Assembly: GCF_000473165.1 (NCBI RefSeq)
Contig: NZ_KI421504.1
Span: 2,205,958-2,269,957, forward strand
Direction of reading: 5' to 3'
DNA from: Leisingera aquimarina DSM 24565
GTDB taxonomy: Bacteria > Pseudomonadota > Alphaproteobacteria > Rhodobacterales > Rhodobacteraceae
DNA: 64,000 nt
A model generated the notes under the pieces. The model did no database searches, was not told the origin of the DNA, and saw nothing but the letters and a program-made list of their open reading frames with translations. A program made the position numbers and the translations under genes. This document shows positions 1-64,000 of the stretch, piece after piece. Each line of letters begins with the position of its first letter. Position 1 is the first letter of the stretch.

Positions 1-503
1 TGGCTGAGGCGGTGGCGCGCAGGCTCTTGGATCTGGCAATTGTGAACGAGGTTCCCGCAGGCACAAGGCTGGGGGTGGAGGAACTGCCGCCGGAGGAGCT
101 GGTTCTGGTGTCGGACCAGCGGTTGCGGCTGGGCCGCGACGCATTGCCGTTGTTCATCAATCTGGAGTTCGGCAGCGAATATGCGGCGCAGGTGCAGCAA
201 GTGCTGCCGCAGCGCAGCCGCCAGCATATTGTGCTGGGTAACGCACCGATGGGCTTGCGCTATCTGATGAAGCGGGGCGGCATGGGGTATTTTCCTGCCT
301 ATATGGCGGCGGGGGCGCTGGCGGCCGGGCAAATCCACAGGGTCGAGGGCGCGCGGGACATCCAACTTAGCTGCAAGGTGCTGTACCTGCCAGACAACCC
401 GGCGCTGGAGCAGATCCGCCAAGTTCTGCAGGGGCTGCGGGAGATGCGTGATCAAAATTCCGGCGCGGAATTTTCGCCGGAAAACACGTGTTTTCCGGGC
501 TGA
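1..503 (+). CDS. LysR-type transcriptional regulator, C-terminal part (5' end outside window)
   Basis: The frame is open to the left edge, so only the C-terminal part (about 165 residues) is present. It looks like the second half of a LysR substrate-binding domain: a strand-helix pattern around 'IVLGNAPMGLRYLMKRGGMGYFP', then 'YMAAGALAAGQIHRV', where LysR proteins typically read G-x-G-x-x-x-x-P followed by an acidic or basic strand. The helix-turn-helix would lie upstream. The last 20 or so residues are low-complexity and may be an extension. The target is unknown. The gene converges with the AhpD-like gene on the other strand. Family assignment is fairly secure; function is not. Confidence 0.7.
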   Translation, partial: AEAVARRLLDLAIVNEVPAGTRLGVEELPPEELVLVSDQRLRLGRDALPLFINLEFGSEYAAQVQQVLPQRSRQHIVLGNAPMGLRYLMKRGGMGYFPAYMAAGALAAGQIHRVEGARDIQLSCKVLYLPDNPALEQIRQVLQGLREMRDQNSGAEFSPENTCFPG

Positions 504-518
504 ATTCCGGGCCGGAAT

Positions 519-854
519 TCAGCGTGTCAGCTGATCGAAACAGCTCATCGCCTTGGCCGCATACATCATTGCCGGTCCGCCGCCCATCTGGATCGACATC
601 GCCAGCACATCGCCCACTTCCGCGCGGCTGGCGCCGGATTTGACCAGCGCCTCCACATGCAGGCCAATGCAATCCTCGCAACGCAGAGCCACCGCGATGC
701 CAAGTACCACGAATTCCTTCTGCTTGAACTCCAGCACACCGCCCTGTTTCACAGCCTTGCCAAATGCGCCAAAAGCCTGGGCGGTGTCCGGGATTGCCCC
801 GTTCAGATTGCGCAGGTTCTTGCGGGTTTCGCCAAGTTTTTCGTGCCAGTCCAT
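519..854 (-). CDS. Carboxymuconolactone decarboxylase (AhpD-like) family protein
   Basis: This is a 111-residue protein, the usual size of a single-domain member. The AhpD/CMD signature is visible: Cys59-x-x-Cys62-x-x-x-His66 ('CEDCIGLH'), followed by the helix 'VEALVKSGASRAEVGDVL' and a glycine/methionine-rich C-terminal helix. In AhpD the CxxC pair and the nearby histidine carry out thiol-based peroxide or alkyl-hydroperoxide reduction with lipoyl partners. Most stand-alone members have no known substrate, so peroxidase activity is an inference. It is monocistronic by spacing, converging with the LysR fragment. Expected to be cytoplasmic and oligomeric. Confidence 0.88.
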   Translation of the reverse strand: MDWHEKLGETRKNLRNLNGAIPDTAQAFGAFGKAVKQGGVLEFKQKEFVVLGIAVALRCEDCIGLHVEALVKSGASRAEVGDVLAMSIQMGGGPAMMYAAKAMSCFDQLTR

Positions 855-928
855 TTGCCGGTCCCTCAGTTACACATTCCAATTACCGAAGGTGTATGGA
901 GGGCAGGGGCGGGCAGCCTTGATCCAGA

Positions 929-1585
929 TCAGAGGGGTGGTTTTTCCGCTATCAGCGCCAGATTGTTGGCGGGCATCTCGACCGCCTGCAGCAGCTCCAG
1001 CCCGGTGCCGTGCAGCCAGTCGATGGTGTCGAAATCGTCCTTGTAGCCGATCTGCGGGTCATGGGCGCGGAGTGCTGCATGGAAGTTCCGGTCGCCTTCG
1101 CTGGTCAGCTTGCCGCCGCGTGTGAAAGGGCCGTAGATCACGAAGCGGCCGCCGGGGGCGAGGGCGGCGGCGGCCTCGGCGATGAGGGTCTTCGTCTCCT
1201 CTTCGCTGATCAGATGCAGCAAATTTACCAGCACGATCAAATCCTGCCCCGGGTGTTCTGCACCCCAGCCAGGGGCGGTTGCATCCAGCAGCACGGGCGG
1301 GGCGATGTTCGCCAGGCCCGCTTCATCGGCATAGGCTTGAATGCTGGCAAGCCGGGCCGCCTCCGCTTCGCTGGGCTGCCACATCAGGCCGGGCAAGCGG
1401 ACGGCGTAGGCCGCAACATGCTGGCCGGTGCCGCTGGCAAGTTCCAGTGCACGGCCTTGCGGAGGGGCAACCTCTGCCAAGAGATCGCACAGAACATCGC
1501 TGTTGCGGGCGGCGGCGGGGGCGAACAGTTTGCCACCCTCAGGCGCTGCGACCGAGGCTGATCCGGGGACAGAGCGCATTGGCAT
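929..1585 (-). CDS. DUF938 family SAM-dependent methyltransferase-like protein
   Basis: A 218-residue protein. The glycine-rich SAM-binding loop is seen near the start ('ALELASGTGQHVAAYA'), followed by 'LMWQPSEAEAARLASI' and 'LIVLVNLLHLISEEET', the pattern of DUF938 class I methyltransferases. The C-terminal half contains 'YGPFTRGGKLTSEGDRNF', typical of the family. The start is taken as the ATG overlapping the upstream oxidoreductase stop (TGATG), which implies translational coupling; a second ATG two codons later is also possible. An upstream in-frame extension would run inside the oxidoreductase and is rejected. The substrate of DUF938 proteins is not established. Confidence 0.85.
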   Translation of the reverse strand: MPMRSVPGSASVAAPEGGKLFAPAAARNSDVLCDLLAEVAPPQGRALELASGTGQHVAAYAVRLPGLMWQPSEAEAARLASIQAYADEAGLANIAPPVLLDATAPGWGAEHPGQDLIVLVNLLHLISEEETKTLIAEAAAALAPGGRFVIYGPFTRGGKLTSEGDRNFHAALRAHDPQIGYKDDFDTIDWLHGTGLELLQAVEMPANNLALIAEKPPL

Positions 1586-2655
1586 CAGCGCAGCCTTGCA
1601 GGCGAGAGAGCCGCCACTGCGGCGGCGTCGAGTGCAGGCGCGCGCCCGGCCGCCAGATCGGCAATCAGCTGCGAGGCGGCGGGCGCGGTCATGATGCCAT
1701 AGCCGCCCTGGGCGGCGCACCAGATGAAATCCGGCTGCTCCGGGTCCGGCCCCAGCACCAGGGTGCCGTCGGCGACAAAGCTGCGCAGACCGGCAAAGTT
1801 GCTTTCGACCCGCGTCACCGGCTCAGTCACCATTTCCTCGTAGCGCGCCAGGCCCTCGGCCAGCACCATATCGTCGGCGTAGGCATCATGCGGGTCCATA
1901 GGGTCGGTATCGGCGGGGGAGACCAAGAGCTTGCCTGCATCGGGCTTGGCGTACCAGGTTTCACCGACGCCGAGGAGCATCGGCCAGCCGCTGACATCGT
2001 ACCCGCCGGGAGCAGGCAGACGCGCCATCGAGCGGCGTTTGGGCTGGAGACCGATGGCAGCGATCCCGGCCAGTGCTGCAACCTGATCGGCCCAGGCGCC
2101 GGCTGCATTGACCAGCTGGCGGGCTTCATAGATTTCACTGCCCGCGGCGACCTGCCAGCCGCCGCTGATGCGGGTGATGGCGGTCACTGGCGCCTTGGTC
2201 ACAGTCTGACCGCCGGCAGTGCGCAGTGCCTTGGCGAAATCCTGCAGCATCCGGTCGGTGTCGATATCCTCGGCGGCGCCGCTGATGGCGGCAAAGCCGA
2301 CGGTCTCCGGGTTCAGGATCGGGACCATGGCGCGGGCCTCGTCCAACTCCAGCGTGGCCATGCCCAGCTCGTCCACATCGCGGGCAAAGCCGTCGGCATC
2401 ATCCTTGGCGCCCACCAGCATCAGCCCGCGCGGCGACAAATAGCCGTTTTCGCGCAGGTAGGCGGCGCTGGCGCGGTTCAGAGTGACGGTCGGGCCGTGG
2501 CCGTAGTTTTCCTCAAACAGCGCGGCGGAGCGGCCGGAGGAATGGTAGCCAAGCGCGTCCTCCATCTCCAGCAGGGTAACGCTGCCGAGGTGTGCAAGCC
2601 GGGCAGCGGCGCTGGTGCCGGCCATGCCGCCGCCGATGACGATGAAATCCTGCAT
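1585..2655 (-). CDS. FAD-dependent oxidoreductase (DAO family)
   Basis: A 356-residue flavoprotein with an N-terminal Rossmann dinucleotide fold ('DFIVIGGGMAGTSAAARLA', GxGxxG-type, residues about 3-21) and the 'SSGRSAALFEENYG' stretch typical of D-amino-acid-oxidase/DadA-like proteins. Near the C-terminus 'WCAAQGGYGIMTAPAASQLIADL' is the second FAD-contact segment. Members oxidise amino acids, sarcosine-type amines or 2-hydroxy acids; the substrate cannot be read from the sequence. It overlaps the DUF938 gene by one base and lies 4 bp downstream of an aldo/keto reductase stop, so the three minus-strand genes are probably one operon. Confidence 0.88.
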   Translation of the reverse strand: MQDFIVIGGGMAGTSAAARLAHLGSVTLLEMEDALGYHSSGRSAALFEENYGHGPTVTLNRASAAYLRENGYLSPRGLMLVGAKDDADGFARDVDELGMATLELDEARAMVPILNPETVGFAAISGAAEDIDTDRMLQDFAKALRTAGGQTVTKAPVTAITRISGGWQVAAGSEIYEARQLVNAAGAWADQVAALAGIAAIGLQPKRRSMARLPAPGGYDVSGWPMLLGVGETWYAKPDAGKLLVSPADTDPMDPHDAYADDMVLAEGLARYEEMVTEPVTRVESNFAGLRSFVADGTLVLGPDPEQPDFIWCAAQGGYGIMTAPAASQLIADLAAGRAPALDAAAVAALSPARLR

Positions 2656-2659
2656 GGGT

Positions 2660-3610
2660 TTAATCCTGTTCTTCTAGCCGGTCGGTCGCGGGAGCGGGCC
2701 GCGGGCTGAGCGCTGCAATTGCTTGGTAAAGGTCCGCGTCCAGTTTGAAATCCAGCGCTGCCAGCGAGGGCTGCAGTTGCTGGACAGTGCGGGCGGAGAT
2801 GATCGGCACAGGGCGGCTGGGATGCGCGGCGGCCCAGGCGACGGAGAGGGTGGCCGGGTCGGTGCCGCGTTCCGCCGCCAGTGCGGCCAGGGCTTGGGCT
2901 GTCTCATGCATGAAGGCCCGCCCGTAGCGGGTGCGATAGCCTTCGTCCTCGGTGATGCGGCCGCTGCCGCCGGCGGCGTATTTGCCGGTCAGCAGCCCGC
3001 CGCCCAGGGGCGAATAGGGGACGGCGGTGATACCCTGATCAGCGCACATCGGCAGGATTTCCACCTCGGCTTGGCGTTTCACCAGCGAATACATCGGCTG
3101 CAGGATGTCCACGGAAACGCCAGAGGCCAGGCCCGCCATCTGCGCTTTCATCACCTGCCATGCGGCAAAGTTCGACAGCGCCGCATAGCGGATCAGGCCC
3201 TGTTCCTTGAGCTTGGCAAAACAGTCCATGGTTTCGCTCAGGTCAGTCTCCGGGTCGAAGCGGTGCAGGTAGAGCACGTCCACCATATCGAGCCCCAGCC
3301 GGCGGCGGCTCTCGTCGAACTGCGCGCGGATGTTCGCTGCGCCGGCACCGCCGGTATAACCCGCCTTGGTGGCAATCAGCAGCTGGTCGCGCTCGGTGCG
3401 GATCAGGCGGCCCAAGATCTCTTCCGAGCGGCCTCCGGTATAGATCCAGGCGGTGTCAAAATGGGTGATGCCGGCCGCCCGGCAGGCGGCATACATCCGG
3501 GCTGATTGCGCCTCATCGGCGCGGCCGCCGAACTGCATGCAGCCAAAGGCAAAGCGGCTGGCAGGGGTGCCATCGGGCGAGGTCAGAGTCTTACATGCGA
3601 TTTGGGTCAT
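2660..3610 (-). CDS. Aldo/keto reductase
   Basis: A 316-residue NADPH-dependent oxidoreductase of the aldo/keto reductase superfamily. Visible signatures: 'HFDTAWIYTGGRSEEILGRLI' (catalytic Asp and Tyr), 'LIATKAG' (Lys), 'DVLYLHRFDP' (His), 'GLIRYAALSNF' and 'VPYSPLGGGLLTGKY', in the normal order along the barrel. The start is the ATG giving MTQIACK; the longer frame adds 16 residues with no family resemblance. It is probably the first gene of the oxidoreductase-DUF938 operon, and the two oxidoreductases may act on related carbonyl or amine substrates (inference). Confidence 0.9.
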   Translation of the reverse strand: MTQIACKTLTSPDGTPASRFAFGCMQFGGRADEAQSARMYAACRAAGITHFDTAWIYTGGRSEEILGRLIRTERDQLLIATKAGYTGGAGAANIRAQFDESRRRLGLDMVDVLYLHRFDPETDLSETMDCFAKLKEQGLIRYAALSNFAAWQVMKAQMAGLASGVSVDILQPMYSLVKRQAEVEILPMCADQGITAVPYSPLGGGLLTGKYAAGGSGRITEDEGYRTRYGRAFMHETAQALAALAAERGTDPATLSVAWAAAHPSRPVPIISARTVQQLQPSLAALDFKLDADLYQAIAALSPRPAPATDRLEEQD

Positions 3611-3742
3611 GGCGCTGAGCTTGGCACAGGGGGCGCGGCAGGGAAAGACGGATTGCAACCATCGTGCAGGCCAGGCCTGGATGCCATATTGCGGCCCGGT
3701 TCTCTTGTCATGATAGGCGCGGCAAAGCTACGGAGAGCAAAC

Positions 3743-4333
3743 GTGAAACAGTTTCTGATGATCGGGGCGGCGGCGCTTCTGGCAGCCTGTGGGGGGCCGG
3801 AGAAGCCCGATTACTGGTCGGCAACGCGGGCAGGTTCCAGCGCACATGCGGGAGGGCAGACCGGGGTGCAGGCCGGGGCAAGCGGCACAGATTACCGGGC
3901 AGCAGCTGAGGCTGAGCTGGCCCCCCATGCAGCGATGCGCCCGGGCCTGCACAAGACCCGCACCGGCGCCCCATGGCTGGTGGCCCATTCAGCGCGTTTC
4001 CAGGCAGGCGGCGCACGGCTGGCGGCTCGCGAAGCCGCCGGGGCCGCGATTGCCTACAAGGCGTCTGAACGCAAGTCGCCCTATGCGGCAAAGACCCATC
4101 TGGGGGATGCACAGACCCGGTTCAGGATCGTTACCGTGGATGGCAGCAGCTTTGCGGTGCTTTTTGCCATCAGCATGCCTAAGGCCGGGCTGCAGGTCGG
4201 CGGCAGTGCCGCGCTGCAGGAGCTGACAGCCTATGTCGCGCAGATTTCAGGCTGCGCAGTGACCGGTGCGCCGTTGGCGGAACGCGACGGCGGACTTGTA
4301 CGGCGGCTGGCGGCTCCGGTGCGCTGTTCCTGA
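3743..4333 (+). CDS. Small lipoprotein, unknown function
   Basis: The start is a GTG at 3743 preceded by GGAGAG, giving MKQFLMIGAAALLAAC: a short type II signal peptide with lipobox L-A-A-C, so Cys16 should be lipidated and the protein anchored in the outer membrane or periplasm. The mature part (about 180 residues) is alanine/glycine-rich and has no domain I recognise; 'FRIVTVDGSSFAVLFAISM' and a pair of cysteines near the end (GCAVTG, VRCS) may form a disulfide. A longer in-frame reading from 3506 lacks a ribosome site and would bury the signal peptide, so it is rejected. It ends at the shared terminator at 4358-4383. Confidence 0.75.
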   Translation: MKQFLMIGAAALLAACGGPEKPDYWSATRAGSSAHAGGQTGVQAGASGTDYRAAAEAELAPHAAMRPGLHKTRTGAPWLVAHSARFQAGGARLAAREAAGAAIAYKASERKSPYAAKTHLGDAQTRFRIVTVDGSSFAVLFAISMPKAGLQVGGSAALQELTAYVAQISGCAVTGAPLAERDGGLVRRLAAPVRCS

Positions 4334-4357
4334 CCGGGGCCGGGGACACCGAATGAA

Positions 4358-4383
4358 AAAGGCCCGCCAATTGGCGGGCCTTT
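4358..4383. terminator. Bidirectional rho-independent terminator
   Basis: A perfect inverted repeat AAAGGCCCGCCAA/TTGGCGGGCCTTT, flanked by A and T runs on both sides. It lies between the convergent lipoprotein (+) and BMP-family binding protein (-) genes and can serve both. Confidence 0.88.
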
Positions 4384-4405
4384 CCATTTTTGAGTGACGC
4401 GAAGC

Positions 4406-5479
4406 TTACTGCGGGATGTCGCCGTCCAGGCCTTCGACATAAAAGTTCATGCCCGCCAGGGTGCCGTCGTCTGCGGTCTCACCCTCTGCCAGCCAGTCCG
4501 AGCCGTCCTGCTTTTTGATCGGGCCCGTGAACGGGTGGTACGAGCCGTCCGCGATGGAGGCCTTGATCGCCAGCGCCGCTTCTTTCACGTCAGCCGGAAC
4601 CGCGTCGGAAATCTCGCCGATGCCGACCATGCCGGCGCCGATGCCGTCCCAAGTGTCAACCGACTCCCAGTTGCCGTCGATCACTGCCTTGGTGCGGGCA
4701 ATGTAGTAAGGCGCCCAGTCGTCGATGATCGAAGACACGCGGGGTTTCGGCCCGTATTCCGACATGTCCGATGCCTGACCGAAGGTGATCACGTTGCCTG
4801 CGGCCTGTGCGGCGGCCTGCGGCGCGGTGGAGTCGGTGTGCTGCAGGATCACGTCGGCGCCCTGTTCGATCAGCACCTTGGCGGCGTCCGCCTCTTTCGC
4901 AGGGTCGAACCAGGTGAAGGCCCAGACGATCTTGAACTCGACGTCGGGGTTCACTTTCTTGGCGTGGATATAGGCGGAGTTGATGCCGCGCACCACTTCC
5001 GGGATCGGGTAGGACCCGATGTAGCCGACGATGTTCGACTCGGTCATGTGGCCCGCGATGGTGCCCTGTACCGCGCGCCCCTCATAGAAGCGGGCGGAAT
5101 AGGTCGAGACGTTGTCGGCGCGCTTGTAGCCGGTGGCGTGCTCGAATTTCACGTTCGGGAACTTCTTGGCGACGTTGATGGTCGGGTCCATGTAGCCGAA
5201 GGAGGTAGTGAAGATCAGATCAGCGCCCTCCAGCGCCATCTGGGTCATCACCCGCTCGGCGTCAGGGCCTTCGGCGACGTTCTCGACGTACACAGTTTCG
5301 ACCTGATCGCCAAACTCGGCCTCAACTGCTTTGCGGCCCTGATCGTGCTCATAGGTCCAGCCGCCGTCGCCGACGGGGCCGACATAGACAAAGCCCACTT
5401 TGGTGGTGTCCGCCATCGCCGCGCCTGCGGCCAGGCCAAGCGCCATGGCGGCGCTGGTCAGAAGATTGGTCAGTTTCAT
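4406..5479 (-). CDS. BMP-family ABC transporter substrate-binding protein (purine/nucleoside type)
   Basis: A 357-residue periplasmic binding protein. The start is the ATG after a good GGGGAG site, giving a signal peptide (MKLTNLLTSAAMALGLAAGAAMA) with probable cleavage after AMA. The mature part has BMP/PnrA hallmarks: 'KVGFVYVGPVGDGGWTYEHDQG', 'GADLIFTTSFGYMDP', 'NIVGYIGSYPIPEVVRGINS'. BMP proteins bind nucleosides or purines for ABC import. It is the last gene of the xdh-transporter operon, so xanthine, hypoxanthine or a nucleoside is the likely ligand (inference from context). The gap of 58 bp to the upstream permease and the strong ribosome site fit the higher expression usual for binding proteins. 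Confidence 0.92.
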   Translation of the reverse strand: MKLTNLLTSAAMALGLAAGAAMADTTKVGFVYVGPVGDGGWTYEHDQGRKAVEAEFGDQVETVYVENVAEGPDAERVMTQMALEGADLIFTTSFGYMDPTINVAKKFPNVKFEHATGYKRADNVSTYSARFYEGRAVQGTIAGHMTESNIVGYIGSYPIPEVVRGINSAYIHAKKVNPDVEFKIVWAFTWFDPAKEADAAKVLIEQGADVILQHTDSTAPQAAAQAAGNVITFGQASDMSEYGPKPRVSSIIDDWAPYYIARTKAVIDGNWESVDTWDGIGAGMVGIGEISDAVPADVKEAALAIKASIADGSYHPFTGPIKKQDGSDWLAEGETADDGTLAGMNFYVEGLDGDIPQ

Positions 5480-5537
5480 CAATTTCTCCCCAGTTTGGAT
5501 CTTTTGGCCCCGGGTCCGGGGCAGTGAAAAGCCCCCC

Positions 5538-6458
5538 TTAACGGGAGGCATGGAAGTTGCGGCCAAGCGAGGCGGGTGCGCTGCTTTTGTCCGCCGAAAG
5601 GATAACAAGCACAATGATTGTAATCAGATAGGGCGACATTGCCAGATACTCGACCGGAATGGCAACGCCTGCCGCCTGCAGATTGAGCTGCACCACGGTG
5701 ACGCCGCCAAAGAGATAGGCGCCCAGCAGCGCGCGCCAGGGTTTCCAGCTGGCAAAAACCACCAGCGCAAGGGCAATCCAGCCGATGCCGGCGGTCATGC
5801 CTTCGGTCCACTGGGGCACCCGGATCAGACTGATATAGGCGCCGCCAAGGCCGGCGCAGGCGCCGCCGAACATGATCGCCATCAGGCGGATCTTCAGCAC
5901 CTTGTATCCCAGTGCATGGGCAGCGTCGTGGTTTTCCCCCACCGCGCGCAGCACCAGGCCGAGGCGTGAATACTTCAGCACCCACCAGACGGCTGCGGTC
6001 AGCACGATGCCGAAATACAGGATAATGTCATGGCCGAACAGGATCGGCCCGACGACGGGCAGGTCGCTGAGCACCGGGATATGGATGTCGCCCATCTGCG
6101 GCGGTTTCACACCGACATAGGACTGCCCCAGCAGCGCCGACAGCCCCAGCCCAAACAGGGTCAGCGACAGGCCGGAGGCGACCTGATTGGCCTGGGCAAA
6201 CTGGGTGAGGATGGCAAACAGAACCGACAGGGCGGCACCGGCAATGGCGGCGGCCACGAAGCCCAGGAGCGGCGAGCCGCTCTCCACTGCCACGGCAAAT
6301 CCCGCGATGGCGCCGGTGATCATCATCCCCTCGACCCCAAGGTTCAGAACGCCGGATTTCTCCACCACCAGTTCGCCGATGGCGGCCAGCAGCAACGGCG
6401 TTGCCGCCACCATCAGCGAGGCGATGAGCAGGACCGGGTTGATTGCAGAAAGATCCAT
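5538..6458 (-). CDS. ABC transporter permease (BMP/nucleoside type, second subunit)
   Basis: A 306-residue integral membrane protein of the BPD_transp_2 family, with about eight hydrophobic segments. 'LVVEKSGVLNLGVEGMMITGAIAGF' is the conserved N-terminal stretch, and 'GENHDAAHALGYKVLKIRLMAIMFGGACAGLGGAY' holds the cytoplasmic loop that meets the ATPase. It forms the channel together with the permease encoded just upstream, with which it overlaps by one base (TAATG). The role in purine or nucleoside uptake is inferred from the neighbouring BMP protein and xanthine dehydrogenase genes. Confidence 0.92.
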   Translation of the reverse strand: MDLSAINPVLLIASLMVAATPLLLAAIGELVVEKSGVLNLGVEGMMITGAIAGFAVAVESGSPLLGFVAAAIAGAALSVLFAILTQFAQANQVASGLSLTLFGLGLSALLGQSYVGVKPPQMGDIHIPVLSDLPVVGPILFGHDIILYFGIVLTAAVWWVLKYSRLGLVLRAVGENHDAAHALGYKVLKIRLMAIMFGGACAGLGGAYISLIRVPQWTEGMTAGIGWIALALVVFASWKPWRALLGAYLFGGVTVVQLNLQAAGVAIPVEYLAMSPYLITIIVLVILSADKSSAPASLGRNFHASR

Positions 6459-7540
6459 TATGCCACCTCCGGCTTGCCGATTGCGATGCGGAAATTGGTG
6501 AGCAGGTCGAAGGCTAGCAGGAAAAACAACAGCATCCCCTGAAAGACTTGGATCGCTGCGGCGGGCAGTTGCAGGTTCGACTGGGCAATGTCGCCGCCGA
6601 TATAGGTCAGCGCCATCAGCCCGCCTGCGAGCAGGATACCCACCGGGTGCAACCGGCCCAGAAAGGCGACGATGATCGCGGTAAAGCCATAGCCCACGTT
6701 GAAGTCGATGCTGATTTGGCCCGAAGGCCCGGAGACCTCGAACATGCCGGCAAGCCCTGCCAGTGCGCCGGAGGTTCCAAGGCAGAACAGCACCAGCCGG
6801 GTCGGGTTCACGCCTGCGAACTTGGCCGCGCGCGGCGCCTCGCCGGTCAGGCGGATGTGGTAGCCGGTCATGTGCCGGTTCAGCAGAACATAGGCAAAGA
6901 TCACCGCAATCAGCGCCGCCACCACGCCCCAGTGCATGCCGGTGCCGGCAATCAGTTCGGCATTATGGGCAGCGTCCCAGGATTGCAGGTTGCGCGAGCC
7001 GGGAAAACCGAAGCCCTCCGGGTTCTTCAGCAGCCCCAGCGAGACCGAGGCGAGGAATTGCTCGGCCACATAGACCAGCATCAGCGAGACCAGAATCTCA
7101 TTGGTGCCAAAGCGGGTTTTCAGCACCGCCGGGATCATCGCCCAGAGCCAGCCGCCAAAGGCGCCTGCAATCACCATGATCGGGAAGATGTAGAAAGCCT
7201 CCAGCGGATAAAACGCCAAGCCGGCCCCGGCGCCAAAGATGGCACCCATGATGTACTGCCCCTCGGCGCCGATGTTCCAGATGCCGGCCCTGAAGCCCAG
7301 CGACAACCCGATGGCAATCAGCACCAGCGGCGCACCTTTCACCAGCAGCTGCGGGCGGTAGTAGAAAGAGAACTCGCCAAATAGCGGCTCCCAGAAAATG
7401 GTGCGGATCGCCTCCACCGGCGGTTTGCCAAGGGCTGCAAACAGCAACCCGCCAAACAGCATCGTCGCCAGCACCGCCACCAGCGGCGTCGCCATCGACC
7501 AGGCGCGCGACGGCTGCGGCCGTTTCTCTAGCCGGATCAT
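6458..7540 (-). CDS. ABC transporter permease (BMP/nucleoside type, first subunit)
   Basis: A 360-residue membrane protein of the BPD_transp_2 family. It is the larger permease of the pair and carries the conserved 'GFRAGIWNIGAEGQYIMGAIFGAG' segment and the coupling loop 'TGEAPRAAKFAGVNPTRLVLFCLGTSGALAGLAG'. It heterodimerises with the downstream permease and docks on the tandem ATPase. It starts 99 bp after the ATPase stop; the sequence between holds no other gene. Substrate as for the rest of the operon. Confidence 0.92.
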   Translation of the reverse strand: MIRLEKRPQPSRAWSMATPLVAVLATMLFGGLLFAALGKPPVEAIRTIFWEPLFGEFSFYYRPQLLVKGAPLVLIAIGLSLGFRAGIWNIGAEGQYIMGAIFGAGAGLAFYPLEAFYIFPIMVIAGAFGGWLWAMIPAVLKTRFGTNEILVSLMLVYVAEQFLASVSLGLLKNPEGFGFPGSRNLQSWDAAHNAELIAGTGMHWGVVAALIAVIFAYVLLNRHMTGYHIRLTGEAPRAAKFAGVNPTRLVLFCLGTSGALAGLAGMFEVSGPSGQISIDFNVGYGFTAIIVAFLGRLHPVGILLAGGLMALTYIGGDIAQSNLQLPAAAIQVFQGMLLFFLLAFDLLTNFRIAIGKPEVA

Positions 7541-7639
7541 AAAGCGGCTCCCTGTTTCATCTTTTCAAAAATACTCTCGCCCAGTGCCCGGCAGGCGGCT
7601 TTGCCACCGATCGGGGAGGTGAAATTTCTGCGGGCGGGA

Positions 7640-9157
7640 TCAGACATGCGCCACCTCCATGCCGTGGGCACCGCCCATCATCAGGCCGATCTCATCCACC
7701 GTCAGGCCCGCGGCCTCGCGCGGGGCGCTCAGACGGCCTTCGTTCAGGGCGGCAAAGCTGTCGGAGATTTCCATCAACTCATCCAGATCCTGACTGATGC
7801 AGATCACCGCAGCCCCCTTGGCGGCGAGATCCAGCAGCGACTGGCGGATGGATGCGGCGGCGGCGGCGTCGACGCCCCAGGTCGGCTGGTTCACCACCAG
7901 AACGTCCGGATCCTGCAGCACCTCGCGGCCGATCACAAACTTCTGCAGATTGCCGCCCGACAGCGAGCGCGCGGCATTGCCCGGACCCGGCGTGCGCACG
8001 TCAAAGGCCTTGATGATGCGTTCGGCAAAATCCTTGGTCGCAGCCCAATCCAGAAACCCGTTCTTCTCCAGCCCCTCGCGCACCGATCCGGTGAGCATGG
8101 CATTCTCCGTCAGGCTCATATCCGGGGCGGCGGCGTGGCCCAGGCGTTCTTCGGGGGCGGCCAGCACGCCGAGCCTGCGCCGGGCGGTGGGGCCAAGGCG
8201 GCCGACGGGCTGCCCGTGCAGTTTCACCGCATCCGCGTCGGTCAGAACCTCGCCCGACAACACGCCCAGCAGTTCGTCCTGGCCGTTTCCGGCCACGCCG
8301 CCAATGCCAAGGATCTCGCCCTTCCTCACCGTCATATGCACGTTTTTCAGCGCGGTGCCAAAGGCCGACGGCGCCGGCACCGACAGGCCGGAAATATCCA
8401 TCGCGACACCGCCAAACTCGCGGCTGCCGCGTTCCGGGGTCTGCAAGGTGCTGCCGACCATCATTTCCGCCATGTCGCGGGCCGAGGTCTCAGCCGGGGT
8501 GCATTCGCCCACATTCTTACCCAGCCGCAGAATTGTGGCATGGTCGCAAAGCGTGCGGATTTCTTCCAGCTTATGCGAGATATAGAGGATCGAGGTCCCC
8601 TCGGACTGCAGTTTCTGAAGTGTCTTGAACAGGATATCAACTTCCTGCGGGGTGAGGACCGAGGTCGGCTCGTCCATGATCAGGAGCTTCGGATCCTGCA
8701 GCAGGCAGCGGATGATCTCGACGCGCTGACGCTCGCCTGCGGACAGATCGCCGACGGTGCGGAATGGGTCCAGCGGCAATCCATAGGTTTCCGACACTTC
8801 GCGGATCCGGGCGGCGAGGTCGCGCAACTCCGGCGGGTTCTCCATCCCCAGCGCGATGTTCTCGGCCACGTTCAGCGCGTCAAACAGCGAAAAATGCTGG
8901 AACACCATGGCGATGCCGTCAGCACGGGCTGCGCGCGGTTCGGCCGGCTCAAATGGCTGGCCGCGCAACAGCATCTTGCCGCTGTCGGGCTTCACCAGCC
9001 CGTAGATCATCTTGACCAGCGTCGATTTCCCGGCGCCGTTTTCGCCGAGCAGGGCATGCACTTCGCCCTCGCCGATGTCAAAGGAGACGGAGTCATTGGC
9101 CACAACCCCGGGGTAGGCCTTGGTCAGGCCTTGAAGGCTCAACAGTGGTACGGTCAC
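7640..9157 (-). CDS. ABC transporter ATP-binding protein, tandem ATPase (BMP/nucleoside type)
   Basis: A 505-residue protein with two ABC domains, as in ribose and nucleoside importers. The first domain has Walker A GENGAGKST, signature 'LSAGERQRVEIIRCL' and Walker B 'LLIMDEPTS'. The second has a degenerate Walker A ('GVAGNGQDELL') but an intact 'LSGGNLQKFVIGRE' signature. The start is a GTG at 9157 overlapping the xdhC stop (GTGA), and the protein then begins at the conserved 'PLLSLQGLTKAYPGVVAND'. The longer ATG reading inside xdhC is rejected. This tight coupling to xdhC is the strongest reason to link the transporter to purines. Confidence 0.92.
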   Translation of the reverse strand: MTVPLLSLQGLTKAYPGVVANDSVSFDIGEGEVHALLGENGAGKSTLVKMIYGLVKPDSGKMLLRGQPFEPAEPRAARADGIAMVFQHFSLFDALNVAENIALGMENPPELRDLAARIREVSETYGLPLDPFRTVGDLSAGERQRVEIIRCLLQDPKLLIMDEPTSVLTPQEVDILFKTLQKLQSEGTSILYISHKLEEIRTLCDHATILRLGKNVGECTPAETSARDMAEMMVGSTLQTPERGSREFGGVAMDISGLSVPAPSAFGTALKNVHMTVRKGEILGIGGVAGNGQDELLGVLSGEVLTDADAVKLHGQPVGRLGPTARRRLGVLAAPEERLGHAAAPDMSLTENAMLTGSVREGLEKNGFLDWAATKDFAERIIKAFDVRTPGPGNAARSLSGGNLQKFVIGREVLQDPDVLVVNQPTWGVDAAAAASIRQSLLDLAAKGAAVICISQDLDELMEISDSFAALNEGRLSAPREAAGLTVDEIGLMMGGAHGMEVAHV

Positions 9158-10101
9158 GCGCGCCGGTCCTTTCTCAGTTCTTCTTTTGCACTCAGCCGCA
9201 GCAGCTGGGCCGCGACGCCGACCGCAATCATCTGCGGGTGTTTTCCAAGTTGCGGATCGCCGATCGGGCAGGTGATCCGGGAGATCCGTTCCGGGCTGTG
9301 GCCCAGAGCCGCCAGTCGCGAGCTGAAGCGCGCCCATTTGGTGCGGGAGCCGATCAGCCCGGCAAAGGCAAAGCTGCGGCCCAACAGCGCGTGGCATAGC
9401 GCCAGATCCAGCGCATGGGAATAGGTCAGCACCAAATGCGCAGCGTTTTCAGGCGCATGCGGCACCAGAAGCGCAGGATCGGCGGCGGGAACAGCAGTGA
9501 TTCCGGCGGGAATCTCAGCCGGGAACCGCTCTGCGGTGGTGTCCACCCAGGTGATCAGCAGATCCGGCAGCGGCGCTAGGACGTTCACCAGCGCCCGGCC
9601 GACATGGCCCGCGCCCCAGATCCAGACCGGCTTGCTAGGGTTATAGACCGGCTCAATCATCCAGCCGTCCACCAATTGCGGCCCCGGGGCCAGACCCTGG
9701 CTGCGGGCGGAGACGAGGATGCGTTTCACCGTCATGGGTATTGACGGGGGCACCGGCGCCGGGCTGGCGGGGCGGGCGATGACTTCGCTGTCCAGCGCGG
9801 CCAGATCAGCGGCCTCGTAAACTTCACTCAGCAACGTGACAGCGCCGCCGCAGCATTGGCCCAGATCCGGCCCCAGCGCATGGGTGCTGAACGTCTTGGA
9901 AACCGTTTGCATGCGGGCGGCCTCTGCGGCCTCAAACTCCAGCGTCCCGCCGCCGATGGTGCCGCTTTGCCCATCCCGCCAGATAAGCATCGCGGTGCCG
10001 GCCTCGCGCGGGGAGGAGCCGCGAATGGAAGCAATCACCACCCGCACAACGCGGCCATGTTCGGCAACCGCTGCGCGCAGGGCTGCAATGTCAAACCCCA
10101 T
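9154..10101 (-). CDS. xdhC: Xanthine dehydrogenase accessory protein XdhC
   Basis: A 315-residue protein of the XdhC/CoxI family. XdhC binds molybdenum cofactor, favours its sulfuration and inserts it into XdhB. Visible: 'SIRGSSPREAGTAMLIW' with the following 'GTIGGGTLEFEAA' (XdhC N-terminal domain), 'LGPDLGQCCGGAVTLL' with the conserved double cysteine, and a Rossmann-like C-terminal half ('VWIWGAGHVGRALVNVLAPL', 'AFAGLIGSRTKWARF'). The start is the ATG at 10101, overlapping the end of xdhB by 11 bases. Operon order xdhA-B-C matches Rhodobacter. Confidence 0.94.
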   Translation of the reverse strand: MGFDIAALRAAVAEHGRVVRVVIASIRGSSPREAGTAMLIWRDGQSGTIGGGTLEFEAAEAARMQTVSKTFSTHALGPDLGQCCGGAVTLLSEVYEAADLAALDSEVIARPASPAPVPPSIPMTVKRILVSARSQGLAPGPQLVDGWMIEPVYNPSKPVWIWGAGHVGRALVNVLAPLPDLLITWVDTTAERFPAEIPAGITAVPAADPALLVPHAPENAAHLVLTYSHALDLALCHALLGRSFAFAGLIGSRTKWARFSSRLAALGHSPERISRITCPIGDPQLGKHPQMIAVGVAAQLLRLSAKEELRKDRRA

Positions 10102-12424
10102 CACGCACCCTCCGGATTGCGCGCCAGACTTCTTCAGCCGTCGCCGGGGCATTCAGCGCCGGATAGGCCTTGCCAAAGGCCGAGACCGCATCGCTGAGCG
10201 CCAGCCAGGCGGAAATGCCCAGCATGAATGGCGGCTCCCCCACAGCCTTGGAGCGGTAGATGCTGTCCTCGCGGTTCTGCCCGTCCCAAAGATTCACGTT
10301 AAACACATCGGGCCGGTCGGAGCAGGCGGGGATCTTGTAGGTGGAGGGCGCGTGGGTGCGCAGCCGGCCGGCGTCATCCCAGACCAGCTCCTCGGTCGTC
10401 AGCCAACCGGCGCCCTGCACATAGCCGCCCTCGATCTGGCCCAGGTCCAGCGCCGGGTTCAGCGAGGCGCCAGCGTCATGCAGGATATCGCAGCGCAGGA
10501 TGCGGTTTTCGCCGGTTAGTGCATCGACGGCAACTTCGGTCACTGCGGTGCCATAGGCAAAGTAGTAGAACGGACGGCCCTGGCCCTTGATCCGGTCCCA
10601 TTCAACCTTGGGTGTCTTGTAAAACCCGGTGGCCGACAAGCTGACCCGGCCCTGATAGCAGAGGGCGGCGGCCTGATCGAACGTCATCTCATCCTGGCCG
10701 ATCCGCACCATGCCGTTCTCAAACACCACATCGCCGGTGCGGGCCTGATGCTGCTGCGCCAGATGCTCGGCCATGCGGTCGCGGAGAGTGTCGCATGCCG
10801 CCTTCACCGCCATGCCATTCAGGTCGGACCCGGAAGAGGCCGCAGTGGCCGAGGTATTGGGCACTTTGGCGGTGTCGGTTGCGGTGATCTTCACTTTCTC
10901 CAGCGGGATGCCAAAGCGGCTAGCAGCAACCTGCGCCACCTTCTGGAACAGGCCCTGGCCCATCTCGGTGCCCCCGTGGTTCAGATGCACCGAGCCGTCC
11001 TGGTAGACATGCACCAAGGCGCCTGCCTGATTTAGGTGGGTGAGGGTAAAGGAAATCCCGAATTTCACCGGCGAGAAGGCAATGCCGCGCTTCAGGTGGG
11101 GCTGGCCCTTGTTCCATTCCGCAATCGAGGCCTTCCGTCCCGCATAGTCTGAGGAACGCAGCAAGTCCGCCGTCATCCCATGCAGCTCAAAATCCGTGAC
11201 CTCCATGCCATAAGGCGTGGTGTTGTCCTTCATCTTTTCGGAAGTACTCCGGGGGGCAGGGGGGGCAGAGCCCCCCTCCGCCGGTGCGGCATAGTAGTTC
11301 CGCTGCCGCAGCTCCGCCGGGTCCATCCCCAGGTCATGAGCGATATGGTCCATCACCCGCTCGATCCCCACCATGCCCTGCGGGCCGCCAAAGCCGCGGT
11401 AGGCGGTGGCGCTTTGCAGGTTGGTGCGCAGGCGGTGGCTTTCGATACGGATATTGGGGATCAGATAGGCATTGTCGGCGTGCAGCATGGCGCGGTCGGC
11501 GACCGGCAGCGACAGGTCCTGCGCCCAGCCGCAATCCGCCAAATGCAGGAACTCGACCCCTTGCAGCTGGCCGTCCTCATCGAACCCGGCGCGGTAGGAA
11601 ATGCGGAAGGCGTGGCGCTTGCCGGTGATCACCATGTCATCGTCGCGGTCATAGCGCATCTTGCAGGGCTTGCCGGTCAGCCGCGCCGCCACGGCGCAGG
11701 CGACGGCCAGCGCGTTGCCCTGGCTTTCCTTGCCGCCAAAGCCGCCGCCCATGCGGCGGGTCTCGACGCGCACGGCATGCATTGGCAGGCCGATGGCATC
11801 GGCGACCTTGTGCTGGATTTCGGTCGGGTGCTGGGTGGAGGAGAAGACATGCATGCCGCCATCCTCCTGCGGCCAGGCCATGGCCGCCTGGCCTTCGAGG
11901 TAGAAATGCTCCTGCCCGCCGAGTTCGAAGCTGCCCTCGACGGTGCGGGCGGCGGCATCGATGGCGGCGGCGGCGTCGCCCTTCTGGTAAATGCGCGGAC
12001 CTTCCTCGAACCGGCTGTCTGCAGCCAAGGCGGCGTCCAGGGTCAGCAGCGCGGGTTCTTCGGCATAGTCGACCTTGCCCTTGCGGGCGGCGATGCGGGC
12101 GTTGCGATGGCTGTCGGCTACCACCAGGAACACCGGCTGGCCGACGTAGTTGACGGTGCCCGCCGCAAGCAGCGGCTCGTCATGGATCGAAGGGGAGACA
12201 TCGTTGGAGAACGGCAAGCCCCTGGCGGTCAGCACCGCCACGACGCCGGGGCTGTGCTGCGCGTCGTGCAAATGCATGCCGGTGATGTGGCCGCGGGCGA
12301 TGGGGGAGAGGCCGAATGCCAGATGCAGCGTGCCGGAGGGCGAGGGGATGTCATCCACATAGCGGGCGGCGCCAGTCACATGCAGTTCGGCGGCGTCATG
12401 GGGGAGGGGTTTTGAAACGCTCAT
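10091..12424 (-). CDS. xdhB: Xanthine dehydrogenase, molybdopterin-binding subunit XdhB
   Basis: A 777-residue large subunit holding the molybdenum cofactor and the site that hydroxylates hypoxanthine to xanthine and xanthine to urate. Family stretches include '[16 protein letters not shown]', '[14 protein letters not shown]' (cofactor contact), '[13 protein letters not shown]', '[19 protein letters not shown]' and near the end '[14 protein letters not shown]', whose glutamate in KAVGEPP is the catalytic base. The length equals that known for the Rhodobacter capsulatus subunit. The start overlaps the xdhA stop by 4 bases (ATGA). It forms an (alpha-beta)2 enzyme in the cytoplasm. Confidence 0.95.
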
Positions 12425-13782
12425 GGTTTCACCTCCAGCACCGAAACTGCCGCGCCGTTCATCTCAGCGAAATAGCGGGAGAGCATGTTGCGCGCGGTTT
12501 CCAGCCGGTATTCGGCTGAGGCACGCATGTCGCTCATCGGGGTGAAATCCTGATCAAAGGCAGCGGCGGCGGCCTGGATCGTGGCTTCACTCCAGGGCTG
12601 GCCTGTGAGGGCGGCCTCGACGTTTGCAGCGCGCTTGGGGATAGCTGCCATGCCGCCAAAGGCGATGCGGGCCGTGGTGATCCGGCCGTTCTCGACCGTC
12701 ACGTTGAAGGCGCCGAGCACGGCGGAGATGTCCTGATCAAAACGCTTCGACAGCTTGTAGACCTTCAGCGTGTCGGGCTGGCGTGGGAAGCTGACCGCCT
12801 CGACAAATTCGCCAGAGCCCCGGTCCTGCTTGCCGTAGTCGAGGAAGAAATCCTTCAGCGGCAGCTCGCGGCGGTTGTCCCCTTTGCGCAGATGCAGAGT
12901 GGCATCCAGTGCGATCAGGGCGGGCGGGGTGTCGCCAATGGGGGAGCCGTTGGCGATATTGCCGCCGACAGTGGCGGCGGCGCGCACCTGCTGGGAGGCG
13001 AAGCGGCGCAGCATTTCGGCAAAGGACGGGTGCAGCGGCGCCATCGCGGTGCGCAGGGCGTTCATGTCGGCCATTGCATCTATGCGGACGGTGCTGTCTA
13101 TCACCTCGATGTCCTTCAGATCGACGCAGCCGTCGAGGAAGATCATCTGCGGCAGGTGGCGCAGCTGCTTGGTAACCCAGAGGCCAACATCGGTGGCGCC
13201 TGCGATAAGTGTGGCATCAGGATGTTTTGCGTAAAGAGCGGCCAGTTCATCCGCCGATTGCGGCATCAGCGGCTGGGGGCCGGGGTCAACGGGCCGGTCG
13301 CGGATAATCCAATCCGGTACGGGGGCGTCCCTGGCTGCCTCCGCGGCGCGGATGATCGGGGCGTAGCCGGTACAGCGGCAAAGGTTGCCGGCCAGTTGGT
13401 CATCGTAATCCGTCGCACCGTTGGTGTGTGCGGTGACCATCGACATGATGAAACCGGGGGTGCAGAAGCCGCATTGGCTGCCGTGGTGATCGACCATGGC
13501 CTGCTGCGCGGGATGCAGGCTGCCGTCCGGGCCTGCGGCGCCCTCGACAGTACGGACGGATTTGCCGTTGAGCTGGGGCAGGAACAGAATACAGGCATTC
13601 AGTGCCTTCGATCCACGTGAATCGGTGACCATCACGGTGCAGGCCCCGCAATCGCCCTCGTTGCAGCCTTCTTTGGTGCCGGTGAAACCCTTAGCGTCGC
13701 GCAGCCAGTCCAGCAGCGTGGACGAAGGGTCTGCGTGTTCGATCAGAACGTCTTCACCATTCAGACGAAAGGCGAGTGCCAT
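12421..13782 (-). CDS. xdhA: Xanthine dehydrogenase, iron-sulfur/FAD subunit XdhA
   Basis: A 453-residue small subunit. N-terminal plant-type [2Fe-2S] cluster ligands are Cys40, Cys45, Cys48 and Cys64; the second cluster uses Cys104, Cys107, Cys135 and Cys137 ('CGFCTPG', 'CRCTGY'). An FAD domain follows ('[15 protein letters not shown]', '[20 protein letters not shown]'), then the flavoprotein C-terminal domain. Electrons pass from molybdenum through both clusters to FAD and NAD. First gene of a seven-gene minus-strand operon ending in the BMP transporter; its promoter should lie in the 13783-14140 gap shared with dnaE. Confidence 0.95.
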
Positions 13783-14140
13783 CTTCCCGAGACCCGCCGC
13801 GTTACCCTGTTGACCCGATGTGCCTCCCTTCGATGCGGCGTAGAAGGAGAGGCGGGCTGTGTGTTGCTTGCTGATACCAGCCTAGGGAGCAGGCCCTTGG
13901 CAAAGCAAGGAAAACCGCTGCTGCGTTGCAGTATTTCTTGGCGCAAGAAAATTGCGAATGCGGCGGCTATGCTGTTATTTTTTATGCCTTTTAGCTGTAT
14001 GTTTGCGCTGGGCCTCTCTTCGCGGGGCGAAACAGCTTCAAATTAATCCTGAAAATGGCAGGTTACCCTTCCGCTATTCCGGGAGGCGGACCGGCACTTC
14101 ACCCTTTCACCGTGCTGCAGCAATAAGATAGCGTGGCGGC
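13783..14140. other. Intergenic gap between divergent xdhA and dnaE
   Basis: About 358 bp with no convincing gene. It must hold the promoters of xdhA (minus) and probably dnaE (plus). A T-rich stretch near 13977-13984 is the only obvious compositional feature. A short frame at 13735-14046 overlaps the xdhA start and has no coding character. I could not identify an operator for a purine regulator by eye. Confidence 0.5.
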
Positions 14141-17100
14141 ATGACAAGCTCTCCCCGATTCATTCACCTGCGCACCCATACCGAGTATTCCCTGCTGGAA
14201 GGCGCCCTGCGGCTGAAAAAGCTGCCGGACCTGTGCAAGAAGCACGAGATGCCCGCGATTGCGGTGACGGACACCAACAACCTGTTTTCGGCGCTGGAGT
14301 TTTCAGTGTCGGCGAGCGGTGCCGGGGTGCAGCCGATCATCGGCTGCCAGGTGGATTTGCGGTTCACCGAACCGGCACCGGGTGAGCGGCCCAAACCGCC
14401 GGCGCCGCTGGTGCTGCTGGCGCAGAGCGAGGCGGGCTATGAGCATCTGATGAAGCTCAATTCCTGTCTGTACATGCGTGAAGGCGGGGAGCTGCCGCAT
14501 GTTACGCTGGAGGAGCTGGCGGAGCATTCTGAGGGGGTTATCTGCCTCAGCGGCGGGCCGGACGGACCGGTGGGGCGGCTGCTGCAATTGGGCCAGCGCC
14601 CGGCGGCGCAAGAGCTGATGCAGCGGCTGAAGATGATTTTCCCGAACCGGCTGTATGTGGAATTGCAGCGCCACCCGGGCGAGCACGGCCAGCCGGAAGC
14701 GGAGAAGCAGACCGAACGCGGCCATGTGGAGATGGCCTATGCCATGGACCTGCCGCTGGTTGCCACCAATGACGTCTATTTTCCTAACACGCAAATGTAT
14801 GAGGCCCACGACGCGATGATCTGCATCGCCGAGGGCGCCTATGTCGATCAGGCCGAACCGCGCCGCCGGCTGACCGCGCAGCATTACTTCAAGAGCCAGG
14901 AGGAAATGGTCGCGCTGTTTGCCGACCTGCCAGAGGCGCTTGAGAATACGGTGGAGATTGCCAAGCGCTGCGCCTTCATGGCGTACCGGCGCGATCCGAT
15001 CCTGCCGAAGTTCGCTGACGACGAGGTGGCCGAGCTGCGCCGCATCGCCAACGAGGGCCTGCAACAGCGCCTGGCGGTGATCCCGCATGCGGTGAGCATG
15101 GAGGACTATCAGGAACGGCTCGATTTCGAGCTGGGCATCATCGAGGGCATGGGGTTTCCCGGCTATTTCCTGATCGTTGCCGACTTCATCCAATGGGCCA
15201 AGGATCACGACATCCCGGTGGGGCCGGGGCGGGGCTCCGGTGCGGGCTCTCTGGTGGCCTATGCGCTTACGATTACCGACCTTGACCCGCTGCGCTACAG
15301 TCTGCTGTTTGAACGCTTCCTGAACCCGGAACGGGTGTCGATGCCCGACTTCGACATCGACTTCTGCATGGATCGCCGCGAGGAAGTGATCAAATACGTG
15401 CAGGAGAAGTATGGCCGCGACAAGGTGGGGCAGATCATCACCTTCGGTGCGCTGCTGTCCAAGGCGGCGGTGCGCGACATGGGGCGGGTCTTGCAGATGC
15501 CCTATGGCCAGGTGGACCGCTTGTCCAAGCTGATCCCGGTCGAGGGCGTGAAGCCGATGTCGATCGTGGATGCGCTGAAGGAAGAGCCGCGCCTCAGCGA
15601 GGAGGCCCGCAATGAGCCGGTGGTGGACCGCCTCCTGACCTATGGCCAGCAGGTCGAGGGGCTGTTGCGCTCGGCCGGCACCCACGCAGCAGGTGTGGTG
15701 ATTGGTGACCGGCCGCTGGACGCGCTGGTGCCGCTCTACCGCGATCCGCGATCCGACATGCCGGCAACCCAGTTCAACATGAAATGGGTGGAGCAGGCGG
15801 GGCTGGTGAAGTTCGACTTCCTGGGCCTCAAGACACTGACGGTGATCCAGAACGCGATGGATCTGATCTTTCAGTCCGGGCGCGATCTGCATATCGGTGA
15901 GGACGGCACCCAGCTTTATGACCCGCCGGAGGGGGCGGAGAACCAGATCAACGCCATTCCGCTGGACGACAAGGTGACATACGACCTTTATTCGCGGGCC
16001 AAGACGGTGGCAGTGTTCCAGGTGGAATCCACTGGCATGATGGATGCCCTGAAGCGCATGAAGCCCAACTGCATCGAGGACATCGTGGCGCTGGTGGCGC
16101 TGTACCGGCCCGGTCCGATGGAGAACATCCCGACCTATTGCGAGGTGAAGAACGGGCTGAAGAAGATTCAGTCGGTGCATCCGCTGATCGATCATATCCT
16201 GGAGGAAACCCAGGGCATCATCGTCTATCAGGAACAGGTGATGCAGATTGCCCAGGTGATGGCCGGTTACTCGCTGGGCGGCGCCGATCTGCTGCGCAGG
16301 GCGATGGGCAAGAAGATCAAGGAGGCGATGGACGCCGAACGTCCGAAGTTTGAAAAGGGCGCGGCGGAAAACGGTGTGCCTGCCAAGAAGGCCTCTGAGG
16401 TCTTCGACCTTCTGGAGAAATTCGCCAACTACGGTTTCAACAAATCCCACGCGGCAGCTTATGCGGTGGTCAGCTACCAGACCGGCTGGCTGAAGGCGAA
16501 CCATCCGGTGGAGTTCATGGGCGGCGTCATGAACTGCGATATCCATCTGACCGACAAGCTGGCGATCTATTTTGAAGAGGTGAAGAAAGGGCTGGGGCTG
16601 AAATATGTGCCGCCTTGCGTCAACCGCTCGATGGCGACGTTCAACGTGGTGAAGGGTGAGCTGGTCTATGCGCTGGGCGCGCTGAAGAACGTCGGTGTTG
16701 ACGTGATGCGGCTGGTCACTGAGGCGCGCGATGAGGGCGGGCCGGAGAATGGTCAAGGGCGGGTATTTGTGAACCTGTTCGACTTCGCCCGCCGGGTGAA
16801 CCTCAAAAGGGTTGGCAAGCGGCCCTTGGAGATGATGGCGCGGGCCGGCGCGTTTGATCAGCTGGACCCCAACCGCCGCCGGGTGTTTGAAAGCCTCGGC
16901 CCGTTGGTGGATTACTCCGCCGCCGTGCATGACCAGCGCAACTCCAGCCAGGTGTCGCTGTTCGGCGAGGCAGGTGAGGATCTGCCCGAGCCGCGGCTGC
17001 CATCGGTGCCGGACTGGCTGCCTGCCGAACGGCTGAGCGAGGAATTCAAGGCGATCGGCTTTTACCTGTCGGGCCACCCGCTGGACGATTACATGCCGGC

Positions 17101-17665
17101 GCTGAAGCGCAAGGATGTGATGACGCTGGACGAGGTCACCGCCAAGGCCGAGCGCGGCCCGTTCATGGCCAAGATGGGTGGCGTGGTCGCAGGGCGGCAG
17201 GAGCGCAAGTCAGCCCGCGGCAACCGTTTTGCCTTTGCCCAGTTGTCGGACCCGTCGGGCGCCTTTGAGGTCACGCTGTTTTCCGAAGTGCTGGAAAAAT
17301 CCCGCGAGTTCCTTGAGACCGGCGCCAAAGTGGTGATCACCGCCGAAGCCACAATGGAAAGCGACCAGCTGAAACTGCTGGTCCGCTCGGTTGGTCCGGT
17401 GGATTCCGCCATTGCCGATGCCGGCCGCAGCTCCCTGCGGGTTTACTTAAGCGATGCGGCTGCCGTGGGCACCGTGGCGCAGGTGCTGGAGGACGCCAAA
17501 TCCGCCGCCCGCAACGCCGCGCGCGGCGAGGTCTATATGTACCTGCAGGACCCCGCGCTGCCTGGGGACGTAGAGATGGACCTGGGTCAGGCGTTTCCGA
17601 TCAACCCGCAGATCAAGGGTGCCTTGAAGTCGCTGGAAGGTGTGCTGGACGTGGAGGAGATTTGA
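14141..17665 (+). CDS. dnaE: DNA polymerase III alpha subunit
   Basis: A 1174-residue replicative polymerase, normal for DnaE1. The N-terminal PHP domain starts at 'FIHLRTHTEYSLLEGA'; the palm has 'GRGSGAGSLVAYAL' and the catalytic 'MPDFDIDFCMDRR' aspartates near residue 405; later come 'VALYRPGPMENIPTY', 'YQEQVMQIAQVMAGYSLG', 'KSHAAAYAVVSYQT', then the helix-hairpin-helix region and an OB fold ('GVVAGRQERKSARGNRFAF'). The ribosome site before the ATG is weak. It is not followed by another gene on the same strand; a hairpin lies 30 bp downstream. It copies the chromosome in the holoenzyme. Confidence 0.97.
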   Translation: MTSSPRFIHLRTHTEYSLLEGALRLKKLPDLCKKHEMPAIAVTDTNNLFSALEFSVSASGAGVQPIIGCQVDLRFTEPAPGERPKPPAPLVLLAQSEAGYEHLMKLNSCLYMREGGELPHVTLEELAEHSEGVICLSGGPDGPVGRLLQLGQRPAAQELMQRLKMIFPNRLYVELQRHPGEHGQPEAEKQTERGHVEMAYAMDLPLVATNDVYFPNTQMYEAHDAMICIAEGAYVDQAEPRRRLTAQHYFKSQEEMVALFADLPEALENTVEIAKRCAFMAYRRDPILPKFADDEVAELRRIANEGLQQRLAVIPHAVSMEDYQERLDFELGIIEGMGFPGYFLIVADFIQWAKDHDIPVGPGRGSGAGSLVAYALTITDLDPLRYSLLFERFLNPERVSMPDFDIDFCMDRREEVIKYVQEKYGRDKVGQIITFGALLSKAAVRDMGRVLQMPYGQVDRLSKLIPVEGVKPMSIVDALKEEPRLSEEARNEPVVDRLLTYGQQVEGLLRSAGTHAAGVVIGDRPLDALVPLYRDPRSDMPATQFNMKWVEQAGLVKFDFLGLKTLTVIQNAMDLIFQSGRDLHIGEDGTQLYDPPEGAENQINAIPLDDKVTYDLYSRAKTVAVFQVESTGMMDALKRMKPNCIEDIVALVALYRPGPMENIPTYCEVKNGLKKIQSVHPLIDHILEETQGIIVYQEQVMQIAQVMAGYSLGGADLLRRAMGKKIKEAMDAERPKFEKGAAENGVPAKKASEVFDLLEKFANYGFNKSHAAAYAVVSYQTGWLKANHPVEFMGGVMNCDIHLTDKLAIYFEEVKKGLGLKYVPPCVNRSMATFNVVKGELVYALGALKNVGVDVMRLVTEARDEGGPENGQGRVFVNLFDFARRVNLKRVGKRPLEMMARAGAFDQLDPNRRRVFESLGPLVDYSAAVHDQRNSSQVSLFGEAGEDLPEPRLPSVPDWLPAERLSEEFKAIGFYLSGHPLDDYMPALKRKDVMTLDEVTAKAERGPFMAKMGGVVAGRQERKSARGNRFAFAQLSDPSGAFEVTLFSEVLEKSREFLETGAKVVITAEATMESDQLKLLVRSVGPVDSAIADAGRSSLRVYLSDAAAVGTVAQVLEDAKSAARNAARGEVYMYLQDPALPGDVEMDLGQAFPINPQIKGALKSLEGVLDVEEI

Positions 17666-17693
17666 GGGCGAGTTTTCAACCGCTTGTGACCTT

Positions 17694-17727
17694 GCTGTTA
17701 TCCTCTTCAGGGATAGAGGATAACAGC
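17694..17727. repeat. Perfect 12-bp inverted repeat downstream of dnaE
   Basis: GCTGTTATCCTC and its exact reverse complement, separated by a 10-base spacer. It sits between the convergent dnaE and the 17788-18447 gene. There is no clear T run, so it may be a weak terminator or a protein-binding palindrome. Confidence 0.6.
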
Positions 17728-17787
17728 ATTCTGACGTTGCAGTGAGTGGCGCCGGCGTATGCGCTACGCAACGGACGTCATTTGGGG

Positions 17788-18447
17788 TTAATTCCACCCT
17801 AGCCAACCAGTGCTAAATTCCGGAATCCCTATTCCTTCCAAATTTAGCAGCTTCCATTCGTTCGCATTCGCGTCCGGGATATTGCTGATAATCCACTGGT
17901 AATTTTGCAGCAGTTTTTCTGGATCTGGTTTCAGCACATCAGGCAACTCGGAAAAGACCTCGCCCATTACCTGCTTGCTGAGCACAACAGTTTCCTGTGT
18001 GTAATCCTGAATGCTACCGTCGGGGTTTTCTTTGCTCCACTGGTTGTATGCCCAGTATTCGAATGCCACCGCCGTAATGGTTCCAATAGCGGGGACGGCG
18101 ACGGCTACTCGGCGCACACGCCCCTTTATTCTTTCTTTTGAGATTGCCTGCGCAACCGCCTTCTTTTGCCGAGCCTCAGCCTGCGCCCGTGCTTTGGCAA
18201 GAGCAGCGCGTTCAAGTGCTTCAGCACGCGCACGTTCTTCAGCCACTGCTTGCTTGGTTTGCATTGTCTCTCTGGCCTTGGTTGCGGCTACTGCTGATGC
18301 CACTGCCGTAATTCGCCATATAGGTTGCAGAACAAAGTTCGTTACCCCAAGAACAATGTTTGCGAGAACGCTGATCACCAGCAGGAACCGCCAGGAGGTC
18401 CGCACAAGAAGGCTTATTGCTTGAAAAGTAGTAAGTAGAGGTTTCAT
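17788..18447 (-). CDS. Hypothetical membrane protein with alanine-rich coiled coil
   Basis: 219 residues, not recognised. A hydrophobic segment at about residues 20-40 ('WRFLLVISVLANIVLGVTNFVL') is followed by a long charged alanine-rich helix (about 55-105, repeated K/E/R/A heptads, 'EERARAEALERAALAKARAQAEARQKK') and a second hydrophobic stretch at about 113-128 ('AVAVPAIGTITAVAFEYWAY'). The soluble C-terminal 90 residues contain 'DYTQETVVLSKQVMGEVFSELPDVL'. The layout suggests a membrane-anchored coiled coil with the helix between two membrane segments. Upstream lies an unusual inverted-repeat region. Its codon use is less GC-biased than neighbours, suggesting transfer. Confidence 0.6.
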   Translation of the reverse strand: MKPLLTTFQAISLLVRTSWRFLLVISVLANIVLGVTNFVLQPIWRITAVASAVAATKARETMQTKQAVAEERARAEALERAALAKARAQAEARQKKAVAQAISKERIKGRVRRVAVAVPAIGTITAVAFEYWAYNQWSKENPDGSIQDYTQETVVLSKQVMGEVFSELPDVLKPDPEKLLQNYQWIISNIPDANANEWKLLNLEGIGIPEFSTGWLGWN

Positions 18448-18585
18448 CGCCTATCCTTTGGCCGCAGGAAGTGCATAAGTCTGACATTCCTATGGAAGAC
18501 GGGAGATTGTGGCAACCTGCATACTTTTAAGGATAAATTCGAGTTCACGGCTATCCAGGCCCGGAATAACGGTGCGGAGCGCCCC

Positions 18586-18723
18586 GGGCCTGCGGCAGCC
18601 CGTTCCGGCGGGCTGGCGCAATGGTGAGGCAAAGTGCTCCGCCGGAAAATTTGTACGGACTTGGCCGGGATAAATTGCCCCGGACATCCGTTGTGGCGCC
18701 ATCCCACGGGCTGCCGCAGGCCC
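18586..18723. repeat. Nested inverted-repeat element between two unknown genes
   Basis: The 18-mer GGGCCTGCGGCAGCCCGT (18586-18603) recurs as its exact reverse complement at 18706-18723. Inside are a second pair, TCCGGCGG (18604-18611) and CCGCCGGA (18637-18644). The 102 bases between the long arms hold no gene. It could fold into a long hairpin or be a small non-autonomous mobile element. Confidence 0.6.
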
Positions 18724-18742
18724 GTTCATGGCGGGAGTGCAG

Positions 18743-19366
18743 TTAGGCCTCCTTGGGCACCGGGAGCTTGGCGACGTCCTTGAGCAGGCGGATGGCCTCC
18801 TTCACCTCCAGCCGCAGGGTCTTCAGGACTTTTTTCAGCAGTGATTTCACCTTTTTCACCGCGCCCAGGATGCCGGTCAGGTCGCGGATCCAGCGAAAGA
18901 CCAGCTGCAGGACGGAGGCAAAGCGGCTGATCACCGACAGCGCGGTGTCGAGAACACCGAGCTCGTCCCAAATCTCGCGGATCCAGCTCCAAACCTGGCG
19001 GATCATCTCGACGTATTTGCGGATCACGGTTTTCAGGATGCGGATGACGCGGGTGCGGTCGGCGTTCTTGCGGATGGTGTCGAGGATGCGCTTGCCCAGT
19101 TTCACCAGGCTTTTCAGCACCTGTTCCACCCGGTCTATCAGCTTCAGGATGAACTGGGCGGCGGAGGTCACCTGTTTCACCGCGGTCTTGCCAACGGTTT
19201 TTGCCAGCGACTTGGCGCCGGAGATCAGGTTTTTCAGGAATTTGCTGAGCGGGGTGAGCAGGGCGCGGATGCGCTTCCAGACGGTTTTCAGGTAGTAGAG
19301 CATGCGGGCATGCAGCTTGCTGACGCCTTTTTCGACGAACTCCACCGGGTCGTTGGACGGTGCCAT
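18743..19366 (-). CDS. Hypothetical strongly basic helical protein
   Basis: 207 residues, start chosen at the ATG at 19366 (MAPSNDP) with GGGGGA 8 bases upstream; a TTG five codons earlier is possible. It is almost wholly helical, rich in Lys, Arg, Leu, Ile and Val, with recurring units such as 'KTVWKRIRALLTPLSKFLKNLI', 'VEQVLKSLVKLGKRILDTI', 'VKKVKSLLKKVLKTLRLEVKE'. This amphipathic pattern suggests a membrane- or nucleic-acid-associated protein. No family is recognised. A same-strand overlapping frame of similar length exists but has arginine/proline-rich shadow composition. Confidence 0.6.
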   Translation of the reverse strand: MAPSNDPVEFVEKGVSKLHARMLYYLKTVWKRIRALLTPLSKFLKNLISGAKSLAKTVGKTAVKQVTSAAQFILKLIDRVEQVLKSLVKLGKRILDTIRKNADRTRVIRILKTVIRKYVEMIRQVWSWIREIWDELGVLDTALSVISRFASVLQLVFRWIRDLTGILGAVKKVKSLLKKVLKTLRLEVKEAIRLLKDVAKLPVPKEA

Positions 19367-19476
19367 GGCCGTGTCCCCCAATCACTTGTCACAAAATACA
19401 CAAGTGACAGCCTGCGCGGGGACGGCGCGGGGATCAAGGGAAACCGGCGGTTTGGGCTGCGGCCAGTGGTGCCGGG

Positions 19477-19671
19477 TCAGTAATGCGGCGGCCGCTCGTT
19501 GGCGAAGACCACGCCGCCGCCGCTGTCCTGCTGGCGCTCGGCCTCGCGCTGCATCAGCATGGCGACGCGGCGGGTGAGCGTGTCGATCTCTCGCTGCTGG
19601 CGGGCGATCACGTCGCTCATCTCCTCCACGCTGCGGGTCAGATGGGCGATTTGCTCTTCCAGGTGCTGCAT
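19477..19671 (-). CDS. slyX: SlyX family protein
   Basis: 64 residues, the usual size. The N-terminal two thirds is a coiled coil ('LEEQIAHLTRSVEEMSDVIARQQREIDTLTRRVAML') and the protein ends in the conserved PPHY. SlyX was named from a gene next to slyD in Escherichia coli and has no defined biochemical role. It is monocistronic and diverges from hisS. Confidence 0.85.
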   Translation of the reverse strand: MQHLEEQIAHLTRSVEEMSDVIARQQREIDTLTRRVAMLMQREAERQQDSGGGVVFANERPPHY

Positions 19672-19873
19672 GGTTCAGGCCTTTTATTTCGGATGCGCAT
19701 AGATAGTCCTGTTGACGTCCAAGGTCCATGGTTCCTGCATAGAAACGAGGGCCGGGCGAACCATCGGAAATTGCGTCCTGCGGCATTGCCTCCCGCGGCT
19801 CCTTCTTGCTGTTGCGGCCCGCTTCCGCTAGACCGCCGGGCGAGTGAAACCGCTATCCGTGAGGAGGCCTCAG

Positions 19874-21361
19874 ATGGCCAAAGTGAAGAAACAGCCCCGC
19901 CCCAAGGCGCAGACGCCGAAGGGGTTCCGTGATTATTTCGGTGCGGAGGTGACCCAGCGCAGCGAGATGCTGCGGGCCATCGCGGGTGTGTATCATCATT
20001 ACGGGTTTGAGGCGCTTGAAAGCGCGGCGGTGGAAACCGTTGAGGCGCTGGGCAAGTTTCTGCCCGATGTGGACCGCCCGAACGAGGGAGTGTTTGCCTG
20101 GCAGGAAACCGAGGACGACGGAAACGGGGATTGGATGGCGCTGCGCTATGACCTGACAGCCCCTTTGGCGCGGGTCTATGCCCAGCACCGCAATGATCTG
20201 CCGACGCCTTACCGCCGCTATGCGATGGGGCCGGTCTGGCGCAATGAAAAGCCGGGGCCGGGCCGGTTCCGCCAGTTCTATCAGTGCGATGCGGATACCG
20301 TCGGTACCGCCTCGATGGCTGCCGATGCCGAGATCTGCGCGATGCTGTCCGACACGTTGGAGACCGTCGGCATTCCGCGCGGCGACTATCTGGTGCGTGT
20401 GAACAACCGCAAGGTTCTGAACGGCGTGCTGGAGGCGATGGGCCTGGGCGAGGGCGATGCCAAGCGCGACGACGTGCTGCGCACTATCGACAAGTTCGAC
20501 AAGGTGGGCGAGGCCGGCGTGCGTGAGCTGCTGACCAAGGGTCGGCTGGATGCTTCGGGAGCCTTCATTGACGGGGTTGGCTTGTCAGGCGATCAGGCGG
20601 CGCCGGTGCTGGCCTTCCTGACCTCCAAGGCAGCAGACACGGCTGGCACCCTTGCTAACTTGCGTGCAGCTGTGGGTGACAGCAAGGCCGGCCAGGAGGG
20701 TATTTCCGAGCTGGAACAGATCAGCGAGCTGCTGGCGGCCGGCGGTTATGGCAAGGACCGGATCGAAATCGATCCCTCGGTTGTGCGCGGGCTTGGCTAT
20801 TATACAGGTCCGGTGTTCGAGGCAGAGCTGACCTTTGAGATTTTCGACGAGAAAGGCCGCAAGCGGCAGTTCGGCTCGGTTGCGGGCGGCGGGCGCTATG
20901 ACGGGCTGGTGAAGCGCTTTACCGGCCAGGAAGTGCCTGCGGTGGGTGTGTCTATTGGTGTCGACCGGCTGCTGGCTGCACTGCATGCCAAGGGACGGCT
21001 CTCGGCGGAAGCAACTGGCCCTGTGGTTGTCACCGTAATGGACCGCGACCGGATGGCAGATTACCAGGCGATGGTGGCGGAGCTGCGCACCGCGGGCATC
21101 CGGGCCGAAGTTTACCTGGGCAATCCCAAGAACTTCGGCAACCAGCTGAAATACGCGGACAAGCGAAACTCGCCTGTGGCGGTGATCGAAGGCGGCGACG
21201 AAAAGGCCAATGGCGTAGTGCAGATCAAGGACCTGATCCTAGGCGCCAAGATCGCCGAAAGCGCCACGCTGGAAGAGTGGAAGGAACGTCCAAGCCAGTT
21301 TGAGGTGCCGCGCATGGAATTGGTGGCCAAAGTGCGTGAAATCCTGGACGGGCAAGACTGA
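19874..21361 (+). CDS. hisS: Histidyl-tRNA synthetase
   Basis: A 495-residue class II synthetase. The start is the ATG after GAGGAGG, giving MAKVKKQ; an upstream in-frame ATG has no such site. Motif 1 region '[20 protein letters not shown]', motif 2 '[27 protein letters not shown]', the histidine-A sequence '[16 protein letters not shown]' and motif 3 '[15 protein letters not shown]' are all present, followed by an anticodon-binding domain. Translated just upstream of hisZ (2-bp gap), which is a HisRS paralogue; the hisS-hisZ-hisG order is common in Rhodobacteraceae. Confidence 0.96.
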
Positions 21362-21363
21362 TC

Positions 21364-22452
21364 ATGGCTGTTCGATCAAAAATTCAGGCCCGCGCAGCTA
21401 TGCTGCGGGTCCAGTTCGAGGCCGCAGGCGCGCAGGTCGTGGATACACCGCTCTTGCAGCCGGCCGGTACGTTGCTGGATCTTTACGGCGAGGACATCCG
21501 TGCCCGCGCCTATGTGACCACAGACGCGCTGCGTGGTGAGCAGATGCTGCGTCCGGATTTCACGGTTCCGGTGGTGGAGGCGCATATGCGCCATGGCGCC
21601 GAGCCTGCACGCTATACCTATTCGGGCGAGGTGTTCCGGCGCCAGGAGCTGGATCCGGACCGGCCCAATGAATATCTGCAGGTCGGCTATGAGGTGTTTG
21701 AGCGCAAAGACGCGGCGGCGGCGGATGCCGAAGTGTTTGCGCTGTTCGCGCTGCAGGTGCGCGGTCTGCCCCTGCGCGCGGCGACCGGCGATATCGGCAT
21801 TCTTATGGCCGCGGTGCTGGGGCTGAACACCACGGAAAAACGCAAGGCGGCGCTGATGCGCCATATCTGGCGGCCGCGGCGGTTCCGGGCGTTGCTGGAC
21901 CGGTTCGCAGGCCGGGCATCGGTGCCGGAGAACCGCAAGAAGCTGCTGGAGACCGAGGGCGATCTGACCGGGTCGGCGGTGGAGCTTGGCAAACGCCGCG
22001 CGGCAGAAGTGCAGGCGCGGGTTGACGCGCTGCGCGAAGATGCCAAGGCGCCGCCGATTGCCGAAAAAGAGCTGCTGGCGCTGGAAGCGTTGATGGCGGT
22101 GCGCGAAACGGTGCCTTATGCGGCGGAGCAGATGCGCGATATTGCGGTGGACTTGCCGCAAATAAACCTGGCCCTGGACCGCTTGGACGAACGCACAGCG
22201 GCGATGAAGGCACGCGGAGTGGATGTGGAAACTCTCGATTTCGAGGCCTCTTACGGGCGCACCTCGATGGAGTACTACGACGGATTTGTGTTCGGATTCT
22301 ATGCCGAGGCGCGGCCCGATCTGCCGCCCATTGCCAGCGGCGGGCGCTATGATGCGCTGACCCGGCGGCTGGGGGACGGTGAAGAAATCCCGGCGGTGGG
22401 CGGTGTGCTGCGCCCGGACCTGATGCTGGAGCTTGAGGAGGTGCGCGCATGA
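21364..22452 (+). CDS. hisZ: ATP phosphoribosyltransferase regulatory subunit HisZ
   Basis: A 362-residue HisRS-like protein without synthetase activity. It keeps a motif 2-like stretch ('RYTYSGEVFRRQELDPDRPNEYLQVGYEVFER') and 'YYDGFVFGFYAEARPDLPPIASGGRYDAL' but lacks the C-terminal anticodon-binding domain. In organisms with short HisG, HisZ is required for activity and histidine feedback of the first histidine-biosynthetic step. The stop overlaps the hisG start (ATGA), which fits a stoichiometric complex. Confidence 0.94.
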   Translation: MAVRSKIQARAAMLRVQFEAAGAQVVDTPLLQPAGTLLDLYGEDIRARAYVTTDALRGEQMLRPDFTVPVVEAHMRHGAEPARYTYSGEVFRRQELDPDRPNEYLQVGYEVFERKDAAAADAEVFALFALQVRGLPLRAATGDIGILMAAVLGLNTTEKRKAALMRHIWRPRRFRALLDRFAGRASVPENRKKLLETEGDLTGSAVELGKRRAAEVQARVDALREDAKAPPIAEKELLALEALMAVRETVPYAAEQMRDIAVDLPQINLALDRLDERTAAMKARGVDVETLDFEASYGRTSMEYYDGFVFGFYAEARPDLPPIASGGRYDALTRRLGDGEEIPAVGGVLRPDLMLELEEVRA

Positions 22453-23147
22453 GCTTGAAGCTGGGGGTGCCGTCCAAGGGGCGGCTGATGGAAAAGACCA
22501 TTGACTGGTTCGCCAAGCGCGGCGTGACCCTGTCGCGCACCGGCTCCGACCGGGAATATGCCGGCGCGGTCGAGGGCGTGTCGAATATGGAGCTGGTGCT
22601 GCTGTCGGCGGGGGAGATCCCGCGCGAGCTGGCGGCGGGGCGGATCCATCTGGGCGTCACCGGCACAGATCTTGTGCAGGAGAAGCTGCCGCGGTTCGAA
22701 CAGCAGGTGGAAAGCCTGGCCGAACTGGGTTTTGGCCATGCCGACCTGATCCTGGCGGTGCCGCAGTTTTGGATCGATGTGGATACGCTGGATGATCTGG
22801 ATGCAGTGGCCTCGGCGTTCCGGACGGAGCACGGTCACCGGTTGCGGATTGCGACCAAGTACCACCGGCTGGTGCGGGAATTCCTGACCGATGCCGGGGT
22901 GGCGGATTACAAGCTGGTGGACAGCCAGGGTGCGACTGAGGGCACGGTGAAGAACGAAACCGCCGAGATGGTGGCCGACATCACTTCGACCGGCGAGACG
23001 CTGCGCGCCAACCATCTGAAACTGCTGGCGGACGGGCTGGTGCTGAAGTCGCAGGCGACGCTGTGGCGCAGCCGGGTGGCGAAATACGGTGCCTATGAGA
23101 AGGCCGCGCTGAACACGCTGCTGGATCTGCTGGAACACCGGAACTAA
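22449..23147 (+). CDS. hisG: ATP phosphoribosyltransferase, short form HisG
   Basis: A 232-residue catalytic subunit of the short HisG class, which lacks the C-terminal regulatory domain and depends on HisZ, encoded just upstream. It starts 'LKLGVPSKGRLMEKTIDWF' and carries 'HLGVTGTDLVQE' and the phosphoribosyl-binding stretch 'VDSQGATEGTVKNETAEMVADITSTGETL'. It condenses ATP with PRPP to give phosphoribosyl-ATP. Last gene of the block; a GC-rich region with hairpins follows. Confidence 0.95.
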   Translation: MSLKLGVPSKGRLMEKTIDWFAKRGVTLSRTGSDREYAGAVEGVSNMELVLLSAGEIPRELAAGRIHLGVTGTDLVQEKLPRFEQQVESLAELGFGHADLILAVPQFWIDVDTLDDLDAVASAFRTEHGHRLRIATKYHRLVREFLTDAGVADYKLVDSQGATEGTVKNETAEMVADITSTGETLRANHLKLLADGLVLKSQATLWRSRVAKYGAYEKAALNTLLDLLEHRN

Positions 23148-23267
23148 GCGATACAGTCCGCGCGCAAGCTCGGGCGGCGCCCAACGCCTGAAGGGCATCT
23201 GTGATGCCCGTTAAGGGGGCGGGAGCCCCTCTTTCTGAATCTGAAATGTGTTGCGAGCCGGTGTGCT

Positions 23268-23313
23268 CCCGCCCGAAGCGGGCTGCATCCAAGATGCCTC
23301 CGCTTCGGGCGGG
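23268..23313. repeat. Long perfect hairpin between hisG and DUF1489
   Basis: CCCGCCCGAAGCGG (23268-23281) pairs exactly with CCGCTTCGGGCGGG (23300-23313), and GCATC/GATGC inside extends the stem. It lies in a 226-bp GC-rich gap that also has a shorter GGGCATC/GATGCCC hairpin near 23194-23210. No T run, so it may be a REP-like palindrome or an RNA structure at the convergent gene ends. Confidence 0.6.
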
Positions 23314-23373
23314 CCGGGCACCGGGCTGACGCCCGGCGCTGGCGAGGCACGCCGCGGGGGGGTGCGGTTGGCC

Positions 23374-23805
23374 TCAGATAACCCCGATGTCCGCCAGCGC
23401 TTGCGAGAGTTCCAGCGGCAGCGGTTCTTCCTTTTGCTTGCCCGCGGGCAGGTCGGCGGGAGAGTCTTCGGTCTTCAGATAGCGCCAGCCCTGGAATGGG
23501 CGTTTCGGCGCGGTGAGGGTACGGTGCAGTTCAGTGTCCAATATGATGGCGCAGCGGCGGATGCCGTCTTCGCCAGTGACCTCATCCATGCGCAGCACGC
23601 GCTGGCGGCATTGGATCAGCCCCTTGATCACCCAGTAGATTGAGCCGCCGTTGAGAATCTCAGCTTCGCGCTTGGGCCACATACGGGTGACGTGGCGTGG
23701 CAGGCCCTCCGGCAGGTCCCGGCGGCGCATCTCCTGCCAGGCCATCAGGCTTTCGACACTTTCGGTGCCAACCGAAAGCTTCACAAGGTTCACGCGTTTA
23801 TCCAC
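23374..23805 (-). CDS. DUF1489 family protein
   Basis: About 143 residues, a family typical of alphaproteobacteria and of unknown function. Recognisable stretches: 'VNLVKLSVGTESVESLMAWQ', 'VTRMWPKREAEILNGGSIYWVIKGLIQCRQRVL', 'LDTELHRTLTAPKRPFQGWRYL'. The start is uncertain: a GTG at 23805 follows GGGGA at good spacing, while a GTG at 23793 gives the MNLVKL beginning usual in the family. The gene converges with hisG and diverges from nrdJ. Confidence 0.85.
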   Translation of the reverse strand: MDKRVNLVKLSVGTESVESLMAWQEMRRRDLPEGLPRHVTRMWPKREAEILNGGSIYWVIKGLIQCRQRVLRMDEVTGEDGIRRCAIILDTELHRTLTAPKRPFQGWRYLKTEDSPADLPAGKQKEEPLPLELSQALADIGVI

Positions 23806-24003
23806 AGGTTCCCCACAGAGTCGTCCAGAGCTTCAACTTTATATTGTAGCTCGACGGCTTCCGAGGGCAAGGTCTTGTGTCTTGGAGGGTGCGCCTGCTG
23901 ATAAAAAATGCTAAGATTGTCCTAAACGCCGTTGAGGCAGCGCGCCGCAGCGGCTATCCAGACCGCCACTCAACAACCACGACCGACCATAGGGATTCGC
24001 CAT

Positions 24004-26289
24004 ATGAGCCGCTTTGCCGCCCCCATCGCCGAGCAGATCTGGGATATGAAATACCGTTTCAAGCAGGCCGATGGCACGCCGATCGACGTCACCGTCGAGG
24101 ACAGCTGGCGGCGAATCGCGCGCGATCTGGCGCGGGCGGAACAGGCGCCGGATGCCTGGGAAGAGAAGTTCTTTGCCGCGTTGGAAGACTTCAAATACCT
24201 GCCCGCAGGCCGCATCACTGCAGGCGCTGGCACTGCGCGCCAGGTGACCCTGTTCAACTGCTTTGTGATGGGCACCGTGCCGGACAGCATGTCGGGGATT
24301 TTCGACATGCTGAAGGAGGCAGCGCTGACCATGCAGCAGGGCGGCGGCATCGGCTATGACTTCTCGACTATCCGGCCGCGCGGCGCCGATGTGAAGGGCG
24401 TGGCGGCGGATGCCTCTGGGCCGTTGTCGTTCATGGATGTATGGGACGCGATGTGCCGTACTATCATGTCGGCGGGCTCGCGCCGCGGCGCGATGATGGC
24501 GACCATGCGCTGCGACCACCCGGATATCGAGCACTTCATCACTGCGAAATCTGACTCCGCCCGCCTGCGCATGTTCAACATGTCGGTGCTGGTCACCGAT
24601 GATTTCATGGATGCGGTTAAGGCGGACGGCTCCTGGGAACTGGTATTTGACGGCAAGGTCTATCACACCGTGCAGGCGCGGGATCTGTGGAACAAGATCA
24701 TGCAGGCGACCTATGATTACGCCGAGCCGGGCGTGATCTTCATTGACCGTATCAACAAGGCAAACAACCTCTCCTATATCGAGAACATCTGCGCCACCAA
24801 CCCTTGCGGCGAGCAGCCGCTGCCGCCCTATGGCGCCTGCCTCTTGGGCTCGGTCAACATGGCGCGGTTGGTGGCCAATCCGTTCGAGAAAGACGCGCAT
24901 CTGGACCAGGAGGCGATGCAGGAGCTGGTCGCCACGGCCGTTCGGATGATGGACAACGTGGTCGACGTCTCCAAGTTTCCGCTGGAGGCGCAGGCGCAGG
25001 AAGCCAAGAACAAGCGCCGGATCGGTCTGGGCGTCACCGGCCTGGCGGATGCGCTCTTGATGCTGGGTCTGGAATACGGTTCTGACGAGGCGGCGCGTCA
25101 GACCGACAAATGGCTGCACGCGATCGCCCGCGCCGCCTATCTGGCGTCGGTGGACCTGGCCAAGGAAAAGGGCGCCTTCCCGCTGTTCGACGCCGAGGCC
25201 TACCTGAACTCCGGCAATATGCTGAACATGGATGAGGACGTGCGCGACGCGATCCGCGAGCACGGTATTCGCAACGCGCTGCTGACCTCGATCGCGCCGA
25301 CCGGCACCATCTCTCTGTACGCGGGCAATGTGTCTTCGGGGATCGAGCCAGTGTTTGCTTATGCATACACCCGCAAGGTGCTGCAAAAGGATGGCAGCCG
25401 CACCGAGGAGGAAGTGGTCGACTACGCGGTGCAGATGTACCGCGAGAAATTCGGTGCCGACGCCAAACTGCCGGAGTATTTCGTGAATGCGCAGACGCTG
25501 CCGCCCGCGGCACATGTGAAAATGCAGGCGGCGGCACAGAAGTGGATCGACTCGTCGATCTCTAAGACCATCAACTGTCCGGAAGACATCTCCTTTGATG
25601 ACTTCAAGGACGTCTATATGCAGGCCTGGGATCAGGGCTGCAAAGGTTGCACCACCTACCGCCCCAACGATGTGACTGGCTCGGTCCTGTCGGTGAGCGA
25701 AAGTGCTGACACTGCGCCCGGCGAGACCGCGCAGGCGCCGCATGAAAGCGACAGCGCGGAAGTGGTCTATATGTCCGAGCCGCTGGACCGCCCGCAGTCG
25801 CTGGAAGGCCATACCTACAAGCTGAAGTGGCCGGACAGCGAGCACGCGATCTATCTGACCATCAACGATATCATCATCAACGGCCACCGCCGCCCGTTCG
25901 AGGTCTTCATCAACTCCAAGAACATGGAGCATTACGCCTGGACGCTGGCGCTGACCCGGATGATCTCGGCCGTGTTCCGCCGCGGCGGCGATGTGTCCTT
26001 TGTCGTTGAGGAGCTGAAAGCGGTGTTCGACCCGCGTGGTGGCGCCTGGGTGCAGGGAAAGTACATCCCGTCGATCCTGGCGGCGATCGGCGGCGTGATC
26101 GAGACCCACATGATCAAGACCGGTTTCCTGGAAGGCGAGGGAATGGGCCTGAAATCCGACCCGCAGGCGCAGGTGGTGAACCTGAACGCTCCGCGCGGCA
26201 AGGCCTGCCCGAGCTGCGGCCAGTTCGACATGCAGATGATCGAAGGCTGCATGACCTGCCGCAGCTGCGGTCATTCGAAGTGTGGCTGA
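24004..26289 (+). CDS. nrdJ: Adenosylcobalamin-dependent (class II) ribonucleotide reductase
   Basis: A 761-residue enzyme making deoxyribonucleotides with an adenosylcobalamin radical, so it works with or without oxygen. 'VTLFNCFVMG' carries the first redox cysteine; 'CATNPCGEQPLPPYGACLLGSVNM' near residue 267 is the active-site loop with the catalytic cysteine and glutamate; 'SIAPTGTISLYAGNVSSGIEP' follows. The C-terminus has a zinc-like CPSCGQ...CMTCRSCGHSKCG cluster that re-reduces the active site. The start MSRFAAP has a modest AGGGA site; the in-frame upstream extension is not family-like. No B12 riboswitch was recognised upstream. It has its own terminator and marks the left edge of the island. 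Confidence 0.95.
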   Translation: MSRFAAPIAEQIWDMKYRFKQADGTPIDVTVEDSWRRIARDLARAEQAPDAWEEKFFAALEDFKYLPAGRITAGAGTARQVTLFNCFVMGTVPDSMSGIFDMLKEAALTMQQGGGIGYDFSTIRPRGADVKGVAADASGPLSFMDVWDAMCRTIMSAGSRRGAMMATMRCDHPDIEHFITAKSDSARLRMFNMSVLVTDDFMDAVKADGSWELVFDGKVYHTVQARDLWNKIMQATYDYAEPGVIFIDRINKANNLSYIENICATNPCGEQPLPPYGACLLGSVNMARLVANPFEKDAHLDQEAMQELVATAVRMMDNVVDVSKFPLEAQAQEAKNKRRIGLGVTGLADALLMLGLEYGSDEAARQTDKWLHAIARAAYLASVDLAKEKGAFPLFDAEAYLNSGNMLNMDEDVRDAIREHGIRNALLTSIAPTGTISLYAGNVSSGIEPVFAYAYTRKVLQKDGSRTEEEVVDYAVQMYREKFGADAKLPEYFVNAQTLPPAAHVKMQAAAQKWIDSSISKTINCPEDISFDDFKDVYMQAWDQGCKGCTTYRPNDVTGSVLSVSESADTAPGETAQAPHESDSAEVVYMSEPLDRPQSLEGHTYKLKWPDSEHAIYLTINDIIINGHRRPFEVFINSKNMEHYAWTLALTRMISAVFRRGGDVSFVVEELKAVFDPRGGAWVQGKYIPSILAAIGGVIETHMIKTGFLEGEGMGLKSDPQAQVVNLNAPRGKACPSCGQFDMQMIEGCMTCRSCGHSKCG

Positions 26290-26754
26290 ATAGAGGTAGG
26301 ACTGTTGTAGCTGAAAGCTATTCTTGGCCATTTCCCATAGGTTTTTGGCCATTTTGAAAGCAATTACAGGCCACCGGAAATTATCCCGGTGGCCTTTTCT
26401 TTCTGTAGTGAAGGTGGTTCCGGCAGGCGGATTTTCAAAACAGAATCTAAAAAAAAACGACTTAACACGCGCTGCCTTGCAAGGGGACACCCTCGGTGCG
26501 TGTCAGTAAAGTGCTGGGCGACGTGAAATGGTAGCTTGGACGACGAACCGCATCCTGGAAGCCTGCGGGGCGCGAGGTGGGGGCGATGCCTGAGAAACAA
26601 CGGAACAGGGCCACGGCATTGCCGTAGCCCTGTTTGTGGCCTATCTGAAGTTGCCCGCCGGAGTCTTACGGGGGGCACAGTTTGAGCGGAAACTGGTCTG
26701 CGCGCAGGGTGCTAAGCATGGGCAAAGAAACGAGGTTCCCCATCGGAAACACCC
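26290..26754. other. Gap between nrdJ and the accessory island
   Basis: 465 bp without a convincing gene. Besides the nrdJ terminator it contains a second strong hairpin at 26604-26634 (AACAGGGCCACGGC against GCCGTAGCCCTGTT, one mismatch) that has no gene upstream of it. The boundary between core and island sequence must lie here or slightly to the right. No tRNA was recognised. Confidence 0.5.
26368..26398 (+). terminator. Rho-independent terminator of nrdJ
   Basis: Stem AGGCCACCGG/CCGGTGGCCT with an 8-base loop, followed by TTTCTTT. It lies 79 bp after the nrdJ stop. Confidence 0.88.
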
Positions 26755-27255
26755 TTACGGAAGACGTCCGAGGGCAGCTCGAGCCGCAATTCGATCGCTC
26801 ACTGGCCGGGCGTGACCCCGCATTGCGTTCAGGCAGTCGATCAGAACTTCAACTTTGCGCCCGATTTCCGTCCCACCAACGCTGTATGCTTCACCTTCTT
26901 CAGTATGATGCACCACCGGCGCACCGCCAACATCTCTGAGCAAAACCTCGAGCCGCTGCACCAGATCATCCACGTTATCAAGTTTGTGGGGCATAAACAG
27001 GTCATCCACGGAGAACTTGCCGATGCCATCGATAGTAAAACGAAGTGATAGTGGCAGAGCCTCGCGCACGGGGGAAAGCGCAGCTCGCAGTCGGCGCTGG
27101 CAAGCGATTGCTTTGGCAGCGGACTTTTCGACATCGATATGGTTGGGCTTCAAAAGCACAGTGGTTCTCCTCTTCGCGGTGCCGGCCAGGTCCGGCACGT
27201 CAAGCTGGCGCGCTGCGGCGCCAGGTAATCTTGGGCGTCGTTTGCCTACGCTCAC
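26755..27255 (-). CDS. Hypothetical protein, second gene of a two-gene unit
   Basis: 166 residues, not recognised. The ATG overlaps the stop of the upstream gene (coupled translation). The N-terminal third is basic and proline/arginine-rich; the middle has 'PLSLRFTIDGIGKFSVDDLFMPHKLDNVDDLVQRLEVLLRDVGG' and then 'GRKVEVLIDCLNAMRGHARPV'. The mixed acidic and hydrophobic pattern supports real coding over the arginine-rich frames on the other strand. No membrane segment or catalytic motif is evident. It is the first island gene after the nrdJ terminator. Confidence 0.5.
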   Translation of the reverse strand: MSVGKRRPRLPGAAARQLDVPDLAGTAKRRTTVLLKPNHIDVEKSAAKAIACQRRLRAALSPVREALPLSLRFTIDGIGKFSVDDLFMPHKLDNVDDLVQRLEVLLRDVGGAPVVHHTEEGEAYSVGGTEIGRKVEVLIDCLNAMRGHARPVSDRIAARAALGRLP

Positions 27256-27575
27256 GACCGCGCCTCACGGAGGCCGTCGAGCAAGAGGCAGATTTCGTCG
27301 ACGACTGGGTCCGTGGGATCAATCAAGGCGAAATGTTCCGCTTCGACCCGGTCGGGATCATGAACATGCTCGAGGCTAAGGAGGTCCTCGAGTGCATCCA
27401 GTTCGCGGCAAATTCGCGGGGTCATGGATGGCGTTAAACACAGGTCATCAACAAGACGCTGAACGCGCGCTTCGGCGGCGGGCCCACCCAGAAGCGCCGT
27501 TGCGGAGCAAAGGGCAGCGGCATTGGCCACGATAAATGCGGTGTGGGGCGTTGCGGAAAGGAAGTCACGAGGCAT
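27252..27575 (-). CDS. Hypothetical protein, first gene of a two-gene unit
   Basis: 107 residues, start MPRDFLSATPHT chosen because AAGGAG stands 8 bases before the ATG; a longer reading adds 18 residues without such a site. Helical, alanine/leucine-rich, ending in an acidic stretch ('VDEICLLLDGLREARS'). No family recognised. It overlaps the next gene, so the two products probably act together. Two tandem 11-bp near-palindromes lie about 105 bp upstream and may be operators. Confidence 0.55.
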   Translation of the reverse strand: MPRDFLSATPHTAFIVANAAALCSATALLGGPAAEARVQRLVDDLCLTPSMTPRICRELDALEDLLSLEHVHDPDRVEAEHFALIDPTDPVVDEICLLLDGLREARS

Positions 27576-27932
27576 GAGCCATCTCCTTGTGTGTGCTGAC
27601 CCAAAAGTGGCCAGCGTCAAGATCCCCACGCCGCAGTTGGCGCTTCAACAAGGAGATTGGCTGTTTATGGAGAAGCCGAAGGAAATTTTCCGGAATTTTT
27701 CCGTGAGTGCTTGCTTCGAACCCTGCCGAGCAGAAGAAGGCTAATCGAATAATGTTTTTGTAAGGAGGGGCCGAAAGCCGAATTTCGCCGCTCGGGCGAA
27801 ACACGACCTCGCTCCACACTCAGAGCAGACATAGCTTAAAGTGCTGGATGCAGAGACTTCGCTGATCTACGCATCTTTGACACGTGTACGAACAAGTTGT
27901 ATCGCTCCACTGCTGGTAGAGGATGAACTTGG
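27576..27932. promoter_or_regulatory. Divergent regulatory region with tandem near-palindromes
   Basis: 357 bp between divergent genes. At 27681-27702 two near-palindromic 11-mers, GGAAATTTTCC and GGAATTTTTCC, stand in tandem, a layout seen in operators. At 27603-27615 is AAAAGTGGCCAGC, repeated exactly at 45939-45951. A TTCGCC/GGGCGAA hairpin lies near 27784-27800. No gene recognised. Confidence 0.4.
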
Positions 27933-29594
27933 ATGCACACCAAAGTATTCTGCGTGTTTGAAGGCGGAGGGGCGAAAGGTGTTGCGCACGTTGGGGCGCT
28001 TCGAGCCATCGAGAACGTCGATGAGTACGAAGTTAAGGGATTCGCTGGAACTTCGGCGGGTGCAATTGTCGCAGCGCTCGCCGCTGTCGGCTGGTCCTCC
28101 TACGAGCTGGTAACGCAGCATGATGACGGGAGAATCGAGAGCCAAGCGCTTCAGGCGATCGGCAATGAAGGCGTAACGTCACTGGCCGCGCTTTTTGGAG
28201 ATGAGTGGAAGAAGCTCCAGCGGCTCGGCGGTAAAGATAGCTCTGAGGCTCTCGGAGCAGGTTGGCTTAGGAAAACGCGGAATAAGTGGCTAATAATTCT
28301 GCTCTTCCTGGCTGTGTGGCCGCTGTTCTACCACGTTGGACGTTGGACTGCCGGGGAGATGACGGGATGGGCCAGGTTCGCAGTAGAGCTGCTCGCCTTG
28401 ACTGCGTGGCTCGGCTACTTCAGTCTCTGGGCGTGGGTCTTGTGCACTCTTCGCAGGCTATGGACCCGTTTCCGGGGCGTAGCGGACATGGCACCGGTCA
28501 TTCAGGTTCTCGACAAGCTTTTCAAGGCAAAAATCACCCCGAAGGACGATAGGGTCACCTTCCGGGATGTGCGGGAGCAAAGCGGCCACGATCTGAAGAT
28601 AGTTGCTGCGAATATTCACTCGGGCGCTATGACTCTATTCGATGCCGCTGGAACCCCAGACGTCGCGATAGCCGATGCAGTGGCCGCATCTGCCTGCATC
28701 CCGGTGGCGTTTTCCCCTGTTGAAATCGAAGGGGAGCAATTTTGTGATGGCGGGATCGTTTCAAACCTTCCGGCCTGGACGTTCGATGATGAGCGACTGC
28801 TTGATGACGAGTGTTTGGTCGTTACCTGCGAGCTTTTGGACGGGAACGCCGGTAATATCGAGGGTAACGAAATCCGAGCGCTGGAAGGAGCTCAGATGCT
28901 GCTTCAAATGGCTCGTACCGCTGCTTTTGGCGGCGCCGCTTTGAACACACGCGGGCTCCAGCACCACATCCGGATACCTATGGAGCCGGATGTAGGGATC
29001 TTGGAGTTCGACAAGACCGAGAAGCATCTGAAGGCGGTGGATGACGCAGAGAAGGTCGCTTCGCTCAGGATCGATAGCTACCGCTTTGAACAGGAAAGCT
29101 TGGCCGAAATCTATGGCGCTGTTCGCGACTATCTTCACAAGTATGGCATTACCTGTTGCAGGCTGCGAGCTGCGTTGGTGCGTGAGGTCAAGCTCGTGGA
29201 TCGCCCTCCCGCCGCCTATACGCTCTGGTGCAATGAAGGGTTTGAGGGGTACCGGGATAGTCGCCTGCTGTTACCCATTGGAGAGTCGCTGGTAGGACGC
29301 AGCGTGCAAGATCGCTGTGCGTGTAGTATGGACCTTACAGATCCTTCTGAACACAGGCTTTATCACCGGCTGGACCGGCGACCGGCTGGTTCACGGCTGT
29401 TGCCGGATGATCGTAAATGGGTGGTTGTTGTCCCATTCAACCGTTGGCCGACAGGCTCGGATAGCGACTCTCCCGAGCACATTTCTGTTGCGGCGACGTT
29501 AGATGGAGATGTCCCCCTGCCGGGCAACTTGAGCGATCATCTTGAGGAACTGCGGAACATTGTGGACAAGAACGGGGTTTTTACCCCATATTAG
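27933..29594 (+). CDS. Patatin-like phospholipase with two membrane segments
   Basis: 553 residues. The patatin fold is split: oxyanion loop GGGAKG (11-16), nucleophile Ser41 in GTSAG (39-43) and catalytic Asp272 in DGG. Between Ser and Asp are two hydrophobic segments (about 119-136 and 150-173), which is unusual and suggests membrane anchoring. The C-terminal 200 residues look like a sensor domain ('RLLLPIGESLVGRSVQDRCACSMDL', 'KWVVVVPFNRW'), weakly GAF-like. Patatins of this kind hydrolyse phospholipids; several act as membrane-killing effectors in phage defence, but no cyclic-nucleotide synthase is nearby. Followed closely by a small basic protein. Confidence 0.85.
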   Translation: MHTKVFCVFEGGGAKGVAHVGALRAIENVDEYEVKGFAGTSAGAIVAALAAVGWSSYELVTQHDDGRIESQALQAIGNEGVTSLAALFGDEWKKLQRLGGKDSSEALGAGWLRKTRNKWLIILLFLAVWPLFYHVGRWTAGEMTGWARFAVELLALTAWLGYFSLWAWVLCTLRRLWTRFRGVADMAPVIQVLDKLFKAKITPKDDRVTFRDVREQSGHDLKIVAANIHSGAMTLFDAAGTPDVAIADAVAASACIPVAFSPVEIEGEQFCDGGIVSNLPAWTFDDERLLDDECLVVTCELLDGNAGNIEGNEIRALEGAQMLLQMARTAAFGGAALNTRGLQHHIRIPMEPDVGILEFDKTEKHLKAVDDAEKVASLRIDSYRFEQESLAEIYGAVRDYLHKYGITCCRLRAALVREVKLVDRPPAAYTLWCNEGFEGYRDSRLLLPIGESLVGRSVQDRCACSMDLTDPSEHRLYHRLDRRPAGSRLLPDDRKWVVVVPFNRWPTGSDSDSPEHISVAATLDGDVPLPGNLSDHLEELRNIVDKNGVFTPY

Positions 29595-29634
29595 CACTCA
29601 AGATGCGAGGTTGTGCCTCGCGAGGGGAACTGCG

Positions 29635-29832
29635 ATGCCTACAAGGAAAGTGAAGAAATATTCTGTCAAGCCGCGGGCAGACGGTCTGAGCTTGAAGGAA
29701 CGCTATCAGCAGTTCCGGAAAGCCAAGGCTCAAGCTGTCCGAGAGATTGAACAGCATGATCGAAAGATGGCAGCCTCTGCGCGACGTCTGCTTTCGGTTC
29801 GTCGCGAGAATGAGTTTGCGGCGCAAGACTGA
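29635..29832 (+). CDS. Small basic protein downstream of the patatin gene
   Basis: 65 residues, start MPTRKVKK after GAGGGG. Strongly basic N-terminus followed by one long charged helix ('LKERYQQFRKAKAQAVREIEQHDRKMAASARRLLSVRRE'). The gap of 40 bp to the patatin stop suggests one transcript. It could regulate the lipase or bind nucleic acid; no family is recognised. Confidence 0.55.
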   Translation: MPTRKVKKYSVKPRADGLSLKERYQQFRKAKAQAVREIEQHDRKMAASARRLLSVRRENEFAAQD

Positions 29833-29916
29833 AGCTGCCGCCCTTACACTGCGAGCAGCTTAGGCAGCAAACCAAACAACGCAGGACGCAAAGCGCTGAT
29901 CCATGGGAGACGGCCT

Positions 29917-31326
29917 TTAGACTTCTCCCAGCATCTTGCCGACCGGCTGATCAAGGCTTCTGCCGAGGTTTGGCAGGCGGCTCGCGACATCTTCCAAGCA
30001 TAATGCAAACGCGGCCTGGGCCTTGATCACTGCGACTTCTTTAATTGTCGAGCCATTGTGAACGATCTCTCCCCGAGCTTCCATAATCGACCTGACCGCG
30101 TCGACGTAGTCATCGATGCCATGCTTTCCCTTAAGGCAGATACGAATCCGTTTACGGACCCGAGCAGAGACGCCTGGAGCATACGCATCTGTCAGGAGCG
30201 TTTCAAAGGCGACAGCGAGTGCCACGACCGCTTCATCATCCGTTACACGGGCACTGAAAGACTGCCGATACCAATCCAACGCTGTGACGACACGAGCATA
30301 TACCTTGCTTCTGACGCGATCCTTGCTGGTGGTGTTGACGTGCTCAAGATGACCGATTTCGACGAGCTTGAGGGCTTGCGTCAAACGCCGCTGAGCATCG
30401 CGCATGAAGGATAGCCGCAGCGTATCCGCACCGAGGGAAAGCGTTAGGTCGGATAGGCGCGCCAGATCGAGCGCAGCCAGATTCATAGGTACACGTCGCA
30501 AGTCCACTGCTTCGGATTTCTTCTTTCGAGCCTCGCCTATTAAGTAATGGTGGATATCAAGAGTTTCCCAGTTATTGACGCGCGCCGTTGTGTTAAAGTC
30601 ACTGACTTTTTCGCCGCGATCAGCAGCGAGCGCATATAACATAGCAGTGAGCGCCGAAGAGATTCTGATCTTGAGGGTGTAGATGAACTGGTTTTCAAAA
30701 TAGGCACCGGTATGGGAGGCCAGCTTTACCATCATGAGCGGATTACTGGTCATCCAATCCATTGTCCCAGCCCGGGTATGATGGGCGAGATCGGAAGCGT
30801 CGATCTTGCCCGAGACCCCAAGCCTCGAAGCCATCTTCGAGAGGAGCTTATGCGTTGAACCGAAGTCGTTTGTTTGCGGCGCGAGGCACACATCCATGCT
30901 CCGAAGGTGCAGAAATGCATCTGCATCGCCCACCCACTGAAAAGGGGTCGCGGTGCCGATCCCGAACCCATGAAGCGGATAGAGGACAAAGCCGGGTTTG
31001 CCTGCGTTTGATGTCGTCAGGAAAGAAAGAACATCTTGAACAATCCCGCCAGGCCGGTTCTTTGCCGCTTGAAAAACGAGTTCGTCGACAATCGACACGC
31101 CCACATAAACTTCAGCTTTCCAGAGCTCACGCGCCAATGCGGCTCGAATGATCATTAAGTTATGTGAAAGACCTCTAAAAGTTCTTTCATCGAGAACGTC
31201 TTCCCCACGGAACACAAAATGTTCCAGCGTATCGAAAGCGGTCAGTTCATTATGCTTGCGCCCCAGAAATGTCTCGGCATTACTGATGGCCTTACTGGCG
31301 GGCGCCTGTACGTCTTTCAGAGCCAT
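29917..31326 (-). CDS. Hypothetical protein with C-terminal HEPN/Apea-like domain
   Basis: About 469 residues from the ATG giving MALKDVQAP; in-frame ATGs at 31392 and 31410 would lengthen it but overlap the upstream fragment, so the start is uncertain. The C-terminal 120 residues are helical with 'VVALAVAFETLLTDAYAPGVSARVRKRIRICL' and then 'ARGEIVHNGS', the R-x4-H HEPN pattern of Apea-type proteins, often RNases in immunity. The N-terminal part has 'FVLYPLHGFGIG' and 'FLHLRSMDVCLAPQTNDFG' and is not recognised. It lies just downstream of an ATPase N-terminal fragment. Confidence 0.65.
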   Translation of the reverse strand: MALKDVQAPASKAISNAETFLGRKHNELTAFDTLEHFVFRGEDVLDERTFRGLSHNLMIIRAALARELWKAEVYVGVSIVDELVFQAAKNRPGGIVQDVLSFLTTSNAGKPGFVLYPLHGFGIGTATPFQWVGDADAFLHLRSMDVCLAPQTNDFGSTHKLLSKMASRLGVSGKIDASDLAHHTRAGTMDWMTSNPLMMVKLASHTGAYFENQFIYTLKIRISSALTAMLYALAADRGEKVSDFNTTARVNNWETLDIHHYLIGEARKKKSEAVDLRRVPMNLAALDLARLSDLTLSLGADTLRLSFMRDAQRRLTQALKLVEIGHLEHVNTTSKDRVRSKVYARVVTALDWYRQSFSARVTDDEAVVALAVAFETLLTDAYAPGVSARVRKRIRICLKGKHGIDDYVDAVRSIMEARGEIVHNGSTIKEVAVIKAQAAFALCLEDVASRLPNLGRSLDQPVGKMLGEV

Positions 31327-31363
31327 TTGTCCGCGACCCGGTAAAATTCCTTCGGAAATACTC

Positions 31364-31579
31364 TCATACCAAGAATTTGGGCTCCGGCCCATGTTCGTAT
31401 CGGGGTCCATTCGCAAGCGCCTTTTGCCTCTCACGCGTATGCTTCTCGACTAACCGCTTCAAATCGGCAAGATCGTCATCGGTCAGTTTCCCCGAGAGCG
31501 CGATGCGGCGCAGTGCGTCCCGCTGCCAAAGCGGACGCCCCTCCTGTGTCGACCAATTCAACAGCTCTTCAAATGCCAT
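31364..31579 (-). pseudogene. N-terminal fragment of a large AAA-family ATPase
   Basis: 71 residues beginning 'MAFEELLNWSTQEGRPLWQRDALRRIALSGKLTDDDLADLKRLVEKH'. This is the recognisable N-terminal signature (W-S...P-x-W-Q-R-D-A-L-R-R-L) of long SMC/AAA_23-type ATP-binding proteins, but it stops after about 70 residues, before any Walker A. The rest of the ATPase is absent, so the gene is probably a deletion remnant or has been fused or rearranged against the HEPN-like gene that follows. Confidence 0.55.
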
Positions 31580-32316
31580 ATCAAAAACTCTCGTAGCAAT
31601 TGGACCGCACCACTCCGAACCCCACTGAAGCAGAATATCTTGATCGTTACTTCATTCCAGCGTGTGCTGCCAAACAAGAGCAAAAGGCTTCTTGACTTGG
31701 AAGAACGCCACAACATCTTATCTTGCGCTTCACTGATACGATCAATGAGGTCACCAAAGGACTGCATCTGGTCTTGTTCACAAAGGTGTTTTCTGCGTGT
31801 TTCATTGGCTGAGTGTTAGCCTCCAGATGTCTGCTTTTCCTCTTCACGCCTTGATCATTTTCGCTTGCAGCGAACCACAGCTGCCCGCCCGTCACGCCAA
31901 GGACCCAGCGCAGTACGCGCCCTGGACGAACGTCCGCACCTGGCAACCTATGGTTCCCACGGTATGCCGACCGGAGGTAGACTTTGGAGGTCCGGACTTA
32001 CCCGGTTTATTCGGATGCACGTTCGCTCAGGCGATAATCGCCTCGAGTTTTGATCCCAGTGGTTGGAAGTTCGCCGCCGTTGCCAAAAAAATTGTGGCCA
32101 AGTTCAATGATGCGATGGATTCTGATTGGGCGGAAGGAAGAACTGTAATCGAGGCAAGTGGAAGCAAAATCGAGTTCCTGTGTGGTTGCAACCCAGCACA
32201 ACGGCGTCGGCCAGAAGAACTCAACTTCTGATTTATATTTCTTCAATCTTTACATAACGGATTAATCAGTCGGGGTGCTCCCGTTTTCAGGTGGCTCAGG
32301 CTGAATATGGAACGCT
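31580..32316. other. Gap without a supported gene
   Basis: About 737 bp. Several overlapping frames of 60-145 codons exist on both strands (the longest at 31797-32231, plus), but none has a ribosome site or a composition I trust. The sequence may hold remnants of inserted elements. It separates the HEPN/ATPase fragment from the STAND NTPase pair. Confidence 0.4.
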
Positions 32317-32952
32317 CTAATCTCTGCGTTTGTCAGTCTCGTGTTGAAGTTCGTAAATGAGCTCTTCGCAGATTGCGTCCGTGGCATTTTTCGCGAACTG
32401 AGCTTTAGCAACCCAATCGGTCTTATTTTTCGCCTCCGAGTTGGACCAGCGAACGAGGGTCAATAGGAGCTCTGCGTCTTCATCCAGCAGTGAACTACTT
32501 TTCGCTGCGAGGAGTGAATTTCTTTCGCTTTCAGGGATCGCTCGAGCCGCCAGGTCGAAGGCAACCCTCTGGAGTTCCTCAAATGACTCCCTGAGCTCTT
32601 GGGCCGCCCGAAACCAATTATCCGATTCTTTTTCGTCCGAGTGAGAGTCACTTTTTGGCGGGCTCAGTCTCTCCCATCGGTTTCGGCGCAGCAGTTGCAA
32701 TAAACTTTCTGAACGGCCAAAGCGAGCGAGCCGCCGACTGTGCCCGGCTCTATGCTTCCAAAGCTCAATAATGGCATTTCTGCATTCGCGTTCTGCTTCG
32801 GGTTTGCCGGGCCCTGTTGTATTTTCGGCACGGTACATTAGGTCGGCAATGTGATGTGCCATCCATCGATCAAGCGTGTCAGCGTCATCGAGTTCCAGTT
32901 CTTTGATCAATGCTGTTCCCAAGGTGAGAATAGATTTCTCAGCTACGCGCAT
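32317..32952 (-). CDS. Hypothetical partner of the STAND NTPase
   Basis: 211 residues, not recognised by family. It overlaps the end of the giant STAND NTPase gene by 10 bp, so the two are translationally coupled. All-helical and charged: 'DDADTLDRWMAHHIADLMYRAENT', 'AERECRNAIIELWKHRAG', 'ELLLTLVRWSNSEAKNKTDWVAKAQFAKNATDAICEELI'. Some AVAST subtypes carry a small accessory gene next to the large protein; this may be the equivalent, but sequence identity to those was not established. Confidence 0.65.
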   Translation of the reverse strand: MRVAEKSILTLGTALIKELELDDADTLDRWMAHHIADLMYRAENTTGPGKPEAERECRNAIIELWKHRAGHSRRLARFGRSESLLQLLRRNRWERLSPPKSDSHSDEKESDNWFRAAQELRESFEELQRVAFDLAARAIPESERNSLLAAKSSSLLDEDAELLLTLVRWSNSEAKNKTDWVAKAQFAKNATDAICEELIYELQHETDKRRD

Positions 32953-35900
32953 TTTGTGCTTCCAATCAACTTTACCCAGGTGCGTTCCTGGCGATTTTCT
33001 TTTTCAACTGAATTAATGCCATGCCCATAGAAGTGTTGAACCCTGATCTCACTTAAGACAGCCATGTTGGTCTTCTGAATAACATCTTCGACAAAGCTCG
33101 ATGTCGCAATAAGACGGTCGCCATTGTTTTCTTCGCGTTCCCCATATCGCTCGCCTTCAGCCCAGCACTGGCGCTCCATAGAGACCTCTGCGCGGTGTCC
33201 GAACCATTTCAATCCGGACTTGTCCCTCTGAAGGTCGAGGCGGTCTGTGATGAATTCAGCGGGCATGATAAGCGAGGTCCGAAGGTCCCCTGCCCACGGA
33301 TCAGTAGAGTCGATGTCTCCGTCGGGATCGGCTTCGTTGATCCACCCTCGCAGAACAAATCCAATATGGTTGATTTCGGAAATGCCGTCCGCGGCAGGAA
33401 TGCAGTAATCGTGGACGCTTCCTACAGTTCTCAACGCTCTCACGAGAGCTGGAGCACTCTCTTGGTTCACCAGAGCCGTCCGAACCTCAACGTTTCTACG
33501 AAGCTGGCCGGAAACAGAAGTCCACCTTCCCCACAGCACCACTCCGCCAGCATTCTCCATAAACTGCCATGGATCTATGGTGCCGATTTCTTCGAGCCAT
33601 GCTTTCTTTGAGAGTTCGCTGTTCACAACTGCATCCGGGGGTGTCGCACGGCGTCGATCTGCACGCCATTTGCCATTCTCCCCGGCGAAGCTGGTCTTGC
33701 AGCGCACGAGATATGAGGGTGTGAAGTAGTCGTGCTCGCTTGATCCTGAGCTGGCACGATCCAACAATTTGCCAGTGAGCTTCATAACACCGTGACGGCT
33801 CAGATATGCCGACCAGGTGTCACTACGTTTGGAGCGCGGGTTTTGGTAGTCATCCGGGCGGATGATGCCCAGTTCCCTACGCGGGTCATTGAATAGGACT
33901 TTTCCACTCGCACTCGTTGCAAGCTCATGCATGATCGGTAGAACGCGTCGCTCAGCTTCGTCTTCAGATATCGAGAACGCTGTTCCCAACGGACGGAGAA
34001 GCGTGTCGCGACTTTCATAGTCGAAGTACAATCGCTTCACCTGTTCGTGCGGTGGTGTTCTGGTATCGTCTACGTCGATCGCGCCTTTCCCGGTACGATC
34101 CTCGTTGATAGTTGTGAGCCTTTCGGTTTCGGAGATATCGAGAGCGATGCACCCAGCCTCGTGCATAGCCAGAAGAATCTTTGCCGCACGCCCCCTATTA
34201 GCCACATGGTGCTCCCCCGGTGCCGCCATTTCAAAAAGCCACTTCTTCGCCGCGAAAAGACGTTCTGGGGAATCAAGCGCAACCCGTTCGAGTGCGATTA
34301 ATAGCCACTCGTTTGCATGCAGACGGTAGAACGGCAGTCGGGCATCTTGAAATGCCGACGCTTCGCCCCGCTTTGCATACGCAACCAGTTTTTCCAGATA
34401 GCTATCATCGCACCATTCCAGGACCCGTCTGGTTGCATGCGTAGCCCTCCATCTGCGACTGGGGTCTGGCGAGCCGAGCGCGGACCACAGAAACCCAATT
34501 GCGCTATCCGTAGCGGTGCTTGGCGGCTCAAGAGAAGTGCTCCATGGGCCATCACCATCCTCCGCCTCCATCGCAAAATCCATTTGCTCCAAAGCAAACT
34601 CGAGAACTTCGGCTGCATCAACAGGTTCAATCGAGCGGGCGGCCAAGGCTGACAGGTGGAAAAAATCGCCAGAATACAAAGGGTCGTCAAACTCACTAAT
34701 CACCTTCAATACGTGGCGGGCGAGCTCTCCTGCGGAGATCCCGGCTGTTTTGGCCAGGTCGCTAAATGGGTTGCCTTCATACCAACCCCAAAGTCCTGGA
34801 CGAAATGGATCGATCTCGAAAGAGCGAAGAACAAGTGCTTTCATTGCTGGCAAAAAGGAGGCTCTGCCGCACCAACTCTCCGGAACTCGTGCCAGTAGCT
34901 CGCGGAGTTCCCAATATCCGAAATCAATAAGAGTCGAAACGGAGGCAAGAAACCTGGCTTCTTTGCCAGCAGGTACAAGTGGAACCAAGATATCCCAAGT
35001 GTTCTTCCGACCGATCGATTTTTCCTCGTTGATCCTCGCCCTTGCCGTCTGAAGATCTTCTGGATCGGTCAAGTTAAGGTCAGCTAAAGTTTCCTGCCAA
35101 TTATGCTCAGGTTTGTCTCGATCTTCATTTTGTGGAGAGAAGTACCGGTCCGCATTTCGCGCTTTAGCTGATTGAATTGCTGCTTCAATCCAGTCGAATT
35201 TAATGCCGAGTTCACCAGCCTTCTTGTTCACAAACTTGAGCTGAGTGTGGCTCGGAGCCGAAGTGGAAAGGTAACGGATCACCAACTCCTTGAAGGCGTC
35301 GACACAACCCGCAGTTAGGCCTGCTTCAATAGCGCCTTTGGCTCCGTGCCCATGAGCGGGGAACATTGCCAGTAACAAATCACCTTTGATGTGCCCCGAT
35401 CTCCAGAGTTCGTCCAAGGCATAGTGGATTTCCCGGTCGACCGCGCCGAACTCACGGTCAGCCCATCTGGATGCAATTGCGAGGACTGACCTGGGGGACA
35501 ACCGGCTCAATACCCGCATCGTTCTTTCCCAGTCGAGGTAGGAGTATTTTGCCATGTGCTCGTAAGTTGGCTCTGCAAATCGAGCAAGCTTATAGGCGAG
35601 TTTAGGGGCCTCCGAGGGTTCGCTTCCTGCGTGCTGGCCTATGGAAAGGATTGTGTTCCAACGGTCGTGGTTTTCTTCCCCGAGCATCTCCGCCTCTTTC
35701 GCGGCGAGATTAAAGAGGGCCTTGGCCTCTTCGAGACTAATACCCAGCACTGCCCGGGCCATCGAAACATACACCTCGACCCTACTTTCCGCTCCTTCTC
35801 TCCATTTGGCATAGCAGTCTGTCGAGAGGCGGCACAGATCCAGTGCGAATCCGTGTAGTTCCGTTCGTTGGGAAAGAAGGCGCACCAACCGCAGCGCGGT

Positions 35901-38900
35901 GTTAGGCTTGAGGACCTGCTTTTCTTTATGCCGGTGCCAACTTTCAGCGTGTCCCCAGACCTCCGTTGAAGCATTGAGGAGAGTAAGTATCTCGGCCTTC
36001 AGGACGCTGACTTCATCAAAGGTATCGTCACGACGCTCGAAGTAGCCGCCTTTTGCTTTTGCGGCCTCTTTTGTGGTCTCTTCGACTTTATCCGACAACT
36101 CACTTGGAGATATCCGGCCAAGAATGGAATTTGCCCAAAGCCGGTACCACGGAATTAACGAGCCAGCAGTTCGCCGACGATCATCAGTTCGATCTACACT
36201 TGTCTTCCTCGTTTCCTTTTTCAACAGACGACCAACCGTCAATGGGCGCCCGTTTAGTGCTGCTCGTAGCGCAAACCCTCGTAGTAGAGTACATCTGGTT
36301 CCGTAGGCTTCGTGCCAGTGCCCCGAGATTTCGTGATCCAAATGCTTGGGTAAGTATCGGCTAAGGAGTCTCGAAACTTCTTTCCGAGGCAAGGCTCGCG
36401 CGCGTATCGCGGCAACGCAAATAGAGACAATTGCTGAGAGATACGGGCTCTCTCGAAAATCGCTGAGATTGTCGTCCCCTAAAGTTCCCAAATCGACACG
36501 CTCGCTCGAAAGTATTCGAGCGAGGCGAGCAATCTGTCCTTTGTCGGGAAACCTATTGACCCGAAGCATCTCGAGATTGACTGCGGAGGCAAGGAAAACG
36601 TCGTTTCCAGCAGCACTTAGAAGCGCATCCAAATCGTCGATCCGACCTGCATCGGCGAGACGTGACGCGACTACGCGCCCGAAGTTGAACGAAATACTGC
36701 GCGGGGTCCAACTCCGCAGAAACCTCGCGCACCGGTCGGCACCGTCTAATTGGAAGATTGCCCATGCCATCTCAGTGATCTCATTGTCAAAGTTTACACG
36801 ATCAAAGGATGTATTCTCGTTTTCTCTTCGCTTCTCTAAGTGATCATCCAGCCAATTGTTGGCAGCATACAACCGGCTGAACGCGTCACCTCGAAACTGT
36901 TCATATCCTGCAAAAAGAGCGGCCTGGTATGCGTTGTCAGAACCAAACCATTCCCCGCCTCCGATTTTTCTGTTAGCGACCAAGTCAGCGGTTTGAGCGG
37001 GTTCCAAGAATACCGACGCAATGTCGGGGTTCGACGAAATTACGCTAAGCTGCCGGTCTTCCGCGGCGGCGAGACCGGCAGCTTTGAAAGCAAGTTTTGC
37101 AGCATCAGAATAACGTTTCGCGCGGAGCGCAGCTTGCACTGACGTACGCAATCTTTGAAGCTGAATCTCACGACGAGAGACGTCGCCTCCTTCGGGAAGC
37201 CCCCCATCGGAAAGGTTCATTTCGATTAATTCGTCAAGTTGCCCGGAAGCGAGAAGAAGCCGCGGCAAAGTGATGGAGGCATAGATGCTCGTTTTCGAAA
37301 GAGAACGCACGACATTTGCAAGCTGCCGAGAGTTGTCCGTCGTTGGGAGAAACCGCGTTTGAAACCAATGCTCAGTTGGCTCGTCGATGAACTGCACAGC
37401 CTCGTCGTTGATAACGAGTGCTTTCCCGAGTTCACTTGAAAACGTCCGAACAAAATGAACTGAGGCACCAGAGACGGCAGCCAGAACTTCGACCGGTATG
37501 AATGGTCTAAGGACCGCCAAAGCCTCACACATTCTATCGATAGTCTGTTTCTCCTCTGCACCCGCCGCGTCTCTGGCAACCGAAATTGCCTGTTCAAGGA
37601 TAGCCTCGATTGCTTCTTGAACAGTGCGCGGCAACGGGCCAAGCCGGTCGAGAACCTGATTCAGCGAACCAGTTCCTTCCAAAGCTTTGTACTGCAAACG
37701 CGGGTTTGCTGACGTCAGACGGTGAAATGAACTAACAGCCGCATCGTTTGCGTCGGGAAACCTATTTCGCAAGTAGGCGCCAGTCTCAATTTCGGAAAAC
37801 GAGTCAAGGGGTAATTCTCTTGTTCGAGGCGACGGAGGTGGATCGAGGAGGTGCTTTCGTTCTGGTCTTGTGGTGAGGACGACCTTGACACCTTTGGGCC
37901 ATTCCATGCGGAGCATACTTCTCGGGAAGCTTGCAGCATGGCCATTTTCACGTGCAGCAATTTCTGCGTTGTCGGCAGCGTCAATGACAAGCAATATCAC
38001 CGCCCCTTGCGAGGCCTGCACTACGCTGGCCGCTGCCTGTTTCAAGCGTGCCTCAAACACTCTCGCGTAGGCCTCACCGGTTGCTTTTGGTGATGGAATA
38101 ATGGGGTCACACAATCCTTGAAACGCGAGTTCATTCGCCATTTGTACGAACCCGTGCCGAGGTTCATGGCGAAGGCGAGAAATTTGCCGATAGCTACCAC
38201 TCGCAAAGCAATCGAACAGAACTGAGACGCTCCCTTCCGGTAAGAAACGGTGCAAAGCCGCAGCTGCAACGGATTTTCCACTCCCGCCTTCAGCTTCCAG
38301 TAGGATCGGGACATCGCTCTCGACGATTTTTTGGGTAATTTCCTCGAAAACCGTTCTTGCAATGAAGTCTTCAGGTGTGTCCAATTCCGTCGGTGCGGGG
38401 AGGAGATCGTGTTCCAAGCAATCCATTATGCGAAGAACATCATTTCGATCGATCACAAGATCTGGCTGGTCAGGTTTGGCGGCCTTGTTTGCTACCATTT
38501 CCACCAGCCGAATTGGAACATCTCTATCGACGTCAGGTAGGTATGACCGAGAATCTTCCTGAAGTAATTTGGATTGGGTGGCCAGTGACGGGGTCGATGG
38601 GAGGAGCTTAACCCGTTCTGCAAAGCGCTTTATTTGCTTCGCATTCAGGGGAAGTTTTTCTCGAAAGTAGTCTGCGTTTTTAGAGGTTTCTCCGGATTGG
38701 AGTTCCGTAAGAGCAGTGACGACCAACTCTGAAATAGGCCTATTGGTTTCAAATTGAAATTCGTGCTTCAATCCGCACTTTGATAACGTTTCTTCACGCT
38801 CTGCACTTGGAAACCGTTTTGCGTAACCGATGAGTGTTTTTACTAAATCACTCGCTGTCATTTCCTTGTCAGGCGCCGTTAAAGAATGTTTGAACTGCCT

Positions 38901-39140
38901 GTAGACAATCTTTTCGGCTTCTTGACCCGCATCGCCGTGGTAGAGAGCCAGATCAATAACGTCCTCCCCGCCGGTACTTACATCGTCCGGTGACGTTCCT
39001 TCGACGACCACTTTCTGAAGTCTTGATCCTGGCCTTAGCATTTCCAGGCACAATCGCGCGGTCCTCACATAGTGGTAGCGGTCTCCCGCCCGGCTTGGTG
39101 CTTGCTTGTTGAAGAAGGAAATTTCTTTTGAGGAATTCAT
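32943..39140 (-). CDS. Avs-like STAND NTPase with N-terminal PD-(D/E)xK-type nuclease
   Basis: 2065 residues from MNSSKEISFF; 11 extra codons upstream are rejected. The N-terminal 120 residues look like a Cap4/DUF4297-type nuclease: 'SRAGDRYHY' then Glu59-x3-Asp63 ('GGEDVIDLAL') and Gln82-x-Lys84 ('YRQFKHS'). A STAND NTPase follows, with Walker A GGSGKS (285-290), Walker B 'VILLVIDAAD' (381-390) and sensor-like 'VKVVLTTRPERKHL'. The remaining 1500 residues are helical repeats, as in the ligand-sensing part of Avs proteins, which bind phage terminase or portal and then cut DNA. The size and layout match Avs3/Avs4-like proteins; the subtype is inferred. Confidence 0.8.
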   Translation of the reverse strand: MNSSKEISFFNKQAPSRAGDRYHYVRTARLCLEMLRPGSRLQKVVVEGTSPDDVSTGGEDVIDLALYHGDAGQEAEKIVYRQFKHSLTAPDKEMTASDLVKTLIGYAKRFPSAEREETLSKCGLKHEFQFETNRPISELVVTALTELQSGETSKNADYFREKLPLNAKQIKRFAERVKLLPSTPSLATQSKLLQEDSRSYLPDVDRDVPIRLVEMVANKAAKPDQPDLVIDRNDVLRIMDCLEHDLLPAPTELDTPEDFIARTVFEEITQKIVESDVPILLEAEGGSGKSVAAAALHRFLPEGSVSVLFDCFASGSYRQISRLRHEPRHGFVQMANELAFQGLCDPIIPSPKATGEAYARVFEARLKQAAASVVQASQGAVILLVIDAADNAEIAARENGHAASFPRSMLRMEWPKGVKVVLTTRPERKHLLDPPPSPRTRELPLDSFSEIETGAYLRNRFPDANDAAVSSFHRLTSANPRLQYKALEGTGSLNQVLDRLGPLPRTVQEAIEAILEQAISVARDAAGAEEKQTIDRMCEALAVLRPFIPVEVLAAVSGASVHFVRTFSSELGKALVINDEAVQFIDEPTEHWFQTRFLPTTDNSRQLANVVRSLSKTSIYASITLPRLLLASGQLDELIEMNLSDGGLPEGGDVSRREIQLQRLRTSVQAALRAKRYSDAAKLAFKAAGLAAAEDRQLSVISSNPDIASVFLEPAQTADLVANRKIGGGEWFGSDNAYQAALFAGYEQFRGDAFSRLYAANNWLDDHLEKRRENENTSFDRVNFDNEITEMAWAIFQLDGADRCARFLRSWTPRSISFNFGRVVASRLADAGRIDDLDALLSAAGNDVFLASAVNLEMLRVNRFPDKGQIARLARILSSERVDLGTLGDDNLSDFRESPYLSAIVSICVAAIRARALPRKEVSRLLSRYLPKHLDHEISGHWHEAYGTRCTLLRGFALRAALNGRPLTVGRLLKKETRKTSVDRTDDRRRTAGSLIPWYRLWANSILGRISPSELSDKVEETTKEAAKAKGGYFERRDDTFDEVSVLKAEILTLLNASTEVWGHAESWHRHKEKQVLKPNTALRLVRLLSQRTELHGFALDLCRLSTDCYAKWREGAESRVEVYVSMARAVLGISLEEAKALFNLAAKEAEMLGEENHDRWNTILSIGQHAGSEPSEAPKLAYKLARFAEPTYEHMAKYSYLDWERTMRVLSRLSPRSVLAIASRWADREFGAVDREIHYALDELWRSGHIKGDLLLAMFPAHGHGAKGAIEAGLTAGCVDAFKELVIRYLSTSAPSHTQLKFVNKKAGELGIKFDWIEAAIQSAKARNADRYFSPQNEDRDKPEHNWQETLADLNLTDPEDLQTARARINEEKSIGRKNTWDILVPLVPAGKEARFLASVSTLIDFGYWELRELLARVPESWCGRASFLPAMKALVLRSFEIDPFRPGLWGWYEGNPFSDLAKTAGISAGELARHVLKVISEFDDPLYSGDFFHLSALAARSIEPVDAAEVLEFALEQMDFAMEAEDGDGPWSTSLEPPSTATDSAIGFLWSALGSPDPSRRWRATHATRRVLEWCDDSYLEKLVAYAKRGEASAFQDARLPFYRLHANEWLLIALERVALDSPERLFAAKKWLFEMAAPGEHHVANRGRAAKILLAMHEAGCIALDISETERLTTINEDRTGKGAIDVDDTRTPPHEQVKRLYFDYESRDTLLRPLGTAFSISEDEAERRVLPIMHELATSASGKVLFNDPRRELGIIRPDDYQNPRSKRSDTWSAYLSRHGVMKLTGKLLDRASSGSSEHDYFTPSYLVRCKTSFAGENGKWRADRRRATPPDAVVNSELSKKAWLEEIGTIDPWQFMENAGGVVLWGRWTSVSGQLRRNVEVRTALVNQESAPALVRALRTVGSVHDYCIPAADGISEINHIGFVLRGWINEADPDGDIDSTDPWAGDLRTSLIMPAEFITDRLDLQRDKSGLKWFGHRAEVSMERQCWAEGERYGEREENNGDRLIATSSFVEDVIQKTNMAVLSEIRVQHFYGHGINSVEKENRQERTWVKLIGSTKCA

Positions 39141-39246
39141 AGTTTTCTTAACTGGTTGGGCGACAAGCCCCATCCGACGTTATCCGGACAAGTACTCGTT
39201 GAATGGTCGCATCACTATGATTGGTACCGGTCAGGATGCCAAGCCG

Positions 39247-39747
39247 TCACCAGTGTTTCTGCTCTGCTTCAAGGATGCGCATTTGCTGATGTGACGATAG
39301 CTTCTTACGGAAATTTTTGATCACCGCTTTTGCCGTGTCCAGGTAGGTTGAGATCGTAGATTTTTCAGGTACATACATATCTCGAACAATCACGCCACCA
39401 TATGACACTTCTACGCTGACATGCCCATTTCGAACGCTGTACGGCCTGACCTCGATCAGTTCTGGATTTACTGAGGGGCGGTCGATGCTTGACCCAACAA
39501 TCTCAACTTTTGCGTGATTGCTGTGCTTGTTGATGTCGATGCTGTTGACGTCATCCGGCATACCTCCCCCGAGACTTGCGTGAGCTACCCATCCATCAGG
39601 AGCGGAATTCCTCCACGCGTAGTAACCCTCAACTCCATCGTGTTGTTCAATGAGCAAGCCGATGTCGCAAGCACGTATCCTCACTCCATGCCGCAGGCTG
39701 AGCTGTGCCAGGTCGTCGAGAACTGCTTTTATTTGCTCATCAGTCAT
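39247..39747 (-). CDS. Hypothetical protein
   Basis: 166 residues from MTDEQIKAVLDDLAQ, chosen because AGGAG stands 9 bases before the ATG; the longer frame adds 38 unlikely residues. A helix of about 20 residues is followed by a beta-rich middle ('DIGLLIEQHDGVEGYYAWR', 'VSVEVSYGGVIVRDMYVP') and a basic helical tail. It lies 107 bp upstream of the Avs-like gene on the same strand and could be co-transcribed with it. No family recognised. Confidence 0.6.
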   Translation of the reverse strand: MTDEQIKAVLDDLAQLSLRHGVRIRACDIGLLIEQHDGVEGYYAWRNSAPDGWVAHASLGGGMPDDVNSIDINKHSNHAKVEIVGSSIDRPSVNPELIEVRPYSVRNGHVSVEVSYGGVIVRDMYVPEKSTISTYLDTAKAVIKNFRKKLSSHQQMRILEAEQKHW

Positions 39748-40149
39748 CTGTTTTCTCCTATGAAATGTGTTTCGCTGAATATTCTTCGTGCGCGGGGCCC
39801 AGAGCCATTGGTGGCACGGACTGACACGCATCATGCGCGCTGCGTGCATCGGTCGAGGCATGCGTGTTGGGTGAGTCGAAAGTGCTGCTGTCGGGTGTCA
39901 GACGAGCCTCGGCGCTCCCCTCTCGTCTCGATCCTGGCGATTGCTGAGCCGACATTCTTCGGCATGCATACGCGGCGCATTGTGCGATGATGGATGTTTT
40001 TTCAATTGAAATCAACGCACTAATTCGCCGTTAGAAATTCCTTCTGCATTTCTGAAAAAGGCCAATCTTCTCGTCAGTTCGGGTGCGCAAAGGTGTGCCC
40101 GGCTCGCCACAAACGAGCGCGGTCGCGCTCCATCGAGGAGGAACACCAT
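39748..40149. promoter_or_regulatory. Region upstream of tnsA, possible transposon end
   Basis: 402 bp between the divergent hypothetical gene and tnsA. In Tn7-like elements the right end with transposase-binding repeats lies just upstream of tnsA, so it is expected here. Visible: GGCATGCGT at 39858 and GGCATGCAT at 39961, a perfect 12-bp palindrome TTTCAATTGAAA at 40000-40011, and a GAGGAGG-type ribosome site before tnsA. I could not fix a TGT...ACA terminus. Confidence 0.4.
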
Positions 40150-40827
40150 ATGTTGGAATTGCCGGACGGTAGCATCTGCCTTCCACGGCCGTCGATGGCC
40201 TCACGGAAGGTCGCAAAGGGTCGCCGGGAGCATTTCACCGGTCAGCTCAATGTCGGGCCGGACGAAGGCACCTGCATGGATATCGAGAGCTACACGGAGT
40301 TTCAGGTCGCCCTGACGCTTCTGGCGCGGCCCGAAGTGACGCATGTCGAGAACCAAGTGCCCTTCGCGTTCCTGAACGCCGATGGGCGGCCTGCAACACA
40401 CTTTTTTGATTTCCTCGCCACGCATACCGACGGCTCACGTCACGCGATCATGGTGAAGTCAGATTACCGTTTCCGTTCTCCAAGTGTATCGGAAGAACTG
40501 CGTCTGATCGCCAGCCAAGTCAACGCGGATTTCGCTGAGCGGGTGATGGTTATGACCGAGAAGCATTTCACCACGGCCGAATTCTACAACGCGGAGATGA
40601 TGCACGAGATGCGCTGGCCCGATCCTGCGGTGGACGGCGCAGCGCTTCGTGTCGTGCAGCCGATCATCGGCGCGGTCCGGATCTCCGATCTGGTCGAAGC
40701 GATTGGCCACGGCGGCCAAGGTTTCCGCGCTGTTGTTCGGCTTATCCGCGACCGTCACCTCGCAATCCCCGACGGCATCAAGATCTCCTACGACGCCTCA
40801 GTGACACGGAATAAGCAAGATGCTTGA
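40150..40827 (+). CDS. tnsA: TnsA-like transposon endonuclease
   Basis: 225 residues from the ATG at 40150, which has a strong GAGGAGG site 8 bases upstream. The restriction-enzyme-like core is seen: Glu50 ('ESYTEFQVALTLLARPEVTHVENQ'), Asp87 ('THFFDFLATH') and Lys103 ('HAIMVKSDYRF'), the E-D-xK triad of TnsA-type nucleases. In Tn7, TnsA cuts the 5' ends of the element while TnsB cuts and joins the 3' ends, giving cut-and-paste transposition. It overlaps tnsB by 8 bp. Confidence 0.82.
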   Translation: MLELPDGSICLPRPSMASRKVAKGRREHFTGQLNVGPDEGTCMDIESYTEFQVALTLLARPEVTHVENQVPFAFLNADGRPATHFFDFLATHTDGSRHAIMVKSDYRFRSPSVSEELRLIASQVNADFAERVMVMTEKHFTTAEFYNAEMMHEMRWPDPAVDGAALRVVQPIIGAVRISDLVEAIGHGGQGFRAVVRLIRDRHLAIPDGIKISYDASVTRNKQDA

Positions 40828-43024
40828 TATCAGCCCCAGTCCGCTTTCCACTCGCTACGCATTCACCCCTGCCGACGAAATTCTCATCGACGGCCGTGAA
40901 TATCAATACTTCGAAACTCGTGGCAACGAGCACCTATTCAGGCCCGCTGACGGGAATGGCATTCTTCAGTCTTTCAACAACAGCCAGATTTCACGTTGGC
41001 TGGACAAGGGGAAGTTCGAACACAAGCCTGGACCTACATGCGAGCAAGCAACCACGATTCCGACGCAGTTGCTGAGTCTGTTCAGCGCGAAAGAGAAGGA
41101 GCGCGCCGCAACTCGGGAAGCTCTCGTCTTGGCCTTCCTCGAACTCTATGACGCCAAGGAGGTAAAGCGAACCGACAAATCCATCAAAAGCATGATGGAG
41201 AAAATCTGTTTCCGCGCCGGAAAGATCATGAAAGAGACGACACTTCCAGGAATGTTGCCGACGCAGGCAACTCCCGAGGAGGTCAGCGCGCGCTCTTTAC
41301 GGCGCTGGCTCAAAGGCTACGAGTATCATGGTATTGCAGCGCTTTATGACAGCGTGTCTGATCGGGGGAATTACGACCGGCGGATCACTGGTGGTGAGCG
41401 TGAGCTCATGTATCGCACCGTCCTTGGCTATCTCAGCGATCTGAAAAAATCACCTGCCAACATTGTTGCCGATGTTCGCGCGGCATTCGTCGCAGAAAAC
41501 GAGCAACGCAAAGCGGAAGGCCTGCCTGAACTGGTGTGTCCGTCGCGGATCACCATCCGCAATGCTATCGCATCTCTCGACCCTTTCCGGGTGAAGCTGT
41601 CGCGTGATGGCAAGGACGCTGCGCGCCGAGCGTATTCACCAGTGGGCCAAGGGATCGACGTCGAACGCCCCTTGCAGCGGGTTGAAATGGATGAGCAGCA
41701 AATCGACCTAATCTCTCTCATGGCGGACTCGGGGCTGCTGAACTTTTTTAGTGACGATGAGAAGGCGGCCTTTGGTTTAGATGGCACGCAGGGGCGTTGG
41801 TGGATGACTGTCGCCTTGTGCATTCGCACCCGCTGCATCATTGGGATGAACCTTTCGCGCACCCCGACAGCTCAGAGCGCATTGCGTACCGCTGAAATGG
41901 CGATGCGTGACAAGGGCGTTTGGTCAGATGCAGTTGGCGCGCTCGAACCTTGGGAGCAATTCGGGATGATCGGCACGCTTGTCACCGATTGTGCCAAGCA
42001 ATTCGTCGGCCATGACTTCCGGGCGCGGATGCACGACGTCGGGGTCAATGTGCTGCACACTCCGGCGGCAGCCCCGTGGTTGAAGCCCTACATCGAGCGT
42101 GTCTTCCGAACCTTCTCGACAAGACTGATGCCACGTCTCTCGGGGTGCACGTTTGGAGACATTCTACGTCGCGGTTCAAGCAATCCAGAAGAGAAAGCCG
42201 CGCTAACTGCCGATCAGCTTTGTGCAGTTCTGGTGCGATGGATCGTCGATATCTACCATAATACGCCTCACGAGGGGCTGGATGGTGAAACACCGCGCAA
42301 TTGCTGGCATCGCCTGACGGCCAAATATGGCGTCACACCGCCACCCTCACTGCCTCGCCGTCGTCTGATCTTCGGCCAGGAAATCAGCCGTGTCCTGCAC
42401 AAGGACGGGATTACGGTCCTTGGTGTGCGCTATCATTCGAAGACGCTCGCGCAGCACATGATGCACAGCAATGATACACAAATGGTGGTTCGTTGGTATC
42501 CCGAAGACATCGGGGCGATTTGGGTCAAGATCGGGGACGCCTGGTGCCCCGTAACCGCGGTTCACAAACGCTTCCACGGCGTTTCTGCGCAGCAATGGTT
42601 GATCGCACGACGCCAGCTGCGTTTTCAGCACGAATGCGCTGCAAAGGCGAAGGCATCCGTCGTTCAGAAAGCTCTCGACTTCGTAGCGGAACAGAACGGT
42701 CTGGCAATGAAACGCGTAGGGGTCGTGCAGCAGGACTGGTCAGCTGATCGGATCGAGCGTGAAGAGCAAGCCATGTTCACAGGTTTCGGGATCGCCGAAG
42801 ATGAGGACGAGCTTACCGGCTCCATCGCCGAACACCGCTGGGGCGAGGCGCTGCCTACAGCGGCCTCGACCGCGCAGGCGGCGGAAGAAAAAGTACACGA
42901 CCCGGCAGAAATTTCTTCCGTCCCGGCGGAGCCGTTCCAATTTCCCGTCGAGCATCATCCCGCCTCCTCGGACGGTGACGATGATGATGATGATGGGGAA
43001 TTTCTGACACTTTGGGACAAGTAA
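40820..43024 (+). CDS. tnsB: TnsB-like DDE transposase
   Basis: 734 residues. N-terminal DNA-binding domains (about 1-270, with a helix-turn-helix at 'SLRRWLKGYEYHGIAALYD') precede an integrase core whose catalytic residues are Asp291 ('RVEMDEQQIDL'), Asp390 ('LVTDCAKQF') and Glu426 ('PYIERVF'), an exact D-D-35-E spacing. A Mu-type C-terminal beta barrel follows, then an acidic tail with six aspartates, which in TnsB contacts TnsC. It is intact. It binds the transposon ends and performs 3' cleavage and strand transfer. Confidence 0.9.
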   Translation: MLDISPSPLSTRYAFTPADEILIDGREYQYFETRGNEHLFRPADGNGILQSFNNSQISRWLDKGKFEHKPGPTCEQATTIPTQLLSLFSAKEKERAATREALVLAFLELYDAKEVKRTDKSIKSMMEKICFRAGKIMKETTLPGMLPTQATPEEVSARSLRRWLKGYEYHGIAALYDSVSDRGNYDRRITGGERELMYRTVLGYLSDLKKSPANIVADVRAAFVAENEQRKAEGLPELVCPSRITIRNAIASLDPFRVKLSRDGKDAARRAYSPVGQGIDVERPLQRVEMDEQQIDLISLMADSGLLNFFSDDEKAAFGLDGTQGRWWMTVALCIRTRCIIGMNLSRTPTAQSALRTAEMAMRDKGVWSDAVGALEPWEQFGMIGTLVTDCAKQFVGHDFRARMHDVGVNVLHTPAAAPWLKPYIERVFRTFSTRLMPRLSGCTFGDILRRGSSNPEEKAALTADQLCAVLVRWIVDIYHNTPHEGLDGETPRNCWHRLTAKYGVTPPPSLPRRRLIFGQEISRVLHKDGITVLGVRYHSKTLAQHMMHSNDTQMVVRWYPEDIGAIWVKIGDAWCPVTAVHKRFHGVSAQQWLIARRQLRFQHECAAKAKASVVQKALDFVAEQNGLAMKRVGVVQQDWSADRIEREEQAMFTGFGIAEDEDELTGSIAEHRWGEALPTAASTAQAAEEKVHDPAEISSVPAEPFQFPVEHHPASSDGDDDDDDGEFLTLWDK

Positions 43025-43027
43025 CCG

Positions 43028-43999
43028 ATGACCATGATGACCTCGATCCCGGCCCCGGCTCTCGCAGCCGTGGACCGGGCCGCAAGCAAGTATATTCCCA
43101 CTGGACGGGACAAAGACTTCCGGCATCAGCTGGACCGTCTTTTCGCCCGCGACGATACCGGCGCGTTGACGGCTGCGCTGCGGAAAGATCCCGGGACCGG
43201 GGACGCCAAAGGTCTCGCGGTCATCGAAGCCCCAGGGGGAGGAAAATCTACTTTGATCGAGAAGGGGCTTTCTCGGCACCCCTTCCTCGAGCCCGAGTTT
43301 GAAGGGCACCTGCCATACATTAAAATCAATGCTCCGAGCCCTGCTACCCCGAAGAGCCTGCTGATCGAGCTGCTCATGGCCACTGGCTACGCGGACGTAT
43401 CGTGGTCGAAGTCGGAACAAGAGATCACGAAGCTCCTCCGGCACCGCTTGCAATTGTGTGGCGTGCTGATTGTTTGGATCGATGAGGCGCACGACTTGAT
43501 CGGTGGGGGGACGCCTCACAAGGTTCAGACAACCGTGAAGTCCACGAAGAACCTGATGCAGGGCGTGGGTGCGGTCGGACTCATCCTGAGCGGCATCGAC
43601 ACGCTGTGGACGCTGATTTCGAGCGACGAACAACTCAACCGCCGCTTCAGCAAGATGCCGCTGAAATCAGTGACCGCTGTTTCGGATGAGAAGATGCTCA
43701 ACTCGATTGTCCGAACACTGTGCAAGGAAGTGGGAGTGGAGGCTCCAGTGTCCAGCGACCTGCTGGAGCGTCTCGTGCACGCCAGTAGGGGCCGCTTCGG
43801 GCGCTTCATCGAATATACCTTGGCGGCGCTCGAAACAGCTGCCTATGCCGGCGATGCTTTTCTGGACGTGCATCATTTCGCACAGGCATGGGCTCAGCGT
43901 GAGGGCTGCGAGCAAGGGCAAAATGTCTTCCTCGCGAAGAACTGGGCGCAAATCGACCTCGGGCAGTTCCCAGGCTCGCCGGCGAGAGGGGGCCGCTGA
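43028..43999 (+). CDS. tnsC: TnsC/TniB-like AAA+ ATPase
   Basis: 323 residues. Walker A is APGGGKST (68-75), Walker B 'VLIVWIDEAHDL' with Asp152-Glu153, and 'VGLILSGIDTLW' with 'NRRFSKMPL' gives the sensor and arginine region, all typical of TniB/TnsC. It forms filaments on target DNA and links the TniQ target selector to the transposase. The start is 4 bp after the tnsB stop, and tniQ begins 2 bp after its own stop. Confidence 0.88.
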   Translation: MTMMTSIPAPALAAVDRAASKYIPTGRDKDFRHQLDRLFARDDTGALTAALRKDPGTGDAKGLAVIEAPGGGKSTLIEKGLSRHPFLEPEFEGHLPYIKINAPSPATPKSLLIELLMATGYADVSWSKSEQEITKLLRHRLQLCGVLIVWIDEAHDLIGGGTPHKVQTTVKSTKNLMQGVGAVGLILSGIDTLWTLISSDEQLNRRFSKMPLKSVTAVSDEKMLNSIVRTLCKEVGVEAPVSSDLLERLVHASRGRFGRFIEYTLAALETAAYAGDAFLDVHHFAQAWAQREGCEQGQNVFLAKNWAQIDLGQFPGSPARGGR

Positions 44000-44000
44000 C

Positions 44001-45821
44001 ATGCTCTTGCCGTTCCTTCCTTTCGAAGCACATGAAACACCCATTTCCTTCGGAAACCGCTTGAGTGCCTTTCATGCCAGGAGCCCGCTGATCTCTGTGG
44101 CGAAAGACTTCGGCATAGATCCGCTCGATATGGTTTGGAATAAGCCGGAGGCACTTGAGCGCTTGGCGGAGGTTTCTGGTGTTTCGGCAGAAATCTTGCG
44201 GCAGAATGCACCAATAGCACTGGGTGAGCGAGAGTATGACCTGCGCGGCGAGACGGTGAGTGCCGAGTTTCTGTCGAGCCCAAAAATTGTATACTGCCCG
44301 GCGTGCCTTCACGAGGATGATCAACGTGGAGAGCGCTGTGCACATTGGTCGTGGGCGCTGGCTGTTATGCGGACATGCCCGGTGCATGAGATCGCCCTTC
44401 AGCGTAATGTGACGCGTGCTTGGAATGATCGTCTTCAGTCTCTTGACCACCTCGTCCCCGAACGTGGTGAGGCATTGCAGATCATTGTGGCATCGGCGCC
44501 GCGGCGTGTTCCGTCGCCCCTTCAGGATTACGTGCTGCATCGCCTTGAAGGTCGTGAGGGACCCGAGTGGCTTGACGCTCAATCCCTGGAGCAGGCTGTC
44601 CGCGCGACCGAATTGCTCGGCGTGCTCCTTGAGTTCGGTGCAGAGCAAAACTTGCCTGCTCTGGCCTCCGACGACTGGGACCGAGCAGGGCGCACTGGCT
44701 ATGCCTTCACCGCCAGAGGCGAGGCTGGTATTCGTGAGGCGCTACAGCAGCAGTTCGACCGGTTCTCGACGTCGAAGGGCACACCGGGCGCGCGCAAGAT
44801 TTTCGGATGCTTCTACAAGGCACTGGCATATTCCAAGTCCTTGAAGGAGCCGGGTGATATCGCACGCATCCTGCGGGAGTTCATCTGGGACCGGATTGCG
44901 ATGCCCGCTGACACCAAAGTGCTGGGAAAAAAGCTGCTTGAGCGCCGTCTGCACACCGTGGCTTCGCTGGCATTGGAGACCGACCACGACCCCCGGCGGC
45001 TGCATAGCATGCTGGTAGGGCAAAATATCATTCCAGAAGATGCTGCCTCGCACTTCGCTATTCCGGTGGAAATCGGACGGGCGGTCGCCGCACGCGTAAA
45101 GCGCATCGTCAAGATTACCAAGCTACCCGACGCTCTGAACTGCACCCGGCCGATGGTCGACCAACTGTGCGCCGAACGTCTTTTGAGGCCAATCTACTAC
45201 GGAACGCCTGGTATCAACGGCAAGCTTCAGAAGGGGGTGGATGGTGATGAGGTCGTTGATTTGACGGATGCACTTTCCGCGAAAGCTACTTTGAGCGGGG
45301 ATGTCTCGGGATTGGTGACGATCGCGAAGGCGGCGGAGAAGGCAAAGATCCCTGGCGTGTGTGTAGTGCAACTGATCCTCGCGGGTTGTCTTCAGAGCGT
45401 TGCCCGTATCGGAGGCGTCCCTGGCATAGGAGGACTGCGTGTCTGTCCTTCCGAAGTAAAGGCGGTCGCGGCTGCAACCCTGCTCGGTATGACCGCAACA
45501 GAGACGTTCGCCGCCCTCAAGCTTACCAGGGATGCGGGATGGGAACTTGTGGATCGCTATCCCGAAGAGGTTTCGCTGACACCTCAAAAAATTGCGGGTG
45601 TCAGTTCTGCATTCACGATCACGCGGTTTCTACCTGAGACCGTCTCAGCTTTTGACGCGCGGTTCACAACGCTTGCTCGTGCCGCTGAAAAACATGGGCC
45701 TGGAGTCAAGGAGCTGAAGGTTTCGCTGAAGAAAGTTGGAGTGAAGCCGGTCCTTCCCTGGCGAGAGGTCGGCGCAGATATCTACAAAGTTTCGGATATC
45801 GCAAAGTGCCTGCCGAGCTGA
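44001..45821 (+). CDS. tniQ: TniQ family target-selection protein
   Basis: 606 residues from the ATG at 44001. The N-terminal TniQ domain begins 'PFLPFEAHETPISFGNRLSAFHA' and contains zinc ligands in 'YCPACLHED' (Cys99, Cys102) and 'RTCPVHEIAL' (Cys126, His129). The long C-terminal part has helix-turn-helix-like repeats ('LVTIAKAAEKAKIPGVCVVQLIL'), as in TnsD-type proteins that read a fixed attachment site. It is the only TniQ in the module and no tnsE or cas gene is near, so it probably directs site-specific insertion. Followed by a good terminator. Confidence 0.85.
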   Translation: MLLPFLPFEAHETPISFGNRLSAFHARSPLISVAKDFGIDPLDMVWNKPEALERLAEVSGVSAEILRQNAPIALGEREYDLRGETVSAEFLSSPKIVYCPACLHEDDQRGERCAHWSWALAVMRTCPVHEIALQRNVTRAWNDRLQSLDHLVPERGEALQIIVASAPRRVPSPLQDYVLHRLEGREGPEWLDAQSLEQAVRATELLGVLLEFGAEQNLPALASDDWDRAGRTGYAFTARGEAGIREALQQQFDRFSTSKGTPGARKIFGCFYKALAYSKSLKEPGDIARILREFIWDRIAMPADTKVLGKKLLERRLHTVASLALETDHDPRRLHSMLVGQNIIPEDAASHFAIPVEIGRAVAARVKRIVKITKLPDALNCTRPMVDQLCAERLLRPIYYGTPGINGKLQKGVDGDEVVDLTDALSAKATLSGDVSGLVTIAKAAEKAKIPGVCVVQLILAGCLQSVARIGGVPGIGGLRVCPSEVKAVAAATLLGMTATETFAALKLTRDAGWELVDRYPEEVSLTPQKIAGVSSAFTITRFLPETVSAFDARFTTLARAAEKHGPGVKELKVSLKKVGVKPVLPWREVGADIYKVSDIAKCLPS

Positions 45822-45861
45822 TCTGCGAGCGCGATACCAAGATACATCCGATCAAAGAATA

Positions 45862-45890
45862 GGGCCGCCCTTCGGGGCGGCCTTTTCTGT
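45862..45890 (+). terminator. Terminator of the tns operon
   Basis: Stem GGCCGCCC/GGGCGGCC with a TTCG loop, followed by TTTTCTGTTT. It lies 42 bp after the tniQ stop. Confidence 0.88.
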
Positions 45891-45899
45891 TTCTGCTGA

Positions 45900-46350
45900 C
45901 GGATCTCGATCTGCGGCGGCTTCCGCTTCGGGAACTCAAAAAGTGGCCAGCATATGCTATCATAGTGGCCAAATTAGTGGAGTTCTTCAGCAGTGTGGTA
46001 ACGAGAAACCAATGGGTTAAGGAGACGTGGCGAAGGGGCAGTGGCCACTAATCACTTACACTTACAACTGTTGTTCGGATGGTGTGAAAGCTCGCATCAG
46101 TTTGCAATTTGACCAGCTTAAACTGCAATTCTGACCACTAAAAGTTTGCCACTGCTCCCTGAGGGCGGTGGCTTTTCTGTTTGCGTACTTCCTGCAATCG
46201 TTTCCAGCAGGTTTCCAAGAGCGACTCCAAAACGTTGTTTAACGCTGCAGTCTTCAAGGATGGTCGAGGAATTGAGGCCGAACTTGGTGATTGGCAGTCT
46301 AAATCAGGGTATGGCGCCTGTCCTGCTCCCCGCGAAATCCCTCAACATGA
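45900..46350. repeat. Non-coding region with a cluster of short transposon-end-like repeats
   Basis: Related motifs recur: AGTGGCCA at 45942, 45964 and 46040, then TTTGCAATTTGACCA (about 46101-46115) and ACTGCAATTCTGACCA (about 46122-46137), which are direct repeats about 21 bp apart, and TTTGCCACTGC at 46146-46156. Such spaced repeats resemble transposase-binding sites of Tn7-like or IS21-family ends. A weak GCCAC/GTGGC hairpin with TTTTCTGTTT follows at about 46147-46180. No gene. Confidence 0.45.
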
Positions 46351-46430
46351 TGTAGAGTTCGCCCAACCCTGAAGGAGCAGAGGAATGCGGAAGAGCCGTT
46401 TTACCGAGGCGCAGACTATCGGAACGTTGG
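46351..46430 (+). mobile_element. IS3-family remnant (left end and start of orfA)
   Basis: The ATG at 46385 opens 'MRKSRFTEAQTIGTL', the near-invariant N-terminus of IS3-family OrfA, preceded by GGAGCAGAGG. Resemblance ends after about 15 codons, and a TGTAGAGTTCGCCC stretch upstream could be the old left terminus. The rest of the element is missing. Confidence 0.6.
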
Positions 46431-46490
46431 CAGTCCGTTCTCGGCGCAGCATACTTTGGCATTCATTAAGTGACATCCGAAGTTTTACGC

Positions 46491-48389
46491 TCAATTTCTG
46501 AGTGATCGGCTATCCCGCGTGTATTTGCGGCCGACTACCAGCTTTGAGTTCTCGAGCTCAGGCGCAATTTTCGACGTTGTGTAGATAAGTTGATGAGGTT
46601 CTTTGCTCTCCTGCGAGAGCTTTATTAGCAGTCTCTGAAAGTTCCAGGACCTTTCTTCGACCATCCCTTTGTCTTCGATATTGTCAAACAACATCCAGCG
46701 CGGAAGTTTGAACTTCTTGTCAACAAGTGATGATCGAAACATAGCAGCAGCAAAGCTGTTTTTTAGAACAATCATACCGCTCGCGCTGCCGGCGCGATTT
46801 TTCTCACCATTTATTGCCATCCAATCTTCTGAAAAATCAAATTCAACGTGTTCAACTTTTCCAAAGTCGCTGTACTCCTGCAGATCTTCATCCAAAAGCT
46901 TTTTGGCTTCAGTTGAAATTGTAGAATATGCCTTTGCTTTTCGCGCTCCCTGCTTTCGCTCTATAGACGTTATCTCGTTGTTCAATCTTGTTAGTTGGTT
47001 GTTGAGGTCTTCCTTGGCGTCGGATGCAGATTTTATCTTTTCTGCAATTTCGAGTCTCTTTTGCAAGCTCTCGAGCTCGCTATCAATAAAACCTATTTTC
47101 CGACTTAACTCTGCGACCTCTGCTTCTCTCCCAAAAGATGAGCTCGATCGAGAAAACTCCAAAGTTGCTGCGGTCTTTCGCAGTGCGCGTTTCGCTACTT
47201 TTAGGGTGGATTTTTTTTCCTTCAGTTCGGAAACACGTTCAGCTTGCAGGGAAAGGGATTCTTTTAACTGCATTTGGAGATCTAACTTAACAGCAAGAGT
47301 CCTGGAAGAGTCCTCCTCCTTAGATCGCGGCGTGTCACAAAGTTGACAATGACCTACTTCTTTAGTCTGGACGGGAGCAAAACAGGACGGGCAGTATTCA
47401 AAATCCAAGTGACCTAATGCGGAAAACGTTTCAGATGCCACCTCGAAGTCTCTAAGAGATTGTTCTAAATGCTCTATGAAGCCATCGGCGTCATCAATTT
47501 CATATCCCAATGTTTCAACGTCATCTTCGAGATCGCGCACTTGTCGTCTTGCTGAGTTATATGCCCTGGTCGCTTCCTTTCTGTTCTTGGCAATTTCAGG
47601 CGGCTCCTCTTCGATCTCACTGTTTGTCAGCAAGTTTTCGATCACGGCAAGGAGATTTGAGCGCTCCTCCTGAGATGCTTTCATCGCAGTTTCGATGTGT
47701 TCAGTGAGGATTTTTTCGCCGTACCCGGAAGCTACAGACACAAGGTTTCTGTACAGCGTGACAGCGGAATCATATTTCTTTCTGACTTCTCTGAGCTTCA
47801 TTTGCTTTTCGAAGAGGTCGTAACCACCGACACCAGCAAGGAGGTCGCCAACTGCTTGGCGGGTTTGCCACTTGTCAAAGCTTTCTACTCGGAAAATTCT
47901 CTGAACTGGCGTGAGCTGATCAACATAAAGCAGTCTCAGTATTTGGTGCATGGTGATGTTGCTGGAGCCATCACTTATTGCTTCCGGCAGGCCCATGGCC
48001 TTGAAAAGAACTTGGCTAAAACTGTAGCCGTGTTCTGGGCGCATGTAAGGTAGTTCTTGCCAGTTTCCTGATCCGCTCTCAAGTGCTTGCTGCATTTCTC
48101 CGAAGTAGATTTCCATTGGACGTGTTTTCTTGGTTGATACCGCACGCCGCAAAGTCATTTTTCCTGACGGTGTTGTGATTTCAATAAGTGTGTTTTCAGC
48201 CCTGGATGCTGATGGTTTCCACTCCGTTAGGTCCCCACCAAGGCCGAAGAAAATAAAGTCAGCAATCGTTGATTTACCACCTCCGTTAGAGCCATGGATG
48301 ATATTGACACCATCGTGGAAGGTCTCGTCGTAGAGTGCTGAGCTGCCGCGGGTGACAAGAAGCCGATTGAGGCGAAGTCTGGAAGTCAT
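46491..48389 (-). CDS. ABC-3C system ABC/SMC-like ATPase
   Basis: 632 residues. Walker A GSNGGGKST (33-41) opens an AAA_23/Rad50-like ATPase; a long coiled coil follows, interrupted by a zinc-hook-like 'YCPSCFAPVQTKEVGHCQLC' near the middle, and the C-terminal half has 'SASGMIVLKNSFAAAMF' and 'FKLPRWMLFDNIEDKGM', the Walker B equivalent. It is last of three overlapping genes (4-bp overlap with the middle component). In ABC-three-component systems the ATPase is thought to detect foreign or aberrant DNA and release the effector. Intact. Confidence 0.85.
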   Translation of the reverse strand: MTSRLRLNRLLVTRGSSALYDETFHDGVNIIHGSNGGGKSTIADFIFFGLGGDLTEWKPSASRAENTLIEITTPSGKMTLRRAVSTKKTRPMEIYFGEMQQALESGSGNWQELPYMRPEHGYSFSQVLFKAMGLPEAISDGSSNITMHQILRLLYVDQLTPVQRIFRVESFDKWQTRQAVGDLLAGVGGYDLFEKQMKLREVRKKYDSAVTLYRNLVSVASGYGEKILTEHIETAMKASQEERSNLLAVIENLLTNSEIEEEPPEIAKNRKEATRAYNSARRQVRDLEDDVETLGYEIDDADGFIEHLEQSLRDFEVASETFSALGHLDFEYCPSCFAPVQTKEVGHCQLCDTPRSKEEDSSRTLAVKLDLQMQLKESLSLQAERVSELKEKKSTLKVAKRALRKTAATLEFSRSSSSFGREAEVAELSRKIGFIDSELESLQKRLEIAEKIKSASDAKEDLNNQLTRLNNEITSIERKQGARKAKAYSTISTEAKKLLDEDLQEYSDFGKVEHVEFDFSEDWMAINGEKNRAGSASGMIVLKNSFAAAMFRSSLVDKKFKLPRWMLFDNIEDKGMVEERSWNFQRLLIKLSQESKEPHQLIYTTSKIAPELENSKLVVGRKYTRDSRSLRN

Positions 48390-48901
48390 AGAATAGGCCC
48401 TCGCGCCGGAATGCCGGCTCTCCTCACCAGGCCCTTGGGGCCGGTGACTGGCAAGTTTCCAACGTCTTTGATCAGAAAGGAAAGCAGATACTTTTCTGCC
48501 ATCCGTTGCCTTTCTACTGCTTGAAGTATCGATTGGGGGACATTCTCAAGCATTAAGTGAGCGCGATGGTCTCGAAGGGAGTCTCGCCTTAAGAGACCGC
48601 GACCTGTAAGTTGTTTAAGTGCCGTGGATTGAAACACTTGCAAGTCTTGCCAAATTGCGGCGGTCCCGGGCAATCGGATGAAGTACTTGTTGGGATGAGT
48701 AATCTTTAGTTTTCTAAAGTTAGACTTTTGTTCGTTAGGTAGTGAGAGACGGTAAAGGAGTGGGGGGTAAAGGAAAAACATGTCCAGGATCCGCAGTTTT
48801 TCAACCCGTATGGCTCCGCCGTCTTCCTTGAGAAGAGAGATTATTCGAAATGCGCAATGGTAGGGATCGCGCGACGAGTGCCAAATTCTGTAATCAGTCA
48901 T
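48386..48901 (-). CDS. ABC-3C system middle component
   Basis: 171 residues, winged-helix-like and rich in aromatics: 'DPYHCAFRIISLLKEDGGAIRVEKLRILDMFFLYPPLLY', then 'TALKQLTGRGLLRRDSL'. This matches the small helical middle component that bridges ATPase and effector in ABC-3C systems. It overlaps the effector gene end by 8 bp and the ATPase start by 4 bp. No catalytic motif. Family assignment rests on pattern and gene order rather than on a search. Confidence 0.75.
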   Translation of the reverse strand: MTDYRIWHSSRDPYHCAFRIISLLKEDGGAIRVEKLRILDMFFLYPPLLYRLSLPNEQKSNFRKLKITHPNKYFIRLPGTAAIWQDLQVFQSTALKQLTGRGLLRRDSLRDHRAHLMLENVPQSILQAVERQRMAEKYLLSFLIKDVGNLPVTGPKGLVRRAGIPARGPIL

Positions 48902-50158
48902 TGTCCCAGGCCAAATGGCAATTCCCTGCTAAATAATAAAGTACTTCATCTACATGGTTGGCTGTAATTTCATGGTCCTGTGTGGAATGGGCTTTCACGC
49001 AAGGAGCGATAACGTTGTCTTGTATTTCATCATCAATTGCTTTGTGGTCTCCCGATTCAGCGATAACTCTCGTTACATGCCTATTGAAACGAGACTCCAC
49101 ATCAGACATCAGCTTGGTGTAGCGTGTGATGGCGGCAGGTTGAGCGAGGCGGCTTCGTAGCTCTGAGGCGAACCGCTCCTATTTACGCCGAGCATCCCGA
49201 ACCAAGTACTCTCTGTGTGCGTCTTCCAATTTTGTTTTTAGGTCTCGCCTGTCTTCTGCGGCAACTGTGGTGAAGTATTCATAGTCAGACAAAATTACCT
49301 GCGAGCAGTCAGCCAGTGGGTCGCTATTTTCATGAACCTTCTCCTTCGAAGAGACGACGTCTCCTGTCGAAGATCCGCCGCCTCCGGTTGCTTGGCCGGT
49401 TTGGCTTAAGACCTTTCTGATAGTGGTGGATACTGACCTGTAAACTCTGGATTCTTTGTTTTCAGGTTTGCAAATGTTCGTGTGGTTAGCCTCTACAGCT
49501 ATGGGTTCACTTCCCAGAACTCCGGGGTCCGCCGTAACCTGATCTACTACCCGAATTCCCCAAGTGTCCTTTGTTTCATAGAAAGACTTAACGACTAATC
49601 CCTTACGGTTTGCTGTGTTCCGGAAGTGGCTGTTTAAGTCGAGTAGTGCATCTTCAGCGTACAGGAGTTGCTTAGCCTGTTGGCTCGTAAAGTCTCTTAG
49701 GACAGCGTCAATCGCAGTAGCAACTTTTGCACCCTGATGGGGGGTTCCCAAAAACACCATACCTTTGATTGATCGACCAAGCTCCGTGAAGTCTGAATCA
49801 AGCGAGTCCTCATACTTGCGCAGAATTCGTTTGGCGATCAGGCCCCCTAAGCTGTGACAGATGATAGGAGGTTTGGTGAGCGAACATGCCTGGAAATTAG
49901 GTCGTCTGCAATCATGGTCGCAATGTCTTGGATGGAAACGCCACTTCCCTTGAGAATACTTGCGAATTTTGAGGAGTCGTAGCCCGCTACGAAGACCTGA
50001 CAATCTGCGAAGTCTTCCGAGATCCAAAGGGGCCAAAACGCGCCTTTGCGCAGGCACCAAGTCTTCTCGATATCACCGCCAAGCCCGTGGATAAACACAA
50101 TATCTAACTTTGGATGCTTTGGGGGGGTGGTACAGTTGGTAGGAAAAATTTGCTTCAA
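48894..50158 (-). pseudogene. ABC-3C effector: alpha/beta hydrolase plus ABC-3C C-terminal domain, disrupted
   Basis: One gene in two frames with an extra stop. From the ATG at 50158 the hydrolase starts 'KLDIVFIHGLGGDIEKTW' (oxyanion loop). The frame must shift at about 49870-49900 to continue into 'KPPIICHSLGGLIAKRIL', which holds the nucleophile Ser (H-S-L-G-G), then 'GMVFLGTPHQG'. At 49179-49181 an in-frame TAG interrupts the C-terminal domain; the same frame then runs on through 'ERFASELRSRLAQPAAITRY' to 'HVDEVLYYLAGNCHLAWDND', the usual ABC-3C ending. The total length is one base short of a multiple of three, fitting a single-base deletion. The hydrolase should be a lipase- or esterase-type toxin, here probably inactive unless these are sequencing errors. 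Confidence 0.75.
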
Positions 50159-50454
50159 TGCATTTGCTCGAATTCGGGGCTAAACCTTTGATCGCCAGGA
50201 TATACTCTTGGCTCATACCTGCAACCATCAATTGATCCCAAGTCTCCGATCATTGCATTGAGCTTTCTGATCGTTCGGACCTCTCCACCTTTTCGCCTTG
50301 GCTGCTCACATGCATCAGGTGCTGGCGTTGTTGGGACGCATATCGGATCCAAAAAGGTTCTGGAGGTGCTCCATCGCCTGGTCTGGGCCGCAAGAAGCCG
50401 ATTGTAGTCACGGACTCTTCCTACCTCGCATGCGAGCGCATCAGTATTGTCCAC
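50155..50454 (-). CDS. Short hypothetical frame between HEPN-like gene and ABC-3C effector
   Basis: About 99 codons if started at a GTG at 50454; the stop overlaps the effector ATG (ATGA), which is the main reason to list it. The translation ends 'EVRTIRKLNAMIGDLGSIDGCRYEPRVYPGDQRFSPEFEQMH'. No family or convincing ribosome site; it may be a decayed gene. Confidence 0.3.
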   Translation of the reverse strand: MDNTDALACEVGRVRDYNRLLAAQTRRWSTSRTFLDPICVPTTPAPDACEQPRRKGGEVRTIRKLNAMIGDLGSIDGCRYEPRVYPGDQRFSPEFEQMH

Positions 50455-50920
50455 TAAAACTTGTTTGCAGGACGTCGTCTTCGCGCAGTATCTGATCGAC
50501 AAGGAAAAGTGTCGCTGCAAAGAGACGCTGGTTGCGATCAGCATCAGGGTCGCCACTTTTCCCGCCATGAAAGAGATTGTTCCGCACGCGCCGCATCGCG
50601 CTGATTAGATCTTGAATTGACGTGACTTTCGCATGTTGCTCCCAGATCAATCTTCCAGTCTCATCAATGACCTGTTTTTTCGGCGGGGTTTCTATCAAGA
50701 CCTGTAGTTCCTGAGTGTCCTTGAATTTCGCCCAAAACGGAGCGCCGAGCTTTTCGTTGGTGTATTCCTCCCAGTTCACCTCAGCAACTTGCCTCCGTCC
50801 AGGTTTCCCGTAGCCGATATCTTTCAGTGCGAACTCCAAGCGCATCATAACTTTGAACAGTTTGATACCCTCGTCAGAGACTTCTTCGGCTTTCGAATTG
50901 TCAACATCTTGGCTGGTCAA
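50441..50920 (-). CDS. HEPN-like small protein
   Basis: 159 residues. The C-terminal half contains 'LISAMRRVRNNLFHGGKSGDPD', the R-N-x3-H motif of HEPN domains, in an all-helical context ('NQRLFAATLFLVDQILREDDVLQTSF'). HEPN proteins are often RNases or RNA-binding partners in conflict systems. It lies 36 bp after the helicase gene on the same strand and may belong to that operon or to the ABC-3C cluster. Confidence 0.65.
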   Translation of the reverse strand: MTSQDVDNSKAEEVSDEGIKLFKVMMRLEFALKDIGYGKPGRRQVAEVNWEEYTNEKLGAPFWAKFKDTQELQVLIETPPKKQVIDETGRLIWEQHAKVTSIQDLISAMRRVRNNLFHGGKSGDPDADRNQRLFAATLFLVDQILREDDVLQTSFSGQY

Positions 50921-50956
50921 TTTCTTCTCCCCTATTTTCCTTCGTGCTCAGAATGA

Positions 50957-53149
50957 TCACCTCATTGCCGAGGTTTCTCGGTAACCTTCAGTGCCGCACA
51001 AACTCTTTTGAAGAAATGCAATATCCAAGCGCGATGAAAGTGTGTCCTGGGCAAGCAAACCCTCGGTCAGATAGCCATGGAACTTCTCGAATACCAGATT
51101 TGGCGAATGCGCAAACAAATCCACAGCCTCATTTGATGATAGTCGGGCAAGAGCTTGATGCAGCGACGTTCCAGCTTCTCCTGCATCTACTATGAGGAAG
51201 CCGTCATACTGCTCGACCTCAAATCCGACAGCGCCCAGTGCCAAGGCCAATGTGGTCGATTTGACAGTTCCGCAACGGGTTGCGAGAGCGTGCGAGGTTT
51301 GTCCGAGTTCCACGACATTTGCACCTGAGAAACCCCAGCGCCGAAAACTGCTGCGAGCCTCTTTGAGTAGCCCTAAAGCGACTTGGTCCATATACGCCGG
51401 TTCAAAATCGCGCTCGAAGATTTCAAACATTTTTTCAATAACTCGGTCATGGATCATTCCCGGGTCGCCACCAAACAATGGAGGAACGCCAGTCTTTGCA
51501 TGTTTCACAAAGATGACTTTTTCCAGATCATGGATTTCCTGGACTACCCATCTGCGCCCAGAGAAAATGAGAAGCATGCCCGGAGACAGGATGTTCTCAA
51601 TAGGTAGAGTCCCAAGCTCTTTCCCGTCTGCTACAAGGCGGAACTCTTCGGGCGTCTTGAACACAGCGTAGAAACTGTAGTGCTCGACCAGACGCTCCCC
51701 CGCAGCCCCCAGCAAGAGAAGACCGTCAGAAGACTGTTCGATCAGACCGGCTTCAGCTCGTCCCATTGCCCTGAGAACATCCAAAAACAAGTCCGTGTCG
51801 ACCTGTCGGAACGGTCCTTCCTGACATAAAAGGCGATAGAGCCTGCTTGCTTGGGCTCCTCCGCGTTCTGCAATGACGGAAAGAACCTGGTGAACCAGCG
51901 TGGATAGGTGGAGAGCATCCGGTCTCGGGGGTTCGCACCACCCCTCGAGCAACAGTTCGATCATCGCAATGGACCGGACCAAACCGAGCCTTAGCTGATC
52001 CACAAAGCTGCTTTTGCTATCGAGCCTTGCTTCAATTGCATATTGGCGCAGGATCGCGGGTTGTCCTTCACGGCGCCCTGACCGCCCCAGCCTTTGTCGC
52101 AAAGCCGCTACGCTGAAAGGCGCTCCGACTTGGGCGACACAGGTCACATCGCCGATGTCGATCCCCAATTCCAACGTCGAAGTGCAAACAGCGGTGGTCG
52201 GCTGGTTTGCGTCTTTCAGCCGCTTTTCAACGAAGTCCCGGTGTTCCCGGGAAAGGCTGGCGTGATGTGGATAGAACTCCTGTGGCAGGTGTGATTTCTC
52301 ACAGAGCTCTCGCAGCCGGTCTGCGTATACTTCGACATGGTCACGCCTGCCTGCAAAAACGAGGTTGTCGCTGCCACGCAAGTGCTGAAACAAGTGCTCA
52401 GAGACGGCATCCGTTGCCGAAGGTGTGTTTTCACCTTCACCACCAGACACGTATCCCCGCAATTGCAAGAGAAGTTCGGCCTCTCCTCCCTCAGCTTTGA
52501 TTAACTTGACAGCATCGGCGTTGTCCGGCCGCAGGTAAGCCCTGGCCATGTTCATATCACCAAGAGTTGCTGACAAGCCGATACGGCGGATTGGCCGCTT
52601 CACAGCTATTTCCAGCCGAGTCAGTAGTGAGCGCATTTGCACGCCGCGCTCACTGTCCAAAACGCTATGTAGTTCATCGATCACAACTGCCCGCGTTGCG
52701 CCAAAGAGGCGTGGAATTTCGAGGCCGCGCCGGACGAACAATGCCTCAAGGGATTCAGGTGTGATCAACAAAATGCCTTTTGGCGATTTCATTGCGCGGG
52801 ATTTCACGCTGCTGGAAACATCACCATGCCAAGGATAAACCGGCAACTCTGCGTCACGGCAGAGGTCTTCAAGGCGCATGGCCTGATCAGTAATCAGGGC
52901 CTTGAGAGGGCCGATGTATAGTAGATCAAAACCACTGACGGTGGCTGGATCGTCCAAAACCTGTGAAATCAACGGCAGAAATGCAGCCTCTGTCTTTCCT
53001 CCCGCAGTTGAAGCCGAGATGATGACATCGCGGTCACTGCCAGTAACCGTATGAACCGCATCCGCTTGTATCTGGCGTAACTCACGCCAGCCTTTCGAAC
53101 GCACCCATTTCTGAACGGGGTGTGCGAGCTTATCGAAAGCAGTCGTCAT
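50957..53149 (-). CDS. DEAD/DEAH-box helicase, Lhr/BrxHI-like
   Basis: 730 residues, superfamily 2. Walker A is STAGGKT (47-53), motif II DELH (158-161), motif III 'GLSATLGD', and motif VI 'LRQRLGRSGRREGQP'; 'TSTLELGIDIGDV' is the Lhr-type motif V. The C-terminal 300 residues are helical and not recognised. Lhr-like helicases of this layout serve as BrxHI in type 2 BREX, beside a BrxD ATPase, and the gene just upstream here is BrxD-like. The gap to it is 9 bp. DNA or RNA unwinding is expected. Confidence 0.88.
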   Translation of the reverse strand: MTTAFDKLAHPVQKWVRSKGWRELRQIQADAVHTVTGSDRDVIISASTAGGKTEAAFLPLISQVLDDPATVSGFDLLYIGPLKALITDQAMRLEDLCRDAELPVYPWHGDVSSSVKSRAMKSPKGILLITPESLEALFVRRGLEIPRLFGATRAVVIDELHSVLDSERGVQMRSLLTRLEIAVKRPIRRIGLSATLGDMNMARAYLRPDNADAVKLIKAEGGEAELLLQLRGYVSGGEGENTPSATDAVSEHLFQHLRGSDNLVFAGRRDHVEVYADRLRELCEKSHLPQEFYPHHASLSREHRDFVEKRLKDANQPTTAVCTSTLELGIDIGDVTCVAQVGAPFSVAALRQRLGRSGRREGQPAILRQYAIEARLDSKSSFVDQLRLGLVRSIAMIELLLEGWCEPPRPDALHLSTLVHQVLSVIAERGGAQASRLYRLLCQEGPFRQVDTDLFLDVLRAMGRAEAGLIEQSSDGLLLLGAAGERLVEHYSFYAVFKTPEEFRLVADGKELGTLPIENILSPGMLLIFSGRRWVVQEIHDLEKVIFVKHAKTGVPPLFGGDPGMIHDRVIEKMFEIFERDFEPAYMDQVALGLLKEARSSFRRWGFSGANVVELGQTSHALATRCGTVKSTTLALALGAVGFEVEQYDGFLIVDAGEAGTSLHQALARLSSNEAVDLFAHSPNLVFEKFHGYLTEGLLAQDTLSSRLDIAFLQKSLCGTEGYRETSAMR

Positions 53150-53158
53150 CGTGCTAAT

Positions 53159-54469
53159 TTACAGCCGGAAGCTGACGAGGTCGTCATTGTCCTCGGTTGG
53201 CAGCGATCCGGTAGCTTCGTCGATGTCACTGAGGTCATCTCCTTGATCGTCAGCGACCTCAATCTGATCAATCAGGTCAGACCACATCACTCCTGGGTTT
53301 TGTTCCAGAACCGCAAGCAGGTTTACAAAGGCGGTGACAGTGTTACGGGGGGTACGGAAATAGGCTTCTCCAATGCGCTCGGAACAATGTGTCATAAACG
53401 CTTCCAGCGCACTGTCAGGCAATGCAGCCTCTTCTCCCTGCATGACGCGGCGAACGTTCGCCAGCAGAACAAACAGATCTTCCGGGGTCAGACTTGCCAA
53501 GCGTATGACTGGGCCGGACAAATCCACGAGACCATCCCGTGCAAAGGTGTTTTCAGCGAGGCGCGATTGAAGCGCCTCATAGCTGTAAAGCCCCCGTCGG
53601 GTATTCATCAGAAACTCCGGTGTGCCGCCCATCAGGAACCCCAGGTTCTGCGCGCTGCCCTGGAGCACATCATTCAAGATGCGCAAGATTTGCTCATAAT
53701 TGGCGTTACGGGCTTGTGAAGAGGTGAGTTTATAGAGGTTCACCATCTCATCCATGCCAACAAGCAGGCCTTTGTAACCGGCTTCTATCGTAAATGCAGA
53801 CATCAGCTTGAGGTGGTCATAAACACTTGCGTCATTGACGATTGTACGGACACCAAGAGCCTTGTGAGCATCCGTGCGCGTAGCATACTCCCCGCGAAGC
53901 CACCGTAGCGCCGCAGATTTCAGCTCGTCGTCACCAGTTTCGTGACCTTCCCAGTAGCGCCTGACCACTTCGGCGAAATCGAACCCACCAGTCAACTCCT
54001 CGAAGTGTGCAAGCTTCTCGCGGATGACGTTCCCTGTCGGCAGGTCACGCGCTTCAGCATCTCGATGTGCAGTAGAGACAAATCGCTCCACAATGCTGGC
54101 CAGCGCTCCCCCGTCGGGCTTTGTACGGGTCGAGAGGTTGCGGGCCATTTCCGCGTAGAGACCACGTGCCTGTCCCCCGGTTGCATGGATGCGACGATCC
54201 GGAGCGAGATCGGCGAACATAACCACCAGTCCTTTCTCGAGTGCCACAAGTCGGATCAAGTTCATGAAGAACGTTTTTCCCGAACCGTACTCGCCGATGA
54301 TGAACCGGATGGCGGACCCTCCGTCGGCGATACGATCCATGTCCTTGACCAATTCTTCGATCTCGCGCACCCGTCCGACCTGGATATGTCGCAATCCCAA
54401 CTTGGGCACGACGCCTGCTCGCAGAGCTTGAACAATGGCATCACGTTCACGGGGTTTAAGCCTCGACAT
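53159..54469 (-). CDS. BrxD-like (DUF2791) ATP-binding protein
   Basis: 436 residues from MSRLKPRERD, with GAGGAG 9 bases before the ATG. Walker A is GEYGSGKT (59-66), preceded by 'HIQVGRVREIEELVKDMDRI'; Walker B is 'GLLVGMDEMVNL' with Asp240-Glu241; 'NLGFLMGGTPEFL' and 'SRLAENTF' give the sensor and arginine-finger region. This fits the ATPase family called BrxD in BREX type 2. The acidic tail 'DDQGDDLSDIDEATGS' may contact a partner. It overlaps the TerB-domain gene by 14 bp. Confidence 0.85.
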   Translation of the reverse strand: MSRLKPRERDAIVQALRAGVVPKLGLRHIQVGRVREIEELVKDMDRIADGGSAIRFIIGEYGSGKTFFMNLIRLVALEKGLVVMFADLAPDRRIHATGGQARGLYAEMARNLSTRTKPDGGALASIVERFVSTAHRDAEARDLPTGNVIREKLAHFEELTGGFDFAEVVRRYWEGHETGDDELKSAALRWLRGEYATRTDAHKALGVRTIVNDASVYDHLKLMSAFTIEAGYKGLLVGMDEMVNLYKLTSSQARNANYEQILRILNDVLQGSAQNLGFLMGGTPEFLMNTRRGLYSYEALQSRLAENTFARDGLVDLSGPVIRLASLTPEDLFVLLANVRRVMQGEEAALPDSALEAFMTHCSERIGEAYFRTPRNTVTAFVNLLAVLEQNPGVMWSDLIDQIEVADDQGDDLSDIDEATGSLPTEDNDDLVSFRL

Positions 54470-57068
54470 GGTCGATCTCCTCTTCAAACTTTTTCTTCAA
54501 TTCTTGGGCCAGATCGGGCGCCACTTCATAACCGTCGTACTCGTCAAGAAGTGCCTCGTCGTAGGTTCCAAACGCCCACTCGTTTATGTCTTCAATGGCA
54601 CCTGAAGCGAGCAGCCCTGATTGACGACACAGGTCTTCAAATGCCTCTTCGGTCCAATGCTCCTGAGCGACAAGCGCCCTTACAAGATTTGTCTGTTTGG
54701 TATCCAGTCCTGCAAGCACCGCAGAGGCGTTCCCGATTTCCTCAGGTTCTTCTGATGCCTCGTCGAAAATATCTCCCAAGACCGATGAGACCCGCGCAGT
54801 GTCAGATTGGATCGCGGCGATCCGCGCTGCGTCCAGCTTCGGTGCACCAGCTGGTTTCTCATCAGGAATGACTTCTCCGGCCGCTCCGGGCTCTGCTGCC
54901 CGCACCCGCACAGGCCCATCGCTCACATTGCCCGCATGAATATCCGAATAGACAAGCGACGGATCCAGACCCAAAGACTTATAGATCTTTTCGATTCCGG
55001 CCACTTCTTCGGGCTGAATAATCCCATCAGCGTGTGCTGCCGCGACCAGGGCCGAACGGATGGAGGCCTGTGCCTCGGCTCCGGTATCCTTGAGCTTGCG
55101 CTTAAGCAGCGCCAAGTCTGGAGGCACGGCCAGCATCCAATCCAGATTGGCTGCAAGGCGGCGGTGTTCCTGCTCGCTGAGGCCTGCAACACCAGCGATC
55201 TTCGCGCGAAGCGATTTCCTTTCGCTCTCACTGATCTGACCATCAGAGTGGGCCACAAAGGAGCCCAGTGCAATCTCAATCAATGCTGCGCGGTAGCCAT
55301 CCGAAACGTCTTCGAGTTGCGCCACTGCATCGCCCAGATCGAAAAGCACTACCGGCTCACCGGGCTTGGGTGACCGCAGCGCGAAACGTGGGTCAGGAGC
55401 AAACCCATAGCCGAGCCGAGCCAGAGCATCCGCCACCCCGGTGAGTGTTCGCTTGCTCAGTTTTTCGGGACGTTCGCCTTCAAGCTGCTCAACTACATCC
55501 AGAACTGGCACCAGGCCGCCGTTGTGAACAATTGCGCCGACCCATGATCTCAATTGTTCTAACTCGTCGCTTGGGAAAAGGTCCCACAGCTCCTGCGGCA
55601 ACAGCGCCTGCGCTTCAAGACTTCCACGGCCATCAGGATTCCGACCCAGATACCGGCTAAGCTTGTCCAGATCGTCCATTACTTCATCGGCGATTTCTTG
55701 TGCGATTTCCACCGGTTTGCGTAATCCAGAAATGTCGGGAACTCTGTTTCCGTCTATCAACGGCTCAAGCTGTCCCTGAAACTCGCTCGACGCCGCCTGA
55801 TAGGTGATCTTGAGCAGCTTGCGTGGTTTGTTGACTTTCAGGCCATCGGGGAAACGGTCTTCAAAGCGCAATCTGAATAGCGTTCGAAACTCTTCGGCGC
55901 ATCGGGTCGAAGGTGTGCGCATACGACGTTCGGGATGGCATAGCAGCCAACTTAAGACCCAGTCTGCTGACAGTAATTCACCACGGTTCAGCCGCGCGCC
56001 AATGGCAACTTTCAGTGACAGTGGTATGTCCCAGCCACGAAACTCAAAGAGGGGTTCATCTAAGGCTTCGTCATTCAGAGAGACTTGAGCGAGTTGAATA
56101 AATTCACCGAGGTATCGCTGAACCGAGCCATTGTCGGGGTATAGGTTTTGGAGGCGACGGACCTCTTGCAAGATCTCCCGTTTCTCTGCCTCAGTTGGTT
56201 TATCCAGGAAAAAACGACGTTCCAGCCCGTAGAAATAGAGGAACATATATCCGGCATCATACCGTCCATCCTTGGCTCCGCCTGCCAGCCAATCAAGATA
56301 TGTGGCACGACTATTCGCGGAGATGTCAGAATAACTTGGCCAATATGGCAGTTCGTCACCTGCCAAGTCTGTTCCACTGCGTGCAACCGAAAGAGAGGGG
56401 TCAATGTATGCGCGGCACTTGTCCCGATATCCAAAATCGTTGAGGCGTGGAGGGGTTCCAATATAGATCATCCCGCCAATGTCTCGCCCCGCAATTTGAA
56501 CTGTTTCAGATGAAGGCACCCAGCCCGTACGACGCGTAGCTTTCTTCTTGGCAGACTTGGCTTTTGTTGCTTCTTTCCTTGCTGCAATCTCCGCAAGCTC
56601 GGATGCTGAGGACCTTCCTGCTTTGATGATCGCAGCATAGTCCTGCTTGGGAGGGCGGTACTGCCCTGTTTGACTGCGAGCATTAGCACTCTCGTCAGGT
56701 ATCGTGCGTACTGAAACGTTTGCCGCTGTCGGCTTTACGCGCTCGCTGACCGCACTTTGGCGTATCTGTTCGCGCTCCTGGTCAATGCGTTTTTCAAATC
56801 GACTCTTCTTAGGCGGTGAACTTGGTCGTTTTGACGAGTTTGCAGGCTGTTCAGGGGCTGTCTCGGTATCAAACGTCGGCTGGTGCGAGTGTCTTCTTGC
56901 TCGCCTTTTCTCGCCCCACCACACCAAGGCAATGGGCGTGAGAAAGGCGAAAAGCATCTGCGCGCCCGGCGACCAGTCTGTGAAGACAGTGACCACTGCA
57001 ACCATGCAGAGAACGAAATACAGGGCAAGAAAGAAAAACACACGAAGGAGCTTGATAATCGTCGACAT
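54456..57068 (-). CDS. TerB-domain membrane protein (TerB-N, TerB, TerB-C)
   Basis: 870 residues from MSTIIKLL. Two hydrophobic segments near the N-terminus ('VFFFLALYFVLCMVAVVTVF', 'MLFAFLTPIALVWW') anchor it; a charged, disordered linker follows to about residue 190. The TerB-N domain then starts ('DIGGMIYIGTPPRLNDFGYRDKCRAYIDPSL'), with 'RATYLDWLAGGAKDGRYDAGYMFLYFYGLERRFF'. Two TerB-like acidic repeats, 'AHSDGQISESERKSL' and 'AHADGIIQPEEVAGIEKIY', and a TerB-C region end the protein. TerB domains occur in stress and phage-resistance systems and may bind metal. It is first of a coupled three-gene unit with ATPase and helicase. Confidence 0.85.
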   Translation of the reverse strand: MSTIIKLLRVFFFLALYFVLCMVAVVTVFTDWSPGAQMLFAFLTPIALVWWGEKRRARRHSHQPTFDTETAPEQPANSSKRPSSPPKKSRFEKRIDQEREQIRQSAVSERVKPTAANVSVRTIPDESANARSQTGQYRPPKQDYAAIIKAGRSSASELAEIAARKEATKAKSAKKKATRRTGWVPSSETVQIAGRDIGGMIYIGTPPRLNDFGYRDKCRAYIDPSLSVARSGTDLAGDELPYWPSYSDISANSRATYLDWLAGGAKDGRYDAGYMFLYFYGLERRFFLDKPTEAEKREILQEVRRLQNLYPDNGSVQRYLGEFIQLAQVSLNDEALDEPLFEFRGWDIPLSLKVAIGARLNRGELLSADWVLSWLLCHPERRMRTPSTRCAEEFRTLFRLRFEDRFPDGLKVNKPRKLLKITYQAASSEFQGQLEPLIDGNRVPDISGLRKPVEIAQEIADEVMDDLDKLSRYLGRNPDGRGSLEAQALLPQELWDLFPSDELEQLRSWVGAIVHNGGLVPVLDVVEQLEGERPEKLSKRTLTGVADALARLGYGFAPDPRFALRSPKPGEPVVLFDLGDAVAQLEDVSDGYRAALIEIALGSFVAHSDGQISESERKSLRAKIAGVAGLSEQEHRRLAANLDWMLAVPPDLALLKRKLKDTGAEAQASIRSALVAAAHADGIIQPEEVAGIEKIYKSLGLDPSLVYSDIHAGNVSDGPVRVRAAEPGAAGEVIPDEKPAGAPKLDAARIAAIQSDTARVSSVLGDIFDEASEEPEEIGNASAVLAGLDTKQTNLVRALVAQEHWTEEAFEDLCRQSGLLASGAIEDINEWAFGTYDEALLDEYDGYEVAPDLAQELKKKFEEEIDHVEA

Positions 57069-57385
57069 GGAAAAGGCCTTTTTTCTGACCCTAAACCGCG
57101 TCACATGGTTTGCAATAGCTATCGCTTAGGTTGCTGAAGAAACTGAGCTAAAGAACGGGTAGTACTCCCAGCAGTCAGGTGCAAAGAAGCCGAAGCAGAA
57201 ATCGGAGCATCAACAGGAGGCACCTTATAGATTCCGATGTTGCCGCTCTGAAGTGCCTGCGACCCAATGAACTTCAGCATTTCGTCTGCAAATATTGCGA
57301 GACCCCGATCACTCAAACAAACCTGTTTGTCTTTTTGTGAAGTGAACACACGTCCCTCAAGCCAACACCAAACGTAGGGAAAAAG

Positions 57386-57733
57386 ATGAACACACATGTA
57401 AACCTGATCAAACTTGTCATTGATGCTGTCGTCAATGGAACTTTGACGCTTGAAGAGGAAAAGGGGCGCGTCCGTTTTGAACTTTCTGGGGAAGCTTGCT
57501 CAGTAAGGGGCCCAATGATTGCCCGGCGCGATTGGCTTGATGCCCAAGGAAGACCAGGGCTGATGTCGATGATAAACCAAGTCGAGTTCGAGGGCGTAGA
57601 GACCAACTATGCCGAGCTATTTCAGGAAGCACAGGAATACGAGGAGTTCGTTGCGTGCCGTTTGCAGGAGCGCTTGGCGCCGGAAAAGCTTTACACGCTT
57701 GATCAGGACAGGGGCTGGGTGCTGTCAACGTAA
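57386..57733 (+). CDS. Hypothetical protein
   Basis: 115 residues with AGGGA 6 bases before the ATG. Beta-strand-rich start ('VNLIKLVIDAVVNGTLTLEEEKGRVRFEL') and an acidic, helical second half ('EGVETNYAELFQEAQEYEEFVACRLQERL'). Not recognised. It diverges from the TerB operon, so it could be a regulator or an accessory of that unit, but nothing in it looks DNA-binding. Confidence 0.55.
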   Translation: MNTHVNLIKLVIDAVVNGTLTLEEEKGRVRFELSGEACSVRGPMIARRDWLDAQGRPGLMSMINQVEFEGVETNYAELFQEAQEYEEFVACRLQERLAPEKLYTLDQDRGWVLST

Positions 57734-58008
57734 GATTCAGGGGCAACCAGTGAACATGACGACGTTTCGGCGTAGTAATCTTGGCAGATTCAGGAGCGAT
57801 TGAAGTCCTTCTCAGGGCTTCCGGAATGACTTTCTGGACGCGATGCGCACTGGCCTGCCAAGGCAACCCGAATATCCTCGTTCGCTCAGTTATGAAATGC
57901 CAGGAAACATCTGAGGTATGTGCATCGGAAGGACTCGAGAAACCCCTGGAACTCTGGGCTGGAGTGCACGCCTTTCTGGAGGATGTACTATCGGTTCATT
58001 TCCGGCTC
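57734..58008. other. Gap at the right edge of the island
   Basis: 275 bp. A frame at 57781-58086 exists but runs antisense into the glutaredoxin gene and has no ribosome site. The right boundary of the island probably lies here; no terminal inverted repeat or duplication was found by eye. Confidence 0.35.
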
Positions 58009-58657
58009 TCACGTAATTTCCTTCGCCGTAACTGGCGTGAATGGTTTGACACCTGCACGGGCAATCAGGTCATTGAAGTGGATTAAAACCTGTTCCGGAA
58101 AGCTTATCTCTGCGACCATGGTGAGGCTCCGCAGGTCTGCAAGCGCTGCCAATGTGTCAAAGCTGATGTTGCGGAGTTCCAGAAACGGAAGGACGCCGGG
58201 CAGCGCGGCTTCCACGATCCGGGCAAACCGAGAAGTCTGGGCAAGTGCCTCATCAAACGACATACCAATCCGTTTTGGCATTGTGCTTTCAAAAAAGGCG
58301 AGGGCATCGGGCGAGGCCAACTCGGGCACATTCAGCTGCGGCATCCGGGGGTAACAAAGCGCGCTGAGCGGTGCTGCGATGGAAGTGCGCCATTCTTCCA
58401 GCGCATGGCTGGTACCATAGGATTGGAGCATCGGGGCGCCATGCGTATCGAGATGACGAATGATGTCAGCGCTGTCCTGGATTAGCGTCTGACCGTCCAC
58501 AAGGATCGGGACGGCCAGCCTGTCGATCCGGCCGTTCAGTTCAGGCGGGATCTGTCCGGGGGCACACATGGATGAGGTCGGGCATGAGCCCTTTCAGACC
58601 GGCTATGACGCGGATGCGGATACAATAAGGGCAGGTTTCAAAGATATAGAGCTTCAT
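58009..58657 (-). pseudogene. Glutaredoxin 2-like protein, frameshifted
   Basis: From the ATG at 58657 the translation 'MKLYIFETCPYCIRIRVI' carries the CPYC active site of GrxB, but the frame is lost in a run of five G (58558-58562). Removing one base restores 'HVCPGQIPPELNGRIDRLAVPILVDG', leading into the GST-like helical domain that runs to 58009. The corrected length is 215 residues, equal to Escherichia coli GrxB. The change could be a genuine mutation, phase variation in the G tract or a sequencing error. It is downstream of the hydrolase-cupin genes on the same strand. Confidence 0.78.
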
Positions 58658-58723
58658 CACGGTGATCCGGAGGGGGAAAGAGGCAGAATCACCCTGTAGT
58701 AGAATAGGGTGCGCAGGTTTGAG

Positions 58724-59602
58724 TCAGCCGCCATGTGTAATGGCAAACCCCATTTTCCGGACGTGTTCGCCCAGATCCTGATAGTTCCGCCAACTTTCGT
58801 ATTGCGGCAATGCCACGGTTTCACCCAGTTCAATGACCACATCCACAAGGCCAGCGGGGTTTTCCTCATAGACCTTTTTGATGGCCGGATAGACGGCATC
58901 GTAGAGATCGTTGTGGAATGCGGCCCCCTCGATCAGATGGCTGACCGACATATCCCCGGAATGGGTTGAGATCGCATAGTTCAGATCCCAGGTGGCCAGC
59001 TCGTTCAGAAACTGACGATTGCCCAACAAATTGCTGTCGGTCAGGAAAAGCCCGCGGGTCAGCGATCTGGGCGCATACATGTCAGAGGTCACGACGATGC
59101 CTTCCCCAGGCAGATGCACCACCGCGATGGCAATGCCATCCGCCGGGCCAAAGTGGTGCAGGTCCACTGTGGTGGTGCCCATGTCGATGCTCATCGACTC
59201 GGAAAAGGTCACGTCCAGTCGCGTGGGCAGCATGCCAAGCGGGTCCTGATCCATGAACATCTCAAAGTTTTCCTGCACCACGATCTCGGCCTCAGGAAAC
59301 ACCCCAGTGCCGCCCACATGGTCGTAGTGTTCGTGGGTCATCACGATCTTGCTGACCGGCAGGTTGGTCAGTTTGGTTATTTCCGCCTGCAACAGCCCGG
59401 CGCGGAAGGGATTGGCAGGGTCGGTGATCAGAACGCCGTTCTCTCCGATGACGACGAGGCTGTTGTAGTGCAGCACGTCCATTGAGTAGACATTGTCCGC
59501 AAGCTTCTGGGTGGTGACCCTGGGGCTGGCCGCCAAGGCTGCGTTGGTCAGCCCTGCGGCGGCAATCACGCCGCTGAGGGCGGCAAATATCTTATGGTTC
59601 AT
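58724..59602 (-). CDS. Secreted metallo-beta-lactamase-fold hydrolase
   Basis: 292 residues from MNHKIFAAL, with a signal peptide ending near 'TNAALAAS'. The metal site HxHxDH is 'THEHYDHVGGTG', followed by 'MYAPRSLTR' and a later 'ISTHSGDMSV' histidine. It resembles the MBL hydrolase encoded two genes upstream and probably arose by duplication. Substrate unknown; family members include lactonases, thiolesterases and Sox-associated hydrolases. Nineteen bp downstream of the cupin gene. Confidence 0.85.
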   Translation of the reverse strand: MNHKIFAALSGVIAAAGLTNAALAASPRVTTQKLADNVYSMDVLHYNSLVVIGENGVLITDPANPFRAGLLQAEITKLTNLPVSKIVMTHEHYDHVGGTGVFPEAEIVVQENFEMFMDQDPLGMLPTRLDVTFSESMSIDMGTTTVDLHHFGPADGIAIAVVHLPGEGIVVTSDMYAPRSLTRGLFLTDSNLLGNRQFLNELATWDLNYAISTHSGDMSVSHLIEGAAFHNDLYDAVYPAIKKVYEENPAGLVDVVIELGETVALPQYESWRNYQDLGEHVRKMGFAITHGG

Positions 59603-59621
59603 CCGGATGGCTCCAGTTCTG

Positions 59622-60083
59622 TCAGAGGTAAACCACGCCAAAGCGCTCTTCAATCAGCTTGAGATCGCGCTCGCCGGTCTCGTTCTGGCGGGAGGTTTCA
59701 GCCATGAACTCCTCGGCCCAGTCGCCAGGGAAGATGTAGCTGATAAGCTTGGCTGTCTTATCGCCCACGTTCTTCATGTAATGGGAGACGCCGCGCGGGC
59801 ATTGGATGCTGGCGCCCGGGCCAGCCCGGAACACGTCATCGCCAATTCTGACCTCAAGCTCTCCTTCCAAGATGTGAAAGGTTTGGTCTTCCCATTTGTG
59901 GTAATGGTCCGGAATGCAGCTGCCGGGGGCAATCTCGCCGGCGCCGAACACATAGGCGGACCCGGTATCATCCTTGCCGGCTGCAACCGACGTGTATTCA
60001 TCCGGGGCCATGAAGTACTTCCGGCCTTCGTGCCAGCCGCTCACAACCGTCTTTTTTGTCGTGGTTTCCGTTTTCTCAGACAT
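59622..60083 (-). CDS. Cupin-domain protein
   Basis: 153 residues from MSEKTETTTKK. A single cupin barrel with the metal ligands in 'DHYHKWEDQTFHILEGELEV' (His, His, Glu-type) and a second motif 'PRGVSHYMKNVG' (His). No signal peptide, so cytoplasmic although both neighbouring hydrolases are secreted. Cupins include dioxygenases, isomerases and sensors; the role here is unknown. Confidence 0.83.
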   Translation of the reverse strand: MSEKTETTTKKTVVSGWHEGRKYFMAPDEYTSVAAGKDDTGSAYVFGAGEIAPGSCIPDHYHKWEDQTFHILEGELEVRIGDDVFRAGPGASIQCPRGVSHYMKNVGDKTAKLISYIFPGDWAEEFMAETSRQNETGERDLKLIEERFGVVYL

Positions 60084-60151
60084 AGTATGCCTCCTGAAAT
60101 CCGGGGTTTGCATTATGGGGCGGGCGGCAGGCGCAGCCCGCGCGCCGGGTG

Positions 60152-61009
60152 TTACTGACCGTGCCAGATCGAATAAGCCATGCGTTCCACATGCGCGGGC
60201 AGGTTCTGTTCGTACATGAACCAGTGGCTAAACGCGGGCAGCTTGACTGTCTCCTTCAGCTCTTCGACCGATTTGCCGGCCTGCATCCCGTCCCAGACCG
60301 CCTTGAACAGCGCTTTGTTGAAAGCGAGGTCCTCGGCCAGCTGTTCCGGTGAAGAGGATGGCATGTGGCCCGAGATGACCGTGTCAAAGTCCAGTTCGGC
60401 CGTGACCCGGCGAAGGGTGTTGAGCGAGCCGACGTAGTCATGGGTGTTCAGACGACCTGGCATGTTCACAAAGCCCTGCAGATGCCAGTCCACTGCCATC
60501 AGCACCTTGTCCTCGGGCATGTAGATGGCGCTGTTGCACTGGCCATCGTTGGCACCGTAATAACGCATCTCGACGACCTTTCCGCCCAGTTCGATCCGAT
60601 ATTCGTCGCCCTCGTAGGTAACATCCGGCTGCACCACCCGTTTCTCCAGGTCACGAGCCAGCAACTCCGTGCAGCCCGCGTGGGTGATGAATTTGGCCCC
60701 TTCGTCTTTGAAGATCTGCCCGCCGCGGGAGTGGTCAAAATGCGGATGCGAATAGAGCACCTTGACCACTGGCTGATCGGTCAGCCTGGCGATTTCGGCC
60801 CGCATCGCTTCGGCGCGGAATTCATGGTTCGGGTCGACGACCAGAACGCCCTCATCCGTAATCACAACCAGGCTGGAATAATGCGCCATGTGGAACTGAT
60901 AGCCCCCGTCTTTCAGCTCGGTCATGACCGGTTTCATGTCGTCCTCAGCGGCGAGAGATGCCCCTGCGAAGCCGACCGAGAGGGCCAGGGCTGTCAGGAA
61001 TCGTTTCAT
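60152..61009 (-). CDS. Secreted metallo-beta-lactamase-fold hydrolase
   Basis: 285 residues from MKRFLTALAL, with AAGGAGG before the ATG; the longer frame has no signal peptide at its start. The signal peptide ends near 'AGASLAAE'. Metal site 'SHPHFDHSRGGQ', then 'AVDWHLQGFVNMPGR' and 'ISGHMPSSSPE'. First gene of the minus-strand cluster hydrolase-cupin-hydrolase-glutaredoxin, facing a LysR regulator 96 bp away, which probably controls it. Confidence 0.86.
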   Translation of the reverse strand: MKRFLTALALSVGFAGASLAAEDDMKPVMTELKDGGYQFHMAHYSSLVVITDEGVLVVDPNHEFRAEAMRAEIARLTDQPVVKVLYSHPHFDHSRGGQIFKDEGAKFITHAGCTELLARDLEKRVVQPDVTYEGDEYRIELGGKVVEMRYYGANDGQCNSAIYMPEDKVLMAVDWHLQGFVNMPGRLNTHDYVGSLNTLRRVTAELDFDTVISGHMPSSSPEQLAEDLAFNKALFKAVWDGMQAGKSVEELKETVKLPAFSHWFMYEQNLPAHVERMAYSIWHGQ

Positions 61010-61105
61010 GGCATGTGCCTCCTTTGCTTTGGAAGACAACGTATTGCTGATATGAGATGAGATAATCGAAGCAGAAATCTCCACTGAAGTTACCAAAGGT
61101 ATCGA

Positions 61106-62005
61106 ATGGACAAGCTGAAGAAGATGGCGGTCTTTGCCCGAGTGGTGGAGCTTGGCAGTTTCGCTGCCGCCGCTGCAGACCTGAATGTGACCCCGGCCAT
61201 TGTCGGTCGGCATGTTGCGGATCTTGAGTCACTGCTGGATTTGCGCCTGATCAACCGCACCACCCGGTCGATGGATGTGACAGAGGCTGGGTTGCGTTAC
61301 TACCAGGGCAGCAAGTCCATGCTGGAACAGATCGCTGTGCTGGAGCAGGAGGTTTCTGACCCCCAGGGCGCGCAGCTGTCAGGCGTGATCCGGATCGCCG
61401 CGCCCGAGGGGATCGGCACCCCGCTGTTGCTGGACGCTGTTGAGAGCTTTCAGGCCAGTCATCCTGAGGTTCTGTTCGACCTTGTGTTTCAAAACGAACA
61501 AACCGACTTTGTCAGCACCGGGGTGGACCTTGCGATCCGATTTGCCACTTCGCTTGAAGACAGCTCGCTGATTGTCAGCAAGCTGGCCGAAACCAGGTTG
61601 GCGCTGTTCGCCGCCCCGGCCTATCTGCAAACGCATGAGGCGCCGGCGACGGTCGCAGAGCTTGAGGCGCACAGCTGCATCGCCTTTGGCGGCTCGCGTT
61701 TCGGAAACAGCTGGCCCATGGTCACTGAAACGGGGGTTAAGAAAGTACGGTTCTCTTGGCGTCTGGTGATGAACCAGACCCACACCTACCGCGAAGCGTT
61801 AGTCCGGGGGATGGGCATCGGGTTGTTGCCGGAAATTATGGCCACCGACCTGGTTGAAGGCGAGCAGCTTGTCCCGATTGCTCTGAAGGGGCGCTTTCCG
61901 GAGGTCGGCGTCTATGCAGTATATCCAGGCAAGTCATTCCAGCCACATCGAGTTCGCAAGTTTCTGGATCACTTGCGTCAGCGCATACAGAGCCGGAGCC
62001 AATGA
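61106..62005 (+). CDS. LysR-type transcriptional regulator
   Basis: 299 residues. The N-terminal winged helix is clear ('LKKMAVFARVVELGSFAAAAADLNVTPAIVGRHVADLE'), followed by 'LLINRTTR'-type wing sequence and a substrate-binding domain with 'VSDPQGAQLSGVIRIAAPEGIGTPLLL'. It belongs to the CrgA/YafC-like subgroup. Divergent transcription from the hydrolase cluster suggests it regulates that cluster, with binding sites in 61010-61105. The ligand is unknown. Confidence 0.92.
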   Translation: MDKLKKMAVFARVVELGSFAAAAADLNVTPAIVGRHVADLESLLDLRLINRTTRSMDVTEAGLRYYQGSKSMLEQIAVLEQEVSDPQGAQLSGVIRIAAPEGIGTPLLLDAVESFQASHPEVLFDLVFQNEQTDFVSTGVDLAIRFATSLEDSSLIVSKLAETRLALFAAPAYLQTHEAPATVAELEAHSCIAFGGSRFGNSWPMVTETGVKKVRFSWRLVMNQTHTYREALVRGMGIGLLPEIMATDLVEGEQLVPIALKGRFPEVGVYAVYPGKSFQPHRVRKFLDHLRQRIQSRSQ

Positions 62006-62351
62006 AGTGTGGCGTTCATTTTTTGGTGCCGTGCGGCGACCGAGGAGGTGATCTTCGAAAAGCGAAGGCCTTTCAAGGGAGTACTTCTATAGTTCAGCGT
62101 GAAGCAGTGCCTCCTCAGAGGGTGTAACATGTCAGGAGAACTTGATAAGTGACCTTGAAGGTGTATTTTGATCCTTGAGTTGGCGCCACACCATGATCCG
62201 TCGCAGATCCGGGCCTGCGCACAATCAGTCTGTGGATGGAGCTTGGCGCGAGGCAAAATAAAATTCGTTGGGATGCTCATCATCTCTACGTCAAATTTGC
62301 GGGGCAGACGATCGTAGATATTGTCCTTGCATAATTCGAGGAGAAGAGAAG
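62006..62351. other. Gap between LysR gene and antitoxin
   Basis: 346 bp. No toxin gene (MqsR or similar) or other credible frame of more than about 40 codons was found in front of the antitoxin, where one would be expected. Confidence 0.4.
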
Positions 62352-62867
62352 ATGACAAACACTCGGATTCACCCCGTAACCAGACAAGTTCTGACTCGAC
62401 AGGCCCGGCTGCAAACTGTCACCTTCGGATCCTTGAGTGCGGAAGTTGATGTTCCAGGATGGTATCCAGAGGATGACAGTGACTCGATCCACTCGGGGCA
62501 AGACTTTGATAAGAAAGAAGAAGTCTTTCAGGAGCTTCGGCAAGCCTACGGAAAACGAGTTCGCAAGATTCGAAAAGACCTCAAACTAACCCAAGTTGAG
62601 GCTGGTAGAATAATAGGCGGTGGACCCCGCGCTTTTCAGAAATATGAAAGAGGCGTTATGGCTCCCAGCGAAGCGGCCATTGGGCTCCTGGAAATACTCT
62701 CTGTGGATCCGGGTAAGCTCTCAATCCTGAAAGACGTCAGAAAATTCAATTCTTCGATCAACGAAGGTGTTGATGCGAGGAGGGGTGGTGGCGGACACTC
62801 CCGGAGAGATCCCGCTTCGGCGTGGGCAATCGACAATCTGACCGAAAGTGCGGTCTCGGCAACCTGA
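62352..62867 (+). CDS. MqsA-family antitoxin-like XRE regulator, without toxin partner
   Basis: 171 residues from MTNTRIHPV after GAGGAGAAGAG. The N-terminal part has 'VTFGSLSAEVDVPGWYPEDDSDS', the MqsA linker pattern, and then a helix-turn-helix 'LTQVEAGRIIGGGPRAFQKYERG' as in the C-terminal domain of MqsA. The CxxC zinc finger that binds the MqsR toxin is missing. It may be an orphan antitoxin or a stand-alone repressor. The C-terminal 30 residues are low-complexity. Confidence 0.78.
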   Translation: MTNTRIHPVTRQVLTRQARLQTVTFGSLSAEVDVPGWYPEDDSDSIHSGQDFDKKEEVFQELRQAYGKRVRKIRKDLKLTQVEAGRIIGGGPRAFQKYERGVMAPSEAAIGLLEILSVDPGKLSILKDVRKFNSSINEGVDARRGGGGHSRRDPASAWAIDNLTESAVSAT

Positions 62868-62940
62868 AACACTGCTGGCGAGTGGTTTTGGAGCGTTCGT
62901 GACTGGCTCTCACTGCGTTGGTTGAAGGGAGAAATGAGTA

Positions 62941-63036
62941 ATGGATGATGATAGGGCGCGGATTTACGAAATTAACAAGATTCTGAAGATGCACGGTCTT
63001 GATCACGGCAAGCGAGAGGCAGCCTTTGACCTCTGA
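62941..63036 (+). pseudogene. Truncated gene start, cut by an IS element
   Basis: 31 codons 'MDDDRARIYEINKILKMHG...' with GGGAGA upstream. Its stop TGA is the first three bases of the adjoining IS end, so the gene was interrupted by the insertion. The rest should lie beyond the IS, outside the window. Confidence 0.5.
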
Positions 63037-63067
63037 GCGGCCCCGCTTGAGTGGTCCAAGTTGAAAG

Positions 63068-63930
63068 TTAGTGCATGGTTGGCCTTTGGTCTACCGGAAC
63101 AATGGCCTCTGGAGCCGGTGGGCGGTAGCCCAGAGCACTGTGTGGTCGTCTGGTGTTGTAGTGTTTTCTCCAACTTTCGATGATGATCTGGGCTTCCCGC
63201 AGCGAGTAAAAGACCTCACCGTTCAGCAGCTCGTCGCGCATGCGCCCGTTGAAGCTTTCGCAATATCCGTTCTCCCACGGTGACCCGGGTTCGATGAATG
63301 CGGTCTTAGCCCCAACTGCTTTGATCCAGCCTCTGACGGCCTCAGCTATGAATTCGGGGCCGTTGTCAGACCTGATGTAAGCAGGCACGCCCCGAAGAAT
63401 GAACAGGTCGGTCAGAACATCAATGACCTCGGTCGAGTTCAGCTGCCGCCTCACCCGGGTCGCCAAACATTCCCGACTGTGTTCGTCCAGAATATTCAAT
63501 GTCCTGAACGCTCGACCATCGTCTGTTCGATGATGCACGAAGTCGTACGACCAGACGTGATTGCGATACTCTGGCCGCAGCCGAACACACGAACCATTGT
63601 TGAGCCAGAGCCGCCCTTTCTTGGGCTGTTTCATGGGAACCTTTAGCCCCTCTCGCCGCCATAGACGTTCGACGCGCTTGTCGTTCACCTGCCAGCCTGC
63701 GTCTCACAGCAGAGCGGCAATCCGACGGTAGCCATATCGACCATACTGACGTGTCAGCTCGATCATGTCCTCGACCAGGCGGTCTTCGTCAGCACGCCCA
63801 AGTGGCAACCGGCGCTGCGTGGATCGGTGCTGGCCCAAGACGCGGCATACACGGCGTTCGGAAATCTTGATTTGGCTACGCACATGATCGATGCAGGCAC
63901 GGCGGCGCGAGGGGCTCAGAAGTTTCCCTT
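63068..63930 (-). pseudogene. IS3-family transposase OrfB with internal nonsense codon
   Basis: The orfB frame begins within the orfA end through 'KGKLLSPSRRRACIDHV' and continues to 'YGYRRIAALL', where a TGA at 63704-63706 interrupts it. Relatives have Arg here (LLRDAGW), so a CGA to TGA change is likely. After the stop comes the integrase core: '[10 protein letters not shown]' (Asp), '[11 protein letters not shown]' (Asp), '[11 protein letters not shown]' (Glu). The element is therefore not expected to move by itself unless the stop is read through. Confidence 0.82.
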
Positions 63931-64000
63931 TGCGGCCTCTGACAGGATCAGTTTGTCGAGTGTAAGATCTGAAACGGCACGGCGAAGGCGCTCGTTCTCC
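63916..64000 (-). CDS. IS3-family transposase OrfA, C-terminal end (partial)
   Basis: The visible 27 codons read 'ENERLRRAVSDLTLDKLILS...AAKGNF' and stop, the common OrfA C-terminus with its leucine-zipper-like helix. It overlaps orfB by a -1 frame, and AAAGGGAAAC upstream of the stop may be the slippage site that makes the OrfAB fusion. Confidence 0.8.
   Translation of the reverse strand, partial: ENERLRRAVSDLTLDKLILSEAAKGNF

Follow-up and report, generated by a model that had tools for sequence, protein, structure and literature searches.

A Shango-type operon in a variable island of Leisingera aquimarina and the varied putative membrane anchors of SngA

The sngA–sngB–sngC operon

The window (the whole stretch of 64,000 nucleotides from Leisingera aquimarina DSM 24565 that was analysed) carries three adjacent minus-strand genes in the order A–B–C. 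The first, sngA (54456–57068, with its ATG at 57068), encodes a membrane-anchored TerB_N–TerB–TerB_C protein of 870 aa (PADLOC SngA, 1.7e-102; Pfam TerB_N 9e-59, TerB 5e-10 and TerB_C 5e-25). It overlaps by 14 bp with sngB (53159–54469 from its ATG), which encodes a BrxC/BrxD-family AAA+ ATPase of 436 aa (PADLOC SngB, 1.4e-175; Pfam BrxC_BrxD, 1e-151). After a gap of 9 bp follows sngC (50957–53149), encoding an SF2 helicase of 730 aa that is Lhr/BrxHI-like (PADLOC SngC, 8.9e-274; Pfam DEAD and Helicase_C). A fourth minus-strand gene (50441–50920, TTG start) encodes a HEPN-like protein of 159 aa with an RN-x3-H motif. All four open reading frames lie exactly where an initial annotation, made from the letters alone, had placed them. 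The Walker A motif of SngB is intact (GEYGSGKT); a motif scan did not find the strict Walker B pattern, for which MDE was read by eye. In SngC, helicase motifs I, II (DELH), III, V and VI were all found. Pfam gave no match to a nuclease domain in SngA, SngB or SngC.

The three genes are almost certainly an ordinary copy of the anti-phage defence operon Shango and, judged from sequence, the operon is complete and probably working. The PADLOC scores of 342.8 (SngA, PDLC03958), 582.6 (SngB, PDLC03959) and 908.7 bits (SngC, PDLC03960) are nearly equal to the 343.6, 622.2 and 922.0 bits that the same profiles give for a TerB–ATPase–helicase operon of E. coli, which was picked out because its DNA resembles that of a Pantoea copy and which is not known to be the tested one. 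Shango was reportedly found in E. coli islands by Millman et al. 2022. That another group had come upon Shango in islands of E. coli is also mentioned in the accessible part of a study of Pseudomonas aeruginosa, which reports phage protection for E. coli as well (PMC10250203). There, PAO1 received the cloned Shango operon of strain PA14, which lies in the hotspot cDHS1 and encodes a TerB-like protein, an ATPase and a DEAD/DEAH helicase; according to the same part of the study, plating fell 10–100-fold for many, but not all, of the phages tried, and the operon was generally protective in liquid culture (PMC10250203). Shango is thus a known system, already named and phage-tested in 2022–2023, and the operon here is a new copy of it, because the naming by PADLOC is joined by this published protection and by a 2023 paper whose available text lists a Sulfitobacter faviae plasmid with Shango (PMC10221251). 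The earlier reading of the locus, a defence operon whose TerB protein has a membrane segment and whose AAA+ ATPase and helicase resemble BrxD and BrxHI/Lhr, respectively, is borne out, whereas its description as a little-studied candidate has been superseded.

The defence island

The operon lies in a variable island (26290–64000) downstream of a ribonucleotide reductase gene, delimited by comparison with congeners and by a drop in GC content. All 18 congeners examined (18 of the 20 available; G674 and G676 were left out) match the ribonucleotide reductase gene of the window up to base 26282–26289 and then differ. Past this edge, where up to ~13 kb per congener (less than 4 kb in three) was compared on one strand only, the window shares just 116 bp with one congener, and some congeners share DNA mutually. 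The GC content is 0.60–0.67 before the edge and 0.47–0.59 after it. Position 26290, just after the ribonucleotide reductase gene, appears to be a chromosomal hotspot in the genus. The right end of the island was not found within the window, and the right flank is not syntenic. It is very likely that the Shango operon was acquired horizontally with the defence island.

Besides Shango, the island holds a complete-looking Avs3 system (32317–39173; PADLOC), with an Avs3a of 2076 aa (1551 bits) and an Avs3b (4.3e-23), as well as a patatin-like gene. A stretch of Tn7/Tn5053-like transposition genes (40093–45821) encodes TnsB/TniA-like, TniB and TniQ (711 aa) proteins; its first open reading frame (40093–40827) had no match. 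The genome contains eight more full-length, near-identical copies of the IS DNA at 63034–63900. An ABC-3C/Lamassu-like operon (46491–50158, minus strand) consists of an LmuB-like ATPase gene (46491–48389, minus strand; PADLOC LmuB, 7.6e-36) and an MC5 gene (48386–48901, minus strand; Pfam MC5, 5.6e-29), both with open reading frames, and of an effector region (48894–50158, minus strand) whose reading frame is broken, with one frame change and one in-frame stop. On a Sulfitobacter plasmid, a related operon stands right after Shango; there the effector reading frame is open, and the ATPase is annotated as a short open reading frame.

Co-occurrence and distribution

A profile-guided scan confirmed at least 510 relatives of SngA, and the loci of the best 80 were surveyed. 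At least 3.8 kb follows sngA in 69 of the 80, the other 11 being too short for the count, and SngB is found in every one of these 69, SngC in all but L073 (68), in agreement with the three-gene co-occurrence that had been proposed for checking; the survey started from SngA and therefore does not give the frequency of SngB or SngC without it. All three genes were seen in 73 loci, with at most 30 bp between A and B in 72 and between B and C in all 73.

Shango is patchily distributed. Counting the window's own genome, a single one of the 21 genomes from the genus carries sngB; SngA is present in 8 of 292 genomes at the level of the order and in 13 of 398 at that of the phylum. The sngB DNA of Pantoea has matches in 479 of 5,426 E. 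coli genomes, and in 467 these span at least 80% of its length. Copies of Shango also occur on conjugative plasmids. Plasmid records matching SngA at 1e-10 number 678 (450 of them from Klebsiella), many of which may be other TerB proteins, since only 23 cover at least 80% of SngA.

The surroundings of the operon vary. Genes for DUF1403, ScpB-like and tyrosine integrase proteins lie upstream in 12 of the best 80 loci (L043, L044, L045, L047, L050, L053, L055, L057–L059, L076 and L083, three of which are identical over 14 kb), and RepC is also upstream in 11 of these 12. A similar order of RepC, integrase, DUF1403 and ScpB-like genes is seen in Roseobacter and Mesorhizobium plasmids. On the other side, a same-strand open reading frame lies within 150 bp after sngC in 20 of the 60 loci with room for one. 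Genes after sngC elsewhere include PDC-S46 (L040), DUF4297-HerA (L036) and, in L046, a PD-(D/E)XK and UvrD pair with an AddAB-like look.

Alternative readings of the locus

The HEPN-like gene shares its strand with sngC and starts 36 bp further on, and its RN-x3-H motif is conserved in all 12 aligned sequences (the protein and 11 relatives), as might be expected if Shango here were a four-gene system with the HEPN-like protein as its killing RNase effector. The protein itself has no match in Pfam, PADLOC, NCBIfam or PDB sequences, and its single-sequence structure model is poor (pLDDT 49). Against a four-gene system, and against the initial annotation's view of this gene as a partner, none of the best 80 of the at least 510 related loci carries a HEPN relative at E 1e-4, even though at least 0.6, 1.5 and 5 kb follow sngC in 64, 60 and 55 of them, respectively. 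In the 292 genomes of the order, HEPN relatives occur in 9 and SngA in 8, both in only 2; the two are known to be adjacent only in the window's genome, and in the other (G195) they lie on different contigs. Moreover, HEPN relatives keep other company: one directly follows a pair of OLD-type ATPase (GajA) and helicase genes in Rhizobium (L032), one directly follows an abortive-infection (Abi) gene in Sinorhizobium (L033), and others stand beside a GajA/UvrD-like pair on the opposite strand (L138), adjoin an N6-methyltransferase gene (L139) or have TniQ and Mu-type transposase genes close by (L137). In L135 (6779–10994), a further relative precedes an ABC-3C operon made up of an effector with CTD6, MC2 and an SMC-like ATPase. 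The order is the same in the window (46491–50920), where the ABC-3C operon, of MC5 rather than MC2 type, begins 282 bp after the HEPN-like gene; if this gene has a partner here at all, ABC-3C is therefore as good a candidate as Shango, and from gene order a link between the two is possible. Published Shango acts with three genes (PMC10250203), and the four-gene reading is very unlikely. The best reading of the HEPN-like gene is that of a mobile gene associated with defence, a neighbour of Shango rather than a conserved part of it.

Two further readings concern the three genes themselves. SngB and SngC match the PADLOC profiles of BrxD (150 bits, 2.4e-44) and BrxHI (374 bits, 3.1e-112), and the genome does contain a PglZ gene, so that the locus could be taken for a type 2 BREX that is incomplete or scattered and whose BrxD and BrxHI have lost PglX, PglZ and PglW or use copies located elsewhere. 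Yet the Shango profiles are far ahead, at 583 bits for SngB and 909 for SngC, and on NCBIfam BrxD (NF033438) SngB reaches 148 bits, below the curated cut-off of 350. PglW, PglX and PglZ are absent among the neighbours scanned (a subset of open reading frames, by Pfam and PADLOC), so the reported lack of PglX and PglZ holds for this neighbourhood; it does not hold for the genome, in which PglZ belongs to a BrxC–PglX–PglZ–BrxL set, type 1 by content, ~1.45 Mb from Shango. A whole-genome search with the SngB profile returned one match in total and hence no second protein able to serve as the BrxD of that set. The type 2 BREX likeness noted earlier thus stands as homology of two components, BrxD and BrxHI, and falls as membership of BREX, a reading that is scarcely credible. 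The genes could instead form a Ter-type unit that answers stress or metals rather than phages, in which TerB would bind metal and the ATPase and helicase would repair DNA. The island and plasmid context, the patchy distribution and the phage protection described for another copy in the accessible text of PMC10250203 all speak against such a unit, which is extremely unlikely.

The probable membrane anchor of SngA and a proposed mechanism

The locus itself is ordinary, and the lead, which comes from comparing SngA proteins, is a membrane segment that is usually retained while its sequence is exchanged. A simple hydropathy scan, the only means by which membrane segments were called, finds a strong hydrophobic segment of membrane type at the N-terminus of SngA, and the structure model of the protein (pLDDT 80.9) has helices at 2–27 and 34–61. 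In the same scan, a TM-like segment precedes TerB_N in 76 of the best 80 of at least 510 relatives. The anchors are unrelated modules (a TM hairpin, TM2, PG_binding_1, DUF4236 or a short TM segment); that of the window is an N-terminal TM hairpin with a linker, ~180 residues in all, as in Rhodobacterales relatives, whereas the E. coli SngA has one short TM segment. SngA also changes faster than its partners, with ~58–60% identity to close relatives against ~88% for SngB and ~74% for SngC.

Some SngA proteins depart from this pattern. By hydropathy, no TM-like segment is present in the SngA of L144 or in the chimeric SngA of L140, although both stand beside SngB and SngC, and the SngA of L113 begins like a signal sequence and contains PG_binding_1 with no second TM segment. 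The L140 locus (4256–9412) encodes an SngA that lacks the anchor and TerB_N and has an unrelated N-terminal part, next to ordinary SngB and SngC; a normal SngA is present in the same genome too. A decayed remnant of Shango is seen in L146 (7234–12273), where SngA is fused in frame with short pieces of SngB and SngC.

Because SngA is usually membrane-anchored, and by unrelated modules, its sequences suggest that Shango acts at the envelope. We hold it to be an evenly balanced proposition that Shango is envelope-tethered, with the cytoplasmic TerB_N–TerB–TerB_C core kept and the N-terminal anchor repeatedly swapped for unrelated membrane or cell-wall modules. If this is true, being located at the membrane, perhaps where DNA enters, is part of how Shango works, and the peptidoglycan-binding domain that some anchors carry would face the periplasm of a tethered system. 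Since the anchor is kept but exchanged and SngA is the faster-changing protein, the site of action and sensing become directly testable.

The accessible literature gives no explanation of how Shango works, which agrees with the earlier statement that the mechanism is open. We tentatively propose, as a scheme that is somewhat doubtful when taken as a whole, that SngA recruits SngB and that SngB loads SngC on foreign DNA near its entry. SngA would be seated in the inner membrane and would expose TerB_N, TerB and TerB_C to the cytoplasm. There it would recruit SngB, an ORC/Cdc6-type AAA+ ATPase, which would load the helicase SngC onto foreign DNA close to its point of entry or of first copying. 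SngC would then unwind or strip this DNA, and phage replication might stall or host nucleases might destroy the DNA. The role of SngB as a loader is inferred by analogy with BrxD–BrxHI, for which the loading step is itself a proposal in the part of the source available (PMC12839542).

Comparison with known systems

In Zorya, which has a membrane component and a helicase, an envelope component cooperates with further proteins. Zorya is treated in PMC11890865; the likeness of Shango to it is one of idea only, and no ZorA/ZorB-type families are among the Pfam matches of SngA, SngB and SngC. The helicases of Druantia (DruE), Dpd (DpdJ) and Hachiman (HamB) belong to SF2 like SngC, but their partners are different. 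SngC, BrxHI, DruE and DpdJ may form one clade of defence helicases, whereas HamB, unlike SngC, is grouped with Ski2 helicases, as far as the available text of the source describes (PMC12278908). Hachiman is also described, in the accessible literature, as having a nuclease partner, in contrast to the Pfam result for the Shango proteins here. Type 2 BREX has a homologous ATPase and helicase that are likewise paired (the BrxD–BrxHI dyad), and Shango here has a TerB protein instead, with no PglW, PglX or PglZ among the neighbours scanned. The closest likeness is to other copies of Shango. The E. coli operon has the same three genes, order and domains, with SngA 31%, SngB 57% and SngC 42% identical where they align, and the Shango operon of P. 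aeruginosa PA14 is alike in its three genes, their order and their domains. Compared with both, the HEPN-like and ABC-3C neighbours are local to the window.
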